Shown piece by piece: positions 1 through 46,985 of a stretch of DNA of 46,985 nt (the first letter of the stretch is position 1; every line of letters begins with the position of its first letter). The notes under the pieces were generated by a model. That model searched no databases, was not told the origin of the DNA, and saw only the letters and a program-made list of their open reading frames with translations. The stretch comes from Anaerolineales bacterium (GTDB taxonomy: Bacteria; Chloroflexota; Anaerolineae; Anaerolineales; Villigracilaceae). The DNA lies in contig JAGUZU010000074.1 of NCBI GenBank assembly GCA_020060625.1, positions 1 through 46,985 of the forward strand, given 5' to 3'. The translations under genes and the position numbers were made by a program.

Positions 1-5
1 ATCGA

Positions 6-103
6 ACCGCCAAGTGCGCCAAAGCCGCCAAGAAAACCTTGAAAACTTGGCGTACTTGGCATCTTGGCGGTAAAAAATCTAAAATGTACGGTAGAGAAAA
101 ACG
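6..103. repeat. CCGCCAAG-type palindromic intergenic repeat, copy 1
   Basis: The left arm carries ACCGCCAAG, GCGCCAAAG and CCGCCAAG. The right arm answers with CTTGGCG, CTTGGC and CTTGGCGGT, ending at 71. The following AT-rich tail contains AAAATGTACGGTAGAG. The same palindrome and tail recur at 29095-29229. The left end may be cut by the window edge. This is a non-coding dispersed repeat upstream of moeA. Confidence 0.75.
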
Positions 104-149
104 GGAAGGAGGAAATTCAACGGAAAGGGTATAATCGCGCCGCATTCAC

Positions 150-1364
150 ATGCTATCTGTCACTGAAGCGCGCGAGCGCATCCTCTCCCATCTCAAATCG
201 GTTGCGGCGGAAACTGCGCCCCTGACCGTCTGCGCCAACCGCACGCTTGCGGCGGACATCACCGCCCCGCATGACATCCCCTCCTTCGATAATTCAGCCA
301 TGGATGGATTCGCCATCCGTGCCGAGGATACAACCGCCTCACACGTGACCTTGAGCGTGGTCGCCGACATCCCAGCCGGGTCCACGCCGACGGTGACTCT
401 TGCCCCCGGCGAAGCCGCGCGAATCATGACTGGCGCGCAATTACCGAAAGGCGCGGACGCCGTCATCCCCGTCGAAGACACAGACTTCAATCGCCGCGAA
501 GCAGGAACCGCCGCGCCCAAAACCGTTTCATTCGCAAGGACGCTGAAGGCGGGAGAAAACATCCGCGCACGCGGCATGGATATTCATGCCGGCGATATCG
601 TCATGCAAAAGGGACGCGCGCTTAAACCCCAAGACCTTGGTCTGCTGGCGACGCTTGGCATGGCAAACGTGGAGGTTTACAAAAAACCGCGCATTGCCCT
701 GTTCTCCTCCGGCGATGAACTGCTCGATGTATCCGCGCCGCTGGAACCTGGCAAGATCCGCGATTCGAATTCCTACATGCTCGCCGGGTTGATCGAAAGC
801 GCAGGCGCGGAAGCGATACGGCTGGGCGTGGCAAGAGATGAGCGCGACGAAGTCACAAACCTGCTCGACCAAGCCGTGAAGAAAAACGTCGACCTGATCC
901 TTTCGTCCGCGGGGGTGAGTGTGGGCGCCTTCGACTTCATCAAGGAAGTCGTGGAAACCAACGGCAAAATGGACTTTTGGCGGGTGAACATGCGCCCGGG
1001 CAAACCACTGGCGTTCGGCAAATATGGCGGCATCCCATTCATTGGCTTGCCGGGGAATCCGGTTTCGGCTTTCGTCGGCTTCGAGGTCTTCGCGCGACCC
1101 GCGCTCGAACGGCTGGGCGGCAAAATGGACGGGAGCAGGCAAAAGGTCAAAGTAAGATGCGAAAAAGAGATCGAATCGGACGGGCGCGAAAGTTATCTGC
1201 GGGCGAATATCCGCGAAGAGAACGGCGTCTTTTTGGCAAAACTGACAGGTCATCAGGGATCGGGGAATCTGCTGTCTTTGGTACAGGCGGATGCTTTACT
1301 AATTATCCCCGCTGGTGTAAAATGCGTGCCTGCTGGTCAGGAAGTGAACGCGTATCTTTTGTGA
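150..1364 (+). CDS. moeA: Molybdopterin molybdenumtransferase MoeA
   Basis: A 404-residue MoeA, the enzyme that inserts molybdate into adenylylated molybdopterin to finish molybdenum cofactor in the cytoplasm. The diagnostic N-terminal segment SFDNSAMDGFA is at about residues 45-55. The MoCF-like domain follows, with ALFSSGDEL near 185 and SSAGVSVGAFDF near 255. GLPGNPVSAF is near 300, and a C-terminal beta-barrel domain closes the protein. Length is normal for the family. A TATAAT box at 130-135 lies just upstream of the ATG, so the leader is short. The VKOR gene begins 7 nt after its stop and is probably co-transcribed. No other Moco-synthesis gene or molybdoenzyme is in the window, so the client enzymes must be elsewhere. 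Confidence 0.95.
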   Translation: MLSVTEARERILSHLKSVAAETAPLTVCANRTLAADITAPHDIPSFDNSAMDGFAIRAEDTTASHVTLSVVADIPAGSTPTVTLAPGEAARIMTGAQLPKGADAVIPVEDTDFNRREAGTAAPKTVSFARTLKAGENIRARGMDIHAGDIVMQKGRALKPQDLGLLATLGMANVEVYKKPRIALFSSGDELLDVSAPLEPGKIRDSNSYMLAGLIESAGAEAIRLGVARDERDEVTNLLDQAVKKNVDLILSSAGVSVGAFDFIKEVVETNGKMDFWRVNMRPGKPLAFGKYGGIPFIGLPGNPVSAFVGFEVFARPALERLGGKMDGSRQKVKVRCEKEIESDGRESYLRANIREENGVFLAKLTGHQGSGNLLSLVQADALLIIPAGVKCVPAGQEVNAYLL

Positions 1365-1370
1365 GGAAAC

Positions 1371-1799
1371 ATGGATAAATGGCTGTACCGCGCTTCGATT
1401 GCGTTGGCGATTATCGGTCTGCTCGTTTCGATCTATATGACCGTTTACAAGTACACCGGAAATGAAGGGATGTGCCTCGGTTCGGGTGATTGCTCCACCG
1501 TGAACGCCAGCCGCTTCTCCGAAGTGAACGGCATTCCGGTGGCGGTGGTCGGCATCGTCGGTTACATGGCGATCCTGGGCGTTCATTTTCTCGAAAAACG
1601 AAACGCGCTCTTCGAGAAGAACGGCTCGCTGCTCATCTTCGGCATGGGGCTTGCCGGATTCGTTTTCATCCTCTGGCTAATCTATGTCGAGATTGCCCTG
1701 CTGAAAGCCATCTGTCCGTTTTGTGTTGCCTCGCAGGCTGCAATGACTCTCATCTTTATCATCGCCGTCATTCGCCTGATCAAACAACCCAATTCCTAG
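1371..1799 (+). CDS. Vitamin K epoxide reductase (VKOR) family protein
   Basis: A 142-residue integral membrane protein with about four transmembrane helices (residues 8-28, 56-75, 86-110 and 119-137). Bacterial VKOR homologues reoxidise DsbA-like thioredoxins and pass electrons to quinone, so they replace DsbB. The expected cysteines are present: the loop pair C35 and C41 (MCLGSGDC) and the active-site CPFC at 115-118. There is no fused thioredoxin domain and no DsbA-like partner nearby. It starts 7 nt after moeA behind a GAGG ribosome-binding site, and the next gene follows behind AGGAGG. A role in extracytoplasmic disulfide formation is inferred from the family. It would fit the many secreted Cys-containing proteins in this window. 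Confidence 0.88.
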   Translation: MDKWLYRASIALAIIGLLVSIYMTVYKYTGNEGMCLGSGDCSTVNASRFSEVNGIPVAVVGIVGYMAILGVHFLEKRNALFEKNGSLLIFGMGLAGFVFILWLIYVEIALLKAICPFCVASQAAMTLIFIIAVIRLIKQPNS

Positions 1800-1811
1800 G
1801 AGGAATTACAA

Positions 1812-2030
1812 ATGCCTCGTATCAAGTGTCACTATGCCGATTGCGTGTTTCTGGATGAAGGGTACTGCTCCGCCGCGGCAGTGGAGTTCGATCCAGATAC
1901 CGGGTGCGTCACCTACTCACCCACAGACGGCGCTGCTTTAAAGGAAGACGAATGGGAAGAAGACGAAGAATGGGAAGACGAAGACCTCGACGATGACGAC
2001 GATGAATGGGACGAAGAGGACGAGTTCTAA
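1812..2030 (+). CDS. Small Cys-containing protein with very acidic C-terminal tail
   Basis: A 72-residue protein. Its N-terminal 35 residues hold four cysteines (C6, C11, C19, C32) in a spacing reminiscent of the DUF1540-type small zinc-binding motif. This resemblance is by eye only. Residues 45-72 are almost all Asp, Glu and Trp, so the protein is extremely acidic. A strong AGGAGG site (1798-1803) precedes the ATG and a clear terminator follows, so it is a genuine expressed gene ending the moeA-VKOR operon. Function is unknown. The tail could bind cations or act as a solubility or interaction tail. Confidence 0.7.
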   Translation: MPRIKCHYADCVFLDEGYCSAAAVEFDPDTGCVTYSPTDGAALKEDEWEEDEEWEDEDLDDDDDEWDEEDEF

Positions 2031-2074
2031 CCCTTTCGCGCTTCACACTTAACTGAATATTGCACCTTGTACCC

Positions 2075-2103
2075 AAGCCTTCTCCTCGCGGGAAGGCTTT
2101 TTG
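2075..2103. terminator. Bidirectional intrinsic terminator
   Basis: Arms AAGCCTTC (2075-2082) and GAAGGCTT (2092-2099) pair perfectly and are followed by a T run. The hairpin sits between the plus-strand acidic-protein gene and the 3' end of the convergent malQ. The A/T flanks allow it to work for both strands. Confidence 0.85.
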
Positions 2104-3633
2104 TTATCTAAGCGTCAGCCAGTTCAAATCCCGCAGCCCTGCCGCAAGGTCTTCGCGCAGATCTTCGTCTTTCATACGCCATTCCCAGTTGCCGCCCAGC
2201 GTACTGGGGAAGTTCATGCGCGCTTCGCCACCGAGACCAAGCACATCCTGCATGGGGGCGATGGCAAACACCGCAACAGATTTCCATATTGTCCGGATCA
2301 AGTCCCAAGCGAAGTCGTGTCCGTCCACGCCGAGATAACGCTGCGCGAATTCTCGTTCATGCTGCGGCGCAGTGGCAAACCAGCCGAACGCCGTATCGTT
2401 GTCGTGCGTGCCGGTGTATGCCACGCACTTCGGGACGTAATTATGCGGGAGGAAGGGGTTATCGGGTCCCGAAAATGCGAATTGCAACACCTTCATACCG
2501 GGCAGGTTGAAAGTGTCAAGCAGTTCAATCACATCCGGCGTAATCAAACCCAAATCTTCGGCAATAATCGGGAGCCTCATTTCTGGGTCCGCAGTCCCAT
2601 CTTTTAAATCCGCAACGACAGCATTGAAAAAGTCTTTGCCGGGGCCCGTCACCCAGCGACCATTTTCGGCGGTGGTGTGCTCGGCGGGGATTTCATAATA
2701 GCCCGCAAATCCGCGAAAGTGGTCGAGCCGCAGCACGTCCACCATTTGCAGGGACGCGCGAATGCGCGAAAGCCACCACGCATACTTTTCCTTTTTATGA
2801 ACTTCCCAGTTATACAAGGGATTTCCCCACAACTGCCCCGTGGCAGAGAAGCCGTCCGGCGGGACGCCCGCCACGACCGTTGGGCTGCCGCTTTTATCAA
2901 GGAAGAACAACTCGGGGTTCGACCAGACATCCGCAGAGTCGAACGCAACGAAAATCGGAATGTCGCCGACGATCTGGATGTCCTTCTCCTTCGCGTACGC
3001 GCGAAGTTTCTCCCACTGGCGGAAAAATAGAAATTGATAAAAGGAATATCTTTGGATGTCTTCCGCCAGTTCCTTTCTGGCTTTCGTCAACGCGGACTTT
3101 TTTCTGGAACGCAGCGCCTCATCCCAGCCGGTCCATGCTCCGCCGCCATTGGCTTCCTTCAACGCCATGAACAGGGCGAAATCGTCCAGCCAATAGGCGT
3201 TTTGGGCGCAGAAATAATCGAAGGATTCACGAAGATGCTCGGGGCTTGTCCTGAGCATAGTCGAAGGATTGGATTGGAAGCGGGAAAAAGCCTTCAGCAG
3301 AAGGTCAATCTTTTTTGGAATGACCAAGCCAAAGTCCACGCGTGAGGCGGGCAGGTTTTGGAAGGCATCCAAGTCCTCTTGAGTCGCCAAACCAGTTTCA
3401 AGCAAATCGTCCGGGCTGATCAAATAGGGATTGCCCGCAAAGGCGGAGAAGCATTGATATGGCGAATCGCCGTAACCAGTGGGACCAAGCGGGAGGATTT
3501 GCCAGAGTTTACAGCCGGTGGAGGCGAGCCAATCCACAAAGCGATATGCCTGCGGACCGAGGTCGCCGATGCCATAGGGACCGGGCAGGCTGGTGGGATG
3601 CAAAAGAATGCCGGAGGAGCGTTTGAAAGCCAT
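2104..3633 (-). CDS. malQ: 4-alpha-glucanotransferase (amylomaltase)
   Basis: A 509-residue GH77 enzyme that transfers alpha-1,4-glucan segments between malto-oligosaccharides in the cytoplasm. The N-terminus has the family hallmark SGILLHPTSLPGPYGIGDLG, then WQILPLGPTGYGDSPYQ near residue 45. The catalytic region carries LRLDHFRGF with the nucleophile Asp, IIAEDLG with the acid/base Glu, and THDND with the third catalytic Asp. Full length. It starts 3 nt after the end of glgA on the same strand, so the two form a glycogen-metabolism operon. The 3' end runs into the shared terminator at 2075-2103. Confidence 0.96.
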   Translation of the reverse strand: MAFKRSSGILLHPTSLPGPYGIGDLGPQAYRFVDWLASTGCKLWQILPLGPTGYGDSPYQCFSAFAGNPYLISPDDLLETGLATQEDLDAFQNLPASRVDFGLVIPKKIDLLLKAFSRFQSNPSTMLRTSPEHLRESFDYFCAQNAYWLDDFALFMALKEANGGGAWTGWDEALRSRKKSALTKARKELAEDIQRYSFYQFLFFRQWEKLRAYAKEKDIQIVGDIPIFVAFDSADVWSNPELFFLDKSGSPTVVAGVPPDGFSATGQLWGNPLYNWEVHKKEKYAWWLSRIRASLQMVDVLRLDHFRGFAGYYEIPAEHTTAENGRWVTGPGKDFFNAVVADLKDGTADPEMRLPIIAEDLGLITPDVIELLDTFNLPGMKVLQFAFSGPDNPFLPHNYVPKCVAYTGTHDNDTAFGWFATAPQHEREFAQRYLGVDGHDFAWDLIRTIWKSVAVFAIAPMQDVLGLGGEARMNFPSTLGGNWEWRMKDEDLREDLAAGLRDLNWLTLR

Positions 3634-3636
3634 AAG

Positions 3637-5061
3637 TCATTTCACCAAAGAGAGGTAAAGGTCGAGATATTCCTGCGCGGAATTTTTCCAAGAAAAATCA
3701 CGGGACATGCCCGTACGTTGAATCTTTTGCCATTGTTCTTTATCATCAGACATGACTTTGACACCCGCCTTGATCGCGCTGACCAGTGACATGTGATGTT
3801 CCTTCTCGAAAACGAATCCTGTTTCGCCGTGCGCAACCGTATCATCCAAGCCGCCCACCGCGCGGACAACCGGCACACAACCGTATCGCATGGCGATCAT
3901 CTGCGAAAGTCCGCACGGTTCGTAGCGCGAAGGCATGAGGAGCATGTCCGCGCCGGCGTAAATCTGGCGGGCAAGCCCGGAATCGAATCGCAACTCGGCT
4001 TTGATCTTTTCGGGGAATGCCGTTTGCAGGGCGCGCGCCGCCTCTTCCAATTTTGGATCGCCGGTTCCCAGAATGACGGCTTGAAAGTCTGCCTTTTTCA
4101 TGCTCTTGAGCGCGGCAAAGGCGAGGTCAACGCCTTTTTGCACATCCATGCGCGAGACAACAGCAAGAAGCGGAACACTTGGGTTGCTCACAAACCCCAA
4201 TTTATTCTGCAGCATCTCTTTGTTTTCGGCGCGGCGCTGGAGGGAATTTACGTCATAATTCACCGCAATCGCCTTATCATCCGCCGGGTTGAATGAGTCG
4301 GTGTCAATGCCGTTCAAAATGCCGCTCAACGTCTCCTTGCGGATTTGTAGAAAGTCGTTCAAGCCGCAGCCGAATTCGGGCGTCAATACTTCGTTTGCAT
4401 ACCCCGGCGAGACTGCCACAATCGCATCCGACGCCCACAACCCCAGCGGGAGCGGCATGGAACGCGCCCATTCGGGCAGGTCGGTTTGGGCGAGTTTTAC
4501 GCCGTAACTTTCGAGAATGCCGCTTACGTCTGGTCCCATGTACGGCAGATTATGCAAGGTAACTACTCCCGCCACATGACGCGCCACCGCCTCCCAGCGC
4601 TTCGTCAGATTTCCATACAAGCTGACTGCTGTGTGCCAGTCATTGGCATGGAGGACATCGGGAGTCCAATTGACCCGGTTCGGAAGTTCGAGCGCGGCAA
4701 GCGAAAAGAACGTATATTTTTCAGCGTCGCGGCTTGCATCCGCGGAATAGACGGAGCCGTTCGCGCGGATCGGATCGCCATTGATAAGATAAACGGGCAT
4801 CCCATCCAATGTCGTCTCGAACGCCTCCACTTCGACCTCCGAATCGCCGCGCGGGATCGAAAAAATACCCAACGACTTGAGATTTTCCGCCTTTACGACA
4901 GGGTGATACGGCAAGACAAGCCGGACATCCAGTTTCAAATCGTCGGTGGAAAGAGCGCGCAGCGCGCGCGGAAGCGACCCTGCCACATCGCCAAGCCCGC
5001 CGACCTTTACGAACGGGTCGGCTTCCGCGGCGAGGAAAAGCACGTTGATGGTTTTAGACAT
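3637..5061 (-). CDS. glgA: Glycogen synthase (GT5 family)
   Basis: A 474-residue glucosyltransferase that extends alpha-1,4-glucan from ADP-glucose (substrate inferred from the GT5 family). The N-terminal nucleotide-sugar motif KVGGLGDV is at about residues 19-26. The C-terminal GT-B half holds SRYEPCGLSQ, with the conserved Glu and Cys, and AVGGLDDTV. Length is typical. It is the first gene of a two-gene operon with malQ. glgC and glgB are not in the window. The ATG is supported because the conserved KTINVLFLAAEADPF start follows directly. A perfect 13-bp hairpin lies just upstream and insulates it from tRNA-His. Confidence 0.94.
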   Translation of the reverse strand: MSKTINVLFLAAEADPFVKVGGLGDVAGSLPRALRALSTDDLKLDVRLVLPYHPVVKAENLKSLGIFSIPRGDSEVEVEAFETTLDGMPVYLINGDPIRANGSVYSADASRDAEKYTFFSLAALELPNRVNWTPDVLHANDWHTAVSLYGNLTKRWEAVARHVAGVVTLHNLPYMGPDVSGILESYGVKLAQTDLPEWARSMPLPLGLWASDAIVAVSPGYANEVLTPEFGCGLNDFLQIRKETLSGILNGIDTDSFNPADDKAIAVNYDVNSLQRRAENKEMLQNKLGFVSNPSVPLLAVVSRMDVQKGVDLAFAALKSMKKADFQAVILGTGDPKLEEAARALQTAFPEKIKAELRFDSGLARQIYAGADMLLMPSRYEPCGLSQMIAMRYGCVPVVRAVGGLDDTVAHGETGFVFEKEHHMSLVSAIKAGVKVMSDDKEQWQKIQRTGMSRDFSWKNSAQEYLDLYLSLVK

Positions 5062-5089
5062 GCGCTGATTTTACTCTATAGAGTACATA

Positions 5090-5120
5090 AACCTCCGAGG
5101 TCTATTTGACCTCGGAGGTT
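5090..5120. terminator. Perfect 13-bp hairpin between tRNA-His and glgA
   Basis: Arms AACCTCCGAGGTC (5090-5102) and GACCTCGGAGGTT (5108-5120) flank the loop TATTT. The hairpin lies directly downstream of tRNA-His on the minus strand, where it is likely to end the tRNA transcript. Similar long perfect hairpins occur at 7443-7477 and 12755-12790. Confidence 0.65.
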
Positions 5121-5130
5121 TGAAATTCAG

Positions 5131-5203
5131 GGAGCCTGATGGGTCTCGAACCCACAACATCCACATCCACAGTGTGGCGCTCTGCCATTGAGCTACAGGC
5201 TCC
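5131..5203 (-). tRNA. tRNA-His (GTG anticodon)
   Basis: The minus strand folds into a full cloverleaf. The anticodon stem CCACA/TGTGG encloses the loop CTGTGGA with anticodon GTG. The T arm has GTGGG/CCCAT around TTCGAGA. The acceptor stem is eight base pairs (GGAGCCTG with CAGGCTCC), giving the extra G-1:C73 pair that is the identity element of histidine tRNA. CCA is not encoded. It lies downstream of hisS and the GNAT gene on the same strand. Confidence 0.97.
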
Positions 5204-5233
5204 ATACTAAAGCGGACGAAATTTTACCATAAA

Positions 5234-5698
5234 TCAGCGCAAGTTCAATACCGCCAAGTTTTCATCTCCCGCCATTTCGCCCGTCTCGACAAAACCCAAA
5301 CTTGCGTACAATTTCTTTGCGCCAACGTTCTCCGGACTGTAACTGATCGCCGCCACTCGAACGCGCTCATCCGCGCGAAAGTTTTCCAAAATGAGATTTA
5401 TGGCATCGCGCCCGTACCCTTTGCCTTGAAACTTTTCATCCACCATCAACCGCATGATAAAAACATGAATTCGGGAATGCGCATAATTCGCGGCATACAT
5501 CAAAAACCCAACCGGCTCTTCGCCCGCATAAATTCCAAACGGGTGGCTGTTCCAGTGTCCCTCGTCATCGAAGCCAAACTGGGATTCGGCAATGGACATC
5601 AAATTCGAGGCGACAAAATGACTTTGCTCCTCCCGCACCTTCAACTGGATCAACGCCCGCCAGTTTTCCGCAGAAACGGGTTGAAGTGTAACGCTCAC
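5234..5698 (-). CDS. GNAT family N-acetyltransferase
   Basis: A 154-residue acetyltransferase. The acetyl-CoA pyrophosphate-binding signature QGKGYGRDAI is at about residue 95, preceded by the beta-strand segment RLMVDEKF and followed by NVGAKKLYASLGF near the end. The overall pattern (early EEQSHFVA, then NVGAKKLYASLGF) resembles spermidine/spermine acetyltransferases of the PaiA/BltD type, but the substrate is not proven. The start is GTG at 5696-5698. It overlaps the hisS stop as GTGA and sits 5 nt after AGGAGG, so it is translationally coupled to hisS. An open reading frame extends further upstream, but that part only overlaps the end of hisS. tRNA-His lies 30 nt downstream. Confidence 0.88.
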   Translation of the reverse strand: MSVTLQPVSAENWRALIQLKVREEQSHFVASNLMSIAESQFGFDDEGHWNSHPFGIYAGEEPVGFLMYAANYAHSRIHVFIMRLMVDEKFQGKGYGRDAINLILENFRADERVRVAAISYSPENVGAKKLYASLGFVETGEMAGDENLAVLNLR

Positions 5699-6963
5699 AG
5701 AATCCTCCTGATTACGTCCAATGCCGCTTCCCTCTTGACCTGAACCTGCTCGCCATTTAAGAGATTTTTGACGACAACCAAGCCTTTTTCCATTTCGTCC
5801 GGTCCCAAAACCAGCGCAACTTTCATCTTCATCTTGTCCGCAAATTTGAATTGCTTTGGCAGTTTCGCCGGCTCGGGCGAAACCATCACATTCAAGCCTG
5901 CCTGACGCAACTCCGCCGCGAGAGCGAACGACTGCATCCATAACTTCTCATCGAACACCGTAACCAGCACTTGCGCCGGGCTCGGCTCGAACTCCGGCAC
6001 AAGTCCCCGCTCCTGCAAAATGATGCCGCTTACCACATCGCCCATCGCAAAGCCGACCCCCGAAAGCGGATTCCCACCCACATCCGCAAGCAGGTTATCG
6101 TAACGCCCGCCGCCAAAGATGGCGCGACGTAAAGAGCCGGTCGTGTCAAAGGCTTCAAAGACCGTGCCGGTGTAATACAACAATCCACGCACGATGTTCG
6201 GGTCGAATTTGACGTACTCTGCCACGCCCAATGCTTCCAGCGCGGCAAAGAGACGGGTCAGCTCATCGTTTTTCTTCCAAAGATCGAAATTGCCGAGAAC
6301 GTCCTTCAAACCATCCAATTGCTTTTGCGTGAGTCCAAGTTCCAGCGCATACGCATCCCATTTCGCGGGCTCCATCTTGGAGCGGCGATCCACTAAATTC
6401 GAGACGACGAGGCGCGTTTCAGGAGGAATCTCAAGGTTGTCGAATTCCGAGTCCATCAGGCGGCGGTTATTTACATAGATGCGAGCCAACTCCGGGCTGA
6501 GTCCGACCGAGCGCAGGAACGTCGCCCCGACGGCGATCAGTTCCGCATCCGCTTCCGGCGAATCGACACCCAACATGTCCACGTTCCATTGAAAAAACTC
6601 GCGGGCGCGTCCCTTTTGCGGCTGCTCATAGCGCCAGAACGGACCGAACGACCACCAGCGCACGGGATAGGTCAATTCGTTTTGTTTCGCCGCGATCATG
6701 CGAGCCAGCGAAGGCGTCAGTTCGGGGCGAAGCGTCACCAAATCACCGCCGCGATCCTCGAATGTGAACGACTGTTTCTTGACCAGTTCCTCGCCCGATT
6801 TCGCCGCATACAAGTCAATCGGCTCGATGAAAGGACCATCATATTCCTGATAGCCAAAAGCACGCGAAGCCGCGCGCGCCTTTTCATAAATAAAATTGCG
6901 CAATGCCATCTGTTCAGGATAGAATTCGCGCGTGCCTTTTACGCTTTGAATCTTGTTTGCCAT
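5695..6963 (-). CDS. hisS: Histidyl-tRNA synthetase
   Basis: A 422-residue class II synthetase that charges tRNA-His with histidine. Visible signatures are the N-terminal KGTREFYPEQM, motif 2 TLRPELTPSLARM, the HisRS-specific LLYYTGTVFEAF with GGGRYDNL, and a C-terminal anticodon-binding domain with QVLVTVF. I chose the ATG at 6963 (MANKIQSVKG) over the longer frame starting at 7029. HisRS proteins begin here, and GGAG lies at a good distance. It is divergent from the HIT gene, with only 53 bp between them. The GNAT gene overlaps its stop codon, and its cognate tRNA-His lies less than 0.5 kb downstream on the same strand. Confidence 0.96.
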   Translation of the reverse strand: MANKIQSVKGTREFYPEQMALRNFIYEKARAASRAFGYQEYDGPFIEPIDLYAAKSGEELVKKQSFTFEDRGGDLVTLRPELTPSLARMIAAKQNELTYPVRWWSFGPFWRYEQPQKGRAREFFQWNVDMLGVDSPEADAELIAVGATFLRSVGLSPELARIYVNNRRLMDSEFDNLEIPPETRLVVSNLVDRRSKMEPAKWDAYALELGLTQKQLDGLKDVLGNFDLWKKNDELTRLFAALEALGVAEYVKFDPNIVRGLLYYTGTVFEAFDTTGSLRRAIFGGGRYDNLLADVGGNPLSGVGFAMGDVVSGIILQERGLVPEFEPSPAQVLVTVFDEKLWMQSFALAAELRQAGLNVMVSPEPAKLPKQFKFADKMKMKVALVLGPDEMEKGLVVVKNLLNGEQVQVKREAALDVIRRIL

Positions 6964-7016
6964 AATTGCTCCAATTCTGCCGCATTCTAACATGACTTCA
7001 TCCTTCGGAGAAAAAT

Positions 7017-7394
7017 ATGACCTGTCCATTTTGCCCGCCCAGCCTGCTCATCGAAAACATCATCCTCGAAAACAAATTCTGCCTTTTCCTGCAACACCAT
7101 GAACCAATCCTAAAAGGCTCAGGAGTGATCGTCACGCGCGCCCACAGGGAAAACGTTTTTGATATTTCGCCGGAAGAGTGGCGGGCGGCACACAAAATGA
7201 TCCAGCAGGCAAAAAGTATGATCGACGAAAAATTCAAACCTGCCGGGTATAACCTCGGTTGGAATTGCGGCACAGTTGCAGGGCAGGAAATCTTCCACGT
7301 CCACCTGCACGTCATCCCCCGCTACGCAGATGAACCGCTCGCTGGGAAGGGAATTCGCTATTGGTTGAAGCAAGAGGCAAATCGAAGGGAATAA
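7017..7394 (+). CDS. HIT family hydrolase
   Basis: A 125-residue histidine-triad protein. The catalytic motif HVHLHVIPR is at about residues 93-101. An N-terminal MTCPFC carries the CxxC that binds structural zinc in many bacterial HIT proteins. The family hydrolyses nucleotide phosphoramidates and related dinucleotides in the cytoplasm; the exact substrate here is unknown. Length is normal. The gene is divergent from hisS and preceded by GGAG. A hairpin terminator follows directly (7398-7422), so it is probably monocistronic. Confidence 0.93.
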   Translation: MTCPFCPPSLLIENIILENKFCLFLQHHEPILKGSGVIVTRAHRENVFDISPEEWRAAHKMIQQAKSMIDEKFKPAGYNLGWNCGTVAGQEIFHVHLHVIPRYADEPLAGKGIRYWLKQEANRRE

Positions 7395-7397
7395 CAG

Positions 7398-7430
7398 CCA
7401 AAATTCAATGATTGAATTTTGGTATGATTT
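7398..7430 (+). terminator. Terminator of the HIT gene
   Basis: CCAAAATTCAAT (7398-7409) and ATTGAATTTTGG (7411-7422) form perfect 12-bp arms around a single base, 4 nt after the HIT stop codon, followed by TATGATTTT. The tiny loop means the central pairs will open. The AT-rich stem may work weakly. Confidence 0.6.
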
Positions 7431-7442
7431 TGGTATAATACC

Positions 7443-7477
7443 AAGACTTCGGAAGTCTAACAGACTTCCGAAGTCTT
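7443..7477. repeat. Perfect 16-bp hairpin built of nested palindromes
   Basis: AAGACTTCGGAAGTCT (7443-7458) and AGACTTCCGAAGTCTT (7462-7477) are exact reverse complements separated by AAC. Each arm is itself nearly self-complementary. It lies 14 nt upstream of the methyltransferase start and just before its AGGAG site, so it must be in or next to that gene's leader. It belongs with the hairpins at 5090-5120 and 12755-12790. Confidence 0.75.
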
Positions 7478-7491
7478 AAAGGAGAAATAAA

Positions 7492-8292
7492 ATGGAAATC
7501 AATTATCAGGAGACCAGCAAGGACCTGCTCACTCGTATTGACATTCACGAAAAATACGGCTCCGCCAACATCGACGTGTGGACGAACGACCTGCTAAAAC
7601 CACAGGCAGGCATGAGCATTCTCGACGTCGGCTGCGGCGCAGGGAAACTGAGTTTCCTTTTCAACGAATACACCAAAGGCGGCGCGGAGATCACAGGCGG
7701 CGATTTCTCGGAAGAACTGCTCGAAAAAGCCCGCGTAAAAAACAAGAAACTCGGCGCGAAAATTGGCTTCCAATTTTTAGACTTCAACAAGCCATTCAAT
7801 TTCGCGGATAACACCTTCGACCTGTGCACCAGCGCCTTCGCCATTTACTACGCCTCCAACTTGGACTTTACATTTGGTGAGGCGCACCGTGTCCTTAAGC
7901 CCGGCGGACGGCTTTTCGTCTCCGGTCCATTGCCCGAAAACAAGCAGATGTTCTACGACATCATCAAAGAAGCCACCGGCGCGGAAATTCCGCCCATGCC
8001 CGGCTCCTCGCGCTTCAAGGGCGACATCTTCAACACCATTGACCGCATCTTCGCCAAGACCGAACTGCACAAGTTCGAGAATCACCTCACCTTTCCCGAA
8101 GTCGCGCCGTTCATTGATTATGTCCGCGCCTCATTGAGCGAAGACCGCAAACTGTGGACATCCATGTTCAGCGGCAAGGATGAGTATGAAGCGTTGATCG
8201 GAAAGATCGAAGCGGTTGCGAAGAAGTGGTTCGAACGCGACGGCAAACTGGTGATGACCAAGGTCGTCGGCGGAATTCTGGCAACAAAATAA
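7492..8292 (+). CDS. Class I SAM-dependent methyltransferase
   Basis: A 266-residue Rossmann-fold methyltransferase. Motif I LDVGCGAGKLSF (about residues 42-53) binds S-adenosylmethionine. GGDFSEELLEKA gives the acidic ribose-binding position, and FDLCTSAFAIYY plus HRVLKPGGRLFVSG match motifs II-III of UbiE-like enzymes. The methyl acceptor cannot be told from sequence. A good AAAGGAG site precedes the ATG. A palindromic repeat (8297-8391) starts 5 nt after the stop and separates it from the LmbE-type deacetylase, so co-transcription is possible but not certain. Confidence 0.88.
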   Translation: MEINYQETSKDLLTRIDIHEKYGSANIDVWTNDLLKPQAGMSILDVGCGAGKLSFLFNEYTKGGAEITGGDFSEELLEKARVKNKKLGAKIGFQFLDFNKPFNFADNTFDLCTSAFAIYYASNLDFTFGEAHRVLKPGGRLFVSGPLPENKQMFYDIIKEATGAEIPPMPGSSRFKGDIFNTIDRIFAKTELHKFENHLTFPEVAPFIDYVRASLSEDRKLWTSMFSGKDEYEALIGKIEAVAKKWFERDGKLVMTKVVGGILATK

Positions 8293-8296
8293 AAGG

Positions 8297-8391
8297 ATGT
8301 CATTGCGAGGAGCGGTTTTGCGACGAAGCAATCTCATCATTAATATCGAGATTGCTTTGGGCAAAGAGCAGGTATGCCCTCGCAACGACAT
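8297..8391. repeat. TGTCATTGCGAGG palindromic repeat, copy 1
   Basis: A 95-bp imperfect palindrome. It begins ATGTCATTGCGAGG (8297-8310) and ends CCTCGCAACGACAT. The inner arms are GACGAAGCAATCTC and GAGATTGCTTTGG. Copies lie at 14145-14233 and 27038-27124. Repeats of this look are known as dispersed intergenic elements in several bacterial phyla. No coding capacity. Confidence 0.85.
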
Positions 8392-8400
8392 AATAACAAT

Positions 8401-9033
8401 ATGAACTTCTTCGGCAAACGAACCCTCTTCCTCGGCGCGCATCCCGACGACATCGAACTGGGATGCGGCGCTTTGATTCATAACATCGCCAAAAAGACCG
8501 ATATTTTGTGCGTCACCCTGTCCGACAACCAGAGAAATCCCAATCTCAAGAACGTAAAGGACGAGCACATCGAGTCCATGAGAATATTGGGCGTGCCGCA
8601 GGAAAAGGTGCTGTTCGGTCCCTTCACGACCCGCATCTTCCAGGACTCGCGGCAGGAGATACTGGAATACTTCCTCAAACTCCGCAGGGACTTCAAACCT
8701 GACCTGATCTTCGTCCACTCCAAACAGGACGTGCATCAGGACCATAACACCATGACCGAGGAAGCCCTGCGCGCCTTCCGCGGCATCACCGTGCTGGGCT
8801 TCGACGTCGTCCGTTCCTCCTACGGCTTCTTTCCGCATTTCCTGGCCGAAGTCACCGAGGAGGACGCGGACAAAAAGATCGAAGCGCTGGCACAGTACGA
8901 AACCTACCGCAATGTCTACTATTTCAACAGCGAACTGACGCGCTCCATCATGGTGCGTCACGGCGCGCTGGCGGAGGTTCCCTTTGCAGAGGGGTTCGAT
9001 ATTTTGAGGATCGTTGGGAGATTCGGCGAATAA
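8401..9033 (+). CDS. PIG-L/LmbE family deacetylase
   Basis: A 210-residue member of the zinc-dependent LmbE fold. The metal site AHPDDIELGCG is at residues 13-23, with the second histidine region VHSKQDVHQDHNTM near residue 115. Relatives deacetylate N-acetylglucosamine conjugates, for example in GPI, mycothiol or bacillithiol synthesis, or antibiotic precursors. The substrate here is unknown. I chose the ATG at 8401. The upstream ATG at 8374 lies inside the palindromic repeat and encodes repeat sequence only. No clear ribosome-binding site precedes 8401. A strong terminator follows the stop. Confidence 0.88.
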   Translation: MNFFGKRTLFLGAHPDDIELGCGALIHNIAKKTDILCVTLSDNQRNPNLKNVKDEHIESMRILGVPQEKVLFGPFTTRIFQDSRQEILEYFLKLRRDFKPDLIFVHSKQDVHQDHNTMTEEALRAFRGITVLGFDVVRSSYGFFPHFLAEVTEEDADKKIEALAQYETYRNVYYFNSELTRSIMVRHGALAEVPFAEGFDILRIVGRFGE

Positions 9034-9063
9034 AAAAATCGGCGACTTGGTCGTCGATTTTTT
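9033..9063 (+). terminator. Intrinsic terminator after the LmbE gene
   Basis: AAAAAATCGGCGAC (9033-9046) pairs with GTCGTCGATTTTTT (9050-9063), with one G-T pair, around the loop TTG. The stem starts at the stop codon and ends in T6. Confidence 0.9.
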
Positions 9064-9067
9064 ATGG

Positions 9068-9190
9068 TTAATCCTTCGGCACGCCCACAAAGATCATCCC
9101 ATCCCGAATTCACACAGGATACCTAGGGATGTCCACCACTGCGGGCATTTGCATGACCATCCCCATCTGCACATCGAACTACGAGAACGA
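9068..9190 (-). pseudogene. Decayed duplicate of the Rieske gene 3' end
   Basis: Read on the minus strand, this stretch encodes FDV..G.VMQMPAVVDIP.YPV-stop-IRDGMIFVGVPKD. It matches the last 37 or so residues of the intact Rieske protein at 9829-10176. An in-frame TGA replaces a Gln codon and a TAG lies just before FDV. The ancestral stop is conserved at 9068-9070. By eye the DNA identity to the intact gene end is around 80 percent over about 115 bp. The far boundary near 9190 is uncertain. The nucleotidyltransferase cassette lies between this remnant and the real gene. Confidence 0.85.
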
Positions 9191-9203
9191 AGGATGTTGA
9201 GAA

Positions 9204-9650
9204 CTACAGCAGATTTTCCAAGTCTGCAATATCCTTTGTTCTGCCGCTTGCCTTCTTGTTTTTCTTCAAGTTTTCCAAATCGATCAGGTTGACTTCAATA
9301 CCGTCCAATCGGTCCACGATGCGTACCTGATAGCACTCGTTAAATTCAACGCCTGAAATGGAGGTCGCGATCTCCAGGCGCATGGGGGGAAGTCCCATGC
9401 GGATGATCTTTGGCTTTTGCAGAAATAATTCGGGGGTTAAGTTGGGGTCGTCAAGCCCAAAGGCTTTGAAAACGGAAACGAGTTTTTCAGCATTGTCGGG
9501 GTGAACGGCGACCCAAATATCCAGGTCATCGGTGGTGCGGGGATAGCCGTGATACCCGACTGCATATCCCCCGATCAGCAGGTACTGGACGTCATGCTCT
9601 TTCAACAACTTCAAGAACTCTTTGAAGTCGGGCGGCAGCCGCAGGTCCAT
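9204..9650 (-). CDS. Nucleotidyltransferase-fold protein (DUF6036/AbiEii-like)
   Basis: A 148-residue protein with the polymerase-beta nucleotidyltransferase signature LLIGGYAVGYHGYPRTTDDLDIWV at about residues 23-46. The GG and the DxD carboxylates are intact. It resembles DUF6036/AbiEii-type proteins, some of which are toxins of toxin-antitoxin or abortive-infection pairs. I start it at the ATG at 9650 (MDLRLPPDF), behind GGAGG. The frame stays open to 9851, but that part overlaps the small partner gene. The first 59 nt overlap the small ORF upstream, so the two are translationally coupled. The pair is flanked by two copies of the Rieske gene 3' end, which suggests acquisition. Toxin activity is inferred only from family and layout. 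Confidence 0.82.
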   Translation of the reverse strand: MDLRLPPDFKEFLKLLKEHDVQYLLIGGYAVGYHGYPRTTDDLDIWVAVHPDNAEKLVSVFKAFGLDDPNLTPELFLQKPKIIRMGLPPMRLEIATSISGVEFNECYQVRIVDRLDGIEVNLIDLENLKKNKKASGRTKDIADLENLL

Positions 9651-9801
9651 AGTTGATCCTCCGCAGTAGTTCCATGTAGGCAAGGCGTTCATATGGCGTT
9701 CGAGACAGCCAGTACTCCCTGTCCTGCCTGTCCGCCTCCTCAAAGGAGGAAACGACAGAAAGAGCGGTTTTGTCCAGTTTTGGGAATTGAACCTCTTCCA
9801 T
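9592..9801 (-). CDS. Small partner protein of the nucleotidyltransferase (putative antitoxin-like)
   Basis: A 69-residue hydrophilic protein. Its pattern, EADRQDREYWLSRTPYERL..MELLRRINYG....RLQRVLEVV, is one I recognise as typical of small proteins encoded just upstream of DUF6036-like nucleotidyltransferases. The 3' end overlaps the partner by 59 nt. There is no ribosome-binding site before the ATG. A TATACT (complement of 9808-9813) lies 6 nt upstream, so the transcript may be leaderless, although no good -35 is visible. Its function is not established, and antitoxin is a guess from gene order. Confidence 0.68.
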   Translation of the reverse strand: MEEVQFPKLDKTALSVVSSFEEADRQDREYWLSRTPYERLAYMELLRRINYGPAAAARLQRVLEVVERA

Positions 9802-9828
9802 ATATTAAGTATAACAGAATGGGAAGTT

Positions 9829-10176
9829 TTATTCCTTCGGTACGCCCACAAAGATCATCCCATCCCGTACCTGTACCGGATACGCGGGAATGTCCACCAC
9901 CGCGGGCATTTGCATGACCTTCCCGGTACGGACATCGAACTCCGCACCGTGGCGGGGACAGACGATGTTGTAGCCCTCCAAGTCTCCGTCCCCCAGCGGA
10001 CCGTCGTCGTGGGTGCAGACATCGCCAATGGCGAAGAGCTGATCCGCGATGTTGAAAATGACAATGGGCTTGTCGCCCAGGTCAACATAAAGACGCTCGC
10101 CGTTCGGCAGTTCCGATACGGGAGCGATCTCGAAAAATTCGGCATTGGATTCGTCGAAGGTTGTGTAATTAAACAT
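9829..10176 (-). CDS. Rieske-type [2Fe-2S] ferredoxin
   Basis: A 115-residue soluble protein with the two Rieske motifs C54-T-H56 (CTHDDGPLGDG) and C73-P-R-H76 (CPRHGAEFD), which bind one [2Fe-2S] cluster through two Cys and two His. It resembles the ferredoxin component of ring-hydroxylating dioxygenases and NirD-like small subunits, but no oxygenase or nitrite reductase gene is adjacent. It is the last gene of the SUF operon, 68 nt after sufU, and that spacer is filled by an 8-nt-period array. A role as electron carrier for cluster assembly, or as a client of it, is inferred from position. Part of its 3' end is duplicated at 9068-9190. Confidence 0.92.
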   Translation of the reverse strand: MFNYTTFDESNAEFFEIAPVSELPNGERLYVDLGDKPIVIFNIADQLFAIGDVCTHDDGPLGDGDLEGYNIVCPRHGAEFDVRTGKVMQMPAVVDIPAYPVQVRDGMIFVGVPKE

Positions 10177-10186
10177 GGGGGTGAAT

Positions 10187-10248
10187 GTATACAGGTAGAC
10201 AGAACCGCGTGTTTACTTGTTTACGTGTGTACCTGTCTCCTTACTTAC
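10187..10248. repeat. 8-nt-period inverted array between sufU and the Rieske gene
   Basis: GTA trinucleotides at 10187 and 10195, and TAC trinucleotides at 10214, 10222, 10230 and 10246 (TCC at 10238), all fall on one 8-nt grid with dyad symmetry. The octamer consensus is about GTANACAN, inverted on the right side. The array fills the spacer and runs into the sufU stop codon. Comparable arrays are at 10643-10727 and 21019-21045. Confidence 0.75.
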
Positions 10249-10640
10249 TCTACAAGATCATCGCTGGCTTCCCCTAACCCATACACCCCCGCTTTCAGCA
10301 CTTTCAACGAAAGCAGGGCGCATTTCAGGCGCACGGGACCAAGGTCGATGCCAAGCATATCAAGAACATCCTGTTTGGTTAATTTCTTCACTTCCTCCAG
10401 CGGCTTGCCGATGATGGATTCCATCAGCAGGTCGGCGGAGGCTTGCGAGATGGCACACCCATGACCGTCGAACAAGGCTTCGGTCACGACACCACCTTTG
10501 TCTACACGCAAGTCAATTTGGATATGGTCGCCGCACAGCGGATTGTTGTCCGCAAACGAAATATCGTGCGGGTCGAGTTTCCCGCGATAGGACGGGTTTT
10601 TATAGTGTTCGATGATAACTTCGCGATAGAGATCGTCCAT
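10245..10640 (-). CDS. sufU: Fe-S cluster assembly protein SufU
   Basis: A 131-residue IscU-fold protein. The three conserved cysteines are C36 (NNPLCGDHI), C62 (GHGCAISQAS) and C107 (PVRLKCALL), together with the Asp of CGD. In Gram-positive-type SUF systems, SufU accepts persulfide sulfur from SufS and hands it to SufBCD. The insertion between the second and third Cys (45 residues apart) supports SufU rather than IscU. I place the start at 10640 (MDDLYREVI), behind AGGA. The open frame extends only 11 codons more, into the spacer array. It lies between sufS and the Rieske gene on the same strand. Confidence 0.94.
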   Translation of the reverse strand: MDDLYREVIIEHYKNPSYRGKLDPHDISFADNNPLCGDHIQIDLRVDKGGVVTEALFDGHGCAISQASADLLMESIIGKPLEEVKKLTKQDVLDMLGIDLGPVRLKCALLSLKVLKAGVYGLGEASDDLVE

Positions 10641-10642
10641 TG

Positions 10643-10727
10643 TAGTCCTGTAGTTTATTAGTCGAGTAGTCACTTAGCCGAATGGACAGAGGCTATCCGA
10701 CCATAAGACTATCAGACTTTGAGACTA
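10643..10727. repeat. 8-nt-period inverted array between sufS and sufU
   Basis: TAG occurs at 10643, 10651, 10659, 10667 and 10675. The mirror positions 10693, 10701, 10709, 10717 and 10725 carry CTA, CCA, CTA, CTT and CTA. The dyad centre is 10685. Units read TAGTCNNN. In a folded transcript, roughly 5-bp helices would alternate with 3-nt symmetric internal loops. The array fills nearly the whole 89-nt spacer. Confidence 0.8.
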
Positions 10728-10729
10728 GC

Positions 10730-11956
10730 TCAACCAAACATTTCCTTCACTTTATACAAACCGTTTACCAACAAATCCACTTCCTCTTTTGTGTTATAGA
10801 GATAGAAGGAAGCGCGACTGGTGGCTTGGATGCCAAACTTTTCATGCAACGGCTGGGCGCAGTGATGTCCCGCCCGCACGGCGATGCCGTCCTTGTCGAG
10901 GATTTGCGCCACGTCATGCGGATGAATACCATCCAGTGTGAACGCCGCAACACCGCCTTTTTTATCCGCCGATGGACCGAACAGCTTTACGCCAGGGATT
11001 TCCTCGAGACGATCCAGCGCATATTCCGTGACTTCATGCTCATGCGCGGCGATTCGTTCCATGCCGACGGCTGAGAGGTAGTCCACCGCCGCGCCAAAGC
11101 CGACAGCCTCCGCGATGGCTGGAGTCCCCGCCTCAAATTTATGGGGAAGCGTGTTCGCGCGGAAGGAACGCAGTTTTACTTCCTTGATCATGTCGCCGCC
11201 ACCGAGGAATGGGGGCATCGCATCCAATAAAGCAGACTTTCCATACAAAACGCCAATGCCCGTCGGACCGCACATCTTGTGAGCGGAGAAGGCATAGAAA
11301 TCCGCGTCGAGGGCTTGCACATCCACCTTCAAATGCGGGACGGACTGCGCCCCATCCACAAGCGTGATTGCGCCAGCCGCGTGCGCCAGTCGGATGATCT
11401 CCGCCGCGGGGTTGAACGTGCCGAGGACGTTGGACATGTGCGTAAACGAGACCAGCTTCGGGCGTCGGTCCAGAAGCGTTTTGTACGTCTCCAGATCCAG
11501 CAAGCCGTCTTCCGTCACGGGGATGAATTCCAACTCGATGCCGCGCTCCATCTGAAGGATATGCCAGGGGACGAGGTTGCTGTGATGCTCCATCTCGGTC
11601 AGAATGACGAGATCACCCGCCTTGAGGTTCGCGCGCGCCCACGAGTACGCCACGAGGTTGATCGACTCGGTGGTGTTGCGCGTGTAAATGACCTCGCGCG
11701 AGGAGGCGGCGTTGATGAATTTCGCGATTCTTTCACGCGCGCCTTCATACATCGCCGTGGCTTCCTCTGCCAGCGTATGCACGCCGCGATGGATGTTGGC
11801 ATTCGAACGGCGATAATAATCGTTCATCGCCTCGATCACCCGCGCAGGCTTTTGCGACGTGGCGGTCGAATCAAGATAGATCACCCGCGCGCCGTTCTGC
11901 GTTTCGCGCGCGAGGATTGGAAAGTCTTTGCGAATTTCGTTTACATTAAGGGTCAT
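10730..11956 (-). CDS. sufS: Cysteine desulfurase SufS
   Basis: A 408-residue PLP enzyme that removes sulfur from cysteine and holds it as a persulfide for SufU. The PLP lysine is K227 in FYAFSAHKMCGPTG. The catalytic cysteine is C366 in RAGHHCAQPLHEKFG. HHSNLVPW near residue 124 contacts the cofactor. The short active-site loop and RAGHHCAQP are typical of group II desulfurases (SufS/CsdA). I chose the ATG at 11956 (MTLNVNEIRKDFPIL). An in-frame TTG five codons upstream is possible, and neither has a strong ribosome-binding site. It lies 33 nt after the lysine-rich gene. Confidence 0.96.
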   Translation of the reverse strand: MTLNVNEIRKDFPILARETQNGARVIYLDSTATSQKPARVIEAMNDYYRRSNANIHRGVHTLAEEATAMYEGARERIAKFINAASSREVIYTRNTTESINLVAYSWARANLKAGDLVILTEMEHHSNLVPWHILQMERGIELEFIPVTEDGLLDLETYKTLLDRRPKLVSFTHMSNVLGTFNPAAEIIRLAHAAGAITLVDGAQSVPHLKVDVQALDADFYAFSAHKMCGPTGIGVLYGKSALLDAMPPFLGGGDMIKEVKLRSFRANTLPHKFEAGTPAIAEAVGFGAAVDYLSAVGMERIAAHEHEVTEYALDRLEEIPGVKLFGPSADKKGGVAAFTLDGIHPHDVAQILDKDGIAVRAGHHCAQPLHEKFGIQATSRASFYLYNTKEEVDLLVNGLYKVKEMFG

Positions 11957-11989
11957 GGATGTTATCCGCAATAAGCGGCAAACGCGCTT

Positions 11990-12655
11990 TTAATAATCAG
12001 GGATGAAATCCTTCTTCACAGCAGGCTTCTTACCCGGCACCGGGCGGATATGCTCCGAGTTCAACGGATACCAAAGGATGCGGTCTGGAACCATCCAGCC
12101 GTCGGTCAGAAAGACGTTCGAACGAAACTGAACCGCCACCATTTTGTTATCCACTTGAACCACAATTCCTCGAATCCAGCCTCGCACACGTTCGCGGCTT
12201 TTCTCATGGTCGCAGAACACTTCAACCGTATCCCCCACTTCGAATTCGTGTTCGGGCGTCGGCGCTTTCATGAAATTAAACTGTGTTGTCGTGCGGATCG
12301 GCGCAGGTCGCATACGCCGTCTCTCCACCGTGGGAGGCGGCGTCCGTTTCGCCAACGGCGGAGTCGCTACAACGGGGCTTACGGCTCCCACCTGCTTGAC
12401 GGGCGCTTTCTCCGCAGCCTTTTTAACGGAGGATTTCGAGACCGTCTTTGCCGAAGCCTTTTTGACGGATTTCGCAGCCGGCTTGGTCTTTTTTACGGGT
12501 TTCTTTACAACCTTCTTCTTGCCGGAAACCGTTTTTCGCACGGGTTTGGTTTTCTTTGCCGCCGCCTTCACTTTTTTGGATGTCGTCTTTGCCTTTGTCG
12601 CGGCTTTCGACTTTTTCGTGGTTGACTTTGGTTTCGCTTTCGATTTCACTGCCAT
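11990..12655 (-). CDS. Histone-H1-like lysine-rich protein with C-terminal Tudor/SH3-like domain
   Basis: A 221-residue basic protein inside the SUF operon. Residues 1-90 are almost only Lys, Ala, Thr, Ser, Val and Pro in KKxKxAxKK patterns like eukaryotic histone H1 tails and bacterial AlgP/HctB-type proteins. Residues 91-135 form a Pro/Arg-rich linker. Residues 136-206 form a compact globular segment (FEVGDTVEVFCD, GWIRGIVVQVDNKMVAVQF) that looks like a small beta-barrel of the Tudor/Agenet/SH3 kind. DNA or RNA binding is inferred from the tail. The barrel assignment is by eye. The gene sits between sufD and sufS on the same strand, which may mean coupling to Fe-S or stress status, or a chance insertion. 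Confidence 0.8.
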   Translation of the reverse strand: MAVKSKAKPKSTTKKSKAATKAKTTSKKVKAAAKKTKPVRKTVSGKKKVVKKPVKKTKPAAKSVKKASAKTVSKSSVKKAAEKAPVKQVGAVSPVVATPPLAKRTPPPTVERRRMRPAPIRTTTQFNFMKAPTPEHEFEVGDTVEVFCDHEKSRERVRGWIRGIVVQVDNKMVAVQFRSNVFLTDGWMVPDRILWYPLNSEHIRPVPGKKPAVKKDFIPDY

Positions 12656-12754
12656 AATTCACATCCTGACTTGTTGAATGGAGACGCCCTCCGCCTCACT
12701 CCACCGGATACCTGCTCGAACATCCCCGGCAGTATCCACACTGACAAAACTTCC

Positions 12755-12790
12755 AAGACCTGACAGGTTTTAGAAAACCTGTCAGGTCTT
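12755..12790. terminator. Perfect 17-bp hairpin downstream of sufD
   Basis: AAGACCTGACAGGTTTT (12755-12771) and AAAACCTGTCAGGTCTT (12774-12790) are exact reverse complements around AG. It lies 3 nt past the sufD stop on the minus strand, between sufCBD and the lysine-rich gene. It may attenuate or process the operon transcript rather than fully end it. Confidence 0.7.
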
Positions 12791-12793
12791 AAT

Positions 12794-14131
12794 TTACTTC
12801 GACAACTTATCGTGAATCGCCTGCTGGAAGCGTTCACGCACGCCTTCAAACGGGATGCGCTGCATGATCGGATCGAAGAAGCCTTCCACAACCAACCGCT
12901 CCGCTTCGCGCTGCGGAATGCCGCGGGACTTGAGATAGAAGAGGGGTTCCTGTTCAAGTTTACCAACTGTCGCGCCATGCGTGCAACGGACATCGTCCGC
13001 AAGGATTTCCAAACCGGGGATCGAGTCCGCGCGCGCCTGATCGTCGAGAACGAGATTGCGATTGGCTTGATAACCGTCGGTCTTCTGCGCGCCTGGGGCG
13101 ACGTAGATCATCCCCTGCCACACAGAACGGCTTTTTCCTCTCAGCGCGCCCTTGAACAGCAAATCGCTCGTGGTGTTGGGCGCAAGATGGTTTTGCTGGG
13201 TATCGTGGTCGAGATGCTGGGTTCCATCGGTAAAGTAGAAACCTGACATGCGCCCCTGCGCGCCTTCGCCAGCCAGATCGAGATCGGAAAAGTTTTTGGT
13301 CAGGCGGGAGCCAACAGCGCCGAATATCCAGTCGAGGCTGCCGCCGCGATCCACGCGGGCGCGTTCGTGCGAGAAGTTCCACACATGACGACCCCAAGAC
13401 TGCAATTCGACAAAGCGCAGGTTGGCATCTTTGCCGACATAAATTTCAACGATGCCAGCATGCATGGCATGACCCGTTTCATCCGGTGACGCTGCTTCGT
13501 GGACGTAGGTCACAGACGCGCCATCTTCCACGTAGACGAGCAGATGCGAGAAGTGCGCGAGGTCTTCGCCCGGACCCCACAGCACGGAGTGAAGGGGCTG
13601 CTCCACCTGCGCGCCTTTAGGGACGTAGAGCAGAACGCCATTTTCAGAAAGCGCCAAAGCAAGCGCGGCAAATTTACCATCCCCCGGCTTGACGATCTGA
13701 CCGATCAACTTCTTGAGCAGGTCAGCGTGATTCTTTTCGGCGGTGCGGAAGTCGGTGAAGACCACGCCTTTCTTGGAGAGGGATTCATCCAATTCCACTT
13801 TGGAGCCGCCAGGGAGCAGGGTGATCTGTCCGCCGTGCTGGTTGCCTGTCAACGGCTTTAGCAATTCTTCAGGGACAACGGGCAGGTCTTCGAACGCGCC
13901 CGCTTTGGGAAGTTTGAAATCAGGAGCGGGCAGCAAACGCAAATCGGTTCGACGCCAGGCTTCGAGCGCGGTGTCGGGGAGAGTCTGCTTGGAGAACACG
14001 TCCCAGGCTGAGGCGCGGAAAGAGGCGAGTCCGTTCGCGGAGGGAACGTCTGCTTGCGTGAATTTAAATTCCTTCGAGGCGGTCTCCGCGCGGCGTCCTC
14101 TTGATACGGTAACTTTTGGTTTCTCTTGCAT
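12794..14131 (-). CDS. sufD: Fe-S cluster assembly protein SufD
   Basis: A 445-residue SufB/SufD-family protein and partner of SufB and SufC in the cytoplasmic SufBCD scaffold. Family patterns include LALSENGVLLYVPKGAQVEQPL in the middle. SFSDLDL-like beta-helix repeats follow, then LAPNTTSDLLFKGALRGKSRSVWQGMIYV. RCTHGATVGKLEQEPLFYLKSRGI is near the end, with the conserved His. I start it at 14131 (MQEKPKVTVSRG). The reading frame continues upstream into a TGTCATTGCGAGG palindromic repeat, which only yields repeat-encoded residues. It follows sufB and is separated from it by that 89-bp repeat. Confidence 0.95.
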   Translation of the reverse strand: MQEKPKVTVSRGRRAETASKEFKFTQADVPSANGLASFRASAWDVFSKQTLPDTALEAWRRTDLRLLPAPDFKLPKAGAFEDLPVVPEELLKPLTGNQHGGQITLLPGGSKVELDESLSKKGVVFTDFRTAEKNHADLLKKLIGQIVKPGDGKFAALALALSENGVLLYVPKGAQVEQPLHSVLWGPGEDLAHFSHLLVYVEDGASVTYVHEAASPDETGHAMHAGIVEIYVGKDANLRFVELQSWGRHVWNFSHERARVDRGGSLDWIFGAVGSRLTKNFSDLDLAGEGAQGRMSGFYFTDGTQHLDHDTQQNHLAPNTTSDLLFKGALRGKSRSVWQGMIYVAPGAQKTDGYQANRNLVLDDQARADSIPGLEILADDVRCTHGATVGKLEQEPLFYLKSRGIPQREAERLVVEGFFDPIMQRIPFEGVRERFQQAIHDKLSK

Positions 14132-14144
14132 AGTTAATCTCACT

Positions 14145-14233
14145 ATGTCATTGCGAGGGCGATAGCCCGAAGCAATCTGTTTGCAAACGGGAGATTGCTT
14201 CGTCGGGGAAGAGCCCCCTCCTCGCAACGACAT
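14145..14233. repeat. TGTCATTGCGAGG palindromic repeat, copy 2 (inside the SUF operon)
   Basis: An 89-bp imperfect palindrome from ATGTCATTGCGAGG to CCTCGCAACGACAT, with inner arms GAAGCAATCTG and AGATTGCTTCGTCGG. It fills the sufB-sufD spacer and touches the sufB stop codon. It creates the spurious MSLRGG... extension of the sufD frame. Same family as 8297-8391 and 27038-27124. Confidence 0.88.
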
Positions 14234-15657
14234 TAGCCTATCGAGCCTTCCATTTGAAGTTGAATCAGGCGGTTCATTTCCACCGCGTATTCCATCGGGA
14301 GTTCTTTGACGAGCGGTTCGATGAAGCCGGAGACGACCATGGTGGTGGCTTCTTCTTCGCTCAAACCACGCGACATGAGATAGAAGAGTTGCTCCTCACC
14401 CACTTTGCTGACCGAGGCTTCGTGACCGACGGTTACATCATCTTCGTCAATTTCAATATAAGGATAGGTGTCGGAGCGGGATTGCGGGTCGAGCAAAAGC
14501 GCATCGCAAACGACGTTGGACTTGACGCCTTTCGCGCCTTTGTGTACCTTGAGCAAGCCGCGATAAGATGCGCGCCCGCCCGCCTTGCTGATGGACTTGG
14601 ATGTGATTTTGCTGGTGGTATTCGGAGCAAAATGCACCATCTTGGAACCCGCGTCTTGAATTTGACCCGTGCCTGCAAATGCCATCGAGAGCATTTCGCC
14701 GTGCGCGCCGGGTTCCATCAAATAGCAGGACGGGTATTTCATCGTAACCTTCGAGCCGAGGTTGGCATCCACCCATTCATGAGTGGCGTTTTTGTACACT
14801 TTGGCGCGCTGGGTCACAAGATTGTAAACATTGGTTGACCAGTTCTGGATGGTCGAATAGCGCGAACGGGCGCCCCTCTTGACAATGATCTCGATCACGC
14901 CGGAGTGGAACGAGTCGGTGGTGTATTGCGGCGCGGTACAGCCTTCCACATAGTGAACCGAGGCGTCTTCATCCACGATTATGAGCGTGCGTTCGAACTG
15001 ACCCACATTGGCTGTGTTCAAACGGAAATACGCCTGCAAAGGCAAATCCACTTTGACGCCCTTCGGCACATACACGAACGAACCGCCAGACCAAACCGCG
15101 GAGTTAAGCGCGGCGAATTTATTATCTTCAATCGGAATGACCGTGCCGAAATATTCGCGGAACAGGTCGGGGTGCTGTTTCAAACCATCTTCAATGGAGA
15201 GGAAGATCACGCCTTGCTTTTCGAGATGTTCCTGAATGGAGTGATACACCATCTCCGATTCGTACTGCGCGCCCAAGCCTGCGAGGAACTTCTGCTCGGC
15301 TTCGGGGACGCCCAGTTTATCGAAGGTGCGCTTGATGTCATCGGGCACATCGTCCCATGATTTTTCGCTTTTCTCGGTCGGCTTGACGTAATAATAGATA
15401 TTCTCGAGGTCGAGTTCTTTCAGCTCGGGTCCCCAATTGGGCATGGGGCGTTTCATGAAATGGTCGAGCGCCTTGAGGCGAAACTCGAGCATCCACTGCG
15501 GCTCGCCCTTCATGCGTGAAATATTTTCAACCACTTCGCGGCTCAAGCCTTTTTCGGACTTGAAGGTGTAGTTGTCGTCGCGGTCGTGAAAACCGTATTT
15601 ATAATCACCAATTTCTTCGAGGATCTTGGTGTCGTCAGTTTTTGTCTCTTCAGCCAT
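14233..15657 (-). CDS. sufB: Fe-S cluster assembly scaffold SufB
   Basis: A 474-residue SufB, the main scaffold subunit on which SufBC2D builds clusters. Characteristic regions are the N-terminal [21 protein letters not shown], then [20 protein letters not shown], and [36 protein letters not shown] carries a conserved cysteine, and the C-terminal half has [28 protein letters not shown]. Full length with a clear ATG. It is transcribed behind sufC (27 nt apart) and before sufD, giving the common order sufC-B-D. Confidence 0.97.
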
Positions 15658-15683
15658 TTAAAACTCCTATAACCACTAAAGGG

Positions 15684-16475
15684 CTAGGCAGCGGATTCTT
15701 CGCCTTCGACCACTGTTTCATATTTTTCGCGCACCCAGTCATAGCCGTGTTCTTCGAGGTGCAAGGCAAGGTCGGGACCGCCGGATTCGACGATCTGCCC
15801 GTTCATCATCACGTGAACGAAGTGCGGCTTGATGTAGTTCAACAGGCGTTGATAATGTGTGATGACCAGCACGCCAAGTTCGGGTCCGGCAAGAGCGTTG
15901 ACGCCTTCCGAGACGACGCGCAGCGCATCGATATCCAGACCTGAATCTGTTTCGTCCAAAATGGCAATTTCCGGTCTGAGGGTTGCCATCTGCAATATCT
16001 CGGCGCGTTTCTTCTCGCCGCCGGAGAAACCATCGTTGAGGTAGCGCCCCGCAAAGGCATGATCCATCTTGAGCGTACCCATTTTTTCCTTCAACATCTT
16101 GCGGAATTCGGGAATGGGCATACCCTTGTCTTCCGGGTTTGCGGCGCGGCGGCGGGCGTTGATTGCCGAGCGCAGGAAGTTCGCCACTGTCACGCCGGGG
16201 ATGGCGACAGGATATTGGAAGGCAAGAAAAATTCCCTCGCGGGAACGTTCGTCGGGTTCGAGTTCGAGGACGTTCCTGCCCTTGAAGAGTATCTCACCCT
16301 CTGTAACAGTGTAATTGGGGTGCCCCATCAACGTATACGCAAGCGTGGATTTTCCCGTGCCGTTCGGTCCCATTATGGCGTGAATTTCGCCCTGTTTGAT
16401 GGTGAGGGAAAGCCCCTTAAGGATTTCCTTATCCTCGATGCTGACGTGCAGATTCTTGATTTCAAGTTGCGACAT
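15684..16475 (-). CDS. sufC: Fe-S assembly ATPase SufC
   Basis: A 263-residue ABC-type ATPase that powers the SufBCD complex. Walker A is GPNGTGKST (about residues 36-44). The Q-loop region is [13 protein letters not shown]. The ABC signature is [11 protein letters not shown], Walker B is [12 protein letters not shown], and the H-loop lies in [10 protein letters not shown]. It is the first gene of the SUF operon, read from a near-perfect sigma-70 promoter at 16555-16583 with a leader of about 70 nt and a GAGGAG ribosome-binding site. A SufR-type operator motif overlaps and extends upstream of the -35. Confidence 0.97.
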
Positions 16476-16554
16476 TCTGATATTGCTCCTCGGAAAATGA
16501 CCGCTTAAACGGTATTTTGTAAACCATTTCTGGCGTTTTTATTGAATTCGCGTC

Positions 16555-16615
16555 ATTATAGCAGGGTCAGGTGAAATTGTCAAATATTTATGATATTTTT
16601 CTAGTATATTCGACA
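16555..16615 (-). promoter_or_regulatory. SUF operon promoter and putative SufR operator
   Basis: On the minus strand, TTGACA (complement of 16578-16583) and TATAAT (complement of 16555-16560) are exact consensus boxes 17 nt apart. Adjoining the -35 is the motif at 16582-16615, beginning AAATATTTATGATATTT. It recurs with about 31 of 34 positions identical in front of sufR (19969-20001). Its ends TGTCAAATAT and ATATTCGACA are inverted. This is most simply a SufR binding site. Confidence 0.85.
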
Positions 16616-16668
16616 CAGAAAGGAAGTTTTGGTAGTGGCTCAAGCAAATGGTTACGGTCTGGATATTC

Positions 16669-16734
16669 ACCGCAGAGGCGCGGAGTTCGCAGAGTTTTTA
16701 AGGTTTTTCTCCGCGTTCCCTGCGGCTCTGCGGT
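16669..16734. repeat. GCAGAG-type palindromic repeat, copy 1
   Basis: A 66-bp imperfect palindrome running from ACCGCAGAGGCGCGGAG to CGGCTCTGCGGT, with a T-rich centre. It lies in the 378-nt gene-free stretch between sufC and the phosphatase gene. Besides the promoter/operator, I see nothing else in that stretch. Related copies are at 29241-29306 and 46922-46985. Confidence 0.75.
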
Positions 16735-16854
16735 AAAAAATAACCAGCATCATTTACGCAAGCCCAAGACCGAAGTTTTTATATCAAATTCATGCCATAC
16801 ACAAAAAATCATGGCGGGTGAACCTATAATGTAAGGGGTATTAGGAGCGCAACG

Positions 16855-19800
16855 ATGAGAATTCGCATAATACTTTCAGCTTTGCTGCTTGGGCTTATTT
16901 CCGTATCCATCCAAAGCCCATCTGCAAATGCCCAAAGTGACCGTGTCATTTTTGCCGTCATTGGCGACTATGGACTTGCGGGTCAAGCCGAAGCGGATGT
17001 GGCAAATCTGGTCAAAAGCTGGAACCCGGATTTCATTGTCACGACGGGAGACAACAACTATCCAGACGGCACTTCAGAGGTCATAGATCAAAATATCGGG
17101 CAGTATTATCACGAGTACATTTTTCCTTACAAAGGAACGTATGGAAGCGGGGGGACAACAAAAAGATTCTTCCCAAGCATCGGGAATCATGATTGGGGCG
17201 TCAATTCGGGAAAAGCGTTCTTCGATTATTTCAGCATTCGCAATCAACAATCTTTTTATGAATTTGTCCAAGGACCCGTTCATTTCTTTATTCTAAACAG
17301 CAACCGGGAGGAACCAGACGGCGTCAGCCCCACATCACCGCAGGGAAAGTGGTTGAAAAAAAGCCTGGCAGCATCCACGTCAGTATTTAACGTGGTTGTC
17401 TTCCATCACCCGCCTTACTCATCCGGGAGACATGGGTCGAACATCTACATGCAGTGGCCCTTCAAGGAATGGGGCGCAGACGTCGTGCTTTCAGGTCACG
17501 ATCATACCTATGAAAGGCTTGTCGTTAATGGAATGCCATATTTCGTCAACGGGATCGGGGGTGCGGAGCTATATTATTTCAACCCGCCTCTGCCGGAAAG
17601 CCAGTCGCGCTTCAACCAGGATTTTGGCGCGATGCGCGTGGAGGCGACCAGCGCGTATATGAAATTCCAAACGATCACTCGCGCAGGGTTATTGGTGGAC
17701 GAATACACAATCGGGCAAAATATCCCCATTGTTACAGCGATTACCGCAATCAACCAATCCCCTACAAACGCAAGTGTTCTCAATTTTCAGGTCAGTTTTT
17801 CGGAATCCGTGACAGGCGTCGATGCTTCCGACTTCACTCTCTCGACGAATCTCAATGGAGCAGCAATTGAAAATGTCAACGGTTCTGGAAACACATACAC
17901 GGTTTCAGTCTCGTCCGGCAATGGCGACGGGGCGCTCCGCCTCGACCTGACCGACAACGACTCCATTATGAACAGTCTGGGAAACAGCCTTGGCGGACCA
18001 GGCGTTGGCAATGGGTCGTTCACAGACGGTCAAACGTATGTTGTAGACAAAACTCCGCCGAGCATCGTCTCCATTACGCGGAACAATCCAAATCCCACGA
18101 ACGCATCCAATGTGGAGTTTGCCGTTATTTTTTCCGAGCCTGTAAATGGCGTGGACCTTGCAGATTTTGGTTTGGCAACCAGCACAGGCGCTCAAATCAC
18201 CCACATTACCGGCTCTGGAAATTTGTATCTTGTCTCTGTACTGACGGGTACTGGCGACGATGCTTTGCGCCTTGATTTCATGGACAACGACAGCGTTGTA
18301 GACCTGGCGGGCAACGCCACAAACGCGGGCTTTTCCAACGGTGAAACCTACGCAATTGACCGAAGCATACCGCACGTAACATCCATTGTGCGCGCGGATC
18401 AAGGCAACGCCTCCAGCGTGGATTTCACTGTCAGTTTTTCAGAAGCAGTGAGCGGCGTGGATGGAAGCGACTTTTTCGTATCCACAATAAACGGGGCGAC
18501 CATTGCAAATGTGAGCGGCTCCGGCGATACTTATACAGTCTCTTTGTCTCTGAACCCTGGAAACGACGTCGTCAAACTTGATTTAATAGACGATGACAGC
18601 ATCGTTGACGACGCTGACAACAGGCTTGGAGGCATGGGAGCCGGCAATGGAAATTTCACAAACGGGGAGGTGATTTCCATCAGTCAATATGCGCCCAGCG
18701 CAACGTCCATCTTGCGCGCCGGATCAACCCCCACCAATGCAGCCAGCGTGGATTTCATCGTCACATTCTCAGAACCCGTGAACGGTGTGGACACGACAGA
18801 TTTTGTCATCACAGGCGGAACAAATGCTTTCATTCTCAAGATCGATAATGTGAATCCTTTTTATGTCGTTACTGTGGATACAGGTTTGAGCGAAGGCAAT
18901 CTCAAACTGGATTTGGTGGACGACGATAGCATCCGAAACTTAAATGGTATCAGCCTTGGCGGCGAAGGCTTGGGGAATGCAAATTTCACGAACGGGGAAT
19001 CTTTTTTGATGGATAGAACTCCCCCAAGAATCACATCCATCACACGCGCAGGCAGAAACCCAGCCATTGACCCCAGCGTGGATTTTATCGTCACATTTTC
19101 CGAGCCGGTTTCCGGTCTTGATGCTTCTGATTTTGTTGTAACAACATCCAACCTTAAAGCCTTTATCATAAACCTTCAAAATGCGAATCCGTTCCATGTG
19201 GTTTCTGTAAATGGCGGCGCGGGCTCGGGCGCAATTCGCCTCGACTTGATTGACGATCTCAGCATTACCGATCTGGCGGGGAATCATCTGAACAATGGAA
19301 GCGGAAATGGCAACTTCACCACAGGCGAATCATTTACAATCGCAAAAATTCCGGTCAATTTCCCCGCGCCGGTCATATTGAATTCGAATCGCTACACGCT
19401 GATAAACAATCCCACCCCTTCTTTTTCATGGAATTCGATTCGCAACGCCCGCGCATACGAACTCTTCCTTGCGCTGGACCCTGGCTTCAGTCAAATCATC
19501 CTTACTCAAACCGTTGATAAAACCAGTTTCACGCCAAACATGCCGTTAAACGACGGCACGTATTATCTGCAAGTGCGAGCCTATAACATTGACCTCAACC
19601 CGGGAAAGTTCAGCAAGCCATTTACATTCATATTGGACACCACGCCTCCTCCCCCGCCGACGCTGGTCAGCCCGCCCAATCAATCCGCTTCCCCGAATCG
19701 GCCTCTCCTGCAATGGCAGTCGCTCGGCAGACAGGTGCAGTACGAGGTGCAACTCGATAACGATCCAGGGTTTTCCAATCCCAAATTCAAGAGCGTGACT

Positions 19801-19926
19801 ACAAAAACATCCATCCGAACCGGACTTCTTTCACGGGACGCCACTTACTACTGGCGCATGCGAGCAAAGGATAAAGCCGGAAATTGGGGCGAATGGTCGG
19901 AAAGTTTTGTGTTTTCCATGCCGTGA
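16855..19926 (+). CDS. Secreted purple-acid-phosphatase-like metallophosphoesterase with Ig-like repeats
   Basis: A 1023-residue exported protein with a signal peptide (about 1-26, ending ANA). Residues 30-290 form a calcineurin-like metallophosphoesterase domain with GDYG, GDNNY, GNHDWG, FHHPPYSSG and GHDHTYER, so all metal ligands are present. Five tandem repeats of about 105-110 residues follow (about 290-830). Each has FxVxFSExVxGVDxxDF, then a Gly-rich turn, L.LDL.D.DSI and GNGxFTxGExxxxDxxPP, resembling bacterial Ig-like adhesion modules. Two fibronectin-like domains end the protein (about 835-1023). It is likely a cell-surface or secreted phosphomonoesterase; the substrate is unknown. 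AGGAG precedes the ATG. It lies between the SUF operon and sufR with no obvious functional tie. Confidence 0.9.
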   Translation: MRIRIILSALLLGLISVSIQSPSANAQSDRVIFAVIGDYGLAGQAEADVANLVKSWNPDFIVTTGDNNYPDGTSEVIDQNIGQYYHEYIFPYKGTYGSGGTTKRFFPSIGNHDWGVNSGKAFFDYFSIRNQQSFYEFVQGPVHFFILNSNREEPDGVSPTSPQGKWLKKSLAASTSVFNVVVFHHPPYSSGRHGSNIYMQWPFKEWGADVVLSGHDHTYERLVVNGMPYFVNGIGGAELYYFNPPLPESQSRFNQDFGAMRVEATSAYMKFQTITRAGLLVDEYTIGQNIPIVTAITAINQSPTNASVLNFQVSFSESVTGVDASDFTLSTNLNGAAIENVNGSGNTYTVSVSSGNGDGALRLDLTDNDSIMNSLGNSLGGPGVGNGSFTDGQTYVVDKTPPSIVSITRNNPNPTNASNVEFAVIFSEPVNGVDLADFGLATSTGAQITHITGSGNLYLVSVLTGTGDDALRLDFMDNDSVVDLAGNATNAGFSNGETYAIDRSIPHVTSIVRADQGNASSVDFTVSFSEAVSGVDGSDFFVSTINGATIANVSGSGDTYTVSLSLNPGNDVVKLDLIDDDSIVDDADNRLGGMGAGNGNFTNGEVISISQYAPSATSILRAGSTPTNAASVDFIVTFSEPVNGVDTTDFVITGGTNAFILKIDNVNPFYVVTVDTGLSEGNLKLDLVDDDSIRNLNGISLGGEGLGNANFTNGESFLMDRTPPRITSITRAGRNPAIDPSVDFIVTFSEPVSGLDASDFVVTTSNLKAFIINLQNANPFHVVSVNGGAGSGAIRLDLIDDLSITDLAGNHLNNGSGNGNFTTGESFTIAKIPVNFPAPVILNSNRYTLINNPTPSFSWNSIRNARAYELFLALDPGFSQIILTQTVDKTSFTPNMPLNDGTYYLQVRAYNIDLNPGKFSKPFTFILDTTPPPPPTLVSPPNQSASPNRPLLQWQSLGRQVQYEVQLDNDPGFSNPKFKSVTTKTSIRTGLLSRDATYYWRMRAKDKAGNWGEWSESFVFSMP

Positions 19927-19968
19927 TACGACTCAAACACCGTCAACATATCGGGGCAATCATCTAAT

Positions 19969-20024
19969 AAATATTTATGATATTTATCTAATATATTGAC
20001 ATTCTCCCCTCACTTGGTTATACT
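19969..20024 (+). promoter_or_regulatory. sufR promoter and putative SufR operator
   Basis: TTGACA (19996-20001) and TATACT (20019-20024) are 17 nt apart. The operator-like motif 19969-20001 nearly matches the one at sufC and again ends in the -35. The predicted transcription start falls on or next to the A of the ATG at 20032, so the sufR mRNA is probably leaderless. The arrangement implies autoregulation. Confidence 0.85.
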
Positions 20025-20031
20025 CCCCGCC

Positions 20032-20655
20032 ATGAACTCCACGCGAGACAAAATCCTGCAAACCCTGCTGAAAAAGCCGCGCTCCACCATCAATGACCTA
20101 GCGGAAGCCGTCGGCATCAACCCAATTTCCGTGCGCCATCACCTGACGAACCTTCAAATGGAGGGATTGGTCGAATCGCAGGAGGAGCGGCATGGTGTGG
20201 GACGTCCGCGTCTGGTGTACATACTCACGGATGAGGGGATGGAACGCTTTCCCACACGTTACCTGCGCCTCGCCACCCGCCTCATCGCTCAGATGAAAGA
20301 TTCCATGCCGCAGCCGATGGTGAGTAAGATGTTCGGTCAGATCGCGGAAGACCTTGCCAGCGAGTACGCCAAAGACATCAAGGGATTGAGTATGGAGGAG
20401 CGTCTTGACCTCGTCAAGAGTCTACTGGCGCAGGAAGGCTTTACTGTGGAGTGGGAGAAGAAAAACGGACAGTACGAGATCCATGAAATTTCATGCCCGT
20501 ACTACCAGATCGGCATTACCCACCCTGAAGTCTGCACCATGGACCAGACACTGATCTCGAAAATGCTTGCCCTGCCTGCGAACAAAGTTCAGTGCATTCT
20601 GGACGGCAACGCGCATTGCGTCTATGTCGTCCAGCCAGCGATCAAGGCAAAATAA
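20032..20655 (+). CDS. sufR: SufR-type Fe-S-sensing transcriptional regulator
   Basis: A 207-residue DNA-binding protein. The N-terminal winged helix (about 1-70) has ILQTLLKKPRSTINDLAEAVGINPISVRHHLTNLQ and a wing with GVGRPRLVY. The C-terminal half holds four cysteines, C155, C168, C188 and C196, as expected for the cluster-binding site of SufR. SufR represses SUF genes when its cluster is intact. I start it at 20032 (MNSTRDKI); the frame extends 12 codons upstream into the promoter. SufT-like gene 20671-21018 follows 15 nt after the stop. The matching operators at sufC and sufR support the assignment. Confidence 0.92.
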   Translation: MNSTRDKILQTLLKKPRSTINDLAEAVGINPISVRHHLTNLQMEGLVESQEERHGVGRPRLVYILTDEGMERFPTRYLRLATRLIAQMKDSMPQPMVSKMFGQIAEDLASEYAKDIKGLSMEERLDLVKSLLAQEGFTVEWEKKNGQYEIHEISCPYYQIGITHPEVCTMDQTLISKMLALPANKVQCILDGNAHCVYVVQPAIKAK

Positions 20656-20670
20656 ACAAAAAGAGGAAAT

Positions 20671-21018
20671 ATGAGCGACTCTGAAATCAAAGAAATTCAG
20701 TGGACTATCCACACCACGCACCCCGAAATGGTCAAACCCGCCCGTGAAAAATTGTCGGAAGTGGTGGACCCCGAAATTGGAATGAACATCATCCAGCTGG
20801 GTCTGGTGCGCGATATTGAGATCGAAAACAACATCGCCCGTTTGAAGATGATCCTCACCACGCCATTCTGTCCTTACGGTCCCGCCATGATCGAGATGAC
20901 CAAAGCCAAAGCCACCGAAGGGCTGAACATGCCCGTCACCGTGGAAATGGGTATGGATATGTGGGATTTCTCCATGATGGAAGACCCCTCCGCGCTGGAC
21001 TGGGGAATGTACGCATAG
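20671..21018 (+). CDS. SufT-like MIP18/DUF59 protein
   Basis: A 115-residue protein of the MIP18 (DUF59) family. It has the conserved VVDPEIGMNIIQLGLVRDIEI at about residues 30-50 and the TTPFCPYGPAMIEM segment with the conserved Cys. Family members (SufT, PaaD, eukaryotic CIA2) help deliver or mature Fe-S clusters. Co-transcription with sufR, behind AGAGGAAAT, fits a SufT role. The N- and C-terminal extensions are short and Met/Asp-rich (MGMDMWDFSMMEDPS). It ends in the TAG that abuts an 8-nt-period array and a strong terminator. Confidence 0.88.
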   Translation: MSDSEIKEIQWTIHTTHPEMVKPAREKLSEVVDPEIGMNIIQLGLVRDIEIENNIARLKMILTTPFCPYGPAMIEMTKAKATEGLNMPVTVEMGMDMWDFSMMEDPSALDWGMYA

Positions 21019-21045
21019 TAGTTTGGTAGTTGGTTAGCTTGGTAG
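21019..21045. repeat. 8-nt-period array downstream of the SufT-like gene
   Basis: TAG occurs at 21019, 21027, 21035 and 21043, exactly 8 nt apart, in a T/G-rich context. Only one orientation is seen, so this is a half array compared with 10187-10248 and 10643-10727. It lies between the stop codon and the terminator. Confidence 0.6.
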
Positions 21046-21048
21046 TCG

Positions 21049-21085
21049 AAAAGACGCCATCCATTTCGGATCGGCGTCTTTTTTT
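21049..21085 (+). terminator. Terminator of the sufR operon
   Basis: AAAAGACGCC (21049-21058) pairs with GGCGTCTTTT (21073-21082). The stem is extended by ATCC/GGAT with one bulged base, and T runs follow. It is convergent with the XRE-cupin gene. Confidence 0.92.
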
Positions 21086-21112
21086 ATCTTTCCACTCCCC
21101 GCCAGTTACCCA

Positions 21113-21721
21113 TCATCTTTTCTTCAAGTGCATTACATGCGGCTGTTCGCCTTCCGCAAACCCCGAAATAATGACCAGGGCGGTAACCACATTGGCGCCA
21201 GGATTGCGCCAGCGATGCCGTAATTTGGAGGCGAACAACAGGCTGTCTCCCGCCTCCAAATGAAACAACTCCTTTTCGACAAAATAATCCAACTGCCCGC
21301 GCAGGCACAGCACAAATTCATGCCCCGAATGGACAATGTTATTCGGACCGCACGAAGCCCCGCTTTCCAGCGTCAACATGAACGGCTCCACCCTTCCCAC
21401 AAACTGTTCCCCGCCGAGCGCCTCGAAAACGCCCCGCGTAAACGACAAACGGGTGCGCTCATCGTGTTTCAAAAAAATCACCTGCCGTTTTTCGTTTTCA
21501 GTGCCGAAAAACGCGGTGATCGAAACGCCCAATGCGTCTGCCAATTTATACAACGTGCTGACCGAAGGCGACGTCTTGCCGCGCTCGATCATCGAAAGCG
21601 CGTTTGCAGAAAGTCCGCTTCTGGCGGCAAGCGCCCGCATCGAAATCCCCTGCGCCTCCCGCAGTTCCCGCAAACGTGTTGAAACATCCACAGACATTGC
21701 CTCTCTTTGAAATGTATCCAT
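21113..21721 (-). CDS. XRE-family transcriptional regulator with cupin domain
   Basis: A 202-residue regulator. Residues about 10-70 form a lambda-repressor-like helix-turn-helix (TRLRELREAQGISMRALAARSGLSANALSMIERGKTSPS...). Residues about 110-195 form a cupin beta-barrel (SGHEFVLCLRGQLDYFVEKELFHLEAGDSLLFASKLRHRWRN). Such proteins often sense small ligands; the ligand here is unknown. I start it at 21721 (MDTFQREAM), behind GGAG. An upstream ATG adds 19 residues without family support. It is divergent from the ArsR-type gene across a 185-bp region with repeated operators, so the two may share control. Confidence 0.87.
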   Translation of the reverse strand: MDTFQREAMSVDVSTRLRELREAQGISMRALAARSGLSANALSMIERGKTSPSVSTLYKLADALGVSITAFFGTENEKRQVIFLKHDERTRLSFTRGVFEALGGEQFVGRVEPFMLTLESGASCGPNNIVHSGHEFVLCLRGQLDYFVEKELFHLEAGDSLLFASKLRHRWRNPGANVVTALVIISGFAEGEQPHVMHLKKR

Positions 21722-21790
21722 AAATATCTCCACTAAAAAGCGAACGAACGGCTTTTCGAAACGCTGAAATCTCCCCAAAATTATACCCCC

Positions 21791-21833
21791 AAATTAATGT
21801 GACATTAAACAAAAATTAATGTGACACATCACA
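21791..21833. promoter_or_regulatory. Paired operator-like sites between XRE-cupin and ArsR genes
   Basis: AAATTAATGTGACA occurs at 21791-21804 and again at 21813-21826, 22 bp apart (two helical turns). The first copy lies in the dyad TTAATG-TGA-CATTAA (21793-21807). The second overlaps TGTGA-CACA-TCACA (21820-21833), which looks like a Crp/Fnr-superfamily half-site pair with a 4-nt gap. A separate palindrome, ATTGTACAAT, follows at about 21836. The likely binder of the first pair is the adjacent ArsR protein. Confidence 0.65.
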
Positions 21834-21906
21834 CTATTGTACAATCTTTCACAAGATTATCATCAACGCATAAATATTCGTTTATTCGCATATAAGCAGG
21901 TAACTT

Positions 21907-22254
21907 ATGGTCAATGCAACCCTTCAACAGGAAATCACCCAACTGGAAGCCAATTTCTGCGCCGCGCTTTCCGACCCCAACCGCCTCCTCATCCTCTACG
22001 CGCTTCATGACGGACCGCGCAACGTCACCGACCTTGCAAACGAACTTGGGATCAACCAGCCCACCACATCGAGGCATCTCAAGATTCTGCGCGAACGCGG
22101 GCTTGTAAACGCGGTCCGCAGCGGCACCACCATCACCTACCACCTTTTCGACACAAGGCTTATCCAGGCGCTTGACATCATGCGAAGCATCATGCGCGAC
22201 CGCCTCGCATATCAAACGAACCTGATCAATGAAACGACACAGGAGAATGTATGA
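21907..22254 (+). CDS. ArsR-family transcriptional regulator
   Basis: A 115-residue winged-helix repressor. The core is ALSDPNRLLILYALHDGPRNVTDLANELGINQPTTSRHLKILRERGLVNAVRSGTTITYHL. The only cysteine (C18, EANFCAALSDPNR) lies in the first helix, so a classic multi-Cys metal site is absent. A redox or other input is possible. Its stop overlaps the start of the octaheme cytochrome gene (ATGTATGA), so it is the first gene of that operon and probably controls it. Repeated operator-like sequences lie about 75-115 nt upstream. Confidence 0.9.
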   Translation: MVNATLQQEITQLEANFCAALSDPNRLLILYALHDGPRNVTDLANELGINQPTTSRHLKILRERGLVNAVRSGTTITYHLFDTRLIQALDIMRSIMRDRLAYQTNLINETTQENV

Positions 22255-23687
22255 AACAACGCTTCCCCACCTGGACCCTGGGGCTGATCGGCATCATATT
22301 GCTGATTCTCATCCCGGTCTTCTACTTTCTTCCCCGTTCCGAGGCAAAGAATAACCCCGCAGGCTACCTGCCCGCCAAAGCCGTCCACGTAGATCACACG
22401 GACATCATCAACGGCGAATTCACCACCGGGCAGGAGGTCACCCGCGCCTGCCTTGAGTGCCACGAAGACGCCGCCGCGCAAGTGATGGCAACCACCCATT
22501 GGACGTGGGAATCGAAAGAATTCGACGTCCCCTGGCGCGACGAGCCTGTCACCATCGGCAAAGCCAACCAGATCAACAACTTCTGCATCAGCTCGCAGGG
22601 CAATCAAAAGAGATGTATGACCTGCCATGTCGGGTATGGATGGGAAGAATATGAAGAATATGATTACACCGTTCAGGAAAACGTGGACTGCCTTGCCTGC
22701 CATGCGGACATGAGCGCATACGCAAAGGGCGAATACGGCGAACCCGCTGAAGGCGTGGACTTGCTCGCCGCAGCGCAAAGCGTCCGCGCTCCCTCGCGCG
22801 ACAACTGTGGAACCTGTCACTTCGACGGCGGCGGCGGCAACGGCGTCAAACACGGCGACCTCGACGAAAGCCTGTACTTCCCAAGTGAATCGCTCGACGT
22901 CCACATGGGCGGCAAATTGGACATGCTATGCACCGACTGCCACTGGACCGAAAACCACCAGATCCTCGGGCGCATGTTGACCGACAACTACACCATTGAC
23001 CCGCAGGAACAAGTCTCCTGCGAGCAATGCCACGTAGACCAACAACACGGCGACGAACGGATCGATATCCACCTCGCGGCAGTCGCCTGCCAAACCTGCC
23101 ACATCCCCGCGCTCGCGCTCGAAGATCCCACCAAAACCTATTGGGACTGGTCGCAGGCGGGTCAGGAAGGACGCGAGGACGATCACTTCACCTACCTCAA
23201 GATCAAGGGTGAGTTCACCTACGATAAAAACTTCGCGCCGACCTATCTCTGGTTCAACGGGAATAACGAATACCGCTACCTGCTCGGCGACCCCGTCAAC
23301 GAGAACGGCGTGACCTATATCAACAAACCCGCCGGGAGTATCACAGACCAGAACGCGAAAATCTTCCCTTTCAAATTACACGTCGCAAAACAACCCTACG
23401 ACACAAACTACAACTACCTGCTCGCCCCCATCACTGCCGGCGAGGACGGCTACTGGACCACCTTCGATTGGGAGAGCGGTTTCCAACTCGCACAGGAACG
23501 CATGGGCTTGCCCTACAGCGGTCAATACGGCTTCGCCACCACCTACATGTACTGGCCCACCACCCACATGGTGCAATCCGCCGACAAAGCCCTGCAATGC
23601 GACTCTTGCCACGGCAAAGAAGGACGCATGGACTGGGAAGCGCTCGGCTACCCCGGCGACCCCATCGAATGGGGCGGGAGGAAATAA
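22251..23687 (+). CDS. Octaheme c-type cytochrome, tetrathionate reductase (OTR) family
   Basis: A 478-residue exported cytochrome with an N-terminal membrane anchor or uncleaved signal (about 9-28). Eight CxxCH heme sites start at residues 67, 122, 147, 186, 227, 257, 280 and 450. Signature blocks such as TTHWTWESKEF, NNFCI, RCMTCHVGYGW, VDCLACH, RDNCGTCHFDGGGGNGVKHGDLD and LDVHMG match the octaheme OTR family as I know it from Shewanella. That enzyme reduces tetrathionate, nitrite and hydroxylamine in vitro, and its physiological role is unsettled. The start overlaps the ArsR stop, and the next cytochrome gene begins right after its stop. It is likely the catalytic subunit of this module. 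Confidence 0.92.
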   Translation: MKQRFPTWTLGLIGIILLILIPVFYFLPRSEAKNNPAGYLPAKAVHVDHTDIINGEFTTGQEVTRACLECHEDAAAQVMATTHWTWESKEFDVPWRDEPVTIGKANQINNFCISSQGNQKRCMTCHVGYGWEEYEEYDYTVQENVDCLACHADMSAYAKGEYGEPAEGVDLLAAAQSVRAPSRDNCGTCHFDGGGGNGVKHGDLDESLYFPSESLDVHMGGKLDMLCTDCHWTENHQILGRMLTDNYTIDPQEQVSCEQCHVDQQHGDERIDIHLAAVACQTCHIPALALEDPTKTYWDWSQAGQEGREDDHFTYLKIKGEFTYDKNFAPTYLWFNGNNEYRYLLGDPVNENGVTYINKPAGSITDQNAKIFPFKLHVAKQPYDTNYNYLLAPITAGEDGYWTTFDWESGFQLAQERMGLPYSGQYGFATTYMYWPTTHMVQSADKALQCDSCHGKEGRMDWEALGYPGDPIEWGGRK

Positions 23688-23688
23688 C

Positions 23689-26430
23689 ATGAAACGCTAC
23701 ACACTGCTGACACTTATCGGATTGACCATCCTGGCTCTTGCCATCGGAATTGGAACGGCTCTCGCCGCGCCGACGCCTGCCCCAACCACCCAGGCTTCCG
23801 TCCTACACCCGAACTTCATCCTGCTCGATGCCAACGGCGCGAACGTGCTGGAAAGCGGAAACACAGTCTCCACGATGCAAACCTGCGGACAATGCCACGA
23901 CACAACCTTCATCGCCGAACATGCCTTCCACTCCGACCTCGGATTGAACGTCTACGACGCAAACGCAGAATCATTCAATACCAGCAACGGTCTCTTCGGC
24001 GAGTGGGACCCGATCACCTATCGCTTCCTTTCGCCCGCCAACGACGAACGACTCGACCTCGGCACCGCCGAATGGTTAATGCTGAACGGCGCGCGCGTCG
24101 TCGGCGGCGGACCAGCCACAACGTCGCGTGGAGGCGAAGCGCTCGCCGATCTCCCTGCCAGCAAATCCAATCCCGAAACCGCGATCTTGAACGAAGATGG
24201 AAGCGTCTCGACGTGGGACTGGGAAAAATCAGGCACGATGGAAATGAACTGCTTCCTGTGCCATCTCGAAAGTCCGAATAATGAAGCGCGGGTGAAGGCA
24301 ATCCAGGCGGGTGAATTTGGGAACGCCAATACCGCCACCCTGCTCGGTCTGAACGTCGTCGGCAAGAATAGCGAAGGCTGGTCATGGAATGCGGACGCCT
24401 TCAACGAACTTGGCGAGATCAAAAGCGAAATCCTTCGCATTCAAGACCCAACAAATTCGAATTGCGCGGCGTGCCATGGCGAAGTCCACGCAGATGCCAC
24501 ACCCCTCACAATTGACGCTTGCGATTTCGATTATCCGCAAACCGCCACAACGGGGCAGGTCATTTCCGCGCAGCGCATCAACCAATCGGGCTTGAACCTG
24601 GCGGGCAAAAACGACCTCACCCGCCCATGGGATATTCACGCGCAGCGCCAGTTGGAATGCACAGACTGTCACTTCGCGCCCAACAATCCCGCGCACGTTC
24701 TTGAAGCGCAGGAATCCAACCCCAGCCACCTGCTCTACGACCCGCGCAAACTGGAGATCGACGAATACCTCGAACGCCCCGACCATAATTTCGCGCGCGG
24801 CGCGAGCGCCCAATTCAACGTCGCGCCCGAGCTCAAAAGCACCATGCGCCGCTGCGAATCCTGTCACGACACGAACAAGTCGCACGCGGGCTGGCTCCCC
24901 TACAATGACCGTCACATGCAGGTGATCGCCTGTGAGACCTGCCACGTCCCGCAAATGTACGCCCCGGCTTACTCCACCATCGACTGGACTGTCGTACGCA
25001 TTGACGGCTCCGCCCGCACCGAATGCCGCGGCATCGAAGGGTCAGATACCGCCACCGACCTTGTCACCGGCTATCAGGCTGTGTTGATGCAGCGCACCGA
25101 TATTGTGGATGGAAAAACCCTGTTCGCGCCATACAACTTGATCACTTCGTTCTATTGGGTTTATGAAGACGCGAACGGCAGCCAGCGCCCGGTTCGTCAA
25201 GCGGACCTGGAAGCTGCGTACCTCACGAATGGCAAATACTCCGCCGACGTGCTTTCCGCCCTCGACGAAAACGGCGACGGCAAACTCTCCGAAGACGAAT
25301 TGACCCTGGATACTGAATCCAAACAACAGTTGATCGCGGGAAAACTTGAAGCGCTGGGGTTGAGCAATGTCCGCATCGAGGGACAGGTACAGCCCTACTC
25401 GATCAACCACAACGTCGTGGATAGCAAATCCGCTACGCGGGACTGCGCGGCTTGCCACAATGCCGAATCGCGCGTCACCGCCCCGATCCTGCTGGCAAGC
25501 TCCGCCCCCGCCGGCGTAACCCCCGAATTTGTTTCGGATGTCAATGTGACGGCAACCGGAAGCATTGTCAACGAAGGCGGCGCGTTGTATTACAACCCCG
25601 TCAACGAAAACGATAAGACCTACATCTTCGGGCATAACCGCGTTCCATGGATCGACTGGGGCGGCGCGCTGCTCTTCGTCGGCACGCTCATGGGAGTGGC
25701 GGGACACGCCACCATCCGGTTTGTTGTGGCGCGCAGGCGTAACAGGCAAACAACCGCAACGAAACCCGTTTATATGTATGAAGCCTACGAGCGGTTCTGG
25801 CACTGGCTTCAAACCGTCGCCATCGTCATATTGTTGACGACAGGGTTGATCATCCATCGCCCCGATCTGTTTGGCGCCTTCTCCTTCCGTAACATTGTCA
25901 CCGTTCACAACGTACTGGCTGCCCTGCTTGCCATCAACGCCCTGGTCTCGATCCTCTGGCACGTCATCAGCGGCGAAATCCAGCAATACATCCCGCACCC
26001 TTACGGCTTCATCGACCAGATGATCGCGCAAGCCAAATACTACATCCAGGGCATCTTCAACCAGGAGCCTCACCCATTCCACAAATCCAAACAGCGGAAG
26101 TTCAACCCGCTGCAAATGGTGACGTACATCGGCTTGCTGGGCGTCCTGCTTCCCCTGCAAGGGCTCACCGGCATGATGATGTGGCTGGTGCAGAAAGTTC
26201 CGGCTATTCAGGACTGGTTTGGCGGGCTGCCCTTCCTCGCCCCCATGCACACGCTGATGGCATGGCTCTTCGCATCCTTCATCGTGGCGCACGTCTATCT
26301 GACCACCACTGGAGCGACCCCGCTCGAAGCCATGCGCGGCATGATTACGGGCTGGGAGGAAGTTGAAGTATCAGAACACGACTCCGAGGTCAGGAAAAAA
26401 GAAGCGAAGAAAGAGTCAAAGAAGAAATAG
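23689..26430 (+). CDS. Seven-heme cytochrome c fused to a cytochrome b-type membrane domain
   Basis: A 913-residue protein with a signal peptide (about 1-27). Seven CxxCH sites start at residues 66, 188, 259, 324, 389, 415 and 586. An EF-hand-like loop D-x-N-x-DG-x5-E is at 526-537. A membrane segment lies at about 658-680. A b-type membrane domain at about 700-880 has candidate heme histidines (H705, H740, H758, H854, H868) and the charged loop YIPHPYGFIDQMI typical of respiratory b subunits. The tail is Lys/Glu-rich. It probably takes electrons from the quinol pool and passes them to the octaheme cytochrome. Coupling is tight: the ATG overlaps the preceding TAA. A perfect 15-bp hairpin follows its stop. 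Confidence 0.9.
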   Translation: MKRYTLLTLIGLTILALAIGIGTALAAPTPAPTTQASVLHPNFILLDANGANVLESGNTVSTMQTCGQCHDTTFIAEHAFHSDLGLNVYDANAESFNTSNGLFGEWDPITYRFLSPANDERLDLGTAEWLMLNGARVVGGGPATTSRGGEALADLPASKSNPETAILNEDGSVSTWDWEKSGTMEMNCFLCHLESPNNEARVKAIQAGEFGNANTATLLGLNVVGKNSEGWSWNADAFNELGEIKSEILRIQDPTNSNCAACHGEVHADATPLTIDACDFDYPQTATTGQVISAQRINQSGLNLAGKNDLTRPWDIHAQRQLECTDCHFAPNNPAHVLEAQESNPSHLLYDPRKLEIDEYLERPDHNFARGASAQFNVAPELKSTMRRCESCHDTNKSHAGWLPYNDRHMQVIACETCHVPQMYAPAYSTIDWTVVRIDGSARTECRGIEGSDTATDLVTGYQAVLMQRTDIVDGKTLFAPYNLITSFYWVYEDANGSQRPVRQADLEAAYLTNGKYSADVLSALDENGDGKLSEDELTLDTESKQQLIAGKLEALGLSNVRIEGQVQPYSINHNVVDSKSATRDCAACHNAESRVTAPILLASSAPAGVTPEFVSDVNVTATGSIVNEGGALYYNPVNENDKTYIFGHNRVPWIDWGGALLFVGTLMGVAGHATIRFVVARRRNRQTTATKPVYMYEAYERFWHWLQTVAIVILLTTGLIIHRPDLFGAFSFRNIVTVHNVLAALLAINALVSILWHVISGEIQQYIPHPYGFIDQMIAQAKYYIQGIFNQEPHPFHKSKQRKFNPLQMVTYIGLLGVLLPLQGLTGMMMWLVQKVPAIQDWFGGLPFLAPMHTLMAWLFASFIVAHVYLTTTGATPLEAMRGMITGWEEVEVSEHDSEVRKKEAKKESKKK

Positions 26431-26438
26431 GAACAGGT

Positions 26439-26474
26439 CATTCGTGGAGGGCGGCGAATCGCCCTCCACGAATG
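26439..26474 (+). other. Perfect 15-bp intra-operon hairpin
   Basis: CATTCGTGGAGGGCG (26439-26453) and CGCCCTCCACGAATG (26460-26474) flank GCGAAT. It lies between the cytochrome fusion and the first YeeE gene, ending 6 nt before its ribosome-binding site. There is no T run, so RNA stabilisation, processing or partial read-through is more likely than full termination. Confidence 0.8.
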
Positions 26475-26492
26475 AAATCCAAGGAGTATGAA

Positions 26493-27038
26493 ATGACTGC
26501 TCAAACAAAGAAATCCATTTTCAACCGCCCCGAAAAATCTTATGTGCATCCGTACTTCGGCGGTATCGTGCTTGGAATCGTCCTCTTCCTCGCCTTTTTC
26601 CTGACAGGCAATGGGCTTGGTTCTTCAGGCGCGACCAGCCGCATCGACGCATGGATCGCGGACGCCATCTCCCCATCCCACGTGGATAACAATCCCTATC
26701 TATTGAAAATGGCGGGCGGAGACAAGAATCCTCTGGATGATTGGATCGTGCCGGTCTTCTTCGGCGCGCTGCTCGGCGGCTTCGTCTCGGGCTTTTTCAA
26801 CGGACGCCTCAAATTCACGACCACCAAAGGACCGCACATCTCGAACCGCGCCCGCTGGTTGGTGGCATTCCTCGGCGGCGTGATCTTTCTCTACGGCGCG
26901 CGCATGGCGCGGGGATGCACCTCCGGGCAGGCGCTTTCGGGTGGCGCCACCCTCTCCGCAGGCTCATGGGTGGTCATGTTTGCCATCTTCGGTGGCGCGT
27001 ATGGAATGGCGTATTTTGTAAGGAAATTGTGGAATTAA
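26493..27038 (+). CDS. YeeE/YedE-family transporter, first half
   Basis: A 181-residue membrane protein with about four helices (near 22-40, 85-103, 122-137, 157-175). The conserved YeeE/YedE motif ARGCTSGQALSGG is at 139-151 with its functional cysteine C142. Full-length YeeE proteins take up thiosulfate through a line of cysteines. Here the family is split, and the second half is the next gene. I start it at 26493 (MTAQTKK), directly behind AAGGAG. An upstream in-frame ATG lies before that site. The stop codon abuts a palindromic repeat. Confidence 0.88.
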   Translation: MTAQTKKSIFNRPEKSYVHPYFGGIVLGIVLFLAFFLTGNGLGSSGATSRIDAWIADAISPSHVDNNPYLLKMAGGDKNPLDDWIVPVFFGALLGGFVSGFFNGRLKFTTTKGPHISNRARWLVAFLGGVIFLYGARMARGCTSGQALSGGATLSAGSWVVMFAIFGGAYGMAYFVRKLWN

Positions 27039-27124
27039 TGTCATTGTGAGGAGCGGAGCGACGAAGCAATCTCCCCTTACATGAGATTGCTTCGGGCGGA
27101 CGAACACCGCCCTCGCAATGACAT
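27038..27124. repeat. TGTCATTGCGAGG palindromic repeat, copy 3 (between the YeeE halves)
   Basis: An 87-bp imperfect palindrome from ATGTCATTGTGAGG to CCTCGCAATGACAT, with inner arms GACGAAGCAATCTC and GAGATTGCTTCGGGC. It starts at the last base of the first YeeE stop codon and ends 11 nt before the next start, just ahead of its AGGAGA site. Confidence 0.88.
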
Positions 27125-27135
27125 AGGAGACTCTC

Positions 27136-28437
27136 ATGAACTTTCCCCTCCCTGAATTCATCGTGGTCAGCGCAGCCAACCCGTGGACGTACGTGCTCTT
27201 TGGCGCAATCGGCTTTGCGTTCGGCTACGTGCTTGAAATGTCCGGGTTTGGCGATTCACGGAAACTCGCCGCGCAATTCTATTTTACCGAAATGACCGTG
27301 CTTAAAGTGATGTTCACCGCCATCGTCACCGCCATGGTATTGACCTTCGGCGCGGTTGGTCTTGGCTTGCTGGATTTCGGTCAGGTGTGGGTCAACCCCA
27401 CTTATCTTTGGTCGGGTATTCTCGGCGGGCTGATCATGGGCGTCGGCTTCATCGTCGGCGGGTTCTGCCCCACCACCTCGCTTGCTTCCGCCTCCACCGG
27501 CAAGATCGACGGCATGTTCTTCATGCTTGGCGGTTTCGTCGGCGCGGCTCTCTTTGCGGAAACCGAGAAGTTCTTCACGCACTGGTATAACAACGCGGGC
27601 TATTACGGGCGCGTCACACTGGATCAGGTCTTCAACCTGCCCATCGGCGTGGTGGTTCTGCTCGTCGTGCTGATGGCGCTCTTCATGTTCTGGGGCGCGG
27701 AGCAGCTCGAACGCATCTTTGGCAAAAAAGACTTGAGCAAGGAACCGAAACTTCGCATCGCGGGCGCGGGCGTCCTGTTCGCCGCGGCGCTGGCAGTCGT
27801 CTTCATCGGTTCGCCCAGCCTCGAGGATAGATATGACAAACTCACCTTCACCCGCACGGAGACCATCGAGCAGGTGGACGCAGATCCCATTGTCAACACC
27901 CACACATACACCGCGGACGATATGATCGAGAACCGCCTTGTTTTCGTCTCGCCTGCGGAAGCGTTCAAGGCAAAATACAACCAGGGAATGAAGCCGATTT
28001 ACATCGATGTGCGCTCCGAAGCGGATTACAACCTGTATCACATCGAAGATGCTGTAAACGTTCCGCTCGACCGGCTCGAAGAAGTGATACCGATCTTATT
28101 GAGCGAGCCGCCCGCCAACAGCGTCTTCATTGTGATGAGCAACGACGAAGCCGCCGCCATCGAAGCCTGGAAACATCTCGTCGCATCGAGTGTGGCGAAT
28201 TCCTACATCCTCGAAGGCGGGGTCAACAACTGGATTGCGTTCTTCGGCAAGGATGACAAGACGATTCGTCCCAACCCGAATGCTGGTGACGACGAATTGG
28301 GCTTCATCTTCCCCGCTGCGTTGGGCAGCCGCTACGAATCCTGCTCGCCCAGCCCCATCGAATACGAGCATTTGGAATTCGAGGCAAAGATCCAATTGCA
28401 GTTGAAACGCGATAAGAGCGGCGGAGGATGCGGGTAG
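27136..28437 (+). CDS. YeeE/YedE-family transporter half fused to a rhodanese-like domain
   Basis: A 433-residue protein. Residues 15-225 form about five or six membrane helices with the YeeE motif GGFCPTTSLASA (C111). Residues 268-370 form a rhodanese-like domain (PAEAFKAKY, PIYIDVRSEADYNLYHIEDAVNVPLD, SYILEGGVNNWIAF). The usual active-site Cys loop reads FIVMSNDEAAAIEAW, so the catalytic Cys is absent. Only C111, C403 and C432 exist, and C432 is the penultimate residue in the C-terminal SGGGCG. In family terms this pairs sulfur-compound uptake with sulfur handling. A relay role for the end Cys is speculative. It is the last gene of the module and a terminator follows. Confidence 0.9.
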   Translation: MNFPLPEFIVVSAANPWTYVLFGAIGFAFGYVLEMSGFGDSRKLAAQFYFTEMTVLKVMFTAIVTAMVLTFGAVGLGLLDFGQVWVNPTYLWSGILGGLIMGVGFIVGGFCPTTSLASASTGKIDGMFFMLGGFVGAALFAETEKFFTHWYNNAGYYGRVTLDQVFNLPIGVVVLLVVLMALFMFWGAEQLERIFGKKDLSKEPKLRIAGAGVLFAAALAVVFIGSPSLEDRYDKLTFTRTETIEQVDADPIVNTHTYTADDMIENRLVFVSPAEAFKAKYNQGMKPIYIDVRSEADYNLYHIEDAVNVPLDRLEEVIPILLSEPPANSVFIVMSNDEAAAIEAWKHLVASSVANSYILEGGVNNWIAFFGKDDKTIRPNPNAGDDELGFIFPAALGSRYESCSPSPIEYEHLEFEAKIQLQLKRDKSGGGCG

Positions 28438-28471
28438 GGCAAACCGTCAGAAAACAGGAACAAATTTCGGC

Positions 28472-28507
28472 AAGGCTTCCGAGGCGTATTCTTGGAAGCC
28501 TTTTTTC
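28472..28507 (+). terminator. Terminator of the cytochrome/YeeE operon
   Basis: AAGGCTTCC (28472-28480) pairs with GGAAGCCTT (28494-28502), and T residues follow. It lies 34 nt past the rhodanese-fusion stop. Confidence 0.9.
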
Positions 28508-28570
28508 TTCGCTTTTTTCGTTCAAATCCATCGGGTATACTTGTCAAAACAAATCAAACAAGGAGGTTCA

Positions 28571-29053
28571 ATGCAGATGAGGCGATTTCACCTCACGGTA
28601 AAAATCACACTGACGGCAATAATGTTCCTCGCTGCCTGCGCGCCCAAACCAGAGCCTGCACCCGCTGTGGATACAGTCGGCACGATGGCGGCGGAACTCG
28701 CATCTGCCATGCTCACACAGACTGCCGCAGCGGCATCCCCCACGCCCGAGCCGCCCACCATCACCCCTACCCCTGCCATAACAGACACCCCCACCCCCGA
28801 GCCAACTCCAGAAGCAACCAGCATTCCAGTCGTTGTAGGAAACTCGCCCTGTTATATGGGACCGGGCAACAACTATCCCCTCGTCAGCAACATCACGGAC
28901 ACAAAGGAAGTGACGCTGATCGGCATCAGCAATGTGCCAGGCTGGTATGTGATCGAAAATCCATATTTCGGCTCGCAATGCTGGATCAGCGCGGAACATC
29001 TAAAGATTGAAAGTGATTTTGATGTTACCGCATATCCCACAGTCACCCGTTAG
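28571..29053 (+). CDS. Lipoprotein with SH3b-like domain
   Basis: A 160-residue exported lipoprotein. The signal peptide ends in the lipobox LAAC (AACAPK). A Pro/Thr-rich linker (TPEPPTITPTPAITDTPTPE) follows. Residues about 90-145 (NSPCYMGPGNNYPLVSNI...VTLIGISNVPGWYVIENPYFGSQCWISAEHL) match the bacterial SH3b fold, including the common pattern of GPG..Y and a late CWI. Such modules bind cell-wall or surface ligands. A disulfide between the two domain cysteines is plausible. I chose the ATG at 28571, behind AAGGAGG. It stands alone between terminator and repeats. Confidence 0.82.
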   Translation: MQMRRFHLTVKITLTAIMFLAACAPKPEPAPAVDTVGTMAAELASAMLTQTAAAASPTPEPPTITPTPAITDTPTPEPTPEATSIPVVVGNSPCYMGPGNNYPLVSNITDTKEVTLIGISNVPGWYVIENPYFGSQCWISAEHLKIESDFDVTAYPTVTR

Positions 29054-29094
29054 ACACAGGAACATAAATCATGCAAGTTGTCACCTGTAAAAAG

Positions 29095-29229
29095 GAATTC
29101 GCTACCGTACAAATGCCGAAAGGCAACCGCCAAGAACGCCAAGAAAAACAGCCAAAAGCCTTGAATCTTGGCGACCTCGGCGTTAAAAAATGAAAAATGT
29201 ACGATAGAGAAAAAAGGAATAGGGAATTC
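29095..29229. repeat. CCGCCAAG-type palindromic repeat, copy 2 (135 bp, bounded by GAATTC)
   Basis: The left flank GAATTCGCTACCGTACAAAT is answered by the right flank ATGTACGATAGAG...GAATTC. Inside, ACCGCCAAGAACGCCAAG (from 29126) faces CTTGGCG and CGGCGTT. The core and the right tail match 6-118 closely. The nested inverted structure and defined ends look like a miniature element. Together with 29241-29306 it fills the 302-nt gene-free stretch 29054-29355. Confidence 0.8.
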
Positions 29230-29240
29230 GACCATTTTGA

Positions 29241-29306
29241 ACCGCCGAGACGCAGAGGTCGCGGAGTTTTTCATGAATTTCTCTGCGTTCTCCGCGACTC
29301 TGCGGT
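29241..29306. repeat. GCAGAG-type palindromic repeat, copy 2
   Basis: ACCGCCGAGACGCAGAGGTCGC to GCGACTCTGCGGT, 66 bp, imperfectly palindromic with a T-rich centre. It starts 12 nt after the CCGCCAAG element, so two different repeat families are side by side here. Confidence 0.75.
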
Positions 29307-29355
29307 GAAAATTGGATAAGGTAGCAACTTGGGTTAAATCAGAAAGGAAACTTCC

Positions 29356-29664
29356 ATGAACGAGCAGTATCAATCACCTCAACCCATCCTGCCCACCAGC
29401 ACGCTTGCGACCATCAGCATGATCGCGGGGATATTGGGCTTTGTCGCATTTCCGGTCATCGGAAGCATCGTCGCCATTTGGACGGGATATGAAGCGCGCA
29501 AGGAAACCCGCGCCGTTCCCCCGGTGGCAGGAGGCGATGGAATGGCATCCGCGGGCATCGTGATGGGATGGATACAGATCGGGCTGGCCGTCATTGGCTT
29601 GTGTTGTTTTGCGCTTTATTTCGTCTTCATTGCAGGGGCGGTTGGCATATCACTAAATCAGTAA
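29356..29664 (+). CDS. DUF4190-type small membrane protein
   Basis: A 102-residue membrane protein with two hydrophobic segments (about 17-43 and 66-97). Between them is the pattern GYEARKETR...GGDGMASAGIVMGWIQIGL. The order TLATISMIAGILGF..P..GSIVAIWTGYEARKE...G.G.A.AGIVMG matches DUF4190, whose function is unknown. The N-terminus is short and polar (MNEQYQSPQPILP). AGGAAAC precedes the ATG. No operon partner is evident; the histidine kinase gene starts 92 nt downstream. Confidence 0.8.
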   Translation: MNEQYQSPQPILPTSTLATISMIAGILGFVAFPVIGSIVAIWTGYEARKETRAVPPVAGGDGMASAGIVMGWIQIGLAVIGLCCFALYFVFIAGAVGISLNQ

Positions 29665-29756
29665 AATACTTGTAAGCCAAAACCCGCCGCAGGTAGCCCA
29701 AATGGGTGAAGGACATTTTCCGCGCGAATGAATAGAATAGACGGAACAGGTTGCCC

Positions 29757-30923
29757 ATGACCACAATCCGTACGCCTGCAAGGATCATCCCGCGCGCCTT
29801 CCCCGGCATCAAGCCGGATGAAGTGCAGGAGATCATCATCAACAGTCAAATCAAGACCCACCCTGCCGGGACCGTGCTGTGCAGGGAGGATGCCGTCGAG
29901 CATACCTTTTACATGATCCTCGAAGGGGATTTCGAGGTCACCAAAATCATCAACAATTCGGAAAAAAGACTGTTAAAAACATTGTCGGCGGGAGATTTCT
30001 TCGGCGAGATGGCGCTCATCCATAATGCGCCCCGCGCCGCAACGGTGGCGTCCCTGACGAATGCTGTCGTCCTGGAACTCAGCAAGGACGGCTTTGACCG
30101 CGTCCTGAAGCGCAGCCCCAGCGTGGCAATGGCAATGGTTGGAGAGATCAGCAACCGGTTAAGACAGAACGACCAGCTTGCCATCGAAGACCTGCGCCTG
30201 CGCGCCGCCGAACTCGCGGACGCGTATCAAAAACTCGCCGAACAGGACTTGGCGAGAAGGGAATTCCTATCCAACATCGCCCACGAACTGCGAACCCCCC
30301 TGATGATCGCAAGCGGCTACCTGCACGCGCTGAAGAAGGGGATGCTTTCCGGCGAACAACTCGATGCGTCCATCGAGACGATCAGACGAAACGTAGACCA
30401 GATCGTCAACCTGACGAACGACATCCTTTTCCTTCAGGAAATGGAACTCGTCCTGCCGGATTTTCAACAGGTGGACATGGTGACAGTCGTCGAGAACGTC
30501 ATCACAAAATACAAAAAGAAGGCGAAGGAACGGGGTATTTCACTGACGTTAAAAGGCGGCTCGCGCATGCCTCCCGTTCAGGGAGATGAATCGTCGCTCG
30601 AACGCGCCGTCACAGCGCTGGTGGACAATGCCATTAAATTCAGTCCGCCAAAAGGCGAGGTTGAAATTCGCTTTGCCGAGCAGGACAATCATCTGACGAT
30701 CCGTGTTTCAGACAACGGCATCGGCATAGACCCGGAGATACGTCCGCGCATCTTCGACCGCTTCTTCCACCTCGAAAAAAGCGGCGATGAATTATACGGA
30801 GGATTGGGCATTGGGCTTTCGATCACAAGGCAGGTTATTCAACAGCATCGCGGCACGCTGGATGTCCAAAGCGAACCCGGAAAGGGAAGCACATTCACCA
30901 TTTCACTGCTAAAGTGGAAATAA
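29757..30923 (+). CDS. Histidine kinase with N-terminal cyclic-nucleotide-binding domain
   Basis: A 388-residue soluble sensor kinase. Residues 15-125 form a cNMP-binding domain whose phosphate cassette FFGEMAL...APRAATV has the Glu and Arg needed to bind cyclic nucleotide. Residues 140-165 form a helical linker. The dimerisation domain carries the phospho-acceptor H176 (FLSNIAHELRTPL). The ATPase domain shows LVDNAIKFS, DNGIGID, FDRFF and GGLGIGLSITRQ. No membrane segment is present, so it should sense an internal signal. No response regulator is adjacent. I start it at the ATG at 29757; a TTG two codons earlier is also possible. Confidence 0.92.
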   Translation: MTTIRTPARIIPRAFPGIKPDEVQEIIINSQIKTHPAGTVLCREDAVEHTFYMILEGDFEVTKIINNSEKRLLKTLSAGDFFGEMALIHNAPRAATVASLTNAVVLELSKDGFDRVLKRSPSVAMAMVGEISNRLRQNDQLAIEDLRLRAAELADAYQKLAEQDLARREFLSNIAHELRTPLMIASGYLHALKKGMLSGEQLDASIETIRRNVDQIVNLTNDILFLQEMELVLPDFQQVDMVTVVENVITKYKKKAKERGISLTLKGGSRMPPVQGDESSLERAVTALVDNAIKFSPPKGEVEIRFAEQDNHLTIRVSDNGIGIDPEIRPRIFDRFFHLEKSGDELYGGLGIGLSITRQVIQQHRGTLDVQSEPGKGSTFTISLLKWK

Positions 30924-30941
30924 AATCTTTGGATCACACAA

Positions 30942-30980
30942 GACGAATCGGGCTTCCCTCCACGTCCGATTCGCCTTTAT
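30942..30980 (+). terminator. Likely terminator after the histidine kinase
   Basis: CGAATCGG (30944-30951) pairs with CCGATTCG (30966-30973), followed by CCTTTATT. It is moderate in strength, 21 nt past the stop. Confidence 0.6.
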
Positions 30981-30995
30981 TAAAAGGACCCGCCC

Positions 30996-31814
30996 ATGAT
31001 GAATAGAACAAAAACCGCCCTCGTCGCCGCCTTCATATTGGTCATCACTTCGGCATGCAGCGCCGGAGGCGGCGTTGGCGCGCCGGAAACTTCCCCGCTG
31101 CCCAAAGAATCGCAGTCTCAGCCTCCTGCTTCGCAGGGTGACCCAAACATCCCAGCCACTGGCGGATTATGCGGCAACGACCTGTATCCAATCAAACAAG
31201 GCGCCACATGGACCTATTCCAGCACGGGCGGACCGGGCGGAGATTTTATTTATACAGATACGATCACCGCAATGCGCCCGGACGGCTTCACCTTGTCCAC
31301 GCAATTTTCAGAACTTGCCCGCACACAGGAATGGTCCTGCGAAACCGACGGATTGAAGGCGCTCGAACTCGGCAACAGCGGAGCCACTGCAAGCATCTCC
31401 GCGCAGGGCATGACGGCTGAATTCACCACCTCGGATGTAAGCGGCATCAGCCTGCCCCGGGAAGTCCAGCCGGGAATGCAATGGCAGTACAGCCTCGCCA
31501 TGCAGGGCGTCCTGGCAATGCCCGGCGACCAACAAGCGCAGTCCACCGGAACGTACTCCGTCACCATGCAGGAAATGGGTCGCGAAACCATCACCGTGCC
31601 GGCTGGCGCGTTCGAAGCGGTCAAAATCCAAACGAACTACAACATCCAAGTCGCGGCGGAATTTCAAGGGATTCAAGTGCCGATCACCGTCAGCGGCTCC
31701 AGCATTGTCTGGTACGCATCCGGCATCGGCTACATAAAATCCATCGAAAACAGCGACTTCGGCGACGCGCCCTACACCGTCACCACGGAACTGCTCTCCT
31801 ATTCCATCCCCTGA
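30996..31814 (+). CDS. Putative lipoprotein, unknown function
   Basis: A 272-residue exported protein with a lipobox at ITSAC (about residue 21), then a Ser/Pro-rich linker. The folded part starts at CGNDLYPIKQGATWTYSSTGG. This opening, a later TSDVSGISLPREVQPGMQWQY and ITVPAGAFEAVKIQTNY recall a family of secreted beta-rich lipoproteins common in environmental bacteria. It ends with ASGIGYIKSIE...TTELLSYSIP. I cannot name a function. It is preceded by a weak AGGA site and is convergent with the Nudix gene, with only 1 nt between stop codons. Confidence 0.72.
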   Translation: MMNRTKTALVAAFILVITSACSAGGGVGAPETSPLPKESQSQPPASQGDPNIPATGGLCGNDLYPIKQGATWTYSSTGGPGGDFIYTDTITAMRPDGFTLSTQFSELARTQEWSCETDGLKALELGNSGATASISAQGMTAEFTTSDVSGISLPREVQPGMQWQYSLAMQGVLAMPGDQQAQSTGTYSVTMQEMGRETITVPAGAFEAVKIQTNYNIQVAAEFQGIQVPITVSGSSIVWYASGIGYIKSIENSDFGDAPYTVTTELLSYSIP

Positions 31815-31815
31815 G

Positions 31816-32313
31816 TTATGCTTCAAAAACCACTTTTAGGTTTCCGTCTTCGTAATAAGACCTCGCCGAAAAAGGCGGATCGCCCCGATTCGTTTTATGG
31901 ATTCGCTCAAGCAGGATCGGCAGATCCTCCACAACCGGAAGACGACCCACCGCTTCCATCTTGACCCATTCAACTGTTCCTTCTTTCGACGCCTTTATCT
32001 CGCCCCGAACATTTTCCCCGCACACCACGAACAGACAGATTCCCACCTCCCCCGCATCCACGATCACCGTGCCGCACAACCACAGATCCGCGGTGATGCC
32101 CGCCTCCTCGAGCAATTCACGCCCCGCCGCAGACAACACATCCTCCCCCCGCTCCACGTGACCCCCCAAGCCGTTATATTTGTCCGCCCACAAACGCTTC
32201 GTCGGCGCGCCCTTGATCAACAAATACTCATCTCCCCGGCGAAGAAAGATCGCCGTGCGCGGAATGAGCATATATCGGTCTTTCGTTATTCCCTGATCGG
32301 ATCGAGGCATCAT
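31816..32313 (-). CDS. Nudix hydrolase
   Basis: A 165-residue Nudix protein. The Nudix box GHVERGEDVLSAAGRELLEEAGI is intact, with Gly, the REL.EE core and all metal-binding Glu. The N-terminus (PRTAIFLRRGDEYLLIKG) resembles 8-oxo-dGTP- or nucleoside-diphosphate-type members, but substrate class cannot be fixed. The ATG at 32313 overlaps the stop of the Sir2 gene as ATGA, so translation is coupled. The frame stays open upstream, but that part only overlaps Sir2. A link to ADP-ribose products of Sir2 is an idea from gene order only. Confidence 0.88.
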   Translation of the reverse strand: MMPRSDQGITKDRYMLIPRTAIFLRRGDEYLLIKGAPTKRLWADKYNGLGGHVERGEDVLSAAGRELLEEAGITADLWLCGTVIVDAGEVGICLFVVCGENVRGEIKASKEGTVEWVKMEAVGRLPVVEDLPILLERIHKTNRGDPPFSARSYYEDGNLKVVFEA

Positions 32314-33047
32314 CCCCCCCACACCGCTTGGACCAACTCCGGCAGGATTTCGCCCGACTTGCCGTGAAAAGCAAAATCCACTTTCGGGGTGAGCGGCGTT
32401 GGTTCGGCGTTGATCTCCACGACAATGGAGCCGTTGTTTCGCGCGGCGTGCGCCAGCGACGCGGCAGGTTGAACGACGCCAGACGTGCCAATCGAAAAGA
32501 AGACCTGGCAGGAACGGGCGGCAAGCACAGAGGATTCCAATTCCGCGCGCGGAAGCGATTCCCCGAACCAGACGACATCCGGGCGGAGCAGTCCGCCGCA
32601 TTGTTCGCAAACCGGCACGGATTCGGTGTCGTCGCCCCATGTTTCTGCGAACATATCGCAGTGCGCGCAGCGAACGCGCTGGATATTTCCATGCAGTTCA
32701 AGCACATTTTTACTTCCCGCAAAGCGATGCAATCCGTCCACGTTTTGGGTGACGAGCGTGAAGTCGGGGATTTTCGATTCCATTTCCACCAGCGCATAAT
32801 GTCCTGGATTCGGGCGCACGCCTTTGACGGCTTCGCGCCGCCACGCGTACCAATCCCAGACCAGTTTGGGGTCGCGGGCAAAGGCTTCGGGCGAGGCTAA
32901 ATCTTCTGGTTTGTACCGCGCCCAAAGTCCGGTTTGAGCGTCGCGGAAGGTGCGAAGCCCGCTCTCCTGCGAGACTCCAGCCCCGGTCAAGACAACGAGG
33001 CGCGTGGTGGACGTCAACAGACGAATGAGTTCGGGAGGGAAGTCCAT
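32310..33047 (-). CDS. Sir2-family NAD-dependent protein deacylase
   Basis: A 245-residue sirtuin. VVLTGAGVSQESGLRTFRD binds NAD. VTQNVDGLHRFAG and LHG supply the catalytic His. Four zinc cysteines are in CAHC and CEQC. FGESLP and GTSGVVQPAA complete the Rossmann fold. DWYAWRRE contains the Tyr and Arg (YxxR) that in class III sirtuins favour succinyl-lysine removal, so desuccinylase activity is likely. It follows a lipoprotein gene by 6 nt on the same strand and overlaps the Nudix gene. Confidence 0.93.
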   Translation of the reverse strand: MDFPPELIRLLTSTTRLVVLTGAGVSQESGLRTFRDAQTGLWARYKPEDLASPEAFARDPKLVWDWYAWRREAVKGVRPNPGHYALVEMESKIPDFTLVTQNVDGLHRFAGSKNVLELHGNIQRVRCAHCDMFAETWGDDTESVPVCEQCGGLLRPDVVWFGESLPRAELESSVLAARSCQVFFSIGTSGVVQPAASLAHAARNNGSIVVEINAEPTPLTPKVDFAFHGKSGEILPELVQAVWGG

Positions 33048-33053
33048 TGGATT

Positions 33054-33728
33054 TTACGGGGTTGTCGTGGGGACGCATTCGCGCATCGCGAGCTTTTCCT
33101 TGAAGATGTCGGTGCGCCCCACTTCGCGCCCAGCCTGGTTCGTCGCCACGAGCTGATACTCCACCCAGGCGGTTTGAAAATAAACCTCCTCCAGGATGTC
33201 GCTGGAATGGAGATCGTAAAAATACGTGCCCGCGCCGATGGCTTGCATGGGGATGCTCGTCCATTTTCCGTAGCGCTCCGCGCGCATACTTTTAAAACGG
33301 GCAAAGAGCAAAACGTATTTCGTTTTGATGGGGTTGGCAGCCTGCACCGTGAATTCAACCGAAGACGGCTCGCATTTCGCGCCTTTGAAAAATTCGTAAC
33401 GGGAAACCAGCACCGAGACAAAACCGTCCATCTGCGGCGCGGGAGTCGGCGAATCCAGGTCGAGCATGACGAGCGGAGTGACACTGATGATGGGCGTCAC
33501 CGTGGCAGTCGGGCTTTGTTCGGGAGTCGGCGTTTTCTGACCGATCAAAGTCGGCGTGGATGTGAAGGTCAGCGTCGGTGTGACCGGGGTGGCGGTGGGA
33601 ATGGGCGTGTACGTGGTGGTGGATGTCGGCGCGGCGGTGGAGGTGGGAAGCGGCAGCAAGACGACCTGTTCGATGGAGCAGGCAAGCGATAAAAAGGTCA
33701 AAATCAAAACGGGAAATATTTTTTTCAT
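33054..33728 (-). CDS. Lipoprotein with Thr/Pro linker, paralogue B
   Basis: A 224-residue exported protein with lipobox LSLAC near residue 17. A long linker rich in TPT and PTST repeats follows to about residue 95. The C-terminal domain (about 100-220) starts DGFVSVLVSRYEFFKGAKC and contains an LLFARFKS strand, WVEYQLVATNQAGREVGRTDIF and a final REC. It is clearly paralogous to the next upstream gene. Function is unknown; the domain is probably an Ig-like beta sandwich with one disulfide. I start it at 33728 (MKKIFPVLIL), where it overlaps the stop of the paralogue. Confidence 0.8.
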   Translation of the reverse strand: MKKIFPVLILTFLSLACSIEQVVLLPLPTSTAAPTSTTTYTPIPTATPVTPTLTFTSTPTLIGQKTPTPEQSPTATVTPIISVTPLVMLDLDSPTPAPQMDGFVSVLVSRYEFFKGAKCEPSSVEFTVQAANPIKTKYVLLFARFKSMRAERYGKWTSIPMQAIGAGTYFYDLHSSDILEEVYFQTAWVEYQLVATNQAGREVGRTDIFKEKLAMRECVPTTTP

Positions 33729-34441
33729 TTTTTCTTTGTCGGAGTCGGAGCGGGGATGTTCTTTACAGGCGTGGGCGGGCAACCTGTGGATGGATCGAGA
33801 CACATGCAGGGCGAGAGCGCGATGGCGTTCTCGAAAACCTTCGTGCGCCCGATTTCTTCGCCGTTTATATCAGTCGCCACCAACTGGACGAACACCCACG
33901 ATTTCTTATAATGATTATGTCCTTCGATCCTGCTCCCCACCAAGGTGTAGGTGAACGTCCCATCGCGGTGATTGAACATCACGTCGCCGGTCGTCCACGG
34001 CGTGTAATCCTCCTTCTCCGCCGATTTGACGCGAACGAAGATCACCACGCTGATCACCGCCCCAGGATCTTCCACCTCTGTTGTCACAACCGCTTTGTTG
34101 TATTTGCACCCGCCCCAGTACATTTTGGTCTCGGAAAAGGAAACAGAGACAAAACCCGAACCGGGTTTGGATGACGTCGGCGTTGCAAAAGGAGCGACCG
34201 TTGCCGAGCCGATAAACAATGGAATGGGCATGACGGTGGAAGTCGGCTGATCCCAATCCATTGTCGGGAGACGGACGATGGTCGGCGAAGGGGTTATGCT
34301 GGGCGTGGCAGTTGGCGTGGGTGTTTCAGTGGGGGTAAATGTCACAGTGGGCGTCTCCGTGGGAGCGGATACACCCGGCAAGGAAGTGGAACACGCCTGT
34401 AATAAAACGATCAGCAACACCATGAAAAGCGGTCTACGCAT
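33725..34441 (-). CDS. Lipoprotein with Thr/Pro linker, paralogue A
   Basis: A 238-residue exported protein with lipobox LLQAC, a TPT-rich linker and a C-terminal domain with GFVSVSFSETKMYWGGCKY, VVIFVRVKSAE, WVFVQLVATDINGEEIGRTKVF. It shares the plan and many positions with the downstream gene, so the two arose by tandem duplication. It carries an extra Cys-rich end (CMCLDPSTGC) and a KKK tail. I prefer the second ATG (34441) because GAGG lies 6 nt before it. The ATG at 34453 adds four residues and has a TATTAT just upstream. Its 3' end overlaps paralogue B as ATGA. Confidence 0.8.
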   Translation of the reverse strand: MRRPLFMVLLIVLLQACSTSLPGVSAPTETPTVTFTPTETPTPTATPSITPSPTIVRLPTMDWDQPTSTVMPIPLFIGSATVAPFATPTSSKPGSGFVSVSFSETKMYWGGCKYNKAVVTTEVEDPGAVISVVIFVRVKSAEKEDYTPWTTGDVMFNHRDGTFTYTLVGSRIEGHNHYKKSWVFVQLVATDINGEEIGRTKVFENAIALSPCMCLDPSTGCPPTPVKNIPAPTPTKKK

Positions 34442-34498
34442 ACATAACCTCATGCCGTTATAATACTACGAAATCCATTCCCATAATTTTACAACATC

Positions 34499-35503
34499 AT
34501 GACATCCATCATCGTACACAACCTGCAAAAAGTATTCCAAACGAAACGCAAAGCCGCCGGGTTGAGCGGCTCGATGCGCTCGCTCTTCAAACCCGAATAC
34601 AGCACAGTGGAAGCCGTGCGCAAAATATCGTTCCAAATGGAGACGGGCGAACTGCTCGGATTCATCGGTCCGAACGGCGCGGGCAAATCCACCACCATCA
34701 AAATGCTGACCGGCATTCTTCACCCCAGCGGAGGCGAAGCCAGCGTACTCGGCTTCGTCCCGTGGAAAGACCGCCAGAAACTTGCCTTCCAGATCGGCAC
34801 GGTCTTCGGTCAACGCCCGCAGCTTTGGTATCACCTGCCCGCCATGGATACCTTCACCCTCTTCGGGAAAATCTACGAACTGGATGACAGCGAAACGAAA
34901 AAGCGGATTGATTTCCTCGCCGAAGCCTTCGAGATCCGCGACTTGCTGGATGTGCCAGTGCGGAAGCTCTCGCTCGGTCAGCGTATGAGATGCGAAGTCG
35001 CCGCCTCGCTTCTCCACCGCCCGAAACTGCTCCTGCTCGATGAGCCTTCCATCGGTCTCGACGTGGTCGCCAAGCAGCACATCCGCGACGCAATCCGTAG
35101 AATGAATCAGGAGGAGGGAGTCGGCGTTTTGTTGACGTCTCATGATGCGGGTGATCTCGAAGCGTTATGCAAGCGCGTCATCATCGTCAATCACGGGCAG
35201 ATCGTCTACGAAGATAAAGTCTCCAACCTGAAACGAAAATTCCTCACCACAAAGCTGGTGGAAGTGCGCTATGCAAAGCAGGTTGCAAAGGATTTTTCCG
35301 TGAAAGGCGCGAAAATCTTGAAGGTTGGGCGCTACGGCGTGAAACTGCAATTCGACAGCGCCCAAACGCCCGTGGACTCGGTCATTACGCGGCTCTCCGA
35401 AATGGGCGACATTATGGACATCACCATCTCGGATCCGCCGTTGGAGGAAGTCATTGCCAAAATTTATGAGCAGGTGCGCGAAGGAAAACAGGAACTGACA
35501 TGA
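34499..35503 (+). CDS. ABC transporter ATP-binding protein (ABC-2 exporter type)
   Basis: A 334-residue ATPase. Walker A GPNGAGKST, signature LSLGQRMRCE, Walker B LLLLDEPSIGLD and H-loop LLTSHD are intact. It has the long N-terminal region (SGSMRSLFKPEYSTVEAV) and C-terminal regulatory extension seen in ATPases paired with ABC-2 permeases of the PF06182 type. It likely drives export across the cytoplasmic membrane; the substrate is unknown. It is the first gene of a four-gene operon (ATPase, DUF2785 protein, two permeases) and overlaps the next start as ATGA. It is divergent from the lipoprotein pair. A TATAAT is at 34459-34464. Confidence 0.94.
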   Translation: MTSIIVHNLQKVFQTKRKAAGLSGSMRSLFKPEYSTVEAVRKISFQMETGELLGFIGPNGAGKSTTIKMLTGILHPSGGEASVLGFVPWKDRQKLAFQIGTVFGQRPQLWYHLPAMDTFTLFGKIYELDDSETKKRIDFLAEAFEIRDLLDVPVRKLSLGQRMRCEVAASLLHRPKLLLLDEPSIGLDVVAKQHIRDAIRRMNQEEGVGVLLTSHDAGDLEALCKRVIIVNHGQIVYEDKVSNLKRKFLTTKLVEVRYAKQVAKDFSVKGAKILKVGRYGVKLQFDSAQTPVDSVITRLSEMGDIMDITISDPPLEEVIAKIYEQVREGKQELT

Positions 35504-36345
35504 TGGATAAATCTTTCTGGCTCGAAATCCGCGAAAACAAATATGCGATTCCAGAAGGCAAGACGGTTGGAAAATTGACCGAGGAATTATTTTCCTTCAT
35601 TGGAAGCGCCGACCCCGAACTGCGAGACATCATCGGCTACGAGACGTTCGCCAACTGGCTGGATCAGCAAAAATATACCGTCGAACAGATTCGCTCGTAC
35701 GTTCCGCGTCTCTCCATCAACTTACAGCACGGTATCGGAGAGCAAGGCACGGATACCGTCTTTACGCGCTCGTTTTCCGTTCTGTTCCTGGCAGAGATCA
35801 TTTACGCGGACAACAAAGACCCCTTCCTCGAGCGCGAGGACGTCCACAGCATCTTCAATAAGGGATTGGCATACCTGGAGGCGGAGCATGACCTGCGCGG
35901 CTACATCACAGAAAAGGGCTGGGCACACGCACTCGCCCACACCGCGGACTTGCTCTTCGTCCTTGCGGGCAACCGCTTCATGGCGCGCGAAGAACTGGAA
36001 CAAATATTCAACGCCATCAGCAAAAAGCTGACCGAACCGACCGAGTGGGTTCACCAGCACAACGAAGACGACCGGCTCGCGCAGGCTGTATTGGGCGCCA
36101 TCCAAAGAAAATTGCTGGATGATTTCTTCTATAAACAGTGGCTCAACTCCTTCCTCTTTTCCGAAGGAATAAAACGCCCCTGGAAGGGTTCGTTCGAGAA
36201 TCCGCACATGCACCATGCCTATTTCAACAGTAGGAATTTCCTGCGCAGCCTGCAATTGAACGTAACCGAGAAGCAAAAACTGGCAAGCCGCGATTTTCTG
36301 CTTGCAGAGATCGGAAACACCCTAAAGGAATTCAAGCAGTTTTAA
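35500..36345 (+). CDS. DUF2785 family protein
   Basis: A 281-residue soluble helical protein. The central block DLRGYITEKGWAHALAHTADLLFVLAGN is the pattern of DUF2785. Other regions include an N-terminal LRDIIGYETFANWL, FTRSFSVLFLAEIIYADN, and LLDDFFYKQWLNSFLFSEGIKRPWKG. No catalytic residues can be assigned, although the paired histidines in GWAHALAHTADLL stand out. There is no signal peptide. It sits between the ATPase and the permeases and overlaps the ATPase stop (ATGATGG), which suggests a joint role or regulation with the exporter. Confidence 0.85.
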   Translation: MMDKSFWLEIRENKYAIPEGKTVGKLTEELFSFIGSADPELRDIIGYETFANWLDQQKYTVEQIRSYVPRLSINLQHGIGEQGTDTVFTRSFSVLFLAEIIYADNKDPFLEREDVHSIFNKGLAYLEAEHDLRGYITEKGWAHALAHTADLLFVLAGNRFMAREELEQIFNAISKKLTEPTEWVHQHNEDDRLAQAVLGAIQRKLLDDFFYKQWLNSFLFSEGIKRPWKGSFENPHMHHAYFNSRNFLRSLQLNVTEKQKLASRDFLLAEIGNTLKEFKQF

Positions 36346-36350
36346 CGGAT

Positions 36351-37145
36351 ATGAAAAAGTTCAGCAAATATTGGTCCATCTTCGAGATCACCCTGCTCAA
36401 CTCGCTCGCCTATCCCGGAGAACTGGTCGGGCGCAGTTTGATGATCATTCCCTTTATGTGGATCTTCTACCAGTTGTGGAAGGTCGCGTTCAGCGCGGCA
36501 GGCGTGGATGCGATCAACGGGCTTACCTTGCAGGATACCCTTTGGTATTTGATGATGACCGAAACCATCGAACTGGGGCGTCCGCCCATCGCGCGCACCA
36601 TGTCCGAAAATGTGAAGGACGGTTCGGTGGCGTATATCCTCAACAAACCCTACGACTTTCTCTGGTATCAGTTCAGTTCCGCAATGGGCGAGACCATCTT
36701 TCGCGCCATCATGAACGCGATTTTTGGCGGTCTGACCGTCTGGCTGTTGGTCGGCGCGCCCGCCCACCCGCAGGGATTCCTCGTCGCCATTCCCGCCGTT
36801 CTGGGAGCGTGGGTACTGCATTTCTGCATCAATGCGATGATCGGTCTCTCCGCGTTCGTTGTTGAGGATGTTGCCGCTTTCACGTGGATCTACCAGAAAC
36901 TGGCGTTCATCTTCGGCGGAATGTTGATCCCGCTCGACTTCTATCCGCAATGGATGCAGACGCTTGCAAAAGCCATGCCGTTCTCCAGCGCGCTGTACGG
37001 TCCCGCGCGGTTGTTCGTCTCCCCCACCATGGACTTGTTCATCGGCGTAATGAGCCTGCAAATGTTTTGGATCATCACTCTCGTCTTCGTGCTGGTAGTC
37101 GCCTACCGCCGCGGATTGACTCAATTAACGGTGAACGGCGGCTGA
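36351..37145 (+). CDS. ABC-2 type permease, subunit 1
   Basis: A 264-residue membrane protein with about six transmembrane helices. Its pattern (LVGRSLMIIPFMWIFYQLW, LQDTLWYLMMTETIELGRPPIARTMSENVKDGSVAYILNKP) is that of PF06182-type permeases. These pair with a second similar permease and an ATPase. The RPPIARTMSENVKDGSVAY segment is a typical coupling-helix region. It starts 5 nt after the DUF2785 gene, and subunit 2 begins 1 nt after its stop. Confidence 0.88.
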   Translation: MKKFSKYWSIFEITLLNSLAYPGELVGRSLMIIPFMWIFYQLWKVAFSAAGVDAINGLTLQDTLWYLMMTETIELGRPPIARTMSENVKDGSVAYILNKPYDFLWYQFSSAMGETIFRAIMNAIFGGLTVWLLVGAPAHPQGFLVAIPAVLGAWVLHFCINAMIGLSAFVVEDVAAFTWIYQKLAFIFGGMLIPLDFYPQWMQTLAKAMPFSSALYGPARLFVSPTMDLFIGVMSLQMFWIITLVFVLVVAYRRGLTQLTVNGG

Positions 37146-37146
37146 T

Positions 37147-37929
37147 ATGAACACGCTCAAATTTCTGTTCGCCATCTGGAAGACCAACCTGCAATCTGCG
37201 ATGGAGTACCGCGCCTCATTCCTGACCCAGGTGATCGGGATGATGGTCAATAACTTCATCTACTTTGCGATTTGGATCATCTTCTTCGAACGCTTCAAGG
37301 ATGTGCGCGGCTGGGGCGTGAACGACATGTACGTCACGTTCGGGATTCTGGCAAGCGCGTTCGGGATCGTCAGCCTGTTTTTCGGCAACGCCTTCATGTT
37401 GAGCGACGTCATCAACAAGGGGCGGCTGGATTATTACCTTTCGATGCCAAAGCCCGTCCTGCTCCACACGGTTTCGAGCCGCATGATTTCCAGCGGCATG
37501 GGCGATTTCGCCTACGGCTTCGTCAGCTACGCCCTCTCCGGCTACTTCACCTGGGACGGGTTGGCGCGCTTCCTGCTTGCGATGCTGCTGGCTGCCACCG
37601 TCTTCGCAGCATTTCTCATCCTGACGCAAAGCCTCGCCTTCTGGTTCGGGATGATGAGCAATTTCAGCAACCTGGTCTTGAACGCCATGTTGACCTTCGG
37701 CATTTATCCGATCACCCTCTTTGACAACTATGCCAAACTGATTCTGTTCACCATCATCCCCGCCGCGCTGATGGGAGCCGTGCCTGCGGAGTTCATCCGA
37801 GCCTTTACCTGGCAGACGCTGGGTCAGCTGCTGCTGGGGGCGTTCGGTTTCCTGACACTGGCAATCCTGCTCTTCCGCGCTGGACTGCGCCGCTATGAAA
37901 GCGGCAGCGCAATCCAGACCGAGGTGTGA
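37147..37929 (+). CDS. ABC-2 type permease, subunit 2
   Basis: A 260-residue membrane protein with about six helices. It has the same plan as the upstream permease (YRASFLTQVIGMMVNNFIYFAIWIIFF; LSDVINKGRLDYYLSMPKPVL), with a C-terminal IPAALMGAVPAEFIRAFTWQTLGQLL. The two permeases probably form a heterodimer with two copies of the ATPase. It closes the operon. A hairpin terminator lies about 130 nt downstream, and I see no gene in the short spacer. Confidence 0.88.
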   Translation: MNTLKFLFAIWKTNLQSAMEYRASFLTQVIGMMVNNFIYFAIWIIFFERFKDVRGWGVNDMYVTFGILASAFGIVSLFFGNAFMLSDVINKGRLDYYLSMPKPVLLHTVSSRMISSGMGDFAYGFVSYALSGYFTWDGLARFLLAMLLAATVFAAFLILTQSLAFWFGMMSNFSNLVLNAMLTFGIYPITLFDNYAKLILFTIIPAALMGAVPAEFIRAFTWQTLGQLLLGAFGFLTLAILLFRAGLRRYESGSAIQTEV

Positions 37930-38057
37930 CGTTCCCGGCGGGAAAGATGCGGCGCAGCCGTCAGGGTTTGATCAAGGCATACGAAAGGCGCGCCAGTTAT
38001 CAGGTCGAGATTGAAGCGGATGCGGAGGAAGGGTTCCGCCAAATCAGTGATATATCC

Positions 38058-38086
38058 GGCTCCAAACGCAAAACATTTGGAGCCGT
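38058..38086. terminator. Bidirectional terminator after the ABC operon
   Basis: GGCTCCAAA (38058-38066) pairs with TTTGGAGCC (38076-38084). It lies between the convergent permease gene and the lipoprotein gene ending at 38106. The T tract is weak on the plus strand. Confidence 0.7.
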
Positions 38087-38105
38087 TTCCACAACTTACC
38101 CTCTT

Positions 38106-38696
38106 TTATTTCAATACAGGGGATAGATCCACCTTCTCTCCGTCCGGAAAAACCAGGTAAAGTTCACTGGCGTTTTTTGCCGCCGTGAATGCCCAGGTTA
38201 CGTTTTCAGGGTCGGGCTGATAGGAAGTTGACTCGCCCGTATACGTCAGCGATGTCAGCGTTTTTACATATCCGCCGGAGATCAATGCCACAGGCTTTGA
38301 TGTGGTCCCTGAAGCGCTCTCCAGTACCGGCTGCATTTCCTCAAAGTCTCCCTTTGCGCCCGATAACAGCTCCAATTCAACAAATAGGATACTGCCACCC
38401 CCGGCAGGTTTCATGCCCATAACCGAGTTCTCAAAAGCGGTCTGGACGACGTGAAATTCAAACCCACCAATCGCGATGACGTCATCGGAGGCGGAAAACG
38501 CCTGCGGCTCCGGCGGCGAGGTTGGCTCCTCTGTTTCAGGCTCGGGCGGCGCTTCTGTCTCAGCCGCTTCTGTGGATTCGACCTCGGGGGCTTCTTTTGC
38601 AACCTCCTCGGTTCCGGATGCCACCGTCTGACATGCCAGCATGATCAAGACCAGTCCAGGCACAACAAGCCCCCGCCAATTCATCGAGTTTCTCAT
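38106..38696 (-). CDS. Putative lipoprotein, Glu/Pro-rich linker
   Basis: A 196-residue exported protein. The lipobox is LIMLAC. Residues about 25-75 are rich in Glu, Ala and Pro (EEVAKEAPEVESTEAAETE), unlike the TPT linkers nearby. The C-terminal domain (DVIAIGGFEFHVVQTAFENSVMG..., GSILFVELELLSGAKGDFEEM, WAFTAAKNASELYLVFPDGEKV) looks like a DUF4352-type beta sandwich. The assignment is by eye. I start it at 38696 (MRNSMNWRG), behind GGAGAACTTC. It is divergent from the lipoprotein at 38890, with inverted repeats between them. Confidence 0.78.
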   Translation of the reverse strand: MRNSMNWRGLVVPGLVLIMLACQTVASGTEEVAKEAPEVESTEAAETEAPPEPETEEPTSPPEPQAFSASDDVIAIGGFEFHVVQTAFENSVMGMKPAGGGSILFVELELLSGAKGDFEEMQPVLESASGTTSKPVALISGGYVKTLTSLTYTGESTSYQPDPENVTWAFTAAKNASELYLVFPDGEKVDLSPVLK

Positions 38697-38763
38697 GAAG
38701 TTCTCCTTCCTGCTAAAGCCAAAATCGGCAATTTCATTATTGCAACGGAAAAACTCGACCATG

Positions 38764-38801
38764 AGTGACAAATGACAAAAACTATGGTGACTTTTGTCAC
38801 T
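38764..38801. promoter_or_regulatory. Inverted repeats between two divergent lipoprotein genes
   Basis: AGTGACAAA (38764-38772) and TTTGTCACT (38793-38801) are perfect 9-bp inverted copies. The right copy overlaps the palindrome GTGAC-TTTT-GTCAC (38787-38800). Nested dyads in a divergent promoter region suggest a binding site for a dimeric regulator. Confidence 0.6.
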
Positions 38802-38889
38802 AATAGTAGCGATTCCGCCACGCCTTTATTGCGTTTCACCTAACAATATCGTAAGGTGGTTATGGAGCCTTTGCATTCAGGAGATAACC

Positions 38890-39564
38890 ATGAAAAGAAC
38901 AACTGCTTCACTCATTGTCCTGATCTCGCTTGTCAGCCTGGCTTGTAACGTGACGAGCGCTCTTCCCTTCCTTGCCACTCCGACCCCAACCTCAACATTG
39001 ACACCGACGTCAACGCCCACGCCGACGATGACGCCCACCCCAACATTGACGCCGACACCGACGATCACGCCCACACCCAGCGGAGAGATCGTTTCCGAGC
39101 CAAAGGAAGGATATTCGCTTTATATTCCAGACGGCTTTTCAGCCTACTGCGACAAGGGAGTCTGCATCATCTCGCAAGACAGCAAGGGCTACTACAAGGG
39201 CATGTGGGTCAACTATGCGGAGCTCCCAAAGAGTTACACGGGCAGCGAGCGCGATTTGTTCTTCATTTTATTCATGAACGGTATGCTGGACAAGTTCAAG
39301 CAGCTCGGCGTTACTGCGCAAGAGAAAAGCGACCCCTATGAGGTCAATTTTGGCGGCATGGACGGACATGCAATCGACTTCACAGGAACGGCAGGGTCAA
39401 CCGACTACCCAATGGAAGGGCAAATCGTTGCCTTGAGTCCCAATCCTGAGCATATCTTTTGGGCAATGGCATGGGTGGACACGTCCTCAGAGTCGGATAT
39501 ATGGCGGGATAAAGGCGAGGATATCTTCCATTTCATCCTTGATTCGACAACCATCAAGGAATAG
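38890..39564 (+). CDS. Lipoprotein with TPT linker, unknown function
   Basis: A 224-residue exported protein with lipobox VSLAC. A strikingly regular linker of TPTPT/TPTLTPT units covers about residues 30-62, encoded by near-repeats of ACGCCGACA type. The C-terminal domain (about 68-224) begins GEIVSEPKEGYSLYIPDGFSAYCDKGVCII and ends HFILDSTTIKE. It resembles the PsbP-like domain of unassigned secreted proteins, but I cannot confirm this. One disulfide (YCDKGVC) is possible. GGAGATAACC precedes the ATG at 38890; a longer frame upstream lacks a ribosome-binding site. Confidence 0.78.
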   Translation: MKRTTASLIVLISLVSLACNVTSALPFLATPTPTSTLTPTSTPTPTMTPTPTLTPTPTITPTPSGEIVSEPKEGYSLYIPDGFSAYCDKGVCIISQDSKGYYKGMWVNYAELPKSYTGSERDLFFILFMNGMLDKFKQLGVTAQEKSDPYEVNFGGMDGHAIDFTGTAGSTDYPMEGQIVALSPNPEHIFWAMAWVDTSSESDIWRDKGEDIFHFILDSTTIKE

Positions 39565-39643
39565 CCCGACGCGGCAGGATCGTGCCGGCATGGGGAACTC
39601 GCAGTAAACATGAAATGAGCGCCGCTCGAAAGGAGCATTTACG

Positions 39644-40303
39644 ATGCGTGTCAAAAATCGCTTTATGGTGATTTGCCTGCTCTTAAGCCTACTGGCAACA
39701 CTTGCATGCAGTGTTTTCTCTGCACTAAACCCAATTCCCACTTCCATCCCTGCAACGAATACGCCCGAGCCAACCCCCGTTCCACCGGGAATCACCGGAA
39801 CGCTCGAACCCTGGACGGAAGACACGCCCATCGCAGGCAGACACCTGGCGCTTTGCGAATTCAGCGGCGCGGAAGGGAATTGCAACTGTACCTTGATGCA
39901 GTCCTCGATCACAACAGACGATCAGGGCAGTTTTGAAGTGCAGGATGTCCCTTCGGGAAAATACATGGTCATGTACGATTCCGGTCTGAGCGACTTCGAC
40001 GAAGCGATGGAAAGATGGGGCGGGACCGAACTGCGTCTTTGCGACCCCAATTGGCTCGACGAATATTTCGGGGTTTACGCGCAGGGCTGGGCAAAGATAC
40101 ACGTACCCAAAGACATGAAACTTGACCCCGGGACAGAGATGGCATACGCTCAATTCTCGCTCGGGCTTGGCGATTCTCCATTTATCATCGCCCACGCTCT
40201 CGGCGGAACCTTCTCTGGAACACTCGAACTCATTACCGTTGATGTAAAAGAGGGCGAGCCAAACGAGATCACTGTTCCAATCGTGTACTATGGTGAAAAA
40301 TAA
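39644..40303 (+). CDS. Lipoprotein with carboxypeptidase-regulatory-like domain
   Basis: A 219-residue exported protein with lipobox LATLAC and a short TPEPTPVPP linker. Residues about 50-115 (GITGTLEPWTEDTPIAGRHLALCEFSG... TTDDQGSFEVQDVPSGKYMVMYD) match the carboxypeptidase regulatory-like/CNA-B beta-sandwich pattern: G-x-T, an internal DDQGSFEV and GKYMV. The later part is unassigned. It probably sits on the outer face of the membrane as a structural or adhesion module. AAAGGAGC lies upstream of the ATG. Confidence 0.75.
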   Translation: MRVKNRFMVICLLLSLLATLACSVFSALNPIPTSIPATNTPEPTPVPPGITGTLEPWTEDTPIAGRHLALCEFSGAEGNCNCTLMQSSITTDDQGSFEVQDVPSGKYMVMYDSGLSDFDEAMERWGGTELRLCDPNWLDEYFGVYAQGWAKIHVPKDMKLDPGTEMAYAQFSLGLGDSPFIIAHALGGTFSGTLELITVDVKEGEPNEITVPIVYYGEK

Positions 40304-40385
40304 ACATTGCAGCCAAAATACTTTCGAACTTTCACAATAAGGGTTACCCGCACTTTCGAAGGAATATTGTCCAAAGGAGATAATC

Positions 40386-40851
40386 ATGAAGATTCCTTTT
40401 GCCACGCTGGCTTTTGCAGCCGGGATATTCATCGCGGGTTGCTCCGGCAGCACAGGCACGATGGAGCCGCCAACATGTGACGTATACGTTGAGAACAATA
40501 GAATAATCGTAGCAATTGACCTTCCCGCAGAAGATATGGAATACCGCGACACGCATGACCTCACCCCGCCGGGTTTTTCTGGAACACCAAGAGAGGTTAA
40601 CATTGAGAGCGGGGGTCTTCCGTGGAATATACAAAGACTGGAACTTCCTACGATATTGCATAGCGCGGCAAGCCGCAGCCAAAGTAAGTCGGATTGGCAA
40701 TCCGACCTACGCGCAAAATCTTCGCGGTAGGCGTAGTTTTTACAGAGCGATACTATATACAGTTACTTATAAAGACGGAGAGATCTCAAACTATCACATT
40801 TCCATAAAAGGAAATGTTTATGGAAATGTTGAACATACCTGCACGAAATAA
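40386..40851 (+). pseudogene. Frameshifted small lipoprotein gene with palindromic insert
   Basis: The start is good: AAAGGAGATAATC then ATG, a signal peptide with lipobox IAGC, and DVYVENNRIIVAIDLPAED. In that frame the reading ends at 40730. A convincing protein end (RAILYTVTYKDGEISNYHISIKGN...) lies in the +1 frame up to 40851. The switch best fits the G5 run at about 40611-40615, where one base fewer would join the frames. Between them lies a palindrome, GTCGGATTG-G-CAATCCGAC (40688-40706), preceded by GCGGC/GCCGC. This looks like a small repeat inserted in the gene. It could also be a sequencing error. Confidence 0.5.
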
Positions 40852-40891
40852 CCGATTCCGCACAGGCGATATTGCACACAAGGAGGCTTGA

Positions 40892-41668
40892 ATGCCAAAG
40901 AGTGCTGTTCAATCCAATATCCCGCAGCAATGGCGCGTCGAACCCGTTAAGGAAACCAGTATTTCCCTCTTATGTCCCGCATGCCATAAGAGACTTTCTT
41001 TCAACACGAACATATTTGCAAAAGGCGCAGCGACATCCGTTGACGATCTGACAAAGACCGATCAATTTGTATACCGCTCATACGGACAAAATATCCTAGC
41101 ATTTGTGGCGGCGCTGATCGTCTACTACTACGCCCATCAATGGGTCAATGGTGAAGGCGCGCCTCTCAATCAAGGAATACTCATCCCGGTCTTTATTGCC
41201 GTTATTGCCTATACAATCATCAAGCCATTCTTTCCTGCCAGTTTGTTTGGAGGAAAAGGCATTCCCATTTACAACTATAAGTGCGATCAATGCCGCGCTG
41301 ATGTGTTTTTTGCATGTGATGGAAAATCACTTGCGCTTCCAGCCCTCGATGAGGCAAAATCCAGAGAAGCAGAAAAAATGCAAGCAGCGAAATCAGAACA
41401 CCTCGAGACGCCATGCAATGTCTCGATAACCCGCCTGCCCAGCATGATCGGGTCCGCAATGGATGTGCGCGTATTTCTTAACGGCGACGACATGGGGGTA
41501 TTGAAAAACGGCAAAACGCTCGATTTCACCACTGAAAATTCTATCAATGTGCTTACTGTTAAATACCACGCCGACGCCACCACAAATTCAGTTACCTTCA
41601 ATGCGAAATCAGGTGATTCTGTGCGCATTACCCTGAAATATTCAGGAGCAATATTGACAGTCAGCTAA
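40892..41668 (+). CDS. Zinc-ribbon membrane protein, unknown function
   Basis: A 258-residue protein. An N-terminal cytoplasmic part holds CPAC near residue 29. Two membrane helices follow (about 68-84 and 95-112). CDQC near 132 could complete a zinc ribbon with the first pair if both face the cytoplasm. The C-terminal domain (about 175-258, CNVSITRLPSMIGSAMDVRVFLNGDDMGVLKNGKTLDFTTE) resembles small beta-sandwich domains found in DUF2846-like proteins. That likeness is weak. AAGGAGG precedes the ATG. There is no clear operon partner. Confidence 0.75.
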   Translation: MPKSAVQSNIPQQWRVEPVKETSISLLCPACHKRLSFNTNIFAKGAATSVDDLTKTDQFVYRSYGQNILAFVAALIVYYYAHQWVNGEGAPLNQGILIPVFIAVIAYTIIKPFFPASLFGGKGIPIYNYKCDQCRADVFFACDGKSLALPALDEAKSREAEKMQAAKSEHLETPCNVSITRLPSMIGSAMDVRVFLNGDDMGVLKNGKTLDFTTENSINVLTVKYHADATTNSVTFNAKSGDSVRITLKYSGAILTVS

Positions 41669-41706
41669 TTCGGCACAATACCAACCAAAATATTACAAAA
41701 ATCACC

Positions 41707-41754
41707 TTGACACCCGCCTTTTGCGGGCGTAAAATGCGATTAATCGGATTAATC
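41707..41754 (+). promoter_or_regulatory. Promoter and operator of the FadR-like regulator
   Basis: TTGACA (41707-41712) and TAAAAT (41730-41735) are 17 nt apart. Immediately downstream, GATTAATC occurs at 41738-41745 and 41747-41754 as a near-perfect dyad centred on 41746. It covers the predicted transcription start. This position fits autorepression by the regulator that starts at 41762. Confidence 0.85.
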
Positions 41755-41761
41755 AAGTTTT

Positions 41762-42442
41762 ATGCTGCGCGAACGAATTTTCCCCAACATTTCCGAATTT
41801 CTCAGTTATCTGGCGTCACACCCGGAAGCGGAGAATAAATTACCCCCGTTAAAAGACCTGAGCCGCGAACTCGGAATCGGTGTGGCGGCTTTGCGGGAAC
41901 AACTCGAAGTGGCGCGGTCGCTTGGGCTGGTGGAAGTCAAGCCGGGGACGGGAATGAGGCGCAAGCCGTATTCCTTCGCGCCCGCCGTCTTGAAAAGTCT
42001 CGATTACGCCATCGCGCTGAACAAGGATCACTTCATTGCATTTGCCGATTTGCGCCAGCACGTCGAAACCGCATATTGGCACGAAGCCGTAAAATTACTC
42101 GCGCCCGAAGATCACGAAACTTTAAAAGAACTCCTTGCGCGCGCATGGGAAAAACTGCGCGGCAACCCCATCGAAATCCCCCACCCCGAACATCGCGAAT
42201 TACACCTCGCCATCTACCGCCGCCTCGAAAACCCCTTTGTGACGGGTCTTCTGCAATCCTACTGGGACGCCTACGAAACCGTCGGCTTGAACTTCTTCAC
42301 CGACTACGACTACCTCACCCAGGTCTGGACGTATCATCAACAAATGGTCGACTCCATTTGCAACAATGATGTGGAAGCGGGCTACAAAGCCCTCACCGAA
42401 CATACCGATCTGATCCACCAATTAATATCATCGTCTGAATGA
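41762..42442 (+). CDS. FadR-like (GntR/FCD) transcriptional regulator
   Basis: A 226-residue regulator. The N-terminal winged helix (LPPLKDLSRELGIGVAALREQLEVARSLGLVEVKPGTGM) is a GntR-type DNA-binding domain. The C-terminal helical FCD-like domain holds the histidines expected for metal or ligand binding (DLRQHVETAYWHEA, HPEHRELHLAIYRRLENPF, TYHQQMVDSI). Ligands of the family are often carboxylic acids. The gene lies 22 nt upstream of korA on the same strand, so it probably controls the 2-oxoacid oxidoreductase and senses a related acid. The short leader and GATTAATC operator support autoregulation. Confidence 0.88.
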   Translation: MLRERIFPNISEFLSYLASHPEAENKLPPLKDLSRELGIGVAALREQLEVARSLGLVEVKPGTGMRRKPYSFAPAVLKSLDYAIALNKDHFIAFADLRQHVETAYWHEAVKLLAPEDHETLKELLARAWEKLRGNPIEIPHPEHRELHLAIYRRLENPFVTGLLQSYWDAYETVGLNFFTDYDYLTQVWTYHQQMVDSICNNDVEAGYKALTEHTDLIHQLISSSE

Positions 42443-42464
42443 CGAAAACCTTACGAGGAGTTCC

Positions 42465-44393
42465 ATGAACAAAAAAGTGAACGATTTTTCGATCACCGTT
42501 GGCACAAAGAACGGCTCCGGCAGTTCCACCGCCAACAACACCATCCTGCGTTCGATCTTCAAGATGGGCATTCCCGTCTCCGGCAAGAACCTGTTCCCCT
42601 CCAATATTCAGGGACTGCCGACGTGGTACACCATCCGCGTGAACAAGGATGGATTTATCGCAAGACAGGAAACCAATGACATCGTGATCGCGATGAACCC
42701 CGATTCGTTCGCGCGGGACCTGGCATCTGTTTCGCCGGGCGGAGCCTTTTTCCACGCCGACGATATCAAGCAGGACATCACCAGGGCGGACATTACAGCC
42801 TACCCCATGCCCATCAAAGCCACAGTGCGCAATGACCCGAACATTCCGAACGACTATCGCGACCTTGTCGGAAACATGGTGTACGTGGGCGTTCTCGCGC
42901 AAATGATCGGCATCGACCTGGATAAGATACTTGCCGCGCTGACCTTCCACTTCAAGGGCAAGCAGAAGCCGATTGATATGAACTTCAACGCCCTGAAAGC
43001 GGGCGCGGAATGGGCGAAGGAAAATCTCGAAAAGAAAGACCCATTCCATCTCGAAACAATGGACAAGACCGACGGCCTCATCATGGCGGACGGCAACACT
43101 GCCGCCGCGATCGGCTCGGTGTTTGGCGGCATTCAATTTGCGGCGTGGTATCCGATCACACCCGCCTCATCCCTTGCCGAATCGTTGAACGACTACCTGC
43201 CCATGCTCCGCAAACGCGAAGATGGAAAACACACCTACGCCGTCGTTCAGGCGGAGGACGAACTCGCCGCGCTCGGCATGACCGTCGGCGCGGGCTGGGC
43301 GGGCTTGCGCTCGATGACCTCCACTTCCGGTCCGGGTCTTTCGCTGATGACCGAATTTGCGGGCTTGGCATATTACGCCGAAGTCCCTGTGGTCATCTGG
43401 GACGTGCAGCGCATCGGACCCAGCACGGGCTTGCCGACGCGCACCTCGCAGGGCGACCTGACCTTCACCCACTTTATCGGTCATGGCGATTCGCATTCCA
43501 TTACGCTCCTGCCCGGCGACGTGTACGAATGCTTCGAGTTTGGGTGGAAATCCTTCGACATTGCCGAACGCCTCCAAACCCCCGTCTTCGTGTTGAGCGA
43601 CCTCGACATAGGCATGAACCAGTGGATGAGCAAGCCCTTCCAATACCCCGACACGCCGATGGATCGCGGCAAGGTTCTAACCGAAAAGGACTTGGAAGAA
43701 CTCAAAGGCAATTGGGGGCGCTACCTCGACAAAGACGGCGACGGAATTCCATACCGCACTCTGCCGGGTAACAAGCACCCCATGAGCGCGTATTTCACTC
43801 GCGGCACCGGTCACGATGAAAATGCCAGATACAGCGAAGACGCTGAAGTGTATCTCAAGAACATGGAACGCCTGAAAAAGAAATTCCAAACGGCGAAGAA
43901 ATACCTGCCCAAGCCTATCTTGCATAAAAACAGCAAAGCAACCGTCGGCATCCTTTCCTATGGCTCCACGGAAAACGCCATCTTCGAGGCGCAGCATCAA
44001 CTTGCAAATGAGCACGGCATTCAATCCGAGTTCATGCGCGTGCGCGCCGTTCCCTTTACGGACGAAGTGACCAGGCTCATCGAAAAATATGACCAGGTCT
44101 TCGTCGTGGAGATGAACCGCGACGGGCAAATGTATCAAATCCTGCTGACGGAGTACCCGCAGTTCGCGGCGAAGTTCAAGTCCGTGGCATATCAGGACGG
44201 CTTGCCCGCTTCGGCAAAATGGGTCCGCGAGGGGATTTTGGCGAAATATGAAAAGCAGACAAAAGCCGCAGTGAAGAAAACTGCGTCCAAGACAAAGGCG
44301 GTCTCAAAGTCCAAGAAAGAGGCGGCTAAAAAGTCAACCAGGAAAACCGCCGCAGTCAAGTCGAAGACATCCGCGAAATCGAAGAAGAAATAG
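42465..44393 (+). CDS. korA: 2-oxoacid:ferredoxin oxidoreductase, fused gamma-alpha subunit, with lysine-rich tail
   Basis: A 642-residue subunit of a 2-oxoacid (probably 2-oxoglutarate) ferredoxin oxidoreductase. Residues about 10-190 are the gamma domain (GTKNGSGSSTANNTILRSIFKMG). Residues about 205-600 form the alpha domain with GNTAAAIGSVFGGIQFAAWYPITPASSLAE, TSTSGPGLSLMTEFAG and GLPTRTSQGDL. The last 42 or so residues are a Lys/Ala/Ser/Thr tail (KKTASKTKAVSKSKKEAAKK...) of histone-H1 type, which ordinary KorA proteins lack. It works with KorB in CoA-ester formation from 2-oxoacids with reduction of ferredoxin. Substrate choice is inferred. AGGAG precedes the ATG. Confidence 0.92.
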   Translation: MNKKVNDFSITVGTKNGSGSSTANNTILRSIFKMGIPVSGKNLFPSNIQGLPTWYTIRVNKDGFIARQETNDIVIAMNPDSFARDLASVSPGGAFFHADDIKQDITRADITAYPMPIKATVRNDPNIPNDYRDLVGNMVYVGVLAQMIGIDLDKILAALTFHFKGKQKPIDMNFNALKAGAEWAKENLEKKDPFHLETMDKTDGLIMADGNTAAAIGSVFGGIQFAAWYPITPASSLAESLNDYLPMLRKREDGKHTYAVVQAEDELAALGMTVGAGWAGLRSMTSTSGPGLSLMTEFAGLAYYAEVPVVIWDVQRIGPSTGLPTRTSQGDLTFTHFIGHGDSHSITLLPGDVYECFEFGWKSFDIAERLQTPVFVLSDLDIGMNQWMSKPFQYPDTPMDRGKVLTEKDLEELKGNWGRYLDKDGDGIPYRTLPGNKHPMSAYFTRGTGHDENARYSEDAEVYLKNMERLKKKFQTAKKYLPKPILHKNSKATVGILSYGSTENAIFEAQHQLANEHGIQSEFMRVRAVPFTDEVTRLIEKYDQVFVVEMNRDGQMYQILLTEYPQFAAKFKSVAYQDGLPASAKWVREGILAKYEKQTKAAVKKTASKTKAVSKSKKEAAKKSTRKTAAVKSKTSAKSKKK

Positions 44394-44405
44394 GAGTAAA
44401 CGATC

Positions 44406-45461
44406 ATGTCTCAAGCCCTTCCCATGGCTGGCGCTCCCGCCAATACGAACAAAGCCGGCCTGACAAAAAATGATTATCGCGGCAATCCGACAACCCTGTG
44501 TCAGGGCTGCGGTCATAATTCGATATCGAACCAGATCGTTGCCGCGTTGTTCGAAATGGACATCGTGCCGGAAGACGTAATGAAATTCAGCGGCATCGGT
44601 TGTTCATCGAAATCGCCCACGTATTTTCTGAACCGCACGTTCGGTTTCAACAGCCTGCACGGGCGCATGCCGTCCATTGCGACAGGAGCATTGTTTGCGG
44701 ATATAAAGATGAAAGGCATCGGCGTTTCCGGCGACGGCGACTCAGCCAGCATCGGCATGGGACAGTTCAAACACGTCATGCGCCGCAACGTGAACATGCT
44801 TTACATCGTCGAGAACAACGGCGTATACGGGCTGACAAAAGGTCAATTCTCCGCCACTGCCGAGAAGGGACTGCATCTCAAGAAGCAGGGCGAAAATCCC
44901 TACATGCCCGTTGACATCTGCATGGAAGCGCTGGTATCCAACGCAAGTTTCGTAGCGCGTTCGTTTGCGGGCAACCCGAAGCAGGTGAAGGAATTGCTCA
45001 AAGCCGCAATTTCCCACGAAGGCATTGCCGTGCTGGATATCATCAGCCCGTGCGTAACCTTCAACAACCAGGAAAACGCCTTCCACTCCTACGCCTGGGG
45101 CAAGGATCATGAAGAGCCGCTGCATGAAATTTCCTACATTGCGCCGCGCAATGAAATCATCCTCGAACGCGAAATGGAGGAAGGCGAGATCCGCGAAGTC
45201 GCCATGCACGACGGTTCGACGGTCATTTTGAAGAATCTCGAAAAGGGCTACGATCCCACCAATCGCTTCGAGGCATTGCGCGTGATGGAAGAGGCGCAGC
45301 GCAACAACTGGCTTGTGACCGGTTTGCTCTACATCAATACCGCCAAGCCGACGTTGACCAGCATCTACAACCTTGTGGATACGCCGCTTAACAGCCTTAC
45401 CGAAACGGATCTCAGGCCCGAGCGTTCGGCGATTGACAAGGTCAATGCGTTGATGTTCTAG
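44406..45461 (+). CDS. korB: 2-oxoacid:ferredoxin oxidoreductase, beta subunit
   Basis: A 351-residue subunit carrying thiamine pyrophosphate and a [4Fe-4S] cluster. Cysteines C32 and C35 (CQGCGH), C66 (GIGCSS) and one in ISPCVTFNN are the expected ligands. GVSGDGDSASIGMGQF and ENNGVYGLTKGQ form the TPP-Mg site. It starts 12 nt after korA. The pair is a two-subunit enzyme of the KorAB type, which serves central carbon metabolism in anaerobes and some aerobes. A terminator hairpin follows before the MFS gene. Confidence 0.95.
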   Translation: MSQALPMAGAPANTNKAGLTKNDYRGNPTTLCQGCGHNSISNQIVAALFEMDIVPEDVMKFSGIGCSSKSPTYFLNRTFGFNSLHGRMPSIATGALFADIKMKGIGVSGDGDSASIGMGQFKHVMRRNVNMLYIVENNGVYGLTKGQFSATAEKGLHLKKQGENPYMPVDICMEALVSNASFVARSFAGNPKQVKELLKAAISHEGIAVLDIISPCVTFNNQENAFHSYAWGKDHEEPLHEISYIAPRNEIILEREMEEGEIREVAMHDGSTVILKNLEKGYDPTNRFEALRVMEEAQRNNWLVTGLLYINTAKPTLTSIYNLVDTPLNSLTETDLRPERSAIDKVNALMF

Positions 45462-45480
45462 CCCAATACCCTCACCCCTG

Positions 45481-45509
45481 CCCCTCTCCCAAAAAGGAGA
45501 GGGGTTTTT
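45481..45509 (+). terminator. Terminator of the korAB operon
   Basis: CCCCTCTCC (45481-45489) pairs with GGAGAGGGG (45496-45504), followed by T5. It lies 19 nt past korB. Confidence 0.92.
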
Positions 45510-45515
45510 AATGAC

Positions 45516-46841
45516 ATGACAAACGAAACAGCCAACGAAAAACTCAACTTCAAACAGATTCTCCCCGTGCTCGTCATCGTGCTTGTGGATTTGATGGGTC
45601 TTTCCATCATCATTCCGCTGCTGCCGTTGTACGCCGCCCGCTTCGGCACGACCCCGCTGGTAATCGGCATCCTGCAAGCCACCTATCCGATGATGCAATT
45701 CATCGGCGCGCCGATTCTTGGCAGGCTCTCCGACCGCTTCGGACGCAAACCGGTCCTGATTGCCAGCCAGATCGGGACATTAAGCGGGTTTATCCTGCTC
45801 GGCTTCGCGGGCGCGCTCTGGCTGCTCTTTCTCTCGCGGGTCATTGACGGACTCTCCGGCGCGAACATCGCCACCGCCCAAGCCGCCATCGCAGACAGCA
45901 CCACCGAGAAGACCCGCACCCAGGGGCTGGGGTTGATCGGCGCATCGTTCGGCGTCGGCTTTGTATTGGGACCGATCATCGCATTCATCGTCCTTGCGTC
46001 AACGGGGCAAAATTATCAGGCAGTGGCATTCGCCGCCGCCTTCTTTTCATTCATCTCTATTTTGTTGACATCGTTCTGGTTTAAAGAAACCGTCCAACAG
46101 GTCGAGAATCCCGAAGCGTCCCGCAAACGCAGGGTATTCTCTCTTGACGCGCTGAAGCATGCCTTTGGTCAGCCCGCCATTGGATTCCTGCTCCTCATTA
46201 TGTTCTTTTACCGCATCGCGTTCGGCGGGTACGAGCAGCTGTTTTCACTGTTCACGCTCACCCGCCTCGGCATGGATGCGCGCGACACATCGGGGTTGTT
46301 CGCGCTGGCAGGGATTACCATCATTGTCATCCAAGCCGGGCTGATCGGCAGATGGTCGCGCAAAAAAGGCGACCGCTGGCTCGTCATTACCGGTTTGGGG
46401 CTGCTTGCTCTTGGCTTGGTCGGAACATCCCTCACCCCTGCTTCGCCTGTCCCCTGGTTTGACAAGGCAAGGGTGCTCGAAAGCATGGCGGGGCAGGGCG
46501 AGTTCCGTGTTTCGATCCAGAGCATCAACATTCGGTTGCCGGAGGAAGCGGGAAAAGGCTGGGGCGGAATCCTCTGGTTGATTATGGCAAGTATCCCTAC
46601 GGCAGTGGGAGGCGCGATTCTTCATCCCGCCATCAACAGCCTGATCTCGAAGGCATCGAACCCAAACGAAGTGGGCGGCATGTTGGGCATATCCGCTGCG
46701 GCGTTCAGCGCCGCGAACGCCATCGGTCCGCTGGTTTACGGCATGTTGTTTCATCTATTTGGCGGACCCGTCCCGTTTTTCACAGGCGGGTTGATCCTTG
46801 CGGTCTTGTGGGTCTTTGCGCCCAAAGCCGTAAAAACGTAA
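45516..46841 (+). CDS. MFS transporter (TetA/DHA1-like)
   Basis: A 441-residue membrane transporter with about twelve helices. LVDLMGLSIIIPLLPLYA and the cytoplasmic motif GRLSDRFGRKPVL match drug:H+ antiporter-type MFS proteins of the TetA branch. A hydrophilic loop of about 50 residues (near 310-355, with FDKARVLESMAGQGEF) is longer than usual for the family. The substrate is unknown, and proton-driven export is likely. The start is 6 nt past the korB terminator, with no strong ribosome-binding site. The ATG choice rests on the conserved N-terminus. Confidence 0.9.
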   Translation: MTNETANEKLNFKQILPVLVIVLVDLMGLSIIIPLLPLYAARFGTTPLVIGILQATYPMMQFIGAPILGRLSDRFGRKPVLIASQIGTLSGFILLGFAGALWLLFLSRVIDGLSGANIATAQAAIADSTTEKTRTQGLGLIGASFGVGFVLGPIIAFIVLASTGQNYQAVAFAAAFFSFISILLTSFWFKETVQQVENPEASRKRRVFSLDALKHAFGQPAIGFLLLIMFFYRIAFGGYEQLFSLFTLTRLGMDARDTSGLFALAGITIIVIQAGLIGRWSRKKGDRWLVITGLGLLALGLVGTSLTPASPVPWFDKARVLESMAGQGEFRVSIQSINIRLPEEAGKGWGGILWLIMASIPTAVGGAILHPAINSLISKASNPNEVGGMLGISAAAFSAANAIGPLVYGMLFHLFGGPVPFFTGGLILAVLWVFAPKAVKT

Positions 46842-46871
46842 ACCGATGCGCAATTTCGCGCGAAAAGGGAA

Positions 46872-46894
46872 AAGAGCCGGTTTTGTTGGCTCTT
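46872..46894 (+). terminator. Weak hairpin after the MFS gene
   Basis: AAGAGCC (46872-46878) pairs with GGCTCTT (46888-46894). The loop is T-rich, but there is no T run after the stem. It could be a weak terminator. Confidence 0.4.
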
Positions 46895-46921
46895 CAGGAT
46901 TAAGTGGGGTAATACCCTATT

Positions 46922-46985
46922 TACCACAGAGCGCACAGAGAGCACGGAGATTTTTTAAAGGTTTTTCTCTGTGGATTCCGTGATC
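46922..46985. repeat. GCAGAG-type palindromic repeat, copy 3 (cut by window end)
   Basis: TACCACAGAGCGCACAGAG leads to a T-rich centre and TTTTTCTCTGTGGATTCCGTG. Same plan as 16669-16734 and 29241-29306, but more diverged. The right arm is incomplete. Confidence 0.6.

Follow-up and report, generated by a model that had tools for sequence, protein, structure and literature searches.

Octaheme cytochromes of the OTR family are known from Shewanella, whose OTR acts in vitro on tetrathionate, nitrite and hydroxylamine according to the accessible part of its description (PMC4484225). In the available sections of PMC4911364, Thermosulfurimonas encodes an OTR adjoining a separate b-type membrane subunit (TDIS_1882-1883), and in those of PMC10376724 the thiosulfate-reducing Dethiobacter encodes octahemes related to SirA and OTR together with rhodanese-domain proteins. 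YeeE-type proteins are represented by TsuA, SoxT and the split PmpA/PmpB (PMC11582611, in part), and SoxR, the repressor served by SoxT, is an ArsR-type protein (PMC12423496, in excerpt). The three-selenoprotein Tso operon includes rhodanese-type and other selenoproteins (PMC13188914, in excerpt).

The window analysed here, a 46,985-nucleotide stretch of an Anaerolineales genome, carries a cassette in which ArsR, OTR, cytochrome b, YeeE and rhodanese-like modules stand together. No description of this gene set was found in the open-licence literature searched, as far as its accessible text extends. The cassette seems to link an octaheme enzyme fed by quinol with a sulfur importer bearing a flexible Cys tail (Sec in some relatives), and it points to an undescribed handling of sulfur compounds.

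Results

Gene arrangement and conservation of the cassette

A preliminary description of this DNA proposed a five-gene module at 21907-28437, and all five genes were found there and are conserved in relatives:

21907..22254, forward strand: ArsR-family regulator, 115 aa (PF01022, E 1.4e-19)
22251..23687, forward strand: OTR-family octaheme cytochrome c (TIGR04315; 8 CxxCH)
23689..26430, forward strand: heptaheme cytochrome c fused to cytochrome b (c-b protein), 913 aa (7 CxxCH; PF01292)
26472..27038, forward strand: YeeE1, C-terminal YeeE half with Cys149 at 26916-26918 (PF04143 positions 162-309)
27136..28437, forward strand: YeeE2, N-terminal YeeE half with Cys111 at 27466-27468, plus a rhodanese-like domain (PF04143 positions 11-179, PF00581)
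26440..26473, no strand: perfect inverted repeat between the c-b and YeeE1 genes, recognised by eye in the sequence, function not assigned

Stops and starts had been said to overlap in the first three genes; this holds for arsR and otr, which overlap by 4 nt, but not for otr and the c-b gene, which are separated by 1 nt. The heme counts of eight CxxCH sites in the OTR cytochrome and seven in the c-b protein were correct, as was the fusion of a b-type membrane domain to the latter. Two YeeE pieces are present as described, but their order is swapped, the first being the C-terminal and the second the N-terminal half of PF04143. YeeE1 probably starts at Met8 (26493) rather than at 26472, because Met8 is invariant in relatives and 26472 falls at the end of the inverted repeat. 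Median intergenic spacings are 30, 24, 50 and 15 nt (54, 66, 69 and 63 pairs, respectively), and in relatives the c-b and YeeE1 genes overlap or touch in 10 of 69 pairs and lie within 100 nt of each other in 54 of 69. We infer that the five genes are read as one transcript and form a single ArsR-controlled operon.

Conservation was measured in the best 80 of at least 551 relatives found with the heptaheme c-b protein. Where the flank was long enough in this set, every locus had OTR (71 of 71), YeeE1 (76 of 76), YeeE2 (73 of 73) and the rhodanese-like domain (65 of 65), and 56 of 67 had ArsR. ArsR is the least constant member and was present in 26 of 42 c-b-bearing loci reached from OTR matches, contig ends not being discounted. 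The locus titles in the 80 are mostly Anaerolineae or Chloroflexi, with two each from Neomarinimicrobiota, KSB1 and Acidimicrobiia; these names are titles of metagenome bins, in which mis-binning is possible. The linkage also holds in the opposite direction. Around OTR matches of the host class (Anaerolineae), the c-b gene adjoins otr on the same strand in 42 of 52 loci, with YeeE genes downstream in those 42 as far as the contigs extend; nine of the other ten carry other OTR types and one (L059) is cut by a contig end. Full-length YeeE2-rhodanese matches above 500 bits occur in 39 of 249 class genomes, and all 39 have an OTR over the cut-off, which shares the contig in 35 and lies on a different one in 4. 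The tie between cytochrome and YeeE genes, on which the preliminary description had staked the module, is thus complete where the flank allows and reciprocal, and the module is confirmed as real and conserved.

Beyond the five genes, an XRE-cupin regulator is the commonest neighbour with a fixed position and occurs in 16 of 108 distinct loci. Less frequent recurrent neighbours among the 108 are a four-fold rhodanese protein (7 loci), a subunit of the NrfD (polysulfide reductase) type (5) and a 4Fe-4S protein (5); one member of each minor cluster was scanned and representatives of five clusters were named. Several of the listed neighbour clusters are shadow frames.

The octaheme cytochrome retains the OTR active-site residues

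The OTR protein scores 548.8 bits against TIGR04315 (cut-off 375) over model positions 2-440 of 440 and matches PDB 1sp3 with E 2.4e-128, which places it in the family. An N-terminal membrane anchor is predicted at residues 9-27. Cys112 (codon 22584-22586) and Lys200 (codon 22848-22850) align with Cys64 and Lys153 of 1sp3, which we take to be the OTR active-site residues (chain positions counted by hand). Both are invariant in 37 aligned rows that include the studied OTR, and one divergent fused protein (L061) has Leu at the position of the Cys. A quick, unrooted tree separates 37 cassette OTRs from six cassette-less OTRs of the class by a fully supported branch.

The activity of Shewanella OTR on nitrite and hydroxylamine in vitro (PMC4484225, accessible part) would fit a quinol-linked nitrite or hydroxylamine reductase beside which the YeeE genes are linked for some other reason. 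Such a role is very unlikely, given that YeeE1, YeeE2 and the rhodanese-like domain occur in every c-b locus with enough flank among the best 80 of at least 551, and that rhodanese and NrfD-type proteins are among the scanned minor neighbours.

The c-b protein seems to combine an OTR relative with a cytochrome b

Two domains were distinguished in the c-b protein:

23797..25647, forward strand: heptaheme domain, residues 37-653, with an OTR-like fold (AlphaFold2 model and structure comparison)
25777..26352, forward strand: cytochrome b domain of the FdnI/HyaC/PhsC type, residues 697-888 (PF01292)

The AlphaFold2 model of the heptaheme domain (pLDDT 82) superimposes on 1sp3 with Z 11.7 and an rmsd of 4.3 over 336 aligned residues. 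Foldseek returned 1sp3 at E 2.8e-06 (TM 0.37 by target), and hhalign of the domain with OTR gave 97.7% over 119 columns. No equivalent of the Lys motif of OTR was seen in the heptaheme domain. The b domain scores 81.2 bits against PF01292 (cut-off 30.1), a domain present in 44 of 44 aligned c-b rows, and its model matches 1kqf_C (Z 12.7) and 6g94_A (Z 10.7). Its best NCBIfam match is thiosulfate reductase cytochrome b (PRK15006 model NF011582), at 138.6 bits below the cut-off of 204. Given the OTR-like fold of the modelled heptaheme domain, the c-b protein appears to join a relative of OTR to a cytochrome b of the FdnI/HyaC type, an arrangement that is new here. Of the earlier interpretation, the idea of a quinol-linked extracytoplasmic oxidoreductase finds support in the b-domain match and in the residues of the OTR active site. 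The preliminary description had not noted the kinship of the second cytochrome with OTR, nor the C-terminal arm, the exchange of Cys with UGA and the operator described below.

The split YeeE carries a rhodanese-like domain and a C-terminal arm

The two YeeE halves score 79.3 and 60.7 bits against PF04143 (cut-off 27) and each contains the key Cys, which assigns them to the family. Cys149 of YeeE1 is kept in 36 of 36 matches; the position of YeeE2 Cys111 holds Cys in 87 of 90 distinct loci and an in-frame TGA in the other 3. Both halves fall far under the NCBIfam cut-offs of the thiosulfate-transporter TsuA equivalogs (31.6 of 400; 17.5 of 645). Two further features lie downstream in YeeE2:

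27970..28239, forward strand: rhodanese-like domain, residues 279-368, without the catalytic Cys (PF00581, E 5.3e-10)
28396..28437, forward strand: C-terminal arm with a GGGCG end; Cys432 codon at 28429-28431, UGA (Sec) at this codon in relatives

The loop VVMSNDE, presumed from known rhodanese anatomy to be that of the active site, has no Cys in 17 of 17 aligned rows. The top Foldseek matches of the YeeE2-rhodanese protein are rhodanese domains, none of them at E < 0.001. Mean K/R counts are 3.2 in YeeE2 loop 5-6 and 2.2 in loop 1-2, and at the N-terminus and in the remaining loops they range from 0.2 to 1.0; the basic loops 5-6 and 1-2 place the rhodanese-like domain probably outside the cytoplasm. 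Arm residues 421-433 have low confidence in the predicted structure. The GG[C/U]G C-terminus is present in 62 of the 63 loci whose end lies on the contig (best 80 of at least 551 relatives), the exception, L145, ending in GGCSS. A rhodanese domain that lacks the catalytic Cys and ends in a predicted disordered GGGCG arm is new here.

The tail resembles the GGCGG C-terminus of SoxY. This likeness fits an oxidative, Sox-like pathway in which thiosulfate or sulfane sulfur would be conjugated to the GGGC/UG arm at an OTR heme, electrons would pass through the c-b protein to quinone, and YeeE would import the sulfur to cytoplasmic carriers of the TusA/DsrE/Hdr type. Genes for TusA, DsrE2 and HdrC/B-, HdrA- and QmoC-like proteins are present in the host genome, but menaquinone accepts electrons poorly from the thiosulfate/tetrathionate couple. 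TusA, the usual cytoplasmic partner, was found in 18 of the 40 cassette genomes searched (of 43; G105, G123 and G128 were left out) and is missing in 22, two of them single-contig, which also counts against the oxidative direction. TusA as a fixed partner of the cassette was rejected on this count. Although the YeeE-like SoxT imports sulfur for oxidation and serves the repressor SoxR (PMC11582611, in part), oxidation by the cassette is considered unlikely.

Cys and UGA exchange at three sites in relatives

In relatives, an in-frame UGA codon stands in place of the Cys of the arm, that of YeeE2 or, in cassette-less OTRs, that of the active site (L067 and L068). SECIS-like hairpins accompany the exchange: 12 of 12 UGA sites have one, as against 1 of 264 Cys sites and 0.55% of random positions, by a criterion fixed only after the sites had been inspected and with tails counted where the end matches GG[C/UGA]G-stop, which leaves L145 outside. 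A looser measure (stem ≥6) takes in 12 of 12 UGA sites and 54 of 264 Cys sites and separates them poorly (Cys sites: OTR 5/100, YeeE2 30/87, tail 19/77). Folding of whole stretches around the UGA codons was uninformative relative to shuffles for three of four inputs. Eight of the nine genomes with UGA sites have a tRNA-Sec above 65 bits; among 14 control genomes, 5 come up to the 47-bit cut-off. The ninth genome, G124 (87% complete), scores 47.1 bits and has SelB in pieces at a contig end. The UGA/Cys exchange in these relatives, with its SECIS-like hairpins, is new here; Sec-OTR and Sec-YeeE are already published at the family level. These natural exchanges mark three Cys as likely chemistry residues, namely that of the OTR active site, that of YeeE2 and the last but one residue of the tail.

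Selenium might instead be the cargo, with selenium oxyanions reduced and taken up for selenoprotein synthesis. YeeE matches YedE selenium models at scores well under their cut-offs (28.7 of 200 for the equivalog TIGR04112; 27.4 of 350), and SelD exceeds its cut-off in 40 of 43 cassette genomes (93%). SelD is not counted as support because it is also found in 168 of 206 other genomes of the class (82%), and its enrichment as evidence for selenium acquisition was rejected. G056, G081 and G084 carry the cassette without a SelD over the cut-off, and G107 carries it without a SelB over the cut-off (tRNA-Sec 48.9 bits). Selenium uptake is accordingly given very little credence.

A conserved palindrome precedes arsR

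21874..21893, no strand: probable ArsR operator ATATTCGTTTATTCGCATAT, a palindrome 13 nt upstream of arsR

This site has 0 mismatches to the consensus RTATTCGNNTANNCGNATAY. Sites with at most 2 mismatches occur in 47 of 55 distinct upstream regions and in about 0.1% of mononucleotide shuffles, the consensus having been drawn from some of the loci scored. A scan of eight genomes found in the host genome the cassette site (0 mismatches) and five places with 1-2 mismatches, against a control count of 0; in the other genomes the control gave 0-2 per strand. By the analyst's reading of the gene names, one of the five lies in a xanthine-dehydrogenase-type gene, one just before another ArsR gene in an arsenic-type cluster and three in or near other genes. 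G181 has a second palindrome near a histidine kinase. No second regulon target was recognisable among the five host places and the one G181 place inspected.

The regulator scores 82.2 against NF033788 (cut-off 55). Its single Cys, Cys18 (codon 21958-21960), is present in 28 of 28 matches and is the only invariant Cys among 16 aligned rows. Persulfide sensing of the BigR/SqrR type needs two conserved cysteines; this protein has one and scores 47.1 of 155 against NF040642. The nearest NCBIfam equivalog is TsoR (NF045707), at 58.7 of 115. The name TsoR marks it as regulator of the Tso operon, and this proximity, like the lack of a recognisable second target among the six places, suits a cassette that senses or detoxifies reactive sulfur (or a metal or metalloid) through reduction outside, import of a signal by YeeE and derepression by ArsR, with little energetic role. 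SoxT1B acts in signal transduction to SoxR (PMC11582611, in part). For a sensor, 15 predicted c-type hemes plus a b domain of the quinol type would be costly, and this role is held to be quite unlikely.

Discussion

The preferred reading, given about an even chance, is an operon-encoded, menaquinol-driven S–S-bond reductase coupled to YeeE import by a tethered thiol/selenol arm. Electrons from menaquinol would enter at the cytochrome b domain and cross the heptaheme domain, an OTR relative seemingly without a catalytic site; the anchored OTR would receive them and use them at its heme 2 site, the place of Cys112 and Lys200. The likeliest substrate would be tetrathionate or a different oxyanion containing sulfane sulfur. 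Thiosulfate or sulfane sulfur set free would enter the cell through the YeeE1/YeeE2 pair; the probably extracytoplasmic rhodanese-like domain would be a docking platform and the flexible GGGC/UG tail a thiol/selenol arm taking sulfur between OTR and the pore. Cytoplasmic sulfur would then release ArsR from its operator.

This S–S-bond reductase is favoured because linkage is complete where the flank allows, spacings are short, the OTR Cys and Lys align, the b domain is FdnI/HyaC-like, the YeeE Cys is kept in both halves, the GG[C/U]G tail is conserved and the UGA sites have a hairpin. The tRNA-Sec matches, the rhodanese and NrfD-type neighbours and the TusA/DsrE2/Hdr/Qmo-like genes of the host argue the same way, as do tetrathionate reduction by OTR in vitro (PMC4484225) and the octahemes encoded with rhodanese proteins in Dethiobacter (PMC10376724), both from the accessible parts of these sources. 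It is weakened because OTR also takes nitrite and hydroxylamine (PMC4484225, same part), the scores of YeeE1 and YeeE2 fall far short of the thiosulfate-transporter cut-offs, TusA occurs in 18 of 40 genomes, some loci have no ArsR upstream, the system might run oxidatively, the SECIS criterion is post hoc and G124 has no clear tRNA-Sec. In a bolder and doubtful form, the octaheme enzyme, the OTR-derived heptaheme–cytochrome b wire and the split YeeE channel may be one membrane complex in which sulfur, bound covalently to the Cys/Sec arm, travels from heme to pore, making quinol-driven S–S cleavage and import one reaction.

The cassette ties OTR to a sulfur importer in a large, tightly linked family and gives OTR a concrete, testable role. 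Should the arm prove to carry sulfur, respiration and import would be joined by a tethered carrier of a new type.

Comparison with known systems

The Tso operon shares with the cassette a rhodanese-domain selenoprotein and, by the NCBIfam name TsoR, an ArsR/SmtB regulator; the cassette ArsR falls under the TsoR cut-off, and the accessible part of PMC13188914 names no YeeE or OTR for Tso. TsuA, SoxT and split PmpA/PmpB share PF04143, one key Cys per half and split genes, and SoxT also has an ArsR-type regulator; relative to the proteins in the available portion of PMC11582611, the cassette halves are longer, in swapped order, fused to a rhodanese-like domain with a GGGC/UG tail and linked to multiheme cytochromes. 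The Thermosulfurimonas pair (PMC4911364, in part) shares an OTR adjoining a b-type membrane subunit, as do L065, L067, L068 and L082, and no heptaheme-b fusion or YeeE genes were found alongside at these loci. Shewanella OTR (TIGR04315, 1sp3) shares the full-length family match, the 8 CxxCH sites and the aligned active-site Cys and Lys; the cassette OTR differs in its predicted membrane anchor and in having the heptaheme-b fusion and YeeE halves beside it.

The SoxY carrier arm, a C-terminal Gly-Gly-Cys-Gly outside the cytoplasm, is matched by the cassette tail in both motif and probable location. In contrast to SoxY, the cassette arm extends from a rhodanese-like domain that is joined to one half of a transporter, and its Cys is replaceable by Sec.

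Conservation and gene order of the cassette

Sequence and profile checks confirmed the five genes of the cassette (21907-28437), encoding ArsR, the octaheme protein (OTR), a heptaheme cytochrome c-b protein, YeeE1 and YeeE2-rhodanese, at the positions and with the domains of the preliminary description. That description had stops and starts overlapping throughout the first three genes, but only arsR and otr overlap. Its split YeeE is present as two halves in swapped order, with the C-terminal half first, and no catalytic Cys is present in its rhodanese-like domain. The probable start of YeeE1 is 26493. The stretch between the YeeE halves, 27039-27135, has matching ends (GTCATTG...CAATGAC) and looks like a dispersed repeat. 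The following features flank the cassette in the window:

10730-21018, SUF Fe-S cluster block upstream of the cassette (aminotransferase class V, two SufBD-core proteins, ABC ATPase)
21113-21778, minus strand, XRE-cupin regulator, divergent from arsR; same place in 16/108 distinct loci
21874-21893, palindrome upstream of arsR (sequence match)

The SUF block also holds a SufR-like regulator and a SufT-like protein.

A profile search found TIGR04315, the OTR family model, above cut-off in 46 of 249 Anaerolineae genomes, and 52 loci were taken around OTR places (batches of 20, 12 and 20). The c-b gene adjoins OTR on the same strand in 42 of the 52, and the YeeE genes come next wherever the contig extends that far; ArsR is upstream in 26 of these 42, contig ends not discounted. 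The 42 cassette genomes and the window's own genome represent ten families of the class. The c-b alignment was also scanned against named genomes and the best 80 of 551 relatives were taken. Among these 80, the loci with enough flank contain OTR (71/71), YeeE1 (76/76), YeeE2 (73/73), rhodanese (65/65) and ArsR (56/67); locus titles are mostly Anaerolineae or Chloroflexi, with two each from KSB1, Neomarinimicrobiota and Acidimicrobiia. Little sequence separates neighbouring genes of the cassette, and in 10/69 loci YeeE1 abuts or overlaps c-b. In the reverse test, full-length YeeE2-rhodanese exceeded 500 bits in 39 of the 249 class genomes, all with OTR above cut-off and 35 with it on the same contig. 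Two partial matches occur besides, in genomes G125 and G179, the latter without OTR. Absence of cytochrome-YeeE linkage had been posed as refuting the module; the linkage is complete where flank allows, and the reverse test agrees. A fully supported branch of an unrooted tree parts 37 cassette OTRs from six OTRs of the class without the cassette. No description of the operon was found in the open-licence literature searched.

Regulation

Allowing ≤2 mismatches, the palindrome RTATTCGNNTANNCGNATAY precedes arsR in 47/55 distinct loci, compared with ~0.1% for mononucleotide shuffles, the consensus being derived partly from the loci counted. The Neomarinimicrobiota locus L158 is among the 47, and L160 is not. 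A single Cys is invariant in ArsR, which lacks the Cys pair of BigR-type regulators. Given its recurrence, the XRE-cupin gene may encode an additional regulator in certain relatives.

The two multiheme cytochromes

The octaheme protein belongs fully to the OTR family. By alignment with the OTR structure 1sp3 (positions counted by hand), Cys112 and Lys200 correspond to Cys64 and Lys153, and both are invariant in 37 rows of the OTR alignment; Lys153 is the ligand of the catalytic heme. A UGA codon stands at the active-site Cys position in the OTRs of L067 and L068, neither of which belongs to a cassette. Both lie with a separate cytochrome b, and no YeeE gene was found alongside. A 1469-aa frame in genome G174 (L061, 8819-13228) has 22 CxxCH and contains two stretches resembling OTR, possibly a tandem OTR fusion; Leu aligns at the OTR Cys position. 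PMC4911364 notes OTR beside cytochrome b in Thermosulfurimonas, and PMC9040765 records it in 73 genomes from Zodletone spring sediment.

The c-b protein (23689-26430) gave an AlphaFold2 model with pLDDT 82. Residues 37-653 of the model matched 1sp3 with Z 11.7 and rmsd 4.3 over 336 residues. Foldseek also returned 1sp3, at E 2.8e-06 and a target-length TM that is modest at 0.37, and profile comparison aligned a four-heme core with OTR (97.7%, E 2.4e-12, 119 columns). The membrane part of the model matched FdnI (Z 12.7) and HyaC (Z 10.7), values that helical bundles can attain by chance, but PF01292 also matches 44/44 rows of the c-b alignment. The OTR Lys motif (GGGGxxVKHGDLD) has no visible counterpart in that alignment, from which we infer that the heptaheme domain would be a non-catalytic electron wire. 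Our guess is that heme 2 was lost relative to OTR. An EF-hand-like loop at 25246-25302 (residues 520-538), in which all 44 rows keep D526 and E537, is possibly a calcium site.

Predicted selenocysteine in relatives

In-frame UGA replaces the Cys of the C-terminal tail of YeeE2-rhodanese in seven distinct loci (L070, L076, L077, L081, L136, L158, L160), of which L070, L076 and L136 also have UGA for the YeeE2 Cys. A hairpin whose 6-7 bp stem begins at a distance of 15-17 nt from the U of the UGA, and whose loop starts GG or GT, is present at 12/12 UGA sites, the two OTR sites of L067 and L068 included. The same stem-and-loop criterion, fixed after the UGA sites had been inspected, selects 1/264 Cys codons and 0.55% of 200,000 positions drawn at random from the loci. 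Stem length alone separates less well, as 54/264 Cys sites reach 6. tRNA-Sec scores >65 bits in 8/9 UGA-bearing genomes, and the same model matches in 3/14 control genomes at E up to 1e-9. The window has Cys at all three sites (OTR Cys112, YeeE2 Cys111 and tail); its own genome has tRNA-Sec (69.8 bits), SelB and SelD. The Cys/Sec exchange, seen at the enzyme, the pore and the tail, points to redox or sulfur-transfer chemistry by these thiols; alternatively, they may bind metal.

The element handled

Taken together, the components would suit a menaquinol-fed reductase of S–S bonds, the product of which would be imported by the YeeE pair; the reaction may instead run in the oxidative direction. 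Family knowledge of OTR, YeeE and rhodanese favours sulfur as the element, as do genes near some cassettes and TusA/DsrE2/Hdr-like genes in the own genome:

L121 619-2307, four-fold rhodanese protein; near the cassette in 7/108 distinct loci
L157 3690-4994, NrfD-type subunit; 5/108 distinct loci
L118 2953-4059, 4Fe-4S protein; 5/108 distinct loci
L194 12952-18612, own-genome cluster, TusA with QmoC/HdrA-like genes
L198 5004-8880, own-genome cluster, gene with TusA match, then DsrE2, DsrE, HdrC-like and HdrB-like genes

TusA, however, was not found in 22/40 cassette genomes searched. A selenium role for the cassette gained no support from a class-wide control, with SelD in 40/43 cassette genomes versus 168/206 others. 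Full-length SelD without in-frame UGA occurs in G107, G222 and G242. G107 has no SelB above cut-off and a tRNA-Sec of only 48.9 bits, suggesting selenium use other than Sec in this genome.

YeeE halves compared with known systems

Positive-inside counts place the rhodanese domain on the predicted outside. In the YeeE2-rhodanese model the rhodanese fold is predicted with confidence, and residues 421-433 are poorly modelled. The tail, GGGCG in the window, ends GG[C/U]G in 62/63 loci with the end on the contig among the best 80 of 551 c-b relatives; the gene runs off the contig in L090 and L105. In the available text of a 2026 review (PMC13188914), OTR and YeeE (motif GUxSG) are named among selenoprotein families, with no mention of the tail or the YeeE2 site. 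The GUxSG motif fits the YeeE half other than YeeE2. One Cys is kept per YeeE half, and PMC11582611 indicates that PmpA/PmpB and TsuA likewise keep one Cys per half.
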